A DNA stretch of 44,096 nt from a virus. Position 1 is the first letter of the stretch. Every line of letters begins with the position of its first letter. The translations under genes and the position numbers were made by a program. Below are positions 1 to 44,096 of this stretch, piece after piece. The notes under the pieces were generated by a model. It had not been told where the DNA came from and did no database searches. It saw only the letters and a program-made list of their open reading frames with translations. Location of the stretch: positions 1 through 44,096 of IMG/VR virus record IMGVR_UViG_3300049739_000221; one strand, written 5' to 3'.

Positions 1-707
1 CATGCACTATCATTAGGTAGCATATCATCAAAGGTCTCCCAGGGAGTCTTCATGATATCATTGATCAAGTAAGATCTAAATCCTGTGCAATCAATGAATA
101 GATCTGCTTTCAACGTTGAATCATTGTCGAGATGTAAACTCTCTATGTTGCCAGACTCATCTAGGTCGGCATTAATAACATCTGCTTCAATGTGCTCTAC
201 ATTCTGACATAGATTATTCTTTAACCAAGTTGCAAACTTAGTAGCATCGAAGTGGAAACCTGTATCTCTCTTCAGAACAAATCTATCAAAGTCTTGGGTT
301 GGTATTCTACCCTCATTAACTGCTTTCATTTGTGGAGCATACCAATCAGCATAATCACTCACAGACAATCCTGGAGTAATTGCTTTGTGTATGAACCACG
401 CAGTCGGATTTTTCCTTGTGTCTTGTGTTGTAAATGGATAGTGAAAAGGATCTTCTTCGTTGAAGTTTTCAAACCTTACACTAAATTTATATGTGGCATC
501 ACATTCTTCCATCCATGAATCATCAAGATCAATAAAGTTCAACCACTTTCTAAAAAACTGAGTGGTAGATTCACCAACACCGATGGTAGCAATAGATGGA
601 GACTCGACAAGAGTAATTCGTTTATCAGGAAAAACTCTTGAGAAAGTTGCCGCAGACATCCATCCAGCAGTGCCACCACCGACAATGCATATTGAATTGA
701 CTTTCAT
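1..707 (-). CDS. Flavin-dependent tryptophan halogenase family protein (C-terminus beyond window)
   Basis: The frame opens at ATG 707-705 and runs off the left edge with no stop, giving 235 residues of an enzyme that is usually about 500. Seen in the sequence: a Rossmann FAD motif G10-x-G12-x-x-G15 followed by W16 (GGGTAGW), the GVGES segment at residues 43-47, and K74 in the context ATYKFSVRF, which lines up with the catalytic lysine (K79) of PrnA/RebH. Further on are GFHFDA and DLFIDCTGFRS, both typical of the family. Known for the family: FADH2 and O2 make HOCl/HOBr, which the lysine relays to an aromatic substrate. The WxWxIP motif should lie beyond the window edge, so activity and substrate cannot be judged. 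It follows the 153-aa gene by 15 bases and has no clear Shine-Dalgarno sequence. Likely an auxiliary metabolic gene; its role during infection is unknown. Confidence 0.88.
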   Translation of the reverse strand, partial: MKVNSICIVGGGTAGWMSAATFSRVFPDKRITLVESPSIATIGVGESTTQFFRKWLNFIDLDDSWMEECDATYKFSVRFENFNEEDPFHYPFTTQDTRKNPTAWFIHKAITPGLSVSDYADWYAPQMKAVNEGRIPTQDFDRFVLKRDTGFHFDATKFATWLKNNLCQNVEHIEADVINADLDESGNIESLHLDNDSTLKADLFIDCTGFRSYLINDIMKTPWETFDDMLPNDSA

Positions 708-722
708 AATATAGAGATGTTA

Positions 723-1184
723 TCAGTTGTCGTTAGGGAATTCGGGGGGAATCAAATCAGAATTGGGTAGATAGTTCCACGAAGGATCTTCGGTTCCATG
801 AATTTTTATTCTAACTTTTCCTTCAAAGTTAGATGCGTTTGCTTCGTATGAACGCTGTGATTCGATTTCTGCCTTTACTCTATCTACATTGGCAACCCAT
901 TCTCCATCAGACAAATGTCCTGATTTAATATCTTTAAAGAGTAGATCAAGTTGATCGCCAATGTCTCCATAGGCAATCTTTCTTTTCATGTTTTGATCGT
1001 AGTCAACTTTCTTTTCTGGAGAAACCCACTGTCCCTCAGAAAGATGCCAGAGAGCAGTTACTTCGTCATCAGGACAAAGCACCCACTTAAGGGTAGCATC
1101 TTCTCCGTTATAAACAGGGAACTCGGAACCAACTTCAACGACTTCGCTGATTAGTCCTCTGTAATCTACTAATACTCTTTTCAT
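723..1184 (-). CDS. Conserved protein of tail-fibre region, possible fibre-assembly factor
   Basis: A 153-aa acidic soluble protein with no signal peptide or membrane segment. Residues about 60-110 contain the pattern MKRKIAYGDIGDQLDLLF followed by GEWVANVDRVKAEIE. A similar 'YxxixDQLDxLyxDi...W...i..VKa.i' segment is common in small phage proteins encoded beside tail fibres (XkdW-like or fibre-assembly proteins). This similarity is recalled from family patterns, not searched. It lies directly downstream of three tandem glycine-rich fibre-tip candidates, the place where T-even phages put a gp38-type chaperone or adhesin, which supports but does not prove a role in fibre assembly. A CTAAATAT element 23 bases upstream may give it its own late promoter. 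Confidence 0.7.
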   Translation of the reverse strand: MKRVLVDYRGLISEVVEVGSEFPVYNGEDATLKWVLCPDDEVTALWHLSEGQWVSPEKKVDYDQNMKRKIAYGDIGDQLDLLFKDIKSGHLSDGEWVANVDRVKAEIESQRSYEANASNFEGKVRIKIHGTEDPSWNYLPNSDLIPPEFPNDN

Positions 1185-1206
1185 TTTTAAAAAATTTTTC
1201 TCTTTA

Positions 1207-1214
1207 ATATTTAG
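1207..1214 (-). promoter_or_regulatory. Candidate late promoter element CTAAATAT
   Basis: On the minus strand this reads CTAAATAT and overlaps the TAA stop of the glycine-rich gene just upstream. It lies 23 bases before the start at 1184. It resembles the T4-type late -10 element TATAAATA and the CTAAATA variants seen at other gaps in this window. No -35 is expected for this class. Confidence 0.35.
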
Positions 1215-1975
1215 GAATATTCGTATACAATAACAACACCATCTTTTCCAGTAGCACCATGACTGTAGTAATGATAACCACCTGATCCGCCACCACCAGC
1301 AGCAACTAGTTCTCTATTATTGTAAGCATAGTAACCACCTTGTGGGTGTCCAGCAGCACCACCGCCACCGAAGAAAGAGTCTCCTCCGCCAAATCTTCCA
1401 TAATATGAGTGACCAGCACCGCCACCTCCATAGATATTTAGATCACCACCAGAACCTAGTCCAGGAAGACCACCACAGTGTTGGTGTGCGCTATTGCCAC
1501 CACCACCTCCAGTAGCAGACATAAAGGAACCAAATGAAGATGTTCCACCAGCACCTGCTCTACCTGAGTATGATGTATATGCAGATGAACCTTGACCAAC
1601 AGTAACAGTTACACTACTAGTTCCAGTAACATCAATTAGTTTTTCTGAAAATCCTCCAGCAGCACCAGATTCTCCATAACTAGAAGCCGCACCACCACCA
1701 CCAACAATTTGGACAAGAACTTTTGAAATACCTGATGGTCTATTCCAAGTTCCACTGGAAGTAAACGTTTGAATACTTCTGGGACCAGAAGTTGAGAAGT
1801 CTAGACTTCCACTACTATTAACATAGAGTGCTTGACCTTGATTACTTCCAGTCGGAGTTGGAGGTAAAGTGTCGCCATTAATTAAAATGCCATCGACAGA
1901 TATACTATAACCTGAAGGAATATTAACGACACCACCTTGTGCCGCTTCGATATTATTTACTGATAGAGTGCTCAT
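1211..1975 (-). CDS. Glycine-rich tail-fibre tip/adhesin-like protein, paralogue 1
   Basis: 254 aa. The N-terminus (MSTLSVNNIEAAQGGVVNIP) is the 'VNxIxxxxGxxVxIPxG' opening common in marine phage fibres. Residues about 80-105 show TFTSSGTWNRPSG then VLVQIVGGGGA, the entry to a glycine-rich domain (Gly_rich_2-like). The C-terminal 150 residues are strings of GGGG separated by aromatic/His segments, including HQHCGGLPGLGSGG and GHPQGG, and end in DGVVIVYEYS. By analogy with glycine-rich adhesins such as T-even gp38, this could be a packed polyglycine-II tip whose inter-glycine loops contact the host; that is inference. It is the last of three tandem paralogues and starts 1 base after the preceding stop, so it is probably cotranscribed and translationally coupled. 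Confidence 0.75.
   Translation of the reverse strand: MSTLSVNNIEAAQGGVVNIPSGYSISVDGILINGDTLPPTPTGSNQGQALYVNSSGSLDFSTSGPRSIQTFTSSGTWNRPSGISKVLVQIVGGGGAASSYGESGAAGGFSEKLIDVTGTSSVTVTVGQGSSAYTSYSGRAGAGGTSSFGSFMSATGGGGGNSAHQHCGGLPGLGSGGDLNIYGGGGAGHSYYGRFGGGDSFFGGGGAAGHPQGGYYAYNNRELVAAGGGGSGGYHYYSHGATGKDGVVIVYEYS
1449..1474. repeat. 26-bp direct repeat, copy A (glycine-rich paralogue 1)
   Basis: A 26-base block here is identical to 2215-2240 in the next paralogue, 766 bases away. It encodes the GGLPGLGSG segment. The third paralogue carries a diverged version near 2973-2998. Such blocks are possible sites for recombination between the tandem genes. Confidence 0.85.
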
Positions 1976-1976
1976 T

Positions 1977-2741
1977 TTATTTAAATTCGTATACTACTAC
2001 AACGCCACTTTTGCCTTTGGCACCTTGTGTGGATGTATGATAACCAGGACCGCCACCTACGCCAAAAGCAGCAGAGTCAGAATTATTGTGTGCATATTGT
2101 CCACCTTGTGGGTGACCAACTGCCCCAGATCCACCAAAAAATGATGTCCCTCCATCCCCACAACCATAGTAAGAATGTCCATTTCCGCCACCACCATAGA
2201 GGTTAACGTCTCCTCCAGAACCTAGTCCAGGAAGACCACCGCAGTGCTGGTGTGATGTGTTTGCTCCATTACCACCAGTTGCCGATAAATACGATCCAAA
2301 TGATGTTGTTCCACCATTACCTGATCTTCCCGAATATGTGGTAGAAGAAGATGAACCTGCCCCAATAGTTACTGATACACTACTGATAGAAGTTACATCA
2401 AGTAACCTTTCTGAATATCCACCAGCAGCACCAGATTCTCCAACACCTGAACCTGCTCCACCACCTCCTACAAGTCTTACCATAATTTTGGTAACACCAG
2501 ATGGTCTAGACCAAGTTCCGCTGGAAGTAAATGTTCTGATAGCAACTGGACCTACAGACTCCCATCCAATGGAAGAACCATTACTTGACTTTAGAAATTT
2601 TCCTGAATTAGCAGTTCCTGCTGTTGGAGGCAAAGCATTTGAATTGATTGGAGTGGTATCCAAAACCAATTCATGACCCGAAGGAATACTAATAGTGTTG
2701 CCTGTTTGTGACCTAAGCTCGTTTACTCTTAATACTGACAT
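1977..2741 (-). CDS. Glycine-rich tail-fibre tip/adhesin-like protein, paralogue 2
   Basis: 254 aa, the same length as paralogue 1 and alignable along its length. The N-terminus is MSVLRVNELRSQTGNTISIP; the middle has RTFTSSGTWSRPSG and MVRLVGGGGA; the C-terminal domain holds HQHCGGLPGLGSGG, NLYGGGGNGHSYYG, SFFGGSGAVGHPQGG and ends GVVVVYEFK. Differences from paralogue 1 concentrate in the segments between glycine runs, as expected if those are exposed loops. The start is supported by GGAG about 9 bases upstream. It begins 1 base after the stop of paralogue 3. A long plus-strand open frame inside it (2257-2676) is an antisense by-product of GC-rich codons. Confidence 0.75.
   Translation of the reverse strand: MSVLRVNELRSQTGNTISIPSGHELVLDTTPINSNALPPTAGTANSGKFLKSSNGSSIGWESVGPVAIRTFTSSGTWSRPSGVTKIMVRLVGGGGAGSGVGESGAAGGYSERLLDVTSISSVSVTIGAGSSSSTTYSGRSGNGGTTSFGSYLSATGGNGANTSHQHCGGLPGLGSGGDVNLYGGGGNGHSYYGCGDGGTSFFGGSGAVGHPQGGQYAHNNSDSAAFGVGGGPGYHTSTQGAKGKSGVVVVYEFK
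2215..2240. repeat. 26-bp direct repeat, copy B (glycine-rich paralogue 2)
   Basis: Identical over 26 bases to 1449-1474. It marks a recent common origin or ongoing gene conversion between the two glycine-rich paralogues. Confidence 0.85.
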
Positions 2742-3500
2742 TTATCTATACTCCATGATTACGATGATACCTGTTTTCCCAAGTCCTCCTGAGTATGATC
2801 TATAATGCTCTCCTGCACCACCACCACCAGGAGCAGAATTTTGAGAGTGGTTGAATGCATACGCTCCACCTTGTGGGTGTCCAGCAGCACCACCGCCACC
2901 AAAGTAACTAGATCCGCCTCTATGATTATATGTGACGTGACCGCCAGCACCACCACCATAAAGGTTTACTGATCCTCCAGATCCAAGTCCACCATGACCA
3001 CCACAGTGTTGGTTTACACTGTTGGCACCTCTTCCCCCAGTTGCGGACATCAAACTTCCGAATGATGTTGTTCCACCATTACCACTAGATCCAGAATAAT
3101 ATGTTGCAGTTCCAGAACTTCCTACAGTGATTGATATTGTTGATCCAACACCGCCCAATTGCTGAACAGTAAAGAATCCCTCAGCATAACCACCAGCTCC
3201 TCCAGACTCTCCATGTCCAGACCCACCTCCACCAGCTCCACACAATTTAACGTGAACCATCGAAACATTACTAGGAACTACGTAACTTGAGTTACTTTGA
3301 AACTGAATAATTCTTACAGCACCATAGTCACCAAACTCATAGTTAGTTCCATTAGAAAATACCATCTTACCTGCTTGGGGTGTAGGTAAGATAGTGTTTG
3401 AACTTAGTTGCGTTCCAGCAAATGACAGTGCATTGCCAGCTGGTATAGTTACAACAGTTCCAGTTGATGACTGGATGTTATTGACGTATAGTGAACTCAT
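2742..3500 (-). CDS. Glycine-rich tail-fibre tip/adhesin-like protein, paralogue 3 (most diverged)
   Basis: 252 aa. The N-terminus (MSSLYVNNIQSSTGTVVTIP) matches the other two paralogues. The middle differs: RIIQFQSNSSYVVPSNVS replaces the TFTSSGTW segment, followed by VHVKLCGAGGGGSGHGESGG. The C-terminal glycine-rich domain has NQHCGGHGGLGSGG, NLYGGGAGGHVTYN, YFGGGGAAGHPQGG and ends IIVIMEYR. It is the first of the three to be transcribed, with a perfect TATAAATA late element 53 bases upstream inside the end of the giant 3494-aa gene, so the three tips may have a separate late promoter. No clear Shine-Dalgarno sequence precedes the ATG, which sits 2 bases after the upstream stop. Confidence 0.75.
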   Translation of the reverse strand: MSSLYVNNIQSSTGTVVTIPAGNALSFAGTQLSSNTILPTPQAGKMVFSNGTNYEFGDYGAVRIIQFQSNSSYVVPSNVSMVHVKLCGAGGGGSGHGESGGAGGYAEGFFTVQQLGGVGSTISITVGSSGTATYYSGSSGNGGTTSFGSLMSATGGRGANSVNQHCGGHGGLGSGGSVNLYGGGAGGHVTYNHRGGSSYFGGGGAAGHPQGGAYAFNHSQNSAPGGGGAGEHYRSYSGGLGKTGIIVIMEYR

Positions 3501-3502
3501 AT

Positions 3503-6500
3503 TTAGACAACCGACCAGGAAGAACCGTTTGGAATAACGACGACTACACCGTTATTTATAGTTAGAGGACCTGCACTCATAGCATTTGTTGCTGAAGGAA
3601 CTGTGATATTTTCGTTGACTGAATTACGGTTTGTTTTAAAAACACCATAAGTATCAATATACTGAGGATCTGCGTTTGCATATACAACACTAGTGTTTAC
3701 ACCAGAACTGAAAGTAGAACCTCCAACATTAACGGAACCGTCATTGACTTGAGATCCAGATACAACTAGAGGAGCAGTCTCTAAGGTATAAACTGGGTCA
3801 GATTTGCCAACACCAACTTTAGACAGTCTCCAGATGTTATTAGTAGTCTTATTCAGTGTCCATCTTGAAGTAACAAACTCTTCATTGTTTTGGAAGAGTT
3901 GACCATTGAAGTTCAGGTCACCTTGAATATTCAGTTGATAGTTTCTAGATACAGGTGTTGATTCTGATGTATCAGTTCCACTAAAGTTTTTGGTATTAAT
4001 TGCAACTCTATTAGTAGAACCTTGAATGAACAGTGCAGGAGTAGCGTTCCATGACTGACCACCATCTTGGGTGCTTGCAGTAATTTCAAATGCATTATTT
4101 TCTAACAGTTGGTTGCCAATTCGGAAGTTACGGAAACCAGAGGCACCTAGGAAGTATGCAGGAGCTCCTGCATTAGCAGAAGCATCTTGAATTGACAGAG
4201 AAGACTTAGCATATACATCTTTGATATATGCATTTCTCCATCTGTTATTGGTAGCATTCAGACCCAAATCTTGAGTAGACAGGAGAGGATAAAGATCACC
4301 TGAAGGATCAAGAGTCAACTTATTGCTAGTAGTTCCACTCTCAGAAGTTCCCCAAGTGATTGAAGTGTTTCCACTATTGGACTTCGATATTTGATAAGCG
4401 ACACCGTTAGTGGTATCGTATACAATACCGAAACCATTAGTAGTTCCAATCGAATTAGAACCACTTCCAGAAGCAATGGAGAAGGAACCACCAACCACAG
4501 ATAGTTTATCTGATGGGACAAGAGTTCCGATACCAACTTCTTCTTCGGATTCATCTACAAATAATACATTAGTTCCGATAGTAAGATCGTTATCCATGGT
4601 AACGTCACCAGTCAAACCAGTGATTCCCTGAACTGATAGACCAGAACCAGCACCTGTAATATCCAAGGTGCCAGTCATTGTATCACCAGATTTCAATACG
4701 TTCAGTGACGAAGCACCAACGATACCATCAAATCCTGCTTTGACTGTAATTTGATTAGCAGAGAAGTCACCCGATCCATCACGCATTACTGCGCTTCTTA
4801 GTGTTGGAAGACCAAGACCATCGTAGGTAGTAACAATATTGGTGTCATTAAATGCAACGTTACCTTCATTCCAAATAATGTTTCCTTTGACAGTGAATCC
4901 ATCAGAATCAACAACTTGAACATTTAGTGTTCCAGAACCATCAACTCCTGTTCCTCCAGTTGCAACAATAGATGAGTTGTAATTTGCAGCAAGTTGAGAA
5001 GAACTGAAGTAAATGCCAGGGTTAGATGCATTACCATCTGTTCTACCTAGGCGTAGATTAGCAGTTCCTCCATCGGATTCTAGAATAGCAATATCAATAT
5101 TGTTATCATCTGCAATCGTAAAGTCTTGGAACTCAACTCTATTACTTGCTGTTCCAATTGTCAGAGCACCCGTAAATCCACCAGAGATCAGTCTTGCTTG
5201 GATAATTGTATAATCGTTAAAGTTATCTGAAGTATCATCGTTGATAATCAAGTTATCAATTTCAAGATCACCAATTGCCTGTGAGTTGGCATTATAAACT
5301 TTAACCGCATTACCAGGAGTGAATGGGTTAGGTGTAGGTAGAGTTGATAGAATTCTGCCTGAAACGTAAATGTTATACTTAGGATCACCATTGAAAGACT
5401 TAACCTTCAGGGTATTTCTGAAAGAAGTTGCTGCTTGGAATGTAGGTAATCTATTTGCAGAAACTGTTCCATAGTTAATGTTTAGAGCATTTTGATACCA
5501 TGTTCCTTGCTTATTATCAAGGCGGTCAGCATCAAGACCTGTATCAATACCATCGTTTTCTGATGTCCAGATTTTAGCCCATGTTCCAAATGTAGCAACA
5601 CCAGTTCCAGAACCACGCAACCACATGTTGTCGTTGTCTGTGAACGCCAACTGTCTAATGCCACCATATGTAGCGTCAGGACCAGATCTTAGGGTCAGAA
5701 CCATATGCTTGGTTCCGCCATCAACTAATTGGTCGGCGTTGTTATTCTTGGTATCAGAAATAATACCTGTGCTGAACGTATTTGGAGATGGGTTAGAGGA
5801 GGGGTTGTTAATACCACTCAGCAGTCTGATAGTATTCTGCGACTGACCAGTAATATTAATATTATAACTTCCTGCTAATCTATCAGAATCAAGTGTTCCT
5901 GAAGTCAAACTACCTGCGTTCTGATAGAAAGAACCTTGCTTACCATCCAGCAAGTCAGCATCTAGTCCAGAGTCAATACTGTTGGCAGCAGTCTTCAGTC
6001 TGATGGAACCTTCTCCACCAACGTTAATAAAGAACTGTGCCTTATCGAATCTAGCAACACCAACTGTTCCGTATTCTGGGTCAACAGAACCTTCTTGAAC
6101 TCTATCAATATCAACAGTAACGTTTGCATACTGTCTATTAATAGTAGATCTCTTACATCTAAGATCAAGACCAGTTCCACTTCCTAGGACAGTTGGAGCA
6201 AGATTAGTAGAGAAGTCTTGAGTATAATTAGAACCACCACTAGTGATTAGAACATCAACAACTTGATTGTTTTCTACAATATAAGTTGCCTTTAACCCTT
6301 GACCATTGCCACCGACAACATTCTGGTTGAAATATTCTCCATTGGTAAATCCATTACCACCATCGGCAATAATGATTTCTTCAATAAAGTTACCTTCGGT
6401 AAATGTAGAGTCAAATCTGATTGGAGATGTTGCTCTTCTAAACTCAATAATTGTTCCAGCTGGAATTGTTGAGGTTAGTGCTTTTTCTTGAGCAAATCCA

Positions 6501-9500
6501 ATCGTAGTCAGACCACTTTCTGTAGTTACAGATTGAATAATAGTTTCTGATGGAATTCCAAGAACACTATCAACAATTAGGTGACCCTGCAATGCATTTT
6601 GGTTGGTCGCAAAGACCATGTTGATTGAACCAGACTGAGCAGGAACAGTCAGTTTTGCAAAGTATCTTTCTTCTGGAGACTTCAGCGATTGAACTGCCAG
6701 AGCATAAGATTGATCACCTCTCAGGAATGTGTAGGAGTTTGCAGCAGTAGAGTTGGTAGCAAGTAGGTCCGTAGCAATAGGACCACCTGTGATGTCTCTA
6801 GCATCAACAGTTGAGGTAGATAGTGATACCCAGTTGTTACTATCACCAGCAGAAGTGTTGATAGTTCTTGTTAAGTTAACAGTTTCTGCGGGAAGATCAC
6901 TAGATTCTATTTGATCAGTATCTGTAATCTTAATAGCGTTAACAATATTACCATACAGTCTGCTCTCGATTAATGCAAGACCAGTTGTTTGTGTTCCGCC
7001 TGCAGGAGGAGCAGTGAATGTAACTGTTGGTTGTGTTGTATAACCAAAACCACCAACATATCCATTGAACTCATCAATCGATACTGTAACAACTTGACCG
7101 TTTGCAATAGTGCAACTTGCAGATGCACCAATTGCACCTAGTCCTGGGTTGCCGCCAGAAATGGTAAGAGTTGGGGGGATAGTATATCCAGAACCAGGAT
7201 CAGTAATAACAATCTGATACATGACGCCTTGTCTGTATTCAGTTGATTGAATTTGTCCCTGAGAAATACTTCCCTCAAAAATATCATTGATAGTGAAAGT
7301 TAGTGTAGGATCTACAGCAAATCCTAAGAACAAACTATCATTATCATTATTCAGAATGAATGATGTATTATTATCTTGCTGAATTGCGATGTCACCAGCA
7401 AGTGCTCCTTCAATGTCGAGTCTTTCAGATAGGTTTGAAACTGTGAAGACTTCAAATGGTCTTAGAGCAGGAATTTGGTCTAGGGAGATCTTACCAGAGT
7501 CAGTTAGTTCGACCAGTGCTCTAGGAACAGAGTTGGTAGAGTATTCTTTCTGGATGTATGCACCAAGGTTGTTAGTGATGAAGTCTCTAACTGCCTTCTG
7601 GGTTGGGATCTTACTGTCAGAAGAAGATGCACCACCAAGTGTGTTAGAGTCATCGAAACCTGTGACAACAACGTCGCCACCTTTCAGTTTCAAGAATTCA
7701 ACTTCCGAGATGGTAACCGTTCCAGTAAAGGTGATAGCACCAGTTCTGTTCTCGATCTTAGCAAATGTTCCAACCTTAAAGTCACCAAGTTCGTCAGTTC
7801 CAGAAACGTATACACGTCCATAGAATTCAGATACTTGCTCGTTTGCTTCAATTTTAGTTCCACCGTTTTCAGGCAGTGCCAAGTAGTTAGTTCCTGAACC
7901 AGCAAATTCCCACGTATGCGAGGAAGAGTTAACAATAGATGGTCTGTGCAGGTTGACAGTTCTGCCACTCAAATTGGCAGCATTAATAGTTGCTCCTGTA
8001 GCAATGTCAACCATTTCGACAGGACTACCAGACCCATCGTCAAAAATACATGTAGCAGTGAACGGTGGACCAGCACCGACTTGAGTAATCTCTTCAACGA
8101 AGAATTCGGTATCTTCATCAACATTTCTGAGACCATCAATCTTAAGGATGTAATGCTCTAGTGGTTCTCTACCAAGATTCTCGATGGTGAGAATTGTTCT
8201 ACCTGTAGGAGTCTGAGAAACGTTCGTGACGATAGCACGAATATAAGAACCTGAGGAGAAGTAACCAGCATCAAAAATGTATGGTTCTTCTCTAAATCCA
8301 ATTGCTCTTAGAGCAAACTGACCGAAGTTTGTAGCGGAGTTGGTAATAGAACAGTAACCACCAGATTCTGCGAGAACACCATCTGCACAGAAAATAACGA
8401 AGACAGAAACTAACTGGGTGTAACCATCATTAACAACTCTGTAACCTGTGCCACCGAAGGAGACGATCGTGAATGCTGCCGCAACCATCGACTTACCCTG
8501 ATTGGGGAAGGATGCTGTTCCGTCTAACTCAAGACCAGGGAAGGGGCAGTTAGGTTGCTTAACCTTATTACCATCAACTTCAGCACCGCCACCACCTAGG
8601 AAGGAGATAACAGATGCGTTCTGAGTGTATGGAGATGCTTCAATGATTGGGTAATCATCATAGTCACCACGAACTGCTACGCGCTGGTTGTCAGCATCGT
8701 AGATAAACGAATCAGGATATGTAATGATATTTGTTGTATCATACAAAGTTCCTGTATCAATTGCAGTTGCTCCAGGTTGAATAGCAGTGGCTGACTGATC
8801 ATCATCTGCATACTCTAGAATACCATCAAACAACGCAAATGCTGTGTCAATTGCAGTTGCTACATTAGAACATAGAGGAGTAGTAGGATACAGAAGAATA
8901 TTCCAATCTTCAGTTTTAGGAATACCAGAATTACTTGTATCAATTGGATTGTATATAATAATAGTGCCATCTGCTAAAGCACTATCAAAAGTATGTGGAA
9001 CATTACCAGTTCCAGGATCACCTACGTTAACTGTAAGTTCTAAAATACCACCACCAATATTATTGATGTTTAGAATTGCTAGACTATTACCGTAGTTTCT
9101 ATCTGTAGGAGTAGGACTCGCATGAGTTCCACCAGAACAAGTAAATGTAAGAGCTCCTTCTTTAAATGCGATTCTGTCATTTAAATCTGGAATTGTAGAT
9201 GGAGTAGGAATTTGAATAACTACTACACCGCTTGCTGGTGTATACACAGCAGTTGTTGGTGTTACTTCTACAACTTCAGAAAGAGTAGAACTAGACCAGT
9301 TACGCATTGCTGATTTTGTGTATTCAGCAACTCTTGTATATGCGTATCTAGTTTCTTCTAATTGTGACGCATCAATTCCTGTTAGTGCAGCACCAGTGTA
9401 ATACAATTCTGCACCACTAACAATTCCACTGTTGCCTCCAAGAGACAAGTCTCTAATTAGACCACCAAGAATCAGACTGATATCTCTACGACATTTTCTT

Positions 9501-12500
9501 TGGTGTGTATCTGATAGATTTAACGATGGGTATAGAGTTTCTGTATCTGTTAATGCCAGATCTGCAATAAGATCTCTATTTCTTGCAATCAAATATGCAG
9601 CATCGAGATTGGTGCCGTTAGTGTTGTTTGTAAGAACATCAGCATAGAGGAAAGATAAAGTTCTAATTGCTGACTCTACATTGGCGCAAGCAATTGTTCC
9701 TCCATCTGTAGCAGTTGTGGTTATTACCGTGTCATCAAAATATCTTGGTATCGATGAATATACTGGAGTATATACATCTTCTCCTGGAGTTCTATTACCA
9801 ATTCTCCAGTTAGACATAGCAAAGATTGCTAACTGTGTAGTATATTCTACTGCACGAACAGTTTGAATAATTTCATTCTCAACATAATCAATTTTAGCTC
9901 CAACAATATATTTTTTGGCAGCTTCAATCATATTATGGTTAGAACCAAATTCAAGGTCCCTGATTAAAGCATTGAGGAAGTGAGCAACGTCTTGCTTACA
10001 TTGAGTATCATCTACAGGAATACTGAAACTTGGATATACTTTTTGTCCATTAGCACAGCTAAGAAGAATATCTGCAAGTTTAACGGTAGCATCATCAGTA
10101 ATATTATTAATTGGATTTGCTACAGTAACAGTAGCAACACCAGTAACAATGTTATCGTATACAAAATTACTAATAGAATATGTGCTTCCACCGAATTCTA
10201 CTGTTCCTCCACTCACATATGTGTGGGTATCAGTAGTAGCTCCTAAGTAAATATCAAACGTAGAACCACCTACTTTAATAGCACCTGTTGCTGCTCTTAC
10301 AAAGGTATGTGCAGACTGTGGAAGATGCTTAATAGAATTTGCAGTTGATCCTTGGAAACTATGGATAGACTGTGGTTCGTGCTTAATAGCACCTAAAGTG
10401 GCGCTTACAAACGTATGTGGATATTGCTGACCTACAGGCGATGCACCAACATTAAAAGTGAAAGTGCCATCTTGACGATCAATACCATTACTAGATGCGC
10501 TTACAAACGTGTGTGTGCCTTCGTAACTAGAAGCTCCAATATTGACACGGAATTTCTCAGAATCAACTACTGTAATTAACAACCAACGATTAGATGGATA
10601 ATCATACGAAGGACGAGGATATGATTTCTGAACAGTATTACCGTCAAGATCACATGTAAAGACTAATGATCCATCTTCGATCTTAATAAAATCTCCAGTC
10701 GTAAAACCGTGAGATGGAACTGTGATTACTGTATCACCTGTAACTGCATCGTAGTCAACATCTGTTGCTGTATGCTGAGTTGTTCCCACAGCAGTAATAG
10801 CAATAGACTTACCACTGAATGGATCACTGTCACGAGGATATGATTGGTTTGATTGATTGTTATCAGAATCACATGTAAACGTAAGTGATTCGTCTGCAAG
10901 AACAATACTACGTCCAACTCCAAGACCATGCTGACCAACAGTGACAACCATGTCACCAGTTGCTGGATCGTAAGTGGCATTCGTTGGAGTGAATGTTACG
11001 TTAGGACCAGAAACACCAACATACAACGTGATGGTAGTATCGCTAGTATCCGTAATAGGAATAGATCTTCCAGCAAATGGATCGATTCCTGGACGTGGGT
11101 ATGTCTTGGCGGTATCAAAACCATCCATCTGACATGTGAATGAAATAGAATTGTCGTCAATAACAACACCTTCTCCAATACTCAATCCATGAGTTCCAAT
11201 GGTGAGAACCATGTCACCCGTAGCTGGATTATAAGTTGCATTGGATGGAGTATATTGTTGATCTGGCCCAGAAGCACCTACATTTACAGTAAATGTATTT
11301 GTTGTGCTTGCCGTGATAGGTAGAGTTTTTCCACTTGAATAATGATGAGATTGTGGAGCACTATGCTCAGTCAGGTTGCCATCCATGGCACAAGTGAACA
11401 CAACCGAATCATCATCGATTCTGACACCATCACCCAAACCAAGACCATGATTAGCAACAGTAAATACTGAATCTCCTGTAGCAGGATTATAACTTACATC
11501 TGTAGGAGTAAATTGACTTGATGCAGTTCCTGCAATATTATAGACAGAGTAGTAGGATTTTTTGAACTCGTCGTTGATTCTTCCAACAACTTCATCAGAA
11601 ATAAAGTCTCTATTATTTCTAATGAATGTTACAGCATCTTGGAACCTTCTATCAACTGGAGTTGCTAGAGGGAATGTGTTTGGCGAGTTGAGAAGCGATA
11701 GAGTAACACTTCTTGTCGCAGACTTAACAGTAGCAAACTGACCAGGATCAAAATCATTATTACTGTTTAATCCGAAAGAAGCATCAACTTTTTTGGGAAT
11801 AACAAAACGTCTTGCACGACCATCAGGATCTTCAATAACCTTATAGATTCTTTGATAACCATTCAAGAATGAAAGATCAGGAGAGACTGTGGGAAGACCT
11901 TCAATTAAAATTTCTTCTCCTTCTTTAAAGTCGTGAGTATTTTCTCTACCGACAAGTGCGTTTGTATAGAATACAATTCCACCTAAATCTTCTGCATCTC
12001 CAAATACTTCATTTTGGAAACCATCATTAAAAGTTCCCTGTAGAGTAAAATCAAGTCTAGAAATAGGAAGTGGGGTATCAAAATCTTCCGTAGTATAAAC
12101 TACTTCACCCTCAGCACGGATTGAATTGATACTGGTAGAATCGAATGCACCTTCGTTTACAGATGCAGCGTAAATATCAATGGTTCCTGATAATTCTTCT
12201 CTCCACCCAACAGAACCTAGAATGGGAGCAAGAGTTACATAGTAAGCAGGAGCATCGTCATCATCAATTTGCAGAACTTCATAGAAACCATTTCCTACAA
12301 GAGCATTCGTTGTTCCATCAAGATATACGTATCCACCTGGAACGATGTTACTGAGAACAGGATTAGTAGACATCACAATTGTGTTGTCTAGAGCATTTGC
12401 TCTGGTTGTTCCTGATGAAGTATCTAGAGATACTCCTTGAGTTCCATTAATTAGATATTTAAAACCTTCACCAGATAGGAACGAACCACTAGTAATAACA

Positions 12501-13987
12501 ATGTCAAGTTTACCATTTCGGTATGCATTATTTCCAGTAAGGTCATCAAACCTAACATTAGAAATATCGCCTCTAGCGCCAGTGTTAACACCAACCGCTT
12601 CTAGTCCACTAGCGAGTTGAGCAAGACCGCTATTATTTTGAAAATTAATTTGGAATTTTGAAGGTCCGAATACTTGATGACCAGTCGGGAAGTTTACTCC
12701 AAAATCTCCATTAGCTTCTTTGTCGATAAGAATTCTTTGCTTATCGTCAAACACCATGGCAAAGTCCCATGTTGCAACGGAGTCTCCGTTAGCATCAACT
12801 TTATCTCTATAAGTTACGCCAGTAACATAGTTCTTATCACCAAACTTAAAGATGTGCTTACCAGGATTATTAGGTCTGATAATTACAAGACGAAGGTTAT
12901 CACCAACAACTGATGCATCAGGTGGAAGAGAAATGGGGTTGTCTTCTACATAGTCGCCACCAGAAACAATCAGTGTTTCTTTAACGCCAACAGTTTCCCA
13001 TGCAAGTTGCGCTGCCCTTTTAACTGTTCTAACTGGATTAACTGCTGAACGACCATCGTTCAGGTCAGAACCAATTTGAGACGAAACATAAATTCTGCCA
13101 CCAACGTCATTGGTTGCCAGATTGAGAACGTATTCCGTGGTAGCAATTTTATCTGATCTATCACCAAGCAAAGGTGTAATAGATCTTGGGAAGACACCTG
13201 CTTCCCCAGTTTCATTATATCCAAACTCGGTAGCATCAACTACACGGAAACCAATGTGCTTTAATTGAACTTCGCCATTGAGCACAATTCCATCAAGATG
13301 CTCAGGAGCAAAGTCGCCTGTCTGACCAGCATTTATTGCCTGGTATACATTTGAACCAAAATATCTATAAGAATCTTTTTGAACAATAACATTAGCGGAC
13401 CAAATGGTTCCAGTATTGTTCATGTAGTTCTTCAGGTTTGGACCCCTGAAGTTAGCATCTGGAGTAACGAAGTTATCGATATCCAGGTTAAGAATTCTTG
13501 CCGTATCAGAAATGATAGACGTAGAAGTTCTAATGGCACCGTTGATGTCTAGTTCAAAATCAACAGTATCTAGAAATGCTTCAGCAGTAGCACCAGCACC
13601 ATTACCACCAGTAATAGTTACAGTAGGCGGCTCGCTATATCCTTTACCAGGATTGTTAATAGCAATACTGGAAACTCTACCATTGAAGATAAAGGAAGAA
13701 GCAAGTGCTTGAATAGCACCTTCGACCCCAGCAGGAGGAGGAGAAACTGTAACAGTTGGTCTTAAAGTGTATCCAGAACCTCCTGTTAATACATCAATAT
13801 TGTTGACTCTTTGTCCAGTCCTATTGATACCTACACGAGGTAACTTCTCTTCTGAATCCAGAAGAGCCCTGATAACTTCTTTTTCGTCTACACCGACACC
13901 AGACTTAATAGCAAATTCTGCCGTGCCGATAATCTGAGGTTTGGACGCCTTAATAAACTCCTTGTCGGAATTAATGTTAAAACTCAT
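3503..13987 (-). CDS. Giant modular virion protein (3494 aa), candidate tail fibre/peripheral baseplate fibre
   Basis: 3494 aa without membrane segments. Modules seen, approximate residues: two G-x-GY-x-x-PTVT units (65-130); a 'VYQAINAGQTG..APEH' unit (214-235); a pectate-lyase-like beta-helix opening GGRIYVSSQIGSDLNDGRS (294 on); four tandem repeats of about 80 residues with YNPATGD...HGL...FTC..DG...YPR (824-1152) plus a diverged fifth (about 1570-1665); three short HTFV-x-A repeats (1160-1230); two helical units with LIRDL and GxN (about 1330 and 1500); more GSGYT units (about 2270-2310); KIPTQKAVRDFI (about 2130); two LDADxLDxKQGxxYQNA fibre-shaft motifs (about 2674 and 2822); and a C-terminal end VVVIPNGSSWSVV. 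Function is inferred from fibre-like motifs and position. SD GGAG and a CTAAATAA late element precede it in the 44-base gap. Confidence 0.8.
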   Translation of the reverse strand: MSFNINSDKEFIKASKPQIIGTAEFAIKSGVGVDEKEVIRALLDSEEKLPRVGINRTGQRVNNIDVLTGGSGYTLRPTVTVSPPPAGVEGAIQALASSFIFNGRVSSIAINNPGKGYSEPPTVTITGGNGAGATAEAFLDTVDFELDINGAIRTSTSIISDTARILNLDIDNFVTPDANFRGPNLKNYMNNTGTIWSANVIVQKDSYRYFGSNVYQAINAGQTGDFAPEHLDGIVLNGEVQLKHIGFRVVDATEFGYNETGEAGVFPRSITPLLGDRSDKIATTEYVLNLATNDVGGRIYVSSQIGSDLNDGRSAVNPVRTVKRAAQLAWETVGVKETLIVSGGDYVEDNPISLPPDASVVGDNLRLVIIRPNNPGKHIFKFGDKNYVTGVTYRDKVDANGDSVATWDFAMVFDDKQRILIDKEANGDFGVNFPTGHQVFGPSKFQINFQNNSGLAQLASGLEAVGVNTGARGDISNVRFDDLTGNNAYRNGKLDIVITSGSFLSGEGFKYLINGTQGVSLDTSSGTTRANALDNTIVMSTNPVLSNIVPGGYVYLDGTTNALVGNGFYEVLQIDDDDAPAYYVTLAPILGSVGWREELSGTIDIYAASVNEGAFDSTSINSIRAEGEVVYTTEDFDTPLPISRLDFTLQGTFNDGFQNEVFGDAEDLGGIVFYTNALVGRENTHDFKEGEEILIEGLPTVSPDLSFLNGYQRIYKVIEDPDGRARRFVIPKKVDASFGLNSNNDFDPGQFATVKSATRSVTLSLLNSPNTFPLATPVDRRFQDAVTFIRNNRDFISDEVVGRINDEFKKSYYSVYNIAGTASSQFTPTDVSYNPATGDSVFTVANHGLGLGDGVRIDDDSVVFTCAMDGNLTEHSAPQSHHYSSGKTLPITASTTNTFTVNVGASGPDQQYTPSNATYNPATGDMVLTIGTHGLSIGEGVVIDDNSISFTCQMDGFDTAKTYPRPGIDPFAGRSIPITDTSDTTITLYVGVSGPNVTFTPTNATYDPATGDMVVTVGQHGLGVGRSIVLADESLTFTCDSDNNQSNQSYPRDSDPFSGKSIAITAVGTTQHTATDVDYDAVTGDTVITVPSHGFTTGDFIKIEDGSLVFTCDLDGNTVQKSYPRPSYDYPSNRWLLITVVDSEKFRVNIGASSYEGTHTFVSASSNGIDRQDGTFTFNVGASPVGQQYPHTFVSATLGAIKHEPQSIHSFQGSTANSIKHLPQSAHTFVRAATGAIKVGGSTFDIYLGATTDTHTYVSGGTVEFGGSTYSISNFVYDNIVTGVATVTVANPINNITDDATVKLADILLSCANGQKVYPSFSIPVDDTQCKQDVAHFLNALIRDLEFGSNHNMIEAAKKYIVGAKIDYVENEIIQTVRAVEYTTQLAIFAMSNWRIGNRTPGEDVYTPVYSSIPRYFDDTVITTTATDGGTIACANVESAIRTLSFLYADVLTNNTNGTNLDAAYLIARNRDLIADLALTDTETLYPSLNLSDTHQRKCRRDISLILGGLIRDLSLGGNSGIVSGAELYYTGAALTGIDASQLEETRYAYTRVAEYTKSAMRNWSSSTLSEVVEVTPTTAVYTPASGVVVIQIPTPSTIPDLNDRIAFKEGALTFTCSGGTHASPTPTDRNYGNSLAILNINNIGGGILELTVNVGDPGTGNVPHTFDSALADGTIIIYNPIDTSNSGIPKTEDWNILLYPTTPLCSNVATAIDTAFALFDGILEYADDDQSATAIQPGATAIDTGTLYDTTNIITYPDSFIYDADNQRVAVRGDYDDYPIIEASPYTQNASVISFLGGGGAEVDGNKVKQPNCPFPGLELDGTASFPNQGKSMVAAAFTIVSFGGTGYRVVNDGYTQLVSVFVIFCADGVLAESGGYCSITNSATNFGQFALRAIGFREEPYIFDAGYFSSGSYIRAIVTNVSQTPTGRTILTIENLGREPLEHYILKIDGLRNVDEDTEFFVEEITQVGAGPPFTATCIFDDGSGSPVEMVDIATGATINAANLSGRTVNLHRPSIVNSSSHTWEFAGSGTNYLALPENGGTKIEANEQVSEFYGRVYVSGTDELGDFKVGTFAKIENRTGAITFTGTVTISEVEFLKLKGGDVVVTGFDDSNTLGGASSSDSKIPTQKAVRDFITNNLGAYIQKEYSTNSVPRALVELTDSGKISLDQIPALRPFEVFTVSNLSERLDIEGALAGDIAIQQDNNTSFILNNDNDSLFLGFAVDPTLTFTINDIFEGSISQGQIQSTEYRQGVMYQIVITDPGSGYTIPPTLTISGGNPGLGAIGASASCTIANGQVVTVSIDEFNGYVGGFGYTTQPTVTFTAPPAGGTQTTGLALIESRLYGNIVNAIKITDTDQIESSDLPAETVNLTRTINTSAGDSNNWVSLSTSTVDARDITGGPIATDLLATNSTAANSYTFLRGDQSYALAVQSLKSPEERYFAKLTVPAQSGSINMVFATNQNALQGHLIVDSVLGIPSETIIQSVTTESGLTTIGFAQEKALTSTIPAGTIIEFRRATSPIRFDSTFTEGNFIEEIIIADGGNGFTNGEYFNQNVVGGNGQGLKATYIVENNQVVDVLITSGGSNYTQDFSTNLAPTVLGSGTGLDLRCKRSTINRQYANVTVDIDRVQEGSVDPEYGTVGVARFDKAQFFINVGGEGSIRLKTAANSIDSGLDADLLDGKQGSFYQNAGSLTSGTLDSDRLAGSYNINITGQSQNTIRLLSGINNPSSNPSPNTFSTGIISDTKNNNADQLVDGGTKHMVLTLRSGPDATYGGIRQLAFTDNDNMWLRGSGTGVATFGTWAKIWTSENDGIDTGLDADRLDNKQGTWYQNALNINYGTVSANRLPTFQAATSFRNTLKVKSFNGDPKYNIYVSGRILSTLPTPNPFTPGNAVKVYNANSQAIGDLEIDNLIINDDTSDNFNDYTIIQARLISGGFTGALTIGTASNRVEFQDFTIADDNNIDIAILESDGGTANLRLGRTDGNASNPGIYFSSSQLAANYNSSIVATGGTGVDGSGTLNVQVVDSDGFTVKGNIIWNEGNVAFNDTNIVTTYDGLGLPTLRSAVMRDGSGDFSANQITVKAGFDGIVGASSLNVLKSGDTMTGTLDITGAGSGLSVQGITGLTGDVTMDNDLTIGTNVLFVDESEEEVGIGTLVPSDKLSVVGGSFSIASGSGSNSIGTTNGFGIVYDTTNGVAYQISKSNSGNTSITWGTSESGTTSNKLTLDPSGDLYPLLSTQDLGLNATNNRWRNAYIKDVYAKSSLSIQDASANAGAPAYFLGASGFRNFRIGNQLLENNAFEITASTQDGGQSWNATPALFIQGSTNRVAINTKNFSGTDTSESTPVSRNYQLNIQGDLNFNGQLFQNNEEFVTSRWTLNKTTNNIWRLSKVGVGKSDPVYTLETAPLVVSGSQVNDGSVNVGGSTFSSGVNTSVVYANADPQYIDTYGVFKTNRNSVNENITVPSATNAMSAGPLTINNGVVVVIPNGSSWSVV
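3553..3560 (-). promoter_or_regulatory. Late promoter element TATAAATA
   Basis: A perfect match to the T4-type late -10 consensus on the minus strand, inside the last codons of the 3494-aa gene and 53 bases upstream of the first glycine-rich paralogue. Its position before a likely separately required product supports a real promoter. Confidence 0.5.
8985..9270 (-). repeat. Diverged fifth copy of the FTC/YNPATG protein repeat
   Basis: Encodes TPTTAVYTPASGVVVIQIP, then GALTFTCSGG and, later, ELTVNVGDPG. It matches the order of motifs in the tandem array at 10530-11517 but lacks the HGL and YPR segments. It is separated from the array by about 1.3 kb of helical and other modules, which suggests module shuffling within the gene. 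Confidence 0.6.
10530..11517 (-). repeat. Four tandem ~80-residue FTC/YNPATG protein repeats within the 3494-aa gene
   Basis: Each unit runs T-P-T/S-x-A-x-Y-N/D-P-A-T-G-D, then a beta segment with H-G-L/F, then D-x-S-x-x-F-T-C-x-x-D, then (in three units) YPR and an acidic segment, and ends V-x-V-G-x-S-G-P. Units begin at about nt 11517, 11260, 11008 and 10765. Each has one conserved Cys and one conserved His. DNA identity between units is partial, so the array is old or under diversifying change. Confidence 0.85.
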
Positions 13988-14021
13988 GTTCTACTGAGCT
14001 CCGCCTGCAATTTCTCCTACC

Positions 14022-14029
14022 TTATTTAG
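14022..14029 (-). promoter_or_regulatory. Candidate late promoter element CTAAATAA
   Basis: Minus strand GCTAAATAAGG lies in the 44-base gap upstream of the 3494-aa gene, 35 bases before its ATG. The same CTAAATAAGG string recurs upstream of the 2757-aa gene at 26849-26858. The repeated string in two of the few intergenic gaps supports a regulatory role. Confidence 0.5.
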
Positions 14030-14031
14030 CA

Positions 14032-14541
14032 TCATTGGAACTCAATATTTACTACCTTAGCATATACAACCCATTTAATTCCAAGGGTTGTTCCAGCTCT
14101 TGTTGTAGAATAACTAAATCTATTTGATCCACCACCAACAAAAGGAATAATATTCCATGTCTGACCAGAAGGAATATTATCTTTAATGACAGTTGTCATA
14201 CTAGACAATACTGTGGAAACTCCGCCAAAATCTGTTTGTGCGGACGATTCTAATTTGGCATGATAAACTGCTGTGCCAACTTCATTCACTGCAAGAATTG
14301 TCGCAGTGATGAAACTCACACTATTACCTGGAAGAATAATTTGAGATCCTGTGTCATCAAGTGCCAGAATTGAAGTATTCAATCCTCTAAGAATATAGTA
14401 AGAAGCAAAACTATCATCATAGTTTCTATTCTTAATTTCTAAAGAATTGATATCTTTTGCATTACGAAAATTATCAACAACGGTTGTCTGATCAACAGAA
14501 AACCCATGCTTAGAATCAAATTCTTGGATGTTAGATGCCAT
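14032..14541 (-). CDS. Small virion structural/fibre-associated protein (169 aa)
   Basis: 169 aa, soluble. The N-terminus carries DSKHGFSVDQTTVVDNFRNA and DINSLEIKN, an opening I recognise from small structural proteins of marine cyano- and pelagiphages. The second half has STVLSSMTTVIKDNIPSGQ, then FSYSTTRAGTTLGIKWVVYA, a beta-rich pattern seen in short fibre or tip domains. It starts 1 base after the stop of the 1278-aa gene, so the two are probably translated together. The precise function is not known; a tip or accessory subunit for the neighbouring fibre proteins is the most economical reading. Confidence 0.75.
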   Translation of the reverse strand: MASNIQEFDSKHGFSVDQTTVVDNFRNAKDINSLEIKNRNYDDSFASYYILRGLNTSILALDDTGSQIILPGNSVSFITATILAVNEVGTAVYHAKLESSAQTDFGGVSTVLSSMTTVIKDNIPSGQTWNIIPFVGGGSNRFSYSTTRAGTTLGIKWVVYAKVVNIEFQ

Positions 14542-14542
14542 T

Positions 14543-17500
14543 TTACTTTACGATTTGAGAGACTACAGTGAACTTAATGGTGTCATTGGTAGAATGATCA
14601 CTTGTTAATGTTAAAGAAATTCTAGCGTTGCCTTCAATGTCAAAGTCAAATTCTGCAGTGGCACCGTCTTCGTTGGAGTTTAAACTTCCATATTCATTAT
14701 AGAAAATGTCTGTGCCATTATCAATGACACTAAACTCCATCATAGAAGATTTAGCAGACAAAGCATTCTCCATAAACACAAGAACTTTACATCCTTTATG
14801 ATCTGTTTTATTGTATAAAAGAGCAGAACCATTTTCTGAAGTTCCTTTTACAAGATCAAACGTAGATGTAAGAACTTTGTAATCTTTAATTTCAAATTCA
14901 GTTAGATCATTATTTAATATTTTTAGGTTTTCTTCATTGCCAGTTCCGAATGCAGTATTATAAAAAATATCTCCAGTATCTTCAATAGTGAGAATAGGAT
15001 CAACTGTCAGACCACCAGACATACCAAACTGTAGGTATTGTCTAGTATTGTAAATAAATGTTCTATCAGATACTGTATTATCTAGAACAAACTCATTGTT
15101 ATCAACGGTTAGTCGAGTGAACTCAAGAGCAAGACTTGTATTATTGATTGATGTAATGGTATCAATATTAGTCAAGTCTAAAGATGCAGTGCTAAGTTGC
15201 ATCGTGTTGGTGTTATCATTATAGAAGTAGAGAATGTTCTCGTTAGCACCAGGAGAAGTCTCAGGAATAATGTAAGTATTTTGATCAACGTCCTTGACTC
15301 CACCAAGAGAACCCCAGTTACCATTATCATCGTAACCTTCAAATTGACTTGAAGATGTGTTAAATCTAACAGATCCAGTTGCTGGTGCTCCTCTCTCGTC
15401 ATTATTTCCAACAGGAAGAACTAATGTGCTAGTTGCATCAACAATAACTTTCTTACCAGCATTTGGTTGAAGTTTTAAGTCATTGATGTCTGTTGAAATG
15501 ACGTTATTACGAAGACGCAAATCTCCACTAATAGTAAGATATGTGTCACCAAACGGATCAATCTGGACCTCATTAATTTCTTGGAATAGGAGGTTTGATA
15601 CAGCAGTTGTGGAATATGTAAGTTCTGATGTATTATTTGGAAGTGCTCCAGAAGTATGCGTTGGAGCGTTTCCATCAGTAGCAGTAACACCAGCAACAGT
15701 TACTTCGTAAATATTGTTTCTATGCTTTAGATAAGAACCCAGAGATACAGGTGTGTTAGAGGTCCATTCTGTATATACTGGAGCAGATGTATTGAGAGAT
15801 GCAATCTGCTTTAATTCTTCAAACTTAAATTTCGTTGGAGTAATTTTTAAAGTATTACTATTGCCGTTATAGAAGTAGAAAGTATCGTCGTTTGCTCCTA
15901 CACTTTCTTCTGCAGTTACATATGTATTACCATCAAGGTCTCTAATGCCACCAAGAGAAGACCATGATGAAGTTGCAGAACTGTAACCTTCATACTGAGT
16001 AGTCTGGGTGTTATATCTGATAGCACCATTTTCTACAATTCCTACTCCAGGTCTTGCTCCAGTATTTCCAGCAGGAATAATAAGAGCAGTAACTGCATCA
16101 ACCTTAACAACTCTGTTGGGAGCAGGAGTCAACGTTACATCATTAGTTCCTGTGGTGAAAATATTAGCATTTTCAATCTTAAGGATATCAGATGAGTTGA
16201 TAGTCCCCGTAGTTTTAATAGTTCCTGTAGTTGTGAGATCTCCAGTATCTGTAGTAACTTCCAACAATGCAATAGCATTTTCTGAAGGAGGAACAAAAGA
16301 TATTTTTTGTCCTTTAATGTTTACTGGACTTGTGAGACCAGTAGACTGCAGTAGCAAACCACCAGGAGAAGTAATAGTATTTGTATTTACTTCTACTGAT
16401 GCAGTAAAATTATTTGCAAATACATCAGTAGAATTTACTGTCGTGATATCTGCAGTTTCTGTGGCAACTGAAATAGCATTAACATTACCAGAACTTACAT
16501 CTAAAGTAATATTGTCTGTTGAAACAATAGAAGTTACTAAAATGTTTAGTCCAGAACCAAACGTTTTTGGATTGTTTGTATCAATAGTGATCTGACCAGT
16601 AGTGGCATCAGCACCTGCCATATTTGGATGCTGAGCACAATAATAATAAAGTGTAGGAGTAGCATCTGTTGGTTGAATAGTAGTATAGTCATTTTCATAT
16701 ACTACCTCTGCACCATCATATTCAACACCTTTGATCAAGATTGGCGATGTTCCACTTGCTGTAGCAGCGTCACTTAAAGTAATTATATTTCCATTAATTG
16801 ATACTACAGTAGTTGCTGGTGCTACATCTCCAGTATCAGTAATCGCTCCGCCCTCTCCTCTTTCTACTGTCATTCCAGGCAAAACACTGGAAGCATCTGT
16901 AAGTGTTACTGTAGATACTCCCTCAGTAAGAGTTACATTGTCCTCAATAGTATTATGAGTTCCTAGTGGGTGAATAGAGAATCTAAATGGATGACTTCCA
17001 GCAGCAGAGTAATCAAATTTGTATGTATTTTTAACAAACAAAGATAAATTTGGATATCTAGTAGGAACACCATCACCAGTATCAATCGTATACCTGTTTA
17101 CATTTTCAGTGGTGTCTATTGTAAGACCACCAATAGTGTCATCTCCAGAAAGAGAATCAGTTCCACCAACAGAGAAAGTTACTAGTGTAATTGATCCTCC
17201 AGATGTTACTACTTCTTCTGCTACTGCAGCAATTGTAGTTGGTGCTCCACCAAAGGGATCTGCTCTACTGAAGTTATATGAAGTTCCTGAAACAAAAGTT
17301 CCAGCTGGAACAGCAGTTGTAAAGGTTGCCTTAATCAGACCTTCAATATCTACAATATATTCAATTGGATTTGTTAGGTCTAAATTAAATACAGTTAAAT
17401 TGTCATCAATACTATATCCTTCGCCTTCTTGATTAACAGAAACATTAGTTACAACACCTAGTTTATCGATAGTATAAGAATACCCAGTTCCTGTTCCCCA

Positions 17501-18379
17501 TGGAGCCTCGAAGTTAAATACTGCACTTCCAGTAGCATCTCCATTACTAGAAACAACAATTGTAGTAGCATCAAGAACTTGACTTACAGTAATGTCTCCA
17601 GCAATTGGTGCTGCTAAGTTACCAGTTCCTGATACTTTTGTTACAATGAATCCTTCAAGAATTCCAGTCGTATCTGCAACTGTAAGTTCATTAGACTCAT
17701 CAGTAACTGTTGCTGTAATATTATTGACACCAGTTGGAAGAGTTAAAACATCATTAAGTTGATAGTTTCCATCTCCATAATCAGTAATTGATGTAGAACT
17801 AAATCCAGTAGATCCCGCATCATATTCAATTGTTACAACAACATCAGCACCGTTCCCGCCCTGTAATGATACATTAGAAAAATTTGATCCACCAGTTCCT
17901 CCAGCAGAATCTGGTGCAGTGTATCCAGATCCTCCTATTGTAGATCCATCAAATTCAGAAACGGTAAGGTTTAAAGATCCTGCTTGACCAGTTCCACCAA
18001 TGACTGCAATATTCTGAAATGCTCCAGGATCGTAGTCTTGACCAGCAGCAGTGATTTGTAATCCCCCAGTTTCAAGAACATTTTTCTGGAGAATAACATT
18101 CCTGTAATACAGGGAAGATTCATTTTGTATCTGGTGGAGTTTCTTTCCATCAGATACAAATGCTAGTGTCTTTGTTCCTGGTCTAAAGATACCAACAGAT
18201 GTGTCATTAACAAAAGAAAGCGATGGTTCCGTTCTGGTTCCATCACCCAACCTTAGAAGACCTGTAGATAAATCACTTCCACCACCACCAATAGCAAACA
18301 AATCTGCTGCTACTTGGTTAATAGTTTGTCGTTGCTTCTCAAATGTGTCTGATTTAGCTACGTTTCTAAGAATTGCCAT
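14543..18379 (-). CDS. Fibre-like virion protein (1278 aa) with a split cupredoxin-like domain
   Basis: 1278 aa. Residues about 60-100 hold EPSLSFVNDTSVGIFRPGT and LAFVSDG, a common fibre-base motif. Residues about 428-600 resemble a cupredoxin: strand NLSLFVKNTYKFDYS, then H463 in AGSHPFRFS, then C581-x2-H584-x2-M587 in LYYYCAQHPNMAG, the amicyanin-like spacing of a type-1 copper site. About 75 residues lie inserted between the His and Cys strands, and they resemble another unit at residues 226-300. Two copies of a 'RP..G.IRYNT..QYEGY..W..LGG' module lie at about 765-850 and 985-1067, separated by a YEVTVAGVTATDGNAPTHTSG unit. The C-terminus (MEFSVIDNGTDIFYNEYGS) looks like a distal tip. It overlaps the 60-aa gene by 14 bases. 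Copper binding is predicted, not shown. Confidence 0.8.
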   Translation of the reverse strand: MAILRNVAKSDTFEKQRQTINQVAADLFAIGGGGSDLSTGLLRLGDGTRTEPSLSFVNDTSVGIFRPGTKTLAFVSDGKKLHQIQNESSLYYRNVILQKNVLETGGLQITAAGQDYDPGAFQNIAVIGGTGQAGSLNLTVSEFDGSTIGGSGYTAPDSAGGTGGSNFSNVSLQGGNGADVVVTIEYDAGSTGFSSTSITDYGDGNYQLNDVLTLPTGVNNITATVTDESNELTVADTTGILEGFIVTKVSGTGNLAAPIAGDITVSQVLDATTIVVSSNGDATGSAVFNFEAPWGTGTGYSYTIDKLGVVTNVSVNQEGEGYSIDDNLTVFNLDLTNPIEYIVDIEGLIKATFTTAVPAGTFVSGTSYNFSRADPFGGAPTTIAAVAEEVVTSGGSITLVTFSVGGTDSLSGDDTIGGLTIDTTENVNRYTIDTGDGVPTRYPNLSLFVKNTYKFDYSAAGSHPFRFSIHPLGTHNTIEDNVTLTEGVSTVTLTDASSVLPGMTVERGEGGAITDTGDVAPATTVVSINGNIITLSDAATASGTSPILIKGVEYDGAEVVYENDYTTIQPTDATPTLYYYCAQHPNMAGADATTGQITIDTNNPKTFGSGLNILVTSIVSTDNITLDVSSGNVNAISVATETADITTVNSTDVFANNFTASVEVNTNTITSPGGLLLQSTGLTSPVNIKGQKISFVPPSENAIALLEVTTDTGDLTTTGTIKTTGTINSSDILKIENANIFTTGTNDVTLTPAPNRVVKVDAVTALIIPAGNTGARPGVGIVENGAIRYNTQTTQYEGYSSATSSWSSLGGIRDLDGNTYVTAEESVGANDDTFYFYNGNSNTLKITPTKFKFEELKQIASLNTSAPVYTEWTSNTPVSLGSYLKHRNNIYEVTVAGVTATDGNAPTHTSGALPNNTSELTYSTTAVSNLLFQEINEVQIDPFGDTYLTISGDLRLRNNVISTDINDLKLQPNAGKKVIVDATSTLVLPVGNNDERGAPATGSVRFNTSSSQFEGYDDNGNWGSLGGVKDVDQNTYIIPETSPGANENILYFYNDNTNTMQLSTASLDLTNIDTITSINNTSLALEFTRLTVDNNEFVLDNTVSDRTFIYNTRQYLQFGMSGGLTVDPILTIEDTGDIFYNTAFGTGNEENLKILNNDLTEFEIKDYKVLTSTFDLVKGTSENGSALLYNKTDHKGCKVLVFMENALSAKSSMMEFSVIDNGTDIFYNEYGSLNSNEDGATAEFDFDIEGNARISLTLTSDHSTNDTIKFTVVSQIVK

Positions 18380-18548
18380 TGCGTGCTATCTCTTTTAAGA
18401 GTTGTTTTATTTCAGATAATTCTGCCTTCAAAGTATTTATGTCATTTATGGCAGTGTGCAGAACCTTTGTTGGAGGTTTCTCATTGCTAACGATAGCCCC
18501 AGTATTGGGGTCTCGATATAAGTTTTCGTGTCCTTCGACTTTTATCAT
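18366..18548 (-). CDS. Small conserved cyanophage protein with C-terminal coiled coil (60 aa)
   Basis: 60 aa: an N-terminal block MIKVEGHENLYRDPNTGAIV followed by a helical, heptad-like tail (INDINTLKAELSEIKQLLKEI). I recognise the N-terminal pattern as recurrent in small genes among structural genes of cyanophages. The start ATG overlaps the TGA of the 2757-aa gene (ATGA), and its end overlaps the start of the 1278-aa gene by 14 bases, a translationally coupled chain. A likely assembly, connector or chaperone role for the two large flanking proteins is inferred only from position and coiled coil. Confidence 0.8.
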   Translation of the reverse strand: MIKVEGHENLYRDPNTGAIVSNEKPPTKVLHTAINDINTLKAELSEIKQLLKEIARNGNS

Positions 18549-21500
18549 GTCGATGATACTACTCTAATGTCTTGAACCTTAGGAACGTAAGACGGATCAT
18601 CAGTCTTCATCGAAATCTTAACTCCGAATGAAGTGAACTCATCTAGGTTGTCAATACTAAATCTAAACTCTTGATAGGCAGATTGTTCTTCCTTCTGAGC
18701 AGAGATTGTATTTTGTGGTGTAGCAAGTTTAGGAGTATCCTCAAATCCAGTTCCATTAAAGAACTGCCATTCAATATCTTCAAACTTCTTCTGGATAGAA
18801 GTAGTCTTAGTCTTGTATGCGAGTTGAATATTCTCGCTATTGGTTACGTTTGCAGTGATGATAACATCAATTGCAGTTGCACCTTGAGTAAGACTAATTT
18901 CTTTAGTAACATACTTAGCAACAGAGGAAGTATCCTTTGCACTATCTTCGGAAACAAAATCTACACCCTCGGAGAATTCCATAGTTTTAATTTCATAATA
19001 TTTCTCATCACCTGCATCTAAGTTTGACCAAGAAACAAGGTCACCAATTCTAAAGATATCAGCAGACTGATCAGCAACTTGCTGAGTTCTGATGAAGGAA
19101 CCAGATTCATTGGTGCTAGCATAATCAGAATTAATTGGTTGCTTATCATTCTCTAGAGTCAGAGTCTGAGAAGGAACATCCCAAATACGGACAGTTCCAT
19201 TGATTAGATTGTCGTAAGTTTTGGTAGGATCAGAAGGATTGATTCCAGTAACTAGTTGACCAAACGAGAAATCAGGATTTACTTTAATTGCACCAGCAGC
19301 ACTTACAACAACTGTGTTATCTTCCAAGGAACCACTTTCTTGCGATTGCAGAGAAAGGAAGAGTTGCTCATTTGCTTTAAAAACATTGTTGTTCTTAACT
19401 TTAACAAAGATAGTATTATCTGAAGTTCTGTATCTAACAACTTCGCCACGAGAACCAGATGCCTCGATATTTTGAGAATCGTTACCAATACCTTCAACAG
19501 TTTGACCAGCGTTAATAACAATTGGATTACTGTTGCTGTCTAGGTTGCCACTTAGAGACAATCTGTATACAGGATAGAACTCAATGACTTGTAATCTCTT
19601 ACCATATCTGTTTTCTTTACCAGAACCATTCTCGATTCTGTTGGAAGATAGTTTGATAGAAGATGTCTTGAGATCAAGGATTGGAGACAGATATGTCTTA
19701 GTAGAAGAAAGTGTTAGTCTGTAGACAAGACTATTACCAAGGTTGTTGAGCAGAGTGTTGATTTCTGATGCAACAACTTTCTGGTTGATAAAGAACTGTT
19801 CTTCGTTAAGGAACGTTCTTTCAAAATCAGCAACAGAGTATGAAGTATAGTTCTGGGTGTTGGAGTCAACAGGAACTACATTAGTTGTCTTGATTGTAGT
19901 ATCAATGTTTGTAGACGGCGACTGAATATAGGAGAACTGTGCAAGAACTCTCTCATACTTCTTATTAGAAGTAATCAATCCACTAGCACCACCACCAAAT
20001 ACTGTGTCTGCTGCTCTGCCAATTCCTGATACACAGAATGTATCGATACCACAGTTAGATACCCTGAACAAAGTAGTATTCAGTGATCCTTGTGTATATC
20101 CAGCAGTAGTCTCTAGATTCTTGAAGAATACATACGACTTATCATCTTCAAAACCATGATTCTTATGGTTGACCTTGATAACATTATTGTTGTTCTTAAA
20201 CAACTCAGACGTTGCATTGGCATTTGCAAATGCAAATGTCTCTAGAGGATTGTTAATCATCTTTTCATAACTAAGCGACTGGTTAGTGATGTCAATGGTT
20301 GCATTAGAAGAGATATCAAACTCAGCACGATACAGAGTAAACTTGATATCTTCAAACAGATCCTCTACCCAAGAACCAGTGTTCTGTGATTTGTAGACAG
20401 AACCAAGTGATGGGTTAGTAGTAACTGTAGTGTTAGTTGCGATTTCAGTCTCACCAAGTTTAGACGCCCAGATTTTGTAGTCCTGAGAATCGGTCTCAAC
20501 AACTAGAGCATACTCAGTATTGTTTTGTAGATATACAGGATAGTCAAAGTGGAATTTGGTTGGAGTTGTAGATGGAACAACGCCAGTAGTATCTGTAGCA
20601 ACGCCCATTCTTACAGCAGGTTCTGTAATCTCGATCTCTGCTTCGATAACTGCTCCGCCGTTACCAATTCCTGTGCCTCTGATAACAATCGAAGGTGGTT
20701 CTGTGTATCCTCTACCAGCAAGAGTGATAGTAGAATCATAGATCAGACCACCAGATACTACAACCGTTCCCGTCGCGTTGCTACCGCCAGGTAGACTTGG
20801 AGACTCAACAGTAATAGTAGCAGTGTCATAGTTATCACCAGCATTAGAAACCTTCAGTGCAGAGACAACACCAGAGTCCTTAGCAATTCTTGCAGTGATC
20901 TCAGTATTGTTTGCATTATTGAATGTAGTGATAGAAGAAATCTTCAGACGCTCGTCAGGAACAAATGCGATGCCGTTATTATTATCAAGAACAATAGTGT
21001 AAACCTGCTCATTGGTCAGGACAATTTCATTGTCTTCTGAGATAGCAAGTTCGTTGTTATTCTTATCAAGAACCTTCAATACAGGACCAGATGCATTACT
21101 AGATTCTCCAGAAATTGTTTCGTCCTTGAGAATGATAACAGTATCTGAAACATATGCTTTCAGGTAAGTGTAAGGTTCAACAACAACCTCAGTTCCAGGA
21201 ACAACATTCTTGCCTGGTTTCTCGGAGTTGACATCAGTCAGGTATACACGAAGAGGAATAGTATCACTCTTAGTGTTAATGAACATATCTACGCCAGTTG
21301 CAAATACACCACCCTCGTAATTCTCAACCTTAAAGGTCTGAGCGAGTGGGTTTGGTTTCTGCTCTTGCTCAGTATTGCTAGAGACCAACTGGGTTCCTTC
21401 ATTTGATTTGAAGTAAGCAGGTTTTGTAGATACAATAGAAGCAGGATTCTCTGGTAGAAGACCAGTTGCGTAGAACTTAGTTTCTGCAAAAGTCTCTACA

Positions 21501-24500
21501 ATTTCTTTATCAGCATTTGTGCTGCTAGATGTAAATCTAAGAGTCTTCTCGCCAGTGGTGATTCTAATTTCTTCAGAATTTGCATCATAAGATACAGTTT
21601 CTTTATCACCTGTCCACTGTGATGCTTGACGTGGTGCCTTACCAGCAGGAATCAGAACGATGCCACTTGCATTACCATTTGCATCAGTGATGATAGGAGC
21701 ATTGAATGTAGACAAAGAGTTACCAGGGATTCCAGTGAATCTGATATCGGGAACAACCCAACGGTTGATCTTCTTACCTTCTAGGAATACAAATACCTCA
21801 GTCTTGGGTTTCAGTCTACGAATGTTAAACTTAACAGGGATGCTACGAGCAAAGTATTGCAGAGAGTTGACAACAGACTTACCACCACTCGTCTTCGTAG
21901 ATACACCCTTAGGAGTTTCGTTGTTCTGTGGACTGATGTTAGAAGAACTTGCAACAGATGCAGCAGTTACTTCTTCTGCAACAATCTCATCATTAGTCTT
22001 AGATAGACCGTTAATATTATAGAAAGATCTCTCAGTTCCATTCCATGTTACTAGGAATGAGTTATACAGACTGCTGAATGCAGAAGAGATATCAGACTTA
22101 GCAAGGAAAGGAACAAACAGGTTAGTATTGTTATCTGTTACGAGAGGAACCGTGTTTCTATCATACCAGGAGTCAACGTTAGGATTAACGGATAGATCAC
22201 CAACATACTGTAGAACAACAAATGGGTTGGGATTGATAGTCTTGGTGGCAAAATTGTTACCAAGTAATCTCTGGTTTGAGAATGGTAGAGAAAGAACACC
22301 ATTATTGTTGACATAACCAGCAACTCTTCTCTGGTCTTCTCTAGTGTTGACTTCCTTAACAAGAAGACTTTCTTCGCTAACCTGTGGTCTTAGAACAGAC
22401 TGTTGAGAGTCCATAGCACAAGCATAGTCATCTGACTTGACATCTCCCTTATGTGTTTCAAAGTTATCAACATAGAAACCAGTCTTAAATCTGTCTAGAC
22501 CGATCTCATCCTTAACTTGCATATTCAATGCTTGCTGCTCAAGGATGCTCAATGATGTGTAATACTCAAGACGTTCGACACGTTGATTGAGTTTACCGAT
22601 ATCCTTCATCGTATAACGCTTGTTCTCAACAGGAACAATTCTTACATCTCTAAAACTATCAGTGTATGCAGGAACATACAGATAGAACAAAGGCATAGAA
22701 TCACTAAGAGTTTCAGGTTTAGATGGGTTCAAGGAAGAGTTGCCTTTCTTGACAATAAAACTACCTTGAGTATTGAGGAATACACCATCAATTCTATCAA
22801 GATACTGATCCTTGTTATACTTAACAGTCCAAGGTAGGTTCAGATCATCGGATGGTGTGCTGGATGGAATACCAGAAGTTGCAGTGAATGATAGATACTC
22901 ATTCTGTGCTAGGAAGGATCCGTCCTGATACCCTGGAAGGATGTTTGTGTTGTCAACCTTAGGTCGGAAGTCAATGACATCCTTCAAGGAGACTAGACCA
23001 CTGACTGAGGAATTAAATGATGGAATCTCAGTTTCAGTAACACCTGCTTCATGCAGATAAGAGTCAATCGTGCAGAAGTCACCTTGTGAATGCTCGAAGT
23101 AATCGAAAGAAATGATCAACTGTCCTGTAGGAGCAGATACTCCTGGTTTTAGAACTAGTCTTGCAGTATCATAGAAGGTATCTCTTTGACCATTGTCGAA
23201 GGTATACCTATCAGTTACATCTGTTCCAGATACTAGGTTACCACCTGCATCAACAGTAGGAGGTGCAGAGACAGAACCTTCATATACATACCTCAATTTG
23301 TATACGTCAGAATAGGAGACGATCTGGATAGTCTCGCCGCCATTCTCCTGTCCTCTAAATGGAACGACATTTGTTCCACCAGATTGAACAATAATTTGCT
23401 TGTTCTCAACAGAAGTCTTAAGTCTTGGTTTTGCTTTAGATACTTGCAGTGTAGCAGTCAACTTCAATGTTGGGAAGTTGATAGAAGGAACAGCAAACGT
23501 AGGATCTCCTACTTCTGGATTAGCAACTCTATTTTCTAGTGCTGCTCTAATTTGGTCAATGTTACCAAAATAGTTTTCTGGGAAGTTAATAGTAACACTA
23601 CCAGCAGTCAGGTTGCTATCGGACTGATCGATAGTTACAAATGAAGGATCGACATATACAACATCACCTTTCTTCAGTGCTCCTGTGAATGGAAGCAGAA
23701 CAGGAGGATCATTAACAGGATCCGCTCCTAGTTCAGAATTGTGAATTGCAACACCAGGATCTAGAACTGTAATCAAGAAGTTCTCTTGAGTAAAATCAGC
23801 AAATCTCTGTGTTCCGAATGGAAGTTGTGCAGCAAATGATATGTTACCACTACCAGAAGATGCAGTAGTAATAAAATCTCTTCTGAAGTAGTAAGTGATC
23901 TTGGAATCTTCAGATGAATCAATCAGTGACTTGATCTGCTTATCTCCTGTTGGGAATACTAGAGTTCCAACTGGATTCTCGATAAGAGGTCTCTGGTTTA
24001 CAACCGATGCATTAACAACATCTGCTAGCAGTGCGCGATCCAAGTAAATTCTTGATCTCTTGACACCATCAGGTCTGGTTGCATACTGGACAACATACTT
24101 GAATACGTCGCCATTGACATCGGAGAATAGAACAGTATCACCTTGAATAAGATTTCTCGATGCATCACCGTTAAAACCATTACACTCAATATACTTGTAT
24201 CCTCTGGTTCCAGAGAATGTAAAATCAGTAATGGCAGTAGTTGTAGTATAACCAGTTCTCTCTAGTTCGATATCAGCAGAGAATTTGTTCTTGCTACCAG
24301 AACCAAAAGCAGAATATAGAGACTTGACGTTCTTAGGTGAGTAAGTATATACTGTATTCCTAAACAGAACAGGAACAATATTTGCTCCGTTCAGTGGAAG
24401 TGGACTAACACCACCAACTTCTACTACAGGTGGTTGTGAGAAGATTTGAGTAACTGCTGTTCTATCTTTGACATATACTCTAGAGATAGCACCAGACCCT

Positions 24501-26818
24501 TGTATTACCATCTCAATGGCACTTCTAGGATACTCTACGCCATCTAGGGAGATGACAGGGTTTCCTACGTTGTAGGAGTCACCACGCTTGACACAGATGA
24601 AGTGAGAAACGGTATTCTCTACAGCAATCTTAAGTGTTCCACCATCTTCTCCTAGGATAGTCTCTCCAGGTGAAAATACACCAGTCACCATAGTGACGAA
24701 TAATTTATTGATAGATGAGTAGGTTGCAGACGTGCCGCCTTCAATAACAGCAACTGCTCCACTAACAGCACCATAGATATACTTGCCAGGAATGAACTCA
24801 GTTCCTGTAATAGTCTCTTCTAGAAGAATGCGAGTGAAGAACTCAGGAGCAAAGAACGAGAAGTCAAAGATGGAGTTATACTTTTCAACACCACCAGTCA
24901 GTTTTCCTTTAGATACAATCTTATCAGTATCTTTATTGAAACCAGGACTTACTTCTTTAAGTGCAATGTTCTTTGGTTTTGCTAGTCCTACAATAGGAGT
25001 GATGGATTCGTTGTAATCTCTAATTACAAACAGAGGAGAGTTTCTTGTCTGAACCTCAACTTCAGTTTTATAGAGTTCACGAACAAGATTGATAGAATCT
25101 GTCAGATCATAATCAAGTAAGAATACATCTAGTTCACCACGATTACCTTTAACAGTCAGTTCGAGATATGTCGCTGCACCTGTTCCATCAATTTCAGGTC
25201 TCCTTACTTTAGAGAAAGAAAGAACATCAACGTATGAATAGGTATTAGTGTTACCAGAGTCAGAACGAGTCTTGATGAACCACAGTTTGGAGATAGTAGA
25301 CTCTAGTAGAGCATCAGTAAAACTATCTGAATTAAAAGCAGGGTCCTCAATAGAACAGTAGATAGTCTTAATACCATCAGCTACTTCATATCCTAGACCA
25401 CGACGATCAATAGTCTGCTTGACATCACTATCTGCTTCGGTATCATTCAGACCTACAGTGCCGTCATTGTATACAGAGTTCAAGAATACGGTTGGATATG
25501 CATTCAGTTCTGCACCTTCTGAGTTTAGAGGTGTAGTGCCATATACGTTGGTAATGAAGAATGAAGTCAGACCAGATGTTTTGAGAGTTTGATTTTCTCT
25601 CTTTAGTGAATCTCTTGCCTTATCAATTTCAATATACTTGGTCTCTTTGTTCTTGACCTCGTAACCTTTGATGTATGCTTTACCACTACCAATGGTTCCT
25701 ACCAACTTTGCTTCAGCAACGTTGGGGTTTAGACCATTGACAAGACCTGCATCATCCTTGGAATAGAATCCAAGGTTGTCATTTTGCTGATAGTATTCTC
25801 TAACTTGCAGAGGGAATGGTTCTACAACATAGTCGCCAGACTCATCAAAAGTCTTTCTAGCGAGTGCTGCTTCAACCAAAGAGAAATCATTTGCTTTGAG
25901 TTGCTTCTGAATGACACCACTCTTAACGAGTAAAAGTTGGATGAAGTTTCTATCAGTTAAAGCAAAGTAGTCATACTTAACTAGTTGAAGATCAATCTTG
26001 AGACGATGTGCTCCAGGGGCAGAGAAGTTCGAGAAACCTCTTGCATTGTCATATAGAGATGAATCTTGCTCTGGTGTTACCAGACTTTCAGAAATTGTAA
26101 AACCAACCTTAGCAGAAGGTTGATCATAGTATTTGTTAACAATGAGCAGCTGCTCAGAATTTCTCACAAAGTATCCATTAACAAAATAGATGCCTTCCTC
26201 TACCTTAACGGCAGAAGAATAACCCATCGCAGGACTGTCTAGGAAAGACTCTACGCCTGTATCAGGATCGGTTACAGTAACAGATGTAGGCAGAGAGACC
26301 CCATCGGTGCCGACGACCAACAGAGGAGAGTTGACGCCCCCAACAACCTCCAATGTTTCGCCTTGGCGGAATCTCTCTTCATCGCCAGATGAACCACTAT
26401 CCAGATAGTTAACGTAGATAGTGTCAGATTCTGTATCCGAACCATATTCTGTCGCTACAACAGTAGCAACAACACTTGAAGAAATACCTTCAACCTTCAG
26501 ACCGACAAGGGTCTTGATATCATACTTTTGATACGTAATGTTACCATCGTCATCAGAAATTGCTACTTCAGATACCGATGACAACTTAACAAAATTAAGT
26601 CTTGTGTTGAGACCTACTTCTCCAGGCACAACAAGATCGCCTTGCTTGAAGACGTTCCTACCGAAATTTTCTAATTGAGTCTGCAGAACAGACTGGAGAG
26701 TGGTTAACTCTCTAGCCTGAACTGCATACCCTGGTCTGAATAGAACCTTATAGAAATTTTTCTGTGGGTCAAAGTCTTCAAAGTAAGGCGATGCGTTTAA
26801 GTTAGTATTCTGGGGCAT
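18545..26818 (-). CDS. Giant DUF4815-type virion structural protein (2757 aa)
   Basis: 2757 aa. The first 75 residues (NLNASPYFEDFDPQKNFYKV, FRPGYAVQARELTTLQSVLQ, NFGRNVFKQGDLVVPG) match the opening of DUF4815 tail/baseplate proteins found in many T4-like marine phages. A later segment near residue 1820 (NPLAQTFKVENYEGGVFATG) is also typical. Around residues 1990-2070 are two units of the shared GY module (AGDNYDTATITV, AGRGYTEPPSIVI). No enzyme motif was seen. It lies between the gp8-like gene and the smaller fibre genes, so a peripheral baseplate or fibre-anchoring role is likely but unproven. An inverted repeat with a CTAAATAA element in its loop precedes it. Confidence 0.8.
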   Translation of the reverse strand: MPQNTNLNASPYFEDFDPQKNFYKVLFRPGYAVQARELTTLQSVLQTQLENFGRNVFKQGDLVVPGEVGLNTRLNFVKLSSVSEVAISDDDGNITYQKYDIKTLVGLKVEGISSSVVATVVATEYGSDTESDTIYVNYLDSGSSGDEERFRQGETLEVVGGVNSPLLVVGTDGVSLPTSVTVTDPDTGVESFLDSPAMGYSSAVKVEEGIYFVNGYFVRNSEQLLIVNKYYDQPSAKVGFTISESLVTPEQDSSLYDNARGFSNFSAPGAHRLKIDLQLVKYDYFALTDRNFIQLLLVKSGVIQKQLKANDFSLVEAALARKTFDESGDYVVEPFPLQVREYYQQNDNLGFYSKDDAGLVNGLNPNVAEAKLVGTIGSGKAYIKGYEVKNKETKYIEIDKARDSLKRENQTLKTSGLTSFFITNVYGTTPLNSEGAELNAYPTVFLNSVYNDGTVGLNDTEADSDVKQTIDRRGLGYEVADGIKTIYCSIEDPAFNSDSFTDALLESTISKLWFIKTRSDSGNTNTYSYVDVLSFSKVRRPEIDGTGAATYLELTVKGNRGELDVFLLDYDLTDSINLVRELYKTEVEVQTRNSPLFVIRDYNESITPIVGLAKPKNIALKEVSPGFNKDTDKIVSKGKLTGGVEKYNSIFDFSFFAPEFFTRILLEETITGTEFIPGKYIYGAVSGAVAVIEGGTSATYSSINKLFVTMVTGVFSPGETILGEDGGTLKIAVENTVSHFICVKRGDSYNVGNPVISLDGVEYPRSAIEMVIQGSGAISRVYVKDRTAVTQIFSQPPVVEVGGVSPLPLNGANIVPVLFRNTVYTYSPKNVKSLYSAFGSGSKNKFSADIELERTGYTTTTAITDFTFSGTRGYKYIECNGFNGDASRNLIQGDTVLFSDVNGDVFKYVVQYATRPDGVKRSRIYLDRALLADVVNASVVNQRPLIENPVGTLVFPTGDKQIKSLIDSSEDSKITYYFRRDFITTASSGSGNISFAAQLPFGTQRFADFTQENFLITVLDPGVAIHNSELGADPVNDPPVLLPFTGALKKGDVVYVDPSFVTIDQSDSNLTAGSVTINFPENYFGNIDQIRAALENRVANPEVGDPTFAVPSINFPTLKLTATLQVSKAKPRLKTSVENKQIIVQSGGTNVVPFRGQENGGETIQIVSYSDVYKLRYVYEGSVSAPPTVDAGGNLVSGTDVTDRYTFDNGQRDTFYDTARLVLKPGVSAPTGQLIISFDYFEHSQGDFCTIDSYLHEAGVTETEIPSFNSSVSGLVSLKDVIDFRPKVDNTNILPGYQDGSFLAQNEYLSFTATSGIPSSTPSDDLNLPWTVKYNKDQYLDRIDGVFLNTQGSFIVKKGNSSLNPSKPETLSDSMPLFYLYVPAYTDSFRDVRIVPVENKRYTMKDIGKLNQRVERLEYYTSLSILEQQALNMQVKDEIGLDRFKTGFYVDNFETHKGDVKSDDYACAMDSQQSVLRPQVSEESLLVKEVNTREDQRRVAGYVNNNGVLSLPFSNQRLLGNNFATKTINPNPFVVLQYVGDLSVNPNVDSWYDRNTVPLVTDNNTNLFVPFLAKSDISSAFSSLYNSFLVTWNGTERSFYNINGLSKTNDEIVAEEVTAASVASSSNISPQNNETPKGVSTKTSGGKSVVNSLQYFARSIPVKFNIRRLKPKTEVFVFLEGKKINRWVVPDIRFTGIPGNSLSTFNAPIITDANGNASGIVLIPAGKAPRQASQWTGDKETVSYDANSEEIRITTGEKTLRFTSSSTNADKEIVETFAETKFYATGLLPENPASIVSTKPAYFKSNEGTQLVSSNTEQEQKPNPLAQTFKVENYEGGVFATGVDMFINTKSDTIPLRVYLTDVNSEKPGKNVVPGTEVVVEPYTYLKAYVSDTVIILKDETISGESSNASGPVLKVLDKNNNELAISEDNEIVLTNEQVYTIVLDNNNGIAFVPDERLKISSITTFNNANNTEITARIAKDSGVVSALKVSNAGDNYDTATITVESPSLPGGSNATGTVVVSGGLIYDSTITLAGRGYTEPPSIVIRGTGIGNGGAVIEAEIEITEPAVRMGVATDTTGVVPSTTPTKFHFDYPVYLQNNTEYALVVETDSQDYKIWASKLGETEIATNTTVTTNPSLGSVYKSQNTGSWVEDLFEDIKFTLYRAEFDISSNATIDITNQSLSYEKMINNPLETFAFANANATSELFKNNNNVIKVNHKNHGFEDDKSYVFFKNLETTAGYTQGSLNTTLFRVSNCGIDTFCVSGIGRAADTVFGGGASGLITSNKKYERVLAQFSYIQSPSTNIDTTIKTTNVVPVDSNTQNYTSYSVADFERTFLNEEQFFINQKVVASEINTLLNNLGNSLVYRLTLSSTKTYLSPILDLKTSSIKLSSNRIENGSGKENRYGKRLQVIEFYPVYRLSLSGNLDSNSNPIVINAGQTVEGIGNDSQNIEASGSRGEVVRYRTSDNTIFVKVKNNNVFKANEQLFLSLQSQESGSLEDNTVVVSAAGAIKVNPDFSFGQLVTGINPSDPTKTYDNLINGTVRIWDVPSQTLTLENDKQPINSDYASTNESGSFIRTQQVADQSADIFRIGDLVSWSNLDAGDEKYYEIKTMEFSEGVDFVSEDSAKDTSSVAKYVTKEISLTQGATAIDVIITANVTNSENIQLAYKTKTTSIQKKFEDIEWQFFNGTGFEDTPKLATPQNTISAQKEEQSAYQEFRFSIDNLDEFTSFGVKISMKTDDPSYVPKVQDIRVVSST

Positions 26819-26841
26819 TGTGTATTACTAACGTTCTGATT

Positions 26842-26869
26842 TTCCTAACCTTATTTAGGAGGTTAGGAA
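26842..26869. repeat. 9-bp inverted repeat enclosing a late promoter element
   Basis: TTCCTAACC (26842-26850) and GGTTAGGAA (26861-26869) are perfectly complementary arms around a 10-base loop that contains CTAAATAA on the minus strand. No T-run follows on the minus strand, so it does not look like an intrinsic terminator. It fills the gap between the gp8-like stop and the 2757-aa start. Confidence 0.8.
26851..26858 (-). promoter_or_regulatory. Candidate late promoter element CTAAATAA in hairpin loop
   Basis: Minus strand TCCTAAATAAGG, 33 bases upstream of the 2757-aa start. It shares CTAAATAAGG with the element upstream of the 3494-aa gene. Spacing is like that of the TATAAATA element before the gp8-like gene (35 bases). 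Confidence 0.5.
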
Positions 26870-26873
26870 TGGA

Positions 26874-28757
26874 TCAGAACTCAATTACCAACTTAATGTC
26901 TTCAATTTGGTCAGCAGCACGGGTGATCAGTCTTCTGTTCTCGACATAGATGATGTCACCAGAGTTCTGCTCGATCTCTGGGAAACCGAAACCATTGGTG
27001 AAACTGATACCAAGAAGCGTGGTTGCAGTAACGCCAGTGTTAACAGCACCAGAAGCGAGTGATGCAGCACCAACAATGTTAGCACTATCATCGAATGCTC
27101 TTACAACACCTTGATCAGCATGAAGATCAGGTGACTGGATATACTTAAGAACGCCATCCGTAGTTGAACCAGCATCAAGCGTCCAGGAAACAACGGTGCC
27201 TTTAGCAGTTCCACCGCCAGCAAGTGCTTGGGTGATTGTTTCGTCAGAAACGTAATCTGCGCTTGCTCCAGTAATCTTAGCAGCATAGAGACCGTTCAAG
27301 GTATCCAGGACTGCAAAGTCAGTAGTGGTCCAGTTGAATGGGTCCTTGATGATGCCGATACGACGGAAGTCGTTATCAACAGGGAAGTCTCCAGAACCTT
27401 CAGCATAGGTCAGACGAATGTTGGTCATGACACGCTTAGCGTTCAGTTCCAGTTCAAAGTCAGCACCGTGACCACCTTGAGGAGGAAGAACAACTTCCAG
27501 AGCACCTGTTCCACCAACACCAGTTCTAGCGGTGGTTAGTGCTTGCTCTGCATACAGACCATACTTGATACCACCAACAGTTGCGCCGTCATCCAGTGCA
27601 ATACTAGCGTAGGTATAACCTGCACCGTTAACAACCACTTCTGTAGATTCAATCGCACCAGCGGTAACGACAATCTTCACAACAGATTCGGTTCCAGATA
27701 CTTGACCATCGCCAAGGACAGGTGCATAGTGGGTTCCGTTAGGAAGACCCGATCCAAGATCCTCAACTAGAACAACGTCGATAGCACCATCAACAGCAGC
27801 TGCTTCTGTAGCAGCACGAGTTGCTTCGCCAGCCAAGTTGATTGGCATGAAGTTGGTAGACAAGAAGCGCAGAACGTCATCGGTAGGGATAGTATACATA
27901 TACTTCCAAATGTATCCCGAACCAGCAGTGTTAGCAACTACTGCATCAGCACTCTCGGTGAAGAGACCGCTTCCTGCATCATAGGTTCCTTGACCTGCAG
28001 AAGGAGTAGTCTTTGGTTCGTATACAGGGTTAGGATCTACCTGACCTGGGAACTGACCATTGTAGATACACTTGAAGACTTCGTAGTTCGAGTTAATTAC
28101 ATAGAACTTAGAAGCACCAAGACTAGAAGCACCAGTAGTGGCTTGCTTGCCTACTTGACCAGTGGTCGTTGCGGAGTAGTCAGGCTTATACATATCGAAA
28201 CGAGGCTCGGTAGCGAGCAGGTTCCAATCGTAACGAGTGATAACAGCACGAGCGAACTGATCGGTGATACGCTTAGCAGCGATAATTTCGTCATAGACGC
28301 TGAACTTCTCGATCTGGTTGTCCAGAGGAGTAGGAGGGGTGTCTTCTGTTGCGTAACGGTATACACCAGCGCGTGCCTCAGCGCCAGTATCTGCTGCTCC
28401 GTTCCAACCCTCAAGAACTGCATTAGGCAGTGGGGTTGCGTTTACGGAAGGAGTGACATCACTTAGGATCAGTGAATTGTCATATACCTGTTCGATTGAA
28501 GCTTTGAAAGGGGAGTTTGCAAAAGTGTAGCTTCCGTTAGTATCGGATGCAACATAAACGAATTGGTTTTCTGCGAAAGCGACAGCGTTCTGTGAATAGA
28601 TTTCAAGAAATGCATCCCAGCGTTGGGGGCGACCAACAAAGAAATACATTCTTGTCTTTTCAGGACTATCTTCTGCTCCACCAGCGGGCTCACTAAGAGA
28701 CTCCAAAAACTGTTTAGCATTAAAGATTCTAAACTTATCTGAGATGATTGCAGCCAT
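26874..28757 (-). CDS. gp8-like baseplate wedge protein (627 aa)
   Basis: 627 aa, larger than T4 gp8 (334 aa). The opening AAIISDKFRIFNAKQFLESL, then RMYFFVGRPQRWDAF and later YDEIIAAKRITDQFARAVI, YKCIYNGQFPGQ-like NYEVFKCIYNGQFPGQ and GYIWKYMYTIPTDDVLRFL, is the pattern I associate with cyanophage proteins annotated as baseplate wedge gp8. A single GAGYTYASIALDDGA unit near residue 375 belongs to the module shared with neighbouring giants. Its position after gp25, gp6 and the gp7-position gene agrees with T4 wedge order. A strong TATAAATA element lies 35 bases upstream. Assignment rests on pattern memory and synteny, not on a search. Confidence 0.7.
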   Translation of the reverse strand: MAAIISDKFRIFNAKQFLESLSEPAGGAEDSPEKTRMYFFVGRPQRWDAFLEIYSQNAVAFAENQFVYVASDTNGSYTFANSPFKASIEQVYDNSLILSDVTPSVNATPLPNAVLEGWNGAADTGAEARAGVYRYATEDTPPTPLDNQIEKFSVYDEIIAAKRITDQFARAVITRYDWNLLATEPRFDMYKPDYSATTTGQVGKQATTGASSLGASKFYVINSNYEVFKCIYNGQFPGQVDPNPVYEPKTTPSAGQGTYDAGSGLFTESADAVVANTAGSGYIWKYMYTIPTDDVLRFLSTNFMPINLAGEATRAATEAAAVDGAIDVVLVEDLGSGLPNGTHYAPVLGDGQVSGTESVVKIVVTAGAIESTEVVVNGAGYTYASIALDDGATVGGIKYGLYAEQALTTARTGVGGTGALEVVLPPQGGHGADFELELNAKRVMTNIRLTYAEGSGDFPVDNDFRRIGIIKDPFNWTTTDFAVLDTLNGLYAAKITGASADYVSDETITQALAGGGTAKGTVVSWTLDAGSTTDGVLKYIQSPDLHADQGVVRAFDDSANIVGAASLASGAVNTGVTATTLLGISFTNGFGFPEIEQNSGDIIYVENRRLITRAADQIEDIKLVIEF

Positions 28758-28791
28758 TGTTGTTTTCTCTGGGACGTTTTAATATCTGATT

Positions 28792-28810
28792 TATTTATAT
28801 GCTATTTATT
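28792..28810 (-). promoter_or_regulatory. Tandem late promoter elements TATAAATA and AATAAATA
   Basis: In the 59-base gap upstream of the gp8-like gene, the minus strand shows AATAAATA (28810-28803) and then a perfect TATAAATA (28799-28792). The latter is 35 bases before the ATG at 28757. This is the best T4-type late promoter candidate of the window. Confidence 0.6.
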
Positions 28811-28816
28811 TTCAGA

Positions 28817-29347
28817 TCACTCAGGACCAGAAAATTGGATCATTTCATCGTTATTATTTAGAGTAGTCGGACCAGTTTTTACGTATCCCGTAAATGTAGT
28901 CGCAGTTTTCTCCGTATATTCAATCAATTGTCTCGCGGCAGTGAAGATATGACCACTGGTCTCGAAACTTGATGTTGCAATTACATTAATGATGGTAGGA
29001 TTCTCCGCATCCACTGATATAGTTTGGTTTCCATCTGCCATGGTGACTCCCATAATCATACTTGAAGGACCAGCATTGAACTTATCACCTGATAGAGTGA
29101 AGGTAGACTGTGGTCTCAATTCAAAATCTCTAATAGCAAGTTGCGGAAACGCTCTTTGAATATCTTCAATAACATGATCACCTTCAAATTTAATAAACTC
29201 AAAATCTCGTAGTGTGTATGTAACAGCACCACTAGTAAATGATGAAAATCCATCAGGGATTCTCTTTCCAAAATTAGTGACATCGATGGTGTTGCCATCT
29301 CTTTTTAAGACAGTTCTAAATCCTGCTGCTAATTGTAATTCTGGCAT
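28817..29347 (-). CDS. Virion structural protein between gp7-position and gp8-like genes (176 aa)
   Basis: 176 aa, soluble, beta-rich. It contains FRTVLKRDGNTIDVTNFG and a repeated-looking C-terminal half with SSFETSGHIFTAARQLIEYT. I do not recognise a characterised family. It is coupled to the 3328-aa gene by a TAATG overlap (one shared base), and a late promoter follows it, so it closes a cotranscribed gp25-gp6-gp7-position block. A baseplate or connector role is inferred from this context alone. Confidence 0.72.
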   Translation of the reverse strand: MPELQLAAGFRTVLKRDGNTIDVTNFGKRIPDGFSSFTSGAVTYTLRDFEFIKFEGDHVIEDIQRAFPQLAIRDFELRPQSTFTLSGDKFNAGPSSMIMGVTMADGNQTISVDAENPTIINVIATSSFETSGHIFTAARQLIEYTEKTATTFTGYVKTGPTTLNNNDEMIQFSGPE

Positions 29348-32300
29348 TAGTTTCTAGTTTTAATTGATGTTTCTAGAACGACAAGTTCAGTATAGTAGTC
29401 AAGGACACCCATCTCTCTTTGTAGCATAACATCAGCAGGTTTTTCACGTCCTTCATGCTGTGGGAGATGTGCTCTCACAGTATATGTAGATGTTATAGAT
29501 GGTCCAGCAGTAATTGCAATAGATTCAATCGTCGTGAGAGTAGCGACGATAGCAAGATCCAGTTGCTGTTGAATCTGCTTAGGTCCATCTTCAGACGAAC
29601 CACCAAGAATACCACCATCAGCACCTCTTGGGAAGTCAACCAGAGCAGGAATGCTTTCTGGAGTTACAATTACTCTGGAGATTGTATTAGTCAACAGAGC
29701 ATTCATAGATGCTTTAGCAGGTTGTGCCGCAGCGTAGAGTTCTGTGGTGATGTTTCCAGATACACTAGAGATTGCAGATACTGTTCTGAATCCTTCAAAC
29801 TTAGTAATCTCAGTCTGAGTCTGGAGACCCAGTTCGATATTGATCTGAACGTCAATCTCCGAGATCGTAGTCGTAGAGGCAATAGTAACAACGTCACTAC
29901 TGATGGATTCTACACTAGCATTAATTTGCGTAATCTTACTAACACTTCCAGCAATTTGCTCTGCACTTACGACAGTTGTTGGAGGAATGATTGTAATCTG
30001 CTTAGTAATGTCATAATCAAAGTATAGGTCAAGATCAAGATTTCTGGTAGACTGGATGAAACGATCATCCAACATTCTAACTTCAGTATCATGTGTTACT
30101 GTGTTAGTAACAACGATGACGGTCTCTGGAGAGATAGCGACGGTTTCTTGAGCAGGAGTAGCAATACTCCTGATTCCGACTTCGATAACTGGAGTGACGA
30201 CAGGTGTAATAATCTGGAACTCGTTCTCAATCTCGATGTAGCGAGCATCAGACTGTTTGATCTCCTGCTCACTGATAACTTGTGACTTAAGTTCAACCAA
30301 CTGAGCGGAAGACATTCTGACTTCAGACTCAGTAATAAGGATAGTTGCAGGTCCAACAGGCAGGACAGTAACAAATTCAGGTAGAGTTCTAAGATACTGA
30401 CCAGCATTATGTGCTTGTGCCGTAGATCCTTCAATACCTCTAGTGAGATCAAGGAATCTGTCTCCAAGAGTAGAATTGTAAGCAACAATCTCTTTTCCGA
30501 TCTGCAATTTGCCTTGCGATGGGAACAGACTTGTATTTCCAATATATGCAGTTGTTCCTGTTGGAGATAGAGGAGCATCGAGGAATGCACCTGTTACACT
30601 GTAGGTATCCTGAGCAGCATAAACAATAGGAGCATTGATTTGCTTATGTAATGTCGATGTAATTACATCCACACCCATTTCAGGAGAGATATCTGTAATA
30701 ACAGCAGTTGGTGAATCAAGAGTTACCGTAATAGTAAGTTCATTGATATTAAGTTCGGATGCAACCTGATCGAATGCGCCAGATGCTTCTCTCTTGGTAT
30801 ACTGATAGTATTCTGCTTTTCTAAGTTCTGTTCCTGCTTCGCGAGCAGTAGTATGGAGTTCTGTGATAAAGACAGAATCTGCCTTTACTTGGTCGCCAGC
30901 AAGACCACCAAGTGCAATAATAGAAAGAACACTAGAAACAGCACCTTCGCCAGTCAACAGAATTTCTGTTTGAACAACAGATAAGGCACCACCACCTGCA
31001 ACTTCCGTATTTACACTAATAATAGTTTCAGACTTAACTACTCTAGTAGGATTCCTCTTAACAAAATATCCTCTAGTGACAACTACTTTGGGTGGTTGAG
31101 TATAACCAAAACCACCATTTGTTAATACAACATCTAGAACCTGTCCATCTTTCGTAAGAACTTCTGCTCTAGCACCACCACCATTACTATCAACAGGAAC
31201 AAACTTGAGTTGTGGTGGAACAAAGTATTGATATGCTGTTGGTTGTAATAGAATACCAGTATTGAAGAATAGAGCAAGATCCCTCTTGTTCCACTCAAGA
31301 TCATTAAATCCAAGAGAAACAACACGACCAGTTCCATCAATTTGACTGGTTACGCTAAGACCCTCTCCTCTAACAATACCATTGTAATTACTTACATCGA
31401 CTTTAGAGAAGTGCTCATACTTAGCAGTCTGACCCAATCCAAAGTTTCTTAGATTTGCTTTACCAGGAACATACTCAATTGTTCTAAATTCATTCTCACC
31501 ATCAACTAGGATTTCATCTCCAGCAATGATTTCCAATTCAGTATTGTTTCTTATATCATATACTGAGTTTCCATTCTCAGAACCTCTCAACCATTCAGGA
31601 ATATCTCTAGCAAGCAAACGCTTACCTTCATCATCTACTGGATATGAAATATCAATCGAGAAAACACTGTTGATATTATTAAAAGAAATTGGATTCGAGA
31701 AATCTGCTTTATCGGAAACATAAATTGCAGAAACTCTAGTGTCATCAGCAGTATTTTGTGTTGGATCATATGACAACTCAGAAAAATCAATGTTCGATGC
31801 ATTCAAAAGTGTGAATGTAAAATCAACTGGTGTTACACCAATTTTTGAAGATCCATTTGCAGTTCCATCTTCAAGTTCATCAAATCTTATTAGAGAAATC
31901 TTTCCTAAGAGTTTTCTAGTTCCATCTGAAGTGATGGTAAACAAATTCTTAGGAGTAGTTGGATTGAAACTATACAATCTACTCTGGAATTCATTATATT
32001 CTTGATTTCCAGCAGATGTATCGATAACTCGCTGACATCTAATAATAATCTCATTAGTAAGACCAACACGATCATAATCATAGAATGATAGAGTCTTGGG
32101 GACATCTCTACCATACAGAGAAATCAACCTTACATTGTTCTGAACTGATTGACCAGTTTCAGGAATATAACGAGTAAGATTTGATGTGAATGTGATATTT
32201 GGACCATTGATTGTATAAGAGTCTGGATTTTGCAGAACTCCATCAACAAACACCAAGACAAATCTGCCATCGGTGATGTTCTTGACTCTACCATCAACTT

Positions 32301-35300
32301 CACCAAAGATTAGATAAGGACCTGTTCCTCTATATGGAATCAAACGATTATCAATTTTGAATCTATCGTAACTACCGACTCCATAACCAAAGAAAGTCTC
32401 TCTTTGATCTAGTTGAACTGGAACAGGATCAATATCGTCTGCAAAGTTTCTAGGTGGTTCTGCAAATACAATCGCATCTGCTTGTGATCCATTTCTTCTT
32501 AAAATATAATATGCATTACCCAATGGTGCTTCTGCAGACTCTTTTGCTTCTTGCAAAATGCCATTGATAAAGATCAATAATTTCTCACCAGGATCTGCCT
32601 TTACAGCAGTGCCATCTTCCCAATATAGATCAAACTGATTCGCAATTCCATCAAAATTAGGAGAGATGTCCCTAAGTTTTCTTAGATAACGAGAGTTGAA
32701 AGTATCGTCTTTGAACTTAAATGCTTTACAGATTAGTGATGCAGATTCAGTCTCGTAAGTATCATCTAAGTTCTCTCCTGTTTGTGGGAAGAGAGGACCG
32801 AGAGGAGGTTCATTAAATGTTATCTGTGAACCAGATACTTTAAATGATTTGCCAGGTTCCTGTGCAATTCCATTTATAGTAAGGAATAATTCTTGCTCAT
32901 TGTATGGAGAGTATGCAAGATAGTTTGCTTTATCTACAAGAGTAAATGTTTTTCTACCGAGAATGTTGCCATTACCAATGACACCTTCAACTACATCATA
33001 TGCAGGAGATTTAACTTCGGTAATTTCAAGAGTAATATAAGATGCTGCATTTTCGTAGAGAGTGATCTCATCACCAACCTCAAACTCATATGCAATATTA
33101 GAAAAGTCTGATTCAGTAGATTGAACCAATCCACCAAACTCATAGTCATCACTGGAAGGACTATTAGTAAATTCACCAAATGAGAATAGGTAACCAATAT
33201 CCATACGAATGATCTTGGTCAGATCAAAGATACCTGACCCAGTAGTTACATACTCATCATTAGGAAGAATAGTGTAATTATCACTAGTATCCCAAGATTG
33301 GGTAGAAGAACCAGCACCAACAAAAGGACCAACAGCAGGTTGGTTGTTGCTGTTGCTTACAAGTTTAAATTTAATCCAGTGAGCATAAGCACCAGCTGGA
33401 ACAGTTACCCCACCACTAAGAGAAGTGTAAACTAACGTGTTATCAGCTGCTTTAGTGATTGATCTGATAGAACCTACATAATCTTCCTTACTTGCATAAC
33501 GACCAGTGAAAGGTTCTTGGATAGTTAGTTCTCTAGAAATAATTCCTTCAGTATCATACTCATCAATAGAGATAGAACCTTGACCTCTAATCAAGTTTGT
33601 ATCTGCTACTGTTACAAAGGAATTAGTAACCCTTGTGCTCTTCCTCTCTACAGTTACTGTCTTAGGAGAAAGTTCAATATAACTGATAGATGTAGTAGGA
33701 GTCTGATCAGTCGGCATTGTTGCTTCCTGTTCAGAATCAATCAGAACTTCACCGAACAGTTGGAAACCTGCAGGGTGTGTAGTCTGCTTGATTAGATCTC
33801 TCCATACATCAATAGCAGTTCTAGACTGAATGACATATGAGAAGTCTTGATAGTAGTAAGAATCAGTTACCTTTTGATATCTACTACCAACCTTACCTTT
33901 ATCAGATGCATATCTACCAAGATTGTCAAAATAGGTTCTGATATCAGAATCAAACTCAGTAAACAGAACATCAGATACTTCAATAGATCTACTAGGATCC
34001 ATTGCAGAATAAAGATTTAGGGTGGTGTCTACAACGCCACTTACTTTATTAAGTCTAAGAATATTTGATCCTGTTCTCCAACCTTTGTCAGAAACATAAC
34101 CACTGAAGATTAGTGAAGAACCAACACGCTGCTCTACTCGCTCTCCCTTGTAGAACTTAGCATCTCCTTTGTAGATGATAGCGTAGTTTGATCTATAAGT
34201 AGACTCAATAGTCGCATCATTGTGGAAAGAACCGCCATTACTGATAATGCTAATATCTTGTGGTAGACCGATGCTCTCAGATTCAAAGAATGCATCGATA
34301 TCACCTTCATATACCGATACAATAGGAGCAAAGGTGAAACCACTGCCACCTGCTAAGACATCAATTCTAGTAATTCTTCCTTGATCGCTTACTACACTAA
34401 AGTGAGCACCAACGCCATCTCCATTGGTAACAACTGCTTTAGGATTGATGTAGTTCTTACCACCATTATCAATTTGAACACCTTTAATTGACTGAGTGAT
34501 AGAATCCCACTCTACAGTCAGTAGTGGTTCGTTGTTATCTGTTACAAGACAACCCTCAACAATAGGAGATCTCTTATATCCTTCTCCAAGATTATTAATT
34601 GTGGTCTTAGTGATCTTACCTTCAGCAAAAGGTGAAGATGTTGTGTATATGATGTTACCAGTTCCTTGATAATCAGGAACGTCAGGCAGCTGATATGCAA
34701 ACTTTGTAGATGTTGTGAACTTAACTGTCTTAGGTCCAGTCAAAGGATCATCAATAACTTTCAATGAAGCACTATCTGTATTGACATCACTAGACGCCTT
34801 AATAAAGTAGTAATACGTGTCAAAGTTAACTGGGAATCTCTGTTGAGCAAGACCAGAAATATTAGGACCAAAACCTAATGTGATAGCAACAAATGAACCA
34901 GCGTTTCCTGGTTGAATACCACTTATCTCTTTCTCTTCAGTAAAAATAGTTCCCGTTTTACTAGCAGAGAAATCAAGGAACACACCACTCATAGAAACAT
35001 GACTGGTGTCAAACAAATAACGATAGTATTTCTGAATACGAATGTCAGTGTTTCTACCATACGTTGCAAAATTGACATCCTTAGAAAACTCTAAGTTGTT
35101 TTGACCAGCAGTAGATGAAGCAATATTGATAGACTTTCTAGGAGAACTATCATCCTGGAAAATACTACTGTTAGTAACTTCTCTAGGAGAGGGAGCATCA
35201 TAGTTGTATGCTAGAGTTACCTCTTGAGTGGTTGCATCATAATCAATAATATATGGATCATTGATACCATCGCCAAGAGGTCTTGAGTCTTCTTGGAATC

Positions 35301-38300
35301 TGTAGATGCCGTTATACAGTCTTACTGTAGTATTATCAAAGTGATTGGTGACAACAGTATCAAACTGTCCTCTTTGAACAGTAGCAGTTCTTGCATTATT
35401 GTCAATAGATGTGACTTTTACAATCTCGCTATTAATTTGCAGATAGTCATTCTCAGACAGTTTCTGAATACTTCTTAGTTGTAATACGGTGTTAGTTAAA
35501 GAGAAACCAACATGATCAACTTCCAATGCCAACCTTTGGGTTGAATTGGTAGAATCTAATCTATTGAGAGATGCATCAGCAACTGATAGGATGTCACCCT
35601 TAATGTAGTTCTGTCCTTTAGTTGTAACAGTAACTATACTGACACTGCCATATCCAGTATTGTTGTAGTCACTAACAACAATAGTTGCTTTCGCATTATC
35701 AGGATCTCCAACAGATCCAATATCAGTTCTTACCTTGCTTTGATCGAAAAAGATAAGTTCAACATCTTCATATGTTCCTGCTTGATATGCTATACCACCA
35801 TTAAGAACTTCTGACTTGCCAACACCACTATCAGTCATGACTGAAGTGAAAGAAGGTGCTCTCAGTGTAATCTGTTGATAGAATCTCTTTCTTACATAAT
35901 AAGTTGTTGTAGTATCTGCCACACTAGGAATAAGATCCATATTTACAGCACTACCAACACCAACATTGTGTGGTTCGGATGTAGATACCAAAGCATAGTT
36001 GTTATCCACAACAAATGCTTGGATGTTCTTACTTAGTTCGTTGTAGATGACAACTTCTAGACCTACAGTATCTCCAAGAACTGTGCTCTGGAGAAAATAG
36101 TTCTTAGTAGCACTTTCAGGAACAACAAACTCTCCTTGAGTCACTTCGACTCTAATAGAGTTTTGGTTTGATACAGACTCAAGGATTCTACCTCTAGCAA
36201 TGACATCATCATCGCCATCTGTTAAGAGTAGTGTTGCTTCTGCACTAAACGATCCATTACCAGACAAGATAATACTGATAATGTTGCTAGAAGAGTTTAA
36301 ATTTTTGTCAGACTGATATGTTCCTGATACATTCTCAAGAACAAACTCATTTCTATTAGAAATGTCTCCGATAACCCTACCAGTGTAGTTGCTATCTTCT
36401 TGAGTAACAGTATCTCCTTCAAACAGATAGCAAGGGGCAATAGTCTCAATATAAGAGACTGCTAGAGTATTAGTAGGATCTAGATCATTTGATTTGAGTG
36501 ATGTAACAGTCTTACCAGTAACCTCTGCGACAATCGCAGCTGCTCCAGATCCTTCGGTTCCAGTGTTATTAACAATGAATCTATTGCCAACTTTGAATGA
36601 TGCTGGAGAATCCTCTACATTCAATGCAGAAATACTACCACTAGTGGTTTTGTTGATCTTCAGAATAGTATTACCACCATTGCTAGGCATTCCTAGAGTT
36701 TTTAGTCTCTTGGCATACTTTGGTAAATCATCCTGAGATAGATCTGCATTATAGTTAGAATCAACAGGTAGTGAGTAATAATTTGATCCTAGGATATATG
36801 GGAATGCAGGATCGCCATTAATATCGATAGTAATAAAGTATGCATAGACTCCTGCTGGATATTCTGGTGTTGCACAGAATCTTCCATTGTTTTCGTCTAA
36901 TTCTAATTTACCAGTCTGAGTGCTAGGTCTCCACTCATAATCTTCAATAAAAGTTCCAAGTGGGAACTCAGATGGATTTGGACCGCCAAGTCTGTTGCCC
37001 TTCAGATAATATGCTGATGACAGTCTGCTGACAGCACTACTAGTGTCTAGAGGGTTCTCATAACCATAAGGACCATAAATTGGATTGCCATCATAAGCAA
37101 ATCCTAAAATAGGAGAGTGTGAAGTTCCATCATCATTCAGATCAGTTCTAAGATCAGAAGGATTGGCAACAATACCATAACCATACCCTTTAGTAGGATT
37201 GTAGTTCTGGAATGCATAACCATTAGATGAGTCTAACTCAGACTGCAGTTTCTTATAGCGATCTTTGGTATATGTAACGATATCAGATGTTGCTGCTGCT
37301 CCATCACCAACAGGTAGAATATCGACTATCACATTTCCTTTGGAGTAGAACTTACCTTCGTCTACTTGCTCAAAGTCAACAATTTTGCCATTTGCTAAAA
37401 CAGTATTGTATTCTGCAAAACGACCTTTGCCAAGACGATCGATAATTCTTACTGTAGGTGGTGTAGTGTAGTATTCACCAGCATCAATTACTTGAATACT
37501 TGTAATTCTACCAAAAGTAACAGTAGCAGATGCTTTTCCATTTCTACCAGAAGTAATAGTTACAGTTGGTGGAACAGTATATACAGTCTGATCAAGAAGT
37601 TCAATACTGTCAACAACTTCACCTGCTAGGAAAGATCTTGCTCTTCCTGGAATATTGTTAATCAGAACATTAGGGGGATCCTGGAATCCAGCACCTTTTT
37701 GTGAAATATTGAACTTGGTGATAGGACCAAATTTGACTTGATCAAAATCTCTATAACTGAAAGCAAGAGTTCCATCAACTAAGATGCCAACATCTCTTTG
37801 TGTTGTTTTATACGATTCAGTAATAACTTGAGGATTCTTACGAATCAACCTCATCGTCTTCTGATCTTGCAACTTCTGCTGAGTATTTGCAAGAAGAATA
37901 GGTCTAGTTGGGAAAGAAGACGAACAGATGTAGTAATAGTTGCTATCTTCATAAACAGCAGCAACATCACCAGGCAGATCTCCAATCTGAGACTGAATAG
38001 TAGGATTTGCTGCTTCAGCATTCTCTTGACTCAGAATCCAACGAATGGTATTCTGTGGAGTCATAATAATGGGATCTCTGGTCTCGAAACCTGCACCAGA
38101 TACCTGAATGCGATCTCCTTCCTCAGAATAAGGAACAGGAGCATCAGTGCTCAAGTTATAAAGGACACCAAGGACTAGAAGCTTGACGTTTCCAGAGGTA
38201 ACTGTAGAAAAACTGTAAACAGATTCTCCAGCAGCATAAACAATATTGCTTTCTCTGTCGCTAACTAGAAACTGAGTGACACTTTTATCATTATACTCAA

Positions 38301-39333
38301 ATTCTTCCCCACGGATTATAAATCTGCCTGTAGAAGAAAATCCTTCTGTGGAAAACACATTGATACGATCTCCAACAGTAAGACCATTATCAAAGTCTTC
38401 TGTTAACTCGGTTTTAGATGCAATCTTGAATGTATTGTTAATCGAAGACGTATCTAAAGCAATTTCATATAGTTGCTCTCCATCAACTGTGCCAGCACCG
38501 AAAACATTGTCTACAATACCAGATGCAAAACCTGCATTGGGATTAAATGAGTCTATGCCTTGAACAATCTCTTCTCCAATGAGATCAGATACATTACCCG
38601 CTAAAACTTTTACTTTTAATGAGTAAGAGGTGATCCAATCGGATGTGGATGCTTTTACAGTAAAATCTTTTGGTCTTACAACCTCTGGAGTGTCATTTCC
38701 TACCAGAGTGTTGAAAATAAACTTGATTGACCTATCAGTGCCTTTTGCACGATAGAAACTAGTAATATTCTTAATTAGAGTTCGCTTGTCTACCTTCTCA
38801 TTCAGATACTTTTCTGGGAAGGATGCAAGGTAGTCAGACTCAAAGTTCTTGACAATAGCATACAAGAACAGGTTGCTGATGTTCTGGACTGCCACACCTG
38901 AGTTGTGACCCACAGCAAGCGTTGTTACGAAGTTGCTTGCCTCGTATAGGTCACCTAGTTTTGTATTGCCACTGACTCCACGAGAGACATCACTGAGAGT
39001 GTTACCATTTCTCTCTTTGTAAAACAAGATCTCATCGTTAATCTTGATGTAACCATTTTCCACAGGGAAAGAAGATGCATCAATCAATTCAATAGTAGTA
39101 TCACTCGCAGATACTGCTACTGCTAATTCTGTGCCTTGTGCTAGAAGACTTTTCTCATAAAAATCGATATCACGATATTTCGTGATATTCTGAATCACGT
39201 CGAGAGGTTGACCCCTAAGTTCTAACTGCTCGTAATATTTCTCTACAACTTTAGAAAAATTTTCGTAGTCAGAAGAAATGAACTCAGGTAGTTGACTCTC
39301 GATTAGAGTGGATATTCTCCTAGTCTCTGCCAT
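29347..39333 (-). CDS. Giant baseplate protein in the gp7 position (3328 aa) with embedded YHYH domain
   Basis: 3328 aa, against 1032 for T4 gp7; called gp7-like by synteny only. The N-terminus (LIESQLPEFISSDYENFSKV, then FYRAKGTDRSIKFIFNTLVG near 195) looks like a baseplate-attachment domain. Residues about 735-850 match the YHYH family: HSPILGFAYDGNPIYGPYGY, NGRFCATPEYPAGVYAYF, FPYILGSNYYS. Repeated units: four 'I..EI..Y.....RG..GT' modules (about 88, 329, 1289, 2933); three 'INGIxQ...F.EPP' modules (about 2148, 2248, 2354); and at least seven GxGY/F...PP units. The C-terminal 500 residues are rich in I/V/T/S with little repetition and end DYYTELVVLETSIKTRN. No membrane segments. It starts 6 bases after gp6 and likely forms a large wedge or peripheral scaffold. 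Confidence 0.78.
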   Translation of the reverse strand: MAETRRISTLIESQLPEFISSDYENFSKVVEKYYEQLELRGQPLDVIQNITKYRDIDFYEKSLLAQGTELAVAVSASDTTIELIDASSFPVENGYIKINDEILFYKERNGNTLSDVSRGVSGNTKLGDLYEASNFVTTLAVGHNSGVAVQNISNLFLYAIVKNFESDYLASFPEKYLNEKVDKRTLIKNITSFYRAKGTDRSIKFIFNTLVGNDTPEVVRPKDFTVKASTSDWITSYSLKVKVLAGNVSDLIGEEIVQGIDSFNPNAGFASGIVDNVFGAGTVDGEQLYEIALDTSSINNTFKIASKTELTEDFDNGLTVGDRINVFSTEGFSSTGRFIIRGEEFEYNDKSVTQFLVSDRESNIVYAAGESVYSFSTVTSGNVKLLVLGVLYNLSTDAPVPYSEEGDRIQVSGAGFETRDPIIMTPQNTIRWILSQENAEAANPTIQSQIGDLPGDVAAVYEDSNYYYICSSSFPTRPILLANTQQKLQDQKTMRLIRKNPQVITESYKTTQRDVGILVDGTLAFSYRDFDQVKFGPITKFNISQKGAGFQDPPNVLINNIPGRARSFLAGEVVDSIELLDQTVYTVPPTVTITSGRNGKASATVTFGRITSIQVIDAGEYYTTPPTVRIIDRLGKGRFAEYNTVLANGKIVDFEQVDEGKFYSKGNVIVDILPVGDGAAATSDIVTYTKDRYKKLQSELDSSNGYAFQNYNPTKGYGYGIVANPSDLRTDLNDDGTSHSPILGFAYDGNPIYGPYGYENPLDTSSAVSRLSSAYYLKGNRLGGPNPSEFPLGTFIEDYEWRPSTQTGKLELDENNGRFCATPEYPAGVYAYFITIDINGDPAFPYILGSNYYSLPVDSNYNADLSQDDLPKYAKRLKTLGMPSNGGNTILKINKTTSGSISALNVEDSPASFKVGNRFIVNNTGTEGSGAAAIVAEVTGKTVTSLKSNDLDPTNTLAVSYIETIAPCYLFEGDTVTQEDSNYTGRVIGDISNRNEFVLENVSGTYQSDKNLNSSSNIISIILSGNGSFSAEATLLLTDGDDDVIARGRILESVSNQNSIRVEVTQGEFVVPESATKNYFLQSTVLGDTVGLEVVIYNELSKNIQAFVVDNNYALVSTSEPHNVGVGSAVNMDLIPSVADTTTTYYVRKRFYQQITLRAPSFTSVMTDSGVGKSEVLNGGIAYQAGTYEDVELIFFDQSKVRTDIGSVGDPDNAKATIVVSDYNNTGYGSVSIVTVTTKGQNYIKGDILSVADASLNRLDSTNSTQRLALEVDHVGFSLTNTVLQLRSIQKLSENDYLQINSEIVKVTSIDNNARTATVQRGQFDTVVTNHFDNTTVRLYNGIYRFQEDSRPLGDGINDPYIIDYDATTQEVTLAYNYDAPSPREVTNSSIFQDDSSPRKSINIASSTAGQNNLEFSKDVNFATYGRNTDIRIQKYYRYLFDTSHVSMSGVFLDFSASKTGTIFTEEKEISGIQPGNAGSFVAITLGFGPNISGLAQQRFPVNFDTYYYFIKASSDVNTDSASLKVIDDPLTGPKTVKFTTSTKFAYQLPDVPDYQGTGNIIYTTSSPFAEGKITKTTINNLGEGYKRSPIVEGCLVTDNNEPLLTVEWDSITQSIKGVQIDNGGKNYINPKAVVTNGDGVGAHFSVVSDQGRITRIDVLAGGSGFTFAPIVSVYEGDIDAFFESESIGLPQDISIISNGGSFHNDATIESTYRSNYAIIYKGDAKFYKGERVEQRVGSSLIFSGYVSDKGWRTGSNILRLNKVSGVVDTTLNLYSAMDPSRSIEVSDVLFTEFDSDIRTYFDNLGRYASDKGKVGSRYQKVTDSYYYQDFSYVIQSRTAIDVWRDLIKQTTHPAGFQLFGEVLIDSEQEATMPTDQTPTTSISYIELSPKTVTVERKSTRVTNSFVTVADTNLIRGQGSISIDEYDTEGIISRELTIQEPFTGRYASKEDYVGSIRSITKAADNTLVYTSLSGGVTVPAGAYAHWIKFKLVSNSNNQPAVGPFVGAGSSTQSWDTSDNYTILPNDEYVTTGSGIFDLTKIIRMDIGYLFSFGEFTNSPSSDDYEFGGLVQSTESDFSNIAYEFEVGDEITLYENAASYITLEITEVKSPAYDVVEGVIGNGNILGRKTFTLVDKANYLAYSPYNEQELFLTINGIAQEPGKSFKVSGSQITFNEPPLGPLFPQTGENLDDTYETESASLICKAFKFKDDTFNSRYLRKLRDISPNFDGIANQFDLYWEDGTAVKADPGEKLLIFINGILQEAKESAEAPLGNAYYILRRNGSQADAIVFAEPPRNFADDIDPVPVQLDQRETFFGYGVGSYDRFKIDNRLIPYRGTGPYLIFGEVDGRVKNITDGRFVLVFVDGVLQNPDSYTINGPNITFTSNLTRYIPETGQSVQNNVRLISLYGRDVPKTLSFYDYDRVGLTNEIIIRCQRVIDTSAGNQEYNEFQSRLYSFNPTTPKNLFTITSDGTRKLLGKISLIRFDELEDGTANGSSKIGVTPVDFTFTLLNASNIDFSELSYDPTQNTADDTRVSAIYVSDKADFSNPISFNNINSVFSIDISYPVDDEGKRLLARDIPEWLRGSENGNSVYDIRNNTELEIIAGDEILVDGENEFRTIEYVPGKANLRNFGLGQTAKYEHFSKVDVSNYNGIVRGEGLSVTSQIDGTGRVVSLGFNDLEWNKRDLALFFNTGILLQPTAYQYFVPPQLKFVPVDSNGGGARAEVLTKDGQVLDVVLTNGGFGYTQPPKVVVTRGYFVKRNPTRVVKSETIISVNTEVAGGGALSVVQTEILLTGEGAVSSVLSIIALGGLAGDQVKADSVFITELHTTAREAGTELRKAEYYQYTKREASGAFDQVASELNINELTITVTLDSPTAVITDISPEMGVDVITSTLHKQINAPIVYAAQDTYSVTGAFLDAPLSPTGTTAYIGNTSLFPSQGKLQIGKEIVAYNSTLGDRFLDLTRGIEGSTAQAHNAGQYLRTLPEFVTVLPVGPATILITESEVRMSSAQLVELKSQVISEQEIKQSDARYIEIENEFQIITPVVTPVIEVGIRSIATPAQETVAISPETVIVVTNTVTHDTEVRMLDDRFIQSTRNLDLDLYFDYDITKQITIIPPTTVVSAEQIAGSVSKITQINASVESISSDVVTIASTTTISEIDVQINIELGLQTQTEITKFEGFRTVSAISSVSGNITTELYAAAQPAKASMNALLTNTISRVIVTPESIPALVDFPRGADGGILGGSSEDGPKQIQQQLDLAIVATLTTIESIAITAGPSITSTYTVRAHLPQHEGREKPADVMLQREMGVLDYYTELVVLETSIKTRN

Positions 39334-39339
39334 TTAAGC

Positions 39340-41148
39340 TTACTCTGTGTAAATCGTGAATGAACTCTTTGGAATATCAACATCGAGATAAACCTCTCTC
39401 GACGCACTAATATCATTGCTTAGTGGGATAGTTCTCACTTCGATTCGATTATCGAAGAAACTACCTTCAATAACTGTCAGATCATAAAGTTTGATCTCTC
39501 CCTTAATATAATCAACCGTTCCAACAGAGTCGTTTAAAACGATTTTCTCACCTGAGATAGAGTCTATTCTATATAGGACGATTTTACCAGAGCGATCTTC
39601 GAGATAGACTGTCCAGAGAGGATATTCACTTACTTTGAAACCTGTTGACTGGACAATTACATCCTCATCACAAGTATTATCGAAAGCATTTTGGAAACAT
39701 AGTTCGTAGAAGAACTTACTATTGATCTGAGGATAAAAATCCTTTCTCATTTTCACAGTGGTAAGATTACTGTTAATACTACGATCAGCATCATCAATTA
39801 CACCAACAAACTTAGAGAATCTAAACTTGCCATTAAACTTCTCTGTATCAGAAGATGCAATGTATGCTTCTAGACCACCGAGAACCTTAGACTTAATCTC
39901 ATCTCTAGTCTGATTGGTCTTTTCTTTAGAATAGTAAATATTGGACTTTAGTTCAACATACAAAATAGAAGCATCGATGACATCAGGAGTGATGGATGCC
40001 ACCATGTATGGTTTCAGTTTATCTACAATCTCTTTTTTAGTTACAGAACTCAATCTACGTGCAGTAGATGGTTTGACAACAATCTTGACCTTACCATACT
40101 CAGGGGGATCATCCTCTTCACCACCAAATGTAATGATATCAGCAATAGCAGGATAGATCTCTCTTACAATTGCTGCATAGTCTTGTGCCGTGACTGCTCT
40201 GTTCTGTGTTCCATAGAACTTAGGAGCATTAAACTTGATCTTAGAAACAGATTCGATCTCTGCGCCCCCTAATGCCGCCTCTACGAGGTCTGTAGCAGCA
40301 GAGTAGTCAACAGTGTAGTTTAGGTTAGAATCGCCTGCAGGGGTTTCTATGATGCCATTGAAGGTGAATGCTCTTGCTCCGTTAGCATCAGGACCATTCG
40401 TTGACAGATATGTAATTTCTACTTGGTTACCAGACTCTAGTTGTCTACCTAGGACACCATCACCAAAAAATACTTCATACTGCTCATCTTCGGTTTCCTC
40501 AACATAGAAAACACTTGACTCACTCGTAATGTCTAGGATACTATCTGCTCTCGCATATATCTCTCCTAAAGTGCTTTGTGCAGATGCGAAAATACGGACT
40601 CTAAGGGACGAAACGTCTGCATTGGGGTTCTTGATCACAAAACGGTTTGATCGTGCTGCATTAACCGTATAGGTGTCAGTGATGAAGTTTCCTTCGTAAA
40701 TATCGATGCTATCAAAAGTTCCGATGTTATTAATAACAGGAACCTTAATGTCCTCAACCGCTACAAAATTGTATACGCTACCATCAAATGTAGAATTGAA
40801 ACCTGTTCCTTTTCTTAGAACGATTTCATTCGGTGCAGTGTTTGGAAATGTTATTCTAAAAGACAACTTTGCCTTTGGTGATGTTGCTGACTTGGGAGTG
40901 TAACCCAATTGCTTCGCCAGCGCCACCACATTGTCCCTGAGCGTTGCCGAATCAAGGAACGTCTCGTTCACCACCATATTAGTGTTGAACGCTGTATAAT
41001 ACGTATTATATGCCAATACGTCGAGAAGGTTCGACCATACAGAACCTTCAAAATCAAAATCAGTAAACTCTCCCTGCGATCTCAAGTATTCCTTGAGAGC
41101 AGTCTTGATATCTGCAAAGTCTAGGTTTGATAGTTGAACGTATGGCAT
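39340..41148 (-). CDS. gp6: Baseplate wedge protein gp6
   Basis: 602 aa, close to T4 gp6 (660). The N-terminus (LSNLDFADIKTALKEYLRSQ, then GSVWSNLLDVLAYNTYYTAF and ETFLDSATLRDNVVALAKQL, GYTPKS) is the conserved baseplate J/gp6 opening. The central part (APKFYGTQNRAVTAQDYAAI, REIYPAI) carries the J-like motif in which a conserved 'R.VT..DY' appears. In T4, gp6 forms the dimeric ring that ties the six wedges together. The start codon shares one base with the gp25 stop (TAATG), so the two are coupled, as expected for subunits of one ring. Confidence 0.93.
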   Translation of the reverse strand: MPYVQLSNLDFADIKTALKEYLRSQGEFTDFDFEGSVWSNLLDVLAYNTYYTAFNTNMVVNETFLDSATLRDNVVALAKQLGYTPKSATSPKAKLSFRITFPNTAPNEIVLRKGTGFNSTFDGSVYNFVAVEDIKVPVINNIGTFDSIDIYEGNFITDTYTVNAARSNRFVIKNPNADVSSLRVRIFASAQSTLGEIYARADSILDITSESSVFYVEETEDEQYEVFFGDGVLGRQLESGNQVEITYLSTNGPDANGARAFTFNGIIETPAGDSNLNYTVDYSAATDLVEAALGGAEIESVSKIKFNAPKFYGTQNRAVTAQDYAAIVREIYPAIADIITFGGEEDDPPEYGKVKIVVKPSTARRLSSVTKKEIVDKLKPYMVASITPDVIDASILYVELKSNIYYSKEKTNQTRDEIKSKVLGGLEAYIASSDTEKFNGKFRFSKFVGVIDDADRSINSNLTTVKMRKDFYPQINSKFFYELCFQNAFDNTCDEDVIVQSTGFKVSEYPLWTVYLEDRSGKIVLYRIDSISGEKIVLNDSVGTVDYIKGEIKLYDLTVIEGSFFDNRIEVRTIPLSNDISASREVYLDVDIPKSSFTIYTE

Positions 41149-41540
41149 TATCGAGTTCTCTCTAGGAAGAATTCTATGGCGACAGGAAAGTCTTCTCTAC
41201 CAATAATTTCAAATTCTAAAGCAACGTCAAATCCATTGTCGTCAAAATTAGTATCAACTTCTAAACCAGTAACCGTAATTCTTGGTTCAAACTGATCTAG
41301 AGTCTGACGAATGTCATCGCCAATTTCAGCAGCAGTCGCCACATCTAGGTGCTCAAATAGTAAATTACGAAGATTAGACCCCAGATCTGGTTGAAATGGT
41401 CTCTCGCCCTTTGAGGTAAGCAGCAAATTGACGACTGCTTGTTTAATTGCAGCATCATCCTTCTTGACAATTAAGTCACCTGTTACAGGATGGGGTTTGA
41501 ACGTTACATTCAAATCCTTGAAGGTCTGAAACTTTGCCAC
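41148..41540 (-). CDS. gp25: Baseplate wedge protein gp25 (lysozyme-like fold), GTG start
   Basis: 130 aa, the normal gp25 size. Seen: FKDLNVTFKPHPVTGDLIV, AIKQAVVNLLLTSKGERPFQ and PDLGSNLRNLLFEHLD, the GPW/gp25 signature including the 'RPFxPxLGSNLRNLLFE' core. In T4 it joins gp6 and gp53 in the wedge core and is shared by contractile injection systems. No ATG exists upstream before an in-frame TAA; the first usable start is GTG at 41540-41538, without an evident Shine-Dalgarno sequence. A CTAAATAG late element lies 24 bases upstream, so it may head the baseplate transcript. Confidence 0.95.
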   Translation of the reverse strand: MAKFQTFKDLNVTFKPHPVTGDLIVKKDDAAIKQAVVNLLLTSKGERPFQPDLGSNLRNLLFEHLDVATAAEIGDDIRQTLDQFEPRITVTGLEVDTNFDDNGFDVALEFEIIGREDFPVAIEFFLERTR

Positions 41541-41563
41541 ACGAATAGTAGAGTGTATCTTAT

Positions 41564-41571
41564 CTATTTAG
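41564..41571 (-). promoter_or_regulatory. Candidate late promoter element CTAAATAG
   Basis: Minus strand GCTAAATAGATAAG overlaps the TAA stop of the 48-aa gene and lies 24 bases before the gp25 GTG. Same family of elements as at 14022 and 26851. Confidence 0.4.
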
Positions 41572-41714
41572 CAGCCCATCAAATTATCTAGTCGCTTTCT
41601 TTCTTCTTTCAATTTCTCAGACTTCTTCAACCAATAGTCGCTAGCAGGTTGAGTGATAAGTGTCATTCCTGATCTTACAAACTTGTCGCCAAGGTCTGTG
41701 GGACTATTTGCCAT
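41568..41714 (-). CDS. Small protein between the CPYA-family gene and gp25 (48 aa)
   Basis: 48 aa, 5' to 3' on the minus strand from ATG 41714 to TAA 41568: it starts MANSPTDLGDKFVRSGMTLI and ends with a charged helix (DYWLKKSEKLKEERKRLDNL). The start is supported by AGGAG about 8 bases upstream, which lies in the end of the preceding gene; the two overlap by 11 bases. No known domain. The short length, good ribosome-binding site and position inside a coupled baseplate operon support a real gene. Confidence 0.65.
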   Translation of the reverse strand: MANSPTDLGDKFVRSGMTLITQPASDYWLKKSEKLKEERKRLDNLMGC

Positions 41715-42141
41715 TGATAATTCTCCTATAAAGTGTTGGTGACCAATATTGATAATAATCAGTCTTGTGTAATTGTTCTCTTGCCTTCTCTAATTTATCA
41801 CGCTTTTGAATGAGTAACAAGTTTCCTTCATTAAAGTTACTTTGCACTCCATTAATATGTGTTGCGTCATCCATATGATCATCAAGCGCATAGTATACAC
41901 TTTGACTCATATTAATTTCCGCAACCCGTTGCATCAGAGCGCATTCAGAGATATCGTCCTCCAAAATGTAGACTATCACGTCCGCATTTGGTAATGAACT
42001 CAGAGTCACACGCCGTAAGGCACGCTCCTCTATATGAACAGACGCAGAAAAAGCGTAGGGACATATGGCATGACCACCTAGATCCCCACGCTGCTCAGAA
42101 ATATATTTAATCCATTCCTTAACTCTACTTACCTTGTCCAC
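41704..42141 (-). CDS. Conserved phage protein of CPYA...KTDYY type (DUF1415-like, about 145 aa)
   Basis: The core reads VKEWIKYISEQRG, ICPYAFSASVHIEERALR, ADVIVYILEDDIS and EKAREQLHKTDYYQYW. I associate the ICPYA and KTDYY motifs with a family found in cyanophages, and the CPYA segment resembles the CPFA signature of DUF1415, but this was not searched. The open frame extends up to an ATG at 42243, yet that part overlaps the well-supported 47-aa gene, so the real start is more likely GTG 42141 (145 aa) or ATG 42180 (158 aa). No strong Shine-Dalgarno sequence settles this. One Cys in CPYA could be functional. Role unknown. Confidence 0.65.
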   Translation of the reverse strand: MDKVSRVKEWIKYISEQRGDLGGHAICPYAFSASVHIEERALRRVTLSSLPNADVIVYILEDDISECALMQRVAEINMSQSVYYALDDHMDDATHINGVQSNFNEGNLLLIQKRDKLEKAREQLHKTDYYQYWSPTLYRRIINGK

Positions 42142-42268
42142 GATACATTTTCTTTTTACTATTTCTGCTAGTGGCAGCATACTTCGTGTGCTTCCCACAA
42201 CCCTGTCGGGTCTTCTTGGGAGTTGGTTCGATAAATGTGCCACCAGTCAGTGAAGGACGCTTTGCCAT
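42125..42268 (-). CDS. Tiny highly basic conserved cyanophage protein (47 aa)
   Basis: 47 aa from ATG 42268 to TAG 42125. The sequence starts MAKRPSLTGGTFIEPTPKKT and ends with a KH-TKYAATSRN-SKKK-YRGQGK region; about one third of residues are Lys or Arg. I recall near-identical small proteins (MAKRPSLTGG... with a YRGQGK-like end) in many T4-like cyanophages. The charge suggests binding to nucleic acid or an acidic partner. It overlaps the following CPYA-family gene out of frame. It is too short for common ORF thresholds and easily missed. Confidence 0.78.
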   Translation of the reverse strand: MAKRPSLTGGTFIEPTPKKTRQGCGKHTKYAATSRNSKKKMYRGQGK

Positions 42269-42292
42269 GGGTTTTCTTTGAACGACTCACAT

Positions 42293-42298
42293 ATTATA
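42293..42298 (-). promoter_or_regulatory. Possible -10 box TATAAT upstream of the 47-aa gene
   Basis: Minus strand GCTATAATATG in the 36-base gap before the 47-aa gene. No matching -35 at 16-18 bases was found. It may be a sigma70-type -10 or an imperfect late element. Confidence 0.25.
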
Positions 42299-42304
42299 GC
42301 ATAC

Positions 42305-42700
42305 TTATGCTGCTGCTGCACCACCTGCAGCTGCTCCCGCACCAGTCTGAAACTGCACTGATGACGGCGCAAACGGTGCAGTCAGTGGTCTCGGTGATCC
42401 TGCAATAAATGCTTCATCCCCTTGCAGTGCTGGTTTTAACTTTTGAATGTAGATCGACTTGTTAATCAGAGTCTTGATAATCCTTGTGCCACCTGTAGGA
42501 TCAATACATCCTGGTGGTGTTGCAATGGGAACCCCTGGCACTGGAGTAACAAGAGTCCCCTCTGCAAAGAATGGTGTAGGTTTCTTGTCCATAAAGATCC
42601 CTGCCTTCACTGGAGTCCCCTTCAGTGGCGCTGCAGCAAACGTGCAAGTAGCATTGGTGCTCACAGTATCCATTGTAGTTGGAATCGCTAGTGCTGGCAT
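42305..42700 (-). CDS. Conserved phage protein with Ala/Gly-rich tail, possible PAAR-like spike tip (131 aa)
   Basis: 131 aa. It opens MPALAIPTTMDTVSTNATCT, has several Pro-rich turns (TPVPGVPIATPPGC) and a segment KSIYIQKLKPALQGDEA that resembles the 'VfINGkpaarqGD' strand of PAAR-type spike tips, and ends with an Ala/Gly tail (GAGAAAGGAAAA). Only two Cys and no His cluster, so a classic PAAR metal site is not seen. In T4, the PAAR protein gp5.4 is encoded close to the baseplate hub and wedge genes, which gives weak support. The start overlaps the previous gene by 13 bases. Treat as conserved structural protein of uncertain role. Confidence 0.6.
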   Translation of the reverse strand: MPALAIPTTMDTVSTNATCTFAAAPLKGTPVKAGIFMDKKPTPFFAEGTLVTPVPGVPIATPPGCIDPTGGTRIIKTLINKSIYIQKLKPALQGDEAFIAGSPRPLTAPFAPSSVQFQTGAGAAAGGAAAA

Positions 42701-42912
42701 AACTTGTGATCTAGGTGAACCTTAGAGTCCCTTGCAGTCATCTCTGCAACTGCACGAACCTCCTGTAACTGTATATATGTGTCATTCAGAAAGTCTACAA
42801 GGTTTTCATGTTCCTCAGATCCTGGACGACGATACATCAGCGGTCCAGGTGTCTCAACTTCCTTCAGTCTCTTCTCCAAGGAATTCAACTTCACTTGTAG
42901 TTCTTGCTCCAT
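42688..42912 (-). CDS. Small coiled-coil protein (74 aa)
   Basis: 74 aa beginning with a heptad-like helix (MEQELQVKLNSLEKRLKEVE), then PGPLMYRRPGSEEHENLVDF and a second helix. No known domain. The start is supported by AAGGAAAG about 8 bases upstream and a TATAAATT element 19 bases upstream. It overlaps the end of the 84-aa gene by 59 bases in a different frame and the start of the 131-aa gene by 13 bases. A coiled-coil adaptor or chaperone role is only a guess. Confidence 0.65.
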   Translation of the reverse strand: MEQELQVKLNSLEKRLKEVETPGPLMYRRPGSEEHENLVDFLNDTYIQLQEVRAVAEMTARDSKVHLDHKLCQH

Positions 42913-43108
42913 TTTTAAAACTTTCCTTATAATTTATACCGTATGCCCCGAAGGCACTCGAAACATCAATTTCAGGTGCTGCGTCAGCAGCCCCAAAATA
43001 GTCCGTCGCAGCATCTTCGATTGCATCGGCAAATTCATTGAACTCGTCGAACCTTTGTTCCTTTAGAACACCGTCCTTCGTCTTGTAAGTGATTTTGTGT
43101 TGTTCCAT
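42854..43108 (-). CDS. Small acidic protein (84 aa)
   Basis: 84 aa. The ATG at 43108 is chosen over an in-frame upstream ATG (43147) because GAGGAG lies exactly 5 bases before it, and the upstream choice would overlap the 37-aa gene. The sequence starts MEQHKITYKTKDGVLKEQRF and has an acidic Ala-rich middle (FNEFADAIEDAATDYFGAAD). Soluble; family not recognised. The last 59 bases overlap the next gene out of frame, a long overlap that is unusual even for phages. Confidence 0.62.
   Translation of the reverse strand: MEQHKITYKTKDGVLKEQRFDEFNEFADAIEDAATDYFGAADAAPEIDVSSAFGAYGINYKESFKNGARTTSEVEFLGEETEGS
42931..42938 (-). promoter_or_regulatory. Candidate late promoter element TATAAATT
   Basis: Minus strand GGTATAAATTATAAGG, one mismatch from TATAAATA, 19 bases before the 74-aa start and inside the 84-aa gene. 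The leader would be very short. Confidence 0.3.
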
Positions 43109-43110
43109 GA

Positions 43111-43224
43111 TTACTCCTCGTCGAATATTGAGAATACACTGCTCCACACTGAGTGGAAAAATACATATAGGAAGAATTTACCTTCCTGGTCCCTATTACG
43201 TTTCTTCGCAGGTGCTCTAGTCAT
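43111..43224 (-). CDS. Tiny protein with basic head and aromatic hydrophobic tail (37 aa)
   Basis: 37 aa from ATG 43224 to TAA 43111. It begins MTRAPAKKRNRDQEGKF, continues with an aromatic/hydrophobic stretch (FFLYVFFHSVWSSVFSIF) and ends DEE. GAGG lies 6 bases before the ATG. Its stop is 2 bases before the start of the 84-aa gene, and its last codons (GAC GAG GAG) form that gene's Shine-Dalgarno sequence. The hydrophobic segment of about 18 residues could associate with a membrane or pack in a complex. No family recognised. Good signals on both sides argue that it is translated. Confidence 0.55.
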   Translation of the reverse strand: MTRAPAKKRNRDQEGKFFLYVFFHSVWSSVFSIFDEE

Positions 43225-43225
43225 A

Positions 43226-43357
43226 CTATACCTCAGGGGATTTTTTTATATAGTTCTGAATACCTGTTACTATGTTACTTCTCAGGATACTCTCAGTTTC
43301 TTTGAGACATAGCATAATATAACTAATCTCTTCCCTAAATGTTGTCAAGGGTTTCAT
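43226..43357 (-). CDS. Doubtful small ORF (43 aa) in leader region
   Basis: An ATG at 43357 opens 43 codons (MKPLTTFREEISYIMLCLKE ...), ending with TAG one base before the 37-aa gene start. The frame stays open upstream to a GTG at 43426 (66 aa). The predicted product is helical and mildly basic. No clear Shine-Dalgarno sequence precedes either start, and part of the frame is formed by two copies of an A/T-rich 13-base repeat, so this may instead be an untranslated leader. The tight stop-start spacing with the next gene is the main support. Confidence 0.35.
   Translation of the reverse strand: MKPLTTFREEISYIMLCLKETESILRSNIVTGIQNYIKKSPEV
43239..43251. repeat. 13-bp direct repeat GATTTTTTTATAT, copy 1
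   Basis: Identical to 43376-43388, preceded in both cases by a run of G residues (GGGG or GGGGC). The copies are 137 bases apart and bracket the doubtful 43-aa ORF. On the minus strand they read ATATAAAAAAATC. Confidence 0.8.
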
Positions 43358-43375
43358 GGCAAAATTTTCTGGGGC

Positions 43376-43388
43376 GATTTTTTTATAT
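43376..43388. repeat. 13-bp direct repeat GATTTTTTTATAT, copy 2
   Basis: Second copy of the repeat at 43239-43251. It lies between a late-promoter-like element (43404-43411) and the doubtful ORF, so it would fall near the 5' end of the small-gene transcript. Confidence 0.8.
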
Positions 43389-43403
43389 TGGAGGGACCCG
43401 AAG

Positions 43404-43411
43404 TATTTATC
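43404..43411 (-). promoter_or_regulatory. Candidate late promoter element GATAAATA
   Basis: Minus strand GCGAGATAAATACTTC, one mismatch from TATAAATA, in the roughly 280-base stretch lacking a confident gene between the HicA-like gene and the 37-aa gene. It could drive the small-gene cluster leading to gp25. The rest of that stretch holds the hairpin at 43484-43504, the 13-base repeats and the doubtful ORF. Confidence 0.4.
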
Positions 43412-43483
43412 TCGCTTGGGTAACACTTTGTAGGTTAGAGTAGGCGTAGGAGTCCCGCTCGGCGTTCAGGGGGTATACATTAA

Positions 43484-43504
43484 GGGGGGCATTAACTGCC
43501 CCCT
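43484..43504 (-). terminator. GC-rich hairpin after the HicA-like gene
   Basis: On the minus strand AGGGGGCA-GTTAA-TGCCCCCCT forms a stem of about 8 bp with a 5-base loop, directly after the stop at 43509. Only a weak T-rich tract (CTTAATG) follows, so termination may be partial. It separates the G+C-richer upstream genes from the late baseplate cluster. Confidence 0.55.
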
Positions 43505-43508
43505 GTGT

Positions 43509-43715
43509 TTAACTTAGTGCTGCCACTGATCTTCTACATTGTCTCTTAATCTGTGCCAATGCGTAGTTATCGCTTGGTGTCTTTGAGCATGTCTGAATGA
43601 TACCTAGATCAGGGTGTTTGTATTTCAAATGCTTGGAATCGTCAAAGAAAACAAATCCATACTCATCCATGATGGCATCAACTGCCTTCCTATACTTTCC
43701 GAGTTGTTTAGACAT
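43509..43715 (-). CDS. HicA-like small protein (68 aa)
   Basis: 68 aa from ATG 43715: MSKQLGKYRKAVDAIMDEYG, then SKHLKYKHPDLGIIQ, then TPSDNYALAQIKRQCRRS. The helix - 'SKHxxYxHP' strand - strand - 'TPSDxxALxxIxxQxRR' helix order resembles the HicA/YcfA double-stranded-RNA-binding-like fold, whose toxin members carry a conserved His in the same strand position. An upstream extension of the frame to 43904 is rejected, because it runs antiparallel in code through the upstream gene and is rich in Ser/Arg/Thr shadows. No HicB-like partner is visible. Function as an RNase, RNA-binding protein or decoy is unknown. Confidence 0.6.
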   Translation of the reverse strand: MSKQLGKYRKAVDAIMDEYGFVFFDDSKHLKYKHPDLGIIQTCSKTPSDNYALAQIKRQCRRSVAALS

Positions 43716-43740
43716 AGTGTGTGTGGGGTTAGTGTAAAGA

Positions 43741-43757
43741 AAGGGGGGCGACCCCTT
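43741..43757 (-). terminator. Possible short hairpin at the end of the ETWNVALW gene
   Basis: Minus strand AAGGGG-TCGCC-CCCCTT followed by TCTTT. The stem is 6 bp and includes two bases of the stop codon. The short stem and broken T-run make this weak. Confidence 0.3.
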
Positions 43758-43977
43758 AGAGTTCTGCCAGCATCTCATCCATCTCATCGGTGTCGATGTC
43801 GTCGTGCAACCATGCCACGCCGTCGCCCGTGATATACTCACCGAACTCATCGATGAATCGCTTCGCCCACTTGCGATACCCAAGGTTCTTGTTCTCCTTG
43901 GCATGGCGGTAGATCATCTCCTCATTGCCGATCCAAAGAGCGACGTTCCATGTTTCGTAGGTTGCCCATCCGTTCAT
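43756..43977 (-). CDS. ETWNVALW-family small phage protein (DUF7249-like, 73 aa)
   Basis: 73 aa: MNGWATYETWNVALWIGNEE, a helical middle (YRKWAKRFIDEF) and an acidic end GDGVAWLHDDIDTDEMDEML. The 'GWxxYETWNVALWIxN' opening with 'DGVxWxDxxxDxxELDEML' end is a pattern I recognise from many phage and plasmid small proteins of unknown function. AGGA about 8 bases upstream supports the start. G+C is clearly higher than in the structural genes (34 of 60 bases on 43801-43860 against 21 of 60 on 20161-20220), which hints at a different origin or host-like codon use. Confidence 0.75.
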   Translation of the reverse strand: MNGWATYETWNVALWIGNEEMIYRHAKENKNLGYRKWAKRFIDEFGEYITGDGVAWLHDDIDTDEMDEMLAEL

Positions 43978-44029
43978 GCTGTGTCCTGTGTTGTGTTCTC
44001 TTGTATTGTAGTCGGTAGAGGGGTGCTGC

Positions 44030-44096
44030 CTAGACCAGCAGTGCCAGTTCCTGAGTTGTCACGCTGGAGACGCTCTCGTCATCATAGACACGCACC
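44030..44096 (-). CDS. C-terminal end of a gene entering from the right edge
   Basis: Minus-strand frame from the window edge to TAG 44032-44030 encodes 22 residues, VRVYDDESVSSVTTQELALL-V. No start is in view. The frame is open and has plausible composition, and the 52-base gap that follows carries the Shine-Dalgarno sequence of the next gene. Too short to identify. Confidence 0.45.
   Translation of the reverse strand, partial: VRVYDDESVSSVTTQELALLV

Follow-up and report, generated by a model that had tools for sequence, protein, structure and literature searches.

A cupredoxin-like domain with candidate metal ligands in virion structural proteins of marine T4-like phages

The 44,096-base IMG/VR record analysed here, from an ocean virus of cyanobacteria (its whole length is referred to as the window), encodes a 1278-residue virion structural protein containing a domain that, on the evidence of profile comparisons, is very probably homologous to cupredoxins, a relationship reached through a plastocyanin-like bridge subtype. 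Cupredoxins are familiar as carriers of electrons and as domains of enzymes. Here the domain appears as a recurrent virion module of marine phages for which we did not find an earlier description in the literature searched; among the matches listed (titles and abstract openings, with few subscription journals) none reports a phage virion with a cupredoxin domain. The explanation we regard as the best, and towards which we lean on sequence grounds, is that a cupredoxin homologue serves as a virion building block, a metal-stabilised β-sandwich connector in baseplate and fibre proteins, and that its candidate site is under selection as a unit in the orthologues.

The carrier protein and its split domain

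The 1278-residue protein (positions 14543..18379, minus strand) matched PHROG 6005, "virion structural protein", with an E-value of 0, and shared 92.7% identity over 100% of its length with a structural protein of cyanophage S-RIM44; a Pfam search returned no family at E ≤ 1. Baseplate wedge proteins are encoded nearby at 26874–28757 and 39340–41148, together with a 3328-residue virion protein that has baseplate-wedge matches and a 3494-residue tail fibre protein. We assign the protein to the virion because of the PHROG 6005 match and the adjacent baseplate genes. A reading made from the sequence alone (the sequence-only reading) had described it as a virion fibre protein; these data support the virion part of that description but not the fibre part.

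The cupredoxin-like domain as a whole spans residues 429–605 (16565–17095, minus strand) and is predicted to form a β-sandwich, split by a 76-residue module. Its first half (residues 429–476; 16952..17095, minus strand), delimited with the A6 profile and an AF2 model, includes the first His ligand candidate, H463 (16991..16993), and its second half (residues 553–605; 16565..16723, minus strand), delimited with the A6 profile, includes the Cys candidate C581 (16637..16639), the second His candidate H584 (16628..16630) and the axial candidate M587 (16619..16621), all on the minus strand. The A6 profile, built from an insert-free alignment of 55 rows and compared with eight window proteins, matched residues 426–483 (i-Evalue 1.7e-4) and 562–589 (i-Evalue 2.3e-6) of the 1278-residue protein, and the AF2 model of residues 429–620, calculated from the 53 sequences of alignment A5, had a mean pLDDT of 91.8. 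A motif scan and its coordinates located H463 and C581-x2-H584-x2-M587 where the sequence-only reading had placed them, so that the set in this protein runs His, Cys, His and axial candidate in that order (HCHM). The pattern C-x(2-4)-H-x(2-4)-M occurs a single time among the 17 window ORFs scanned, at C581/H584/M587.

The inserted module corresponds to residues 477–552 (16724..16951, minus strand), which were recognised from structural matches in VIA and which have no counterpart in the insert-free relatives of alignments A3 and A6; hhalign related the window family to the insert-free families at 99.4–99.5%. An insertion of about 75 residues (nt about 16715–16960) and a second, similar unit at residues 226–300 had both been proposed earlier, and both were recovered: the insert profile, compared with the eight window proteins, matched a second copy at residues 218–291 (17507..17728, minus strand; i-Evalue 3.8e-16), outside the cupredoxin domain. 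In VIA, the insert (positions 49–124 of the model) had as its first-ranked match chain 8eci_1 of Arthrobacter phage Bridgette (Z 7.6, rmsd 1.8, 66 aligned, 26% identity), and other matches comprised a phage tail tube protein (Z 7.3), tailspikes and Uba1 chains (about 5). From the model we read the insert as a common phage β-barrel lodged inside the sandwich after the first-His strand; it resembles the β-barrel modules of phage tailspikes and tail tubes, of which 8eci chain 1 is an example, but differs from them in sitting within another domain.

A weak match to the A6 profile that lacks the ligand residues was also seen at residues 1431–1486 of the 3328-residue neighbour (29347–39333, minus strand), and in several further cyanophage records comparable long proteins likewise match the profile weakly at their 3′ ends. 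Three tandem genes at 1211–3500 (minus strand; 254, 254 and 252 aa) each match PHROG 863, tail fibre assembly, and two of them carry an H-x-H-C motif.

Profile and fold relationships to cupredoxins

A PF00127 (Copper-bind) search of 16 bacterial genomes supplied the canonical cupredoxins for comparison as well as the bridge sequences L230, L235 and L237. The plastocyanin-like subtype, A7, has 26 members (24 viral and two bacterial), 23 of which matched Copper-bind at E ≤ 0.01, the best at 1.6e-8. For five A7-type phage sequences the PF00127 score was 18.1–20.1, below the cut-off of 21.2. Against the PDB, the A7 profile retrieved plastocyanin 1b3i (E 3.7e-6) over positions 10–88 of 88, and amicyanin, nitrite reductase and rusticyanin followed among the best 60 of 113 matches. 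By hhalign, A7 was related to 19 canonical cupredoxins at 97.98% (score 69.7, shuffled maximum 20.1), while the window family without its insert columns reached 97.1% with A7 and 87.5% with the canonical set (score 36.2, shuffled maximum 12.6). The insert-free alignment A6 also reached 97.1% with A7; with the canonical set it gave 15% (score 22.2, shuffled maximum 15.6), or 84% when the three bridge rows were left in that set. Each profile comparison had 30 column shuffles as its null, and in the unmasked comparisons none of the 30 reached the observed score. When the four ligand columns were masked, A6 against the canonical set fell into the null (3/30 shuffles reached the score), whereas A6 against A7 stayed above it (0/30), so that the homology rests on the bridge and not just on the motif.

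Other profiles gave weaker matches in the PDB: with A1, two LIM kinase 2 rows outranked plastocyanin (E 0.36), and with A3, pseudoazurin was the top match (E 0.24). Pfam searches of 24 A3 members detected no cupredoxin family, and CBM_4_9 matched weakly in 5/24 (best E 0.0086). A phmmer search of the PDB with the window domain returned noise from acetamidase and fatty-acid-binding proteins, aligned for the most part to the insert.

The AF2 model of the insert-free domain (55 sequences) had a pLDDT of 92.4, and VIA placed rusticyanin first among its structural matches (Z 6.2, rmsd 2.5, 81 aligned), with further rows for purple cupredoxin (5.9), plastocyanin and amicyanin (5.1) and AcoP (4.8). 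All Z values were under 8, and alpha-dystroglycan (5.7) and Ig domains scored close behind, so the fold alone is not decisive. Foldseek found no PDB match to this model at E ≤ 0.001; the lowest E-values belonged mostly to receptor, adhesin and antibody chains, and an amicyanin chain ranked eighth with a probability of 0.99. If the last stretch is ungapped, the register read from the ends of the VIA alignments would set M95 of the model opposite M98 of amicyanin, M148 of rusticyanin and M171 of AcoP (residue numbers from mutant names), which we take to be the axial ligands. With the insert present (residues 429–620), the fold matches listed by Foldseek and VIA fell mainly on the insert, a few Ig-like rows among the best 50 in VIA spanned the whole model (Z up to 4.9), and no cupredoxin was among those 50. 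Because the listed matches lie mainly on the insert, we did not read the fold of the host domain directly from this composite model.

Could an Ig-like sandwich have gained its Cys, His and Met independently? Ig-like chains score comparably in Foldseek and VIA, and ligand masking removes the direct similarity of A6 to canonical cupredoxins; against this, the A7 bridge retrieves cupredoxins along positions 10–88 of its 88, and the masked A6 still matches A7 with none of 30 shuffles reaching the score. We disfavour such a chance origin and judge it very improbable. The cupredoxin-like relationship suggested from the sequence was instead borne out by the profile comparisons, by the insert-free fold search and by the all-or-none behaviour of C581 and H584 described below. 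The window domain is like the Copper-bind family PF00127 (plastocyanin, amicyanin, pseudoazurin) in its predicted β-sandwich and in the His before the strand, and it has after the Cys strand the Cys-x2-His-x2-Met spacing for which amicyanin is known; it differs in belonging to a virion protein, in being split by an insert and in having no Pfam match.

Joint variation of the candidate ligands

The orthologue set contained 95 rows: the window itself, the best 80 of 195 loci from a scan of viral contigs, and 14 others, 13 of them from named phage records; L002–L004 and L006 were left out as coming from the same contigs or being a near copy. Setting aside 19 identical rows left 76 distinct orthologous domains. 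The search patterns of this viral scan contain no ligand, and the same is true of the patterns used in the genome scan.

At the positions of H463, C581, H584 and M587, the 76 distinct orthologues had the states HCHM (50), HCHE (15), HSYA (4) and HCHV (2), with NSNL, ADIM, VSDI, HNNS and NSAA in one row each. Both C581 and H584 were present in 67 domains and both were missing in nine, neither being found alone. His was conserved at position 463 in 72, and conservation at these positions exceeds what we would expect by chance; the four domains that lack it also lack the Cys and the second His, and five others keep it without them. Met occupies the position of M587 in 51 domains, 50 of which keep the His, Cys and His, and where Cys and His are retained the fourth ligand is Met in 50, Glu in 15 and Val in two, making this axial position the freest of the four. 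C581 is the sole Cys of the window domain, and throughout the set the ligand Cys is the only one (one Cys per domain in 67 rows, none in nine); a disulfide within the domain is ruled out, since it holds one Cys or none. The C-x2-H-x2-M spacing is found in 44 of the 67 ligand-bearing orthologues, and the Cys-His loop is longer in 21 of the 67: it has five or six residues in all 15 Glu rows, and in the Met rows two residues in 44 and six residues in six.

Domains that have lost the ligands are no more divergent than the rest, the mean of median identities being 0.445 (n=9) for ligand-less and 0.446 (n=67) for ligand-bearing rows. On a quick orthologue tree, 26 of whose 73 inner branches are open, the fewest changes required were four for H463, six each for C581 and H584 and 11 for M587; well-supported (starred) branches provided only one independent pair, and because of this relatedness a sign test of the C581/H584 coupling cannot reach significance. 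Free variation of the ligands had been named in the sequence-only reading as an argument against a copper site: variation does exist, but it is not free, the His, Cys and His varying together.

Because lineages retain or lose Cys and His jointly, and the domain stays intact without the site, the pattern fits a structural metal clip. In the mechanism that we propose, a type-1-copper-like site would be formed by His463, Cys581 and His584 together with a fourth ligand that varies (Met587 in the window protein), in a cupredoxin domain into which a common phage β-barrel module has been inserted after the first-His strand. The bound metal, most likely copper, would anchor the loop after the Cys strand on the first-His strand, making that end of the sandwich stiffer, and in baseplate and fibre proteins a clip of this kind would help to keep the sandwich together; a lineage that drops the metal would drop Cys and His together and keep the fold. 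Judging from these sequence patterns, metal is probably bound in at least part of the family, and we put the chance that the role of the module is mainly structural at about even. The data show homology through the profile chain, coupled ligands, the insertion and recurrence in baseplate and fibre genes; metal binding, copper, a stabilising role and exposure on the virion are what we infer, copper being chosen over zinc because of the homology to cupredoxins. The Glu found as fourth ligand in 15/67 ligand-bearing orthologues, in which the window family differs from Copper-bind, would suit zinc as well, and the Glu variants may prefer another metal.

A different use of the same residues would be as a redox or copper sensor, an electron-transfer or copper-responsive centre on the tail that senses or reacts with the host envelope and thereby triggers adsorption or contraction. 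The His-Cys-His set with amicyanin-like spacing in 44 orthologues is compatible with this, as is a separate plastocyanin-like gene, scoring over the PF00127 cut-off, in 11 of 15 cyanophage-related records, all picked for containing the domain or a relative, which indicates that these phages work in copper-using hosts. Against it stand the joint disappearance of Cys and His from several orthologue lineages that retain the fold, and the absence of a single conserved redox geometry, given the Glu rows and the longer loops in 21/67. A redox or sensing role of the candidate site is possible, with nothing in the data pointing there; we consider the sensor unlikely and favour the metal-stabilised structural module over it.

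Occurrence among marine phages

The insert-free set comprised 112 loci: 80 were viral and 32 came from assemblies of bacteria or archaea, a number of these likely being phage contigs. The A7 set comprised 80 loci. All four ligands (HCHM) are found in 85 of 89 distinct insert-free domains, the other four (YSGV, YSAL) having lost all four, and in 64 of 64 distinct A7-type domains, an invariance that may be slightly inflated because the patterns of the two viral scans concerned, which kept the best 80 of 136 and the best 80 of 112 loci, include one or two segments that contain H or M. These counts bear on the idea of a relic, a cupredoxin-derived adhesion or spacer domain in which the ligands persist and no metal is bound in the virion. 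Ligand-less versions do exist and look equally constrained, and the weak A6 match in the 3328-residue neighbour has no ligands; retention of all four in nearly every domain of two other subtypes, and exceptions that lose all four at once, unlike drift, make us regard a relic as improbable.

The subtype of L235 was matched at E ≤ 0.01 in 274 of 50,697 phage records, 269 of them named Synechococcus, Prochlorococcus or cyanophage. In the S-RIM12 baseplate connector, an N-terminal PF07880 region is followed by about 80 C-terminal residues that are cupredoxin-like with H, C, H and M; this C-terminal domain matched A7 at E 9.0e-14, and the connector had no Copper-bind match at E ≤ 0.01. It shares its N-terminal family with T4 gp9/gp10-type baseplate connectors and differs from them in the C-terminal cupredoxin-like domain. 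This gp9-type connector domain matched 332 of the 50,697 records at E ≤ 0.001, and 30 of the 40 listed bore the annotation baseplate wedge tail fiber connector. The module is also present in genes annotated as gp7 and in tail fibres of P-SSM2, Pelagibacter and Methylophilales phages, and 63 viral models carried the module at E ≤ 0.001. In a Bacteroidetes single-cell genome (L205, 712–12285), one copy lies in a protein at least 3858 aa long that also contains DUF285, FG-GAP and Big repeats. All of the 15 chosen phage records matched A6 and 13 matched A7 at E ≤ 0.01, some matches being weak and ligand-less; at most five candidates were listed per record, and copy numbers may therefore be low. 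The suggestion that such a domain would be unusual on a cyanophage tail is not supported in that form, since many marine T4-like phages have the module, and we rejected the notion of a lone-protein curiosity, given its recurrence in many records and proteins.

More tentatively, and as a reading that we think less likely than not, we suggest that marine T4-like phage tails carry copper, with cupredoxin domains bearing working type-1-like sites at several positions (the gp9 connector, gp7, fibres and the 1278-residue protein) of a multi-copper virion whose metal state would tune tail stability or host attachment. If metal is bound at these sites, cupredoxin-type metal clips would be part of the tail architecture of widespread ocean viruses; the supply of trace metals could then influence how stable the phages are and how they infect, and virions could make up a pool of organically bound copper that has gone unnoticed. 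A domain now annotated merely as part of structural or hypothetical proteins gains a testable property.

Cupredoxin sites usually bind metal tightly. This argues against a lure loaded with metal, the Ferrojan Horse idea transposed to copper, in which tail copper or zinc engages a metal-uptake protein on the host surface, and so do the copy in a giant bacterial protein and the absence of an HxH iron motif from the 1278-residue protein, which was scanned in full. The location of the module in gp9-type connectors and fibres would suit a lure, and a precedent of iron in tails has been argued (PMC11705849), but overall we think it highly unlikely. The same source proposes HxH iron sites in T4 gp37 and other fibres, a likeness in that metal is placed in phage tails; those fibres use paired His-x-His, whereas the 1278-residue protein has none, and an iron HxH fibre was rejected on that ground.

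Virion proteomes of S-SM1 and S-PM2 are cited in PMC3037559, and that of S-CREM2 has been published (Table 3 of PMC10665884). Nineteen S-CREM2 CDS compared with the virion table contained no C-x2-H-x2-M and no HCHM domain, with one weak A6 match, in gp130, so the S-CREM2 proteome does not place the module in the virion.

The cyanophage plastocyanin PetE, an auxiliary metabolic gene product, is a cupredoxin too and often occurs in the same genomes as the module (the 11 of 15 records above), but it is encoded by a separate open frame of 109–131 aa that scores 67–75 bits against PF00127 and lies outside the tail proteins. The window domain is not a stand-alone plastocyanin gene of this kind, lying inside the 1278-residue ORF. 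In S-SCSM2R (L324, 2234–2740), a 168-aa gene annotated as PetE adjoins a peptidase S8 gene and resembles the connector domain of gp9 type (48% across 99% of that domain, E 3e-13); resemblance to the connector domain may explain at least this one PetE label on a phage gene. A protein encoded at 425–5255 of a 181,044-base virus contig (L269) combines a subtilase (PF00082), an A7-type domain that scores 17.8 bits against Copper-bind, below the cut-off, and a weak Ig domain. The 189,106-base contig filed as Prochlorococcus AG-418-C09 (L214) probably represents a phage genome within a single-cell assembly.
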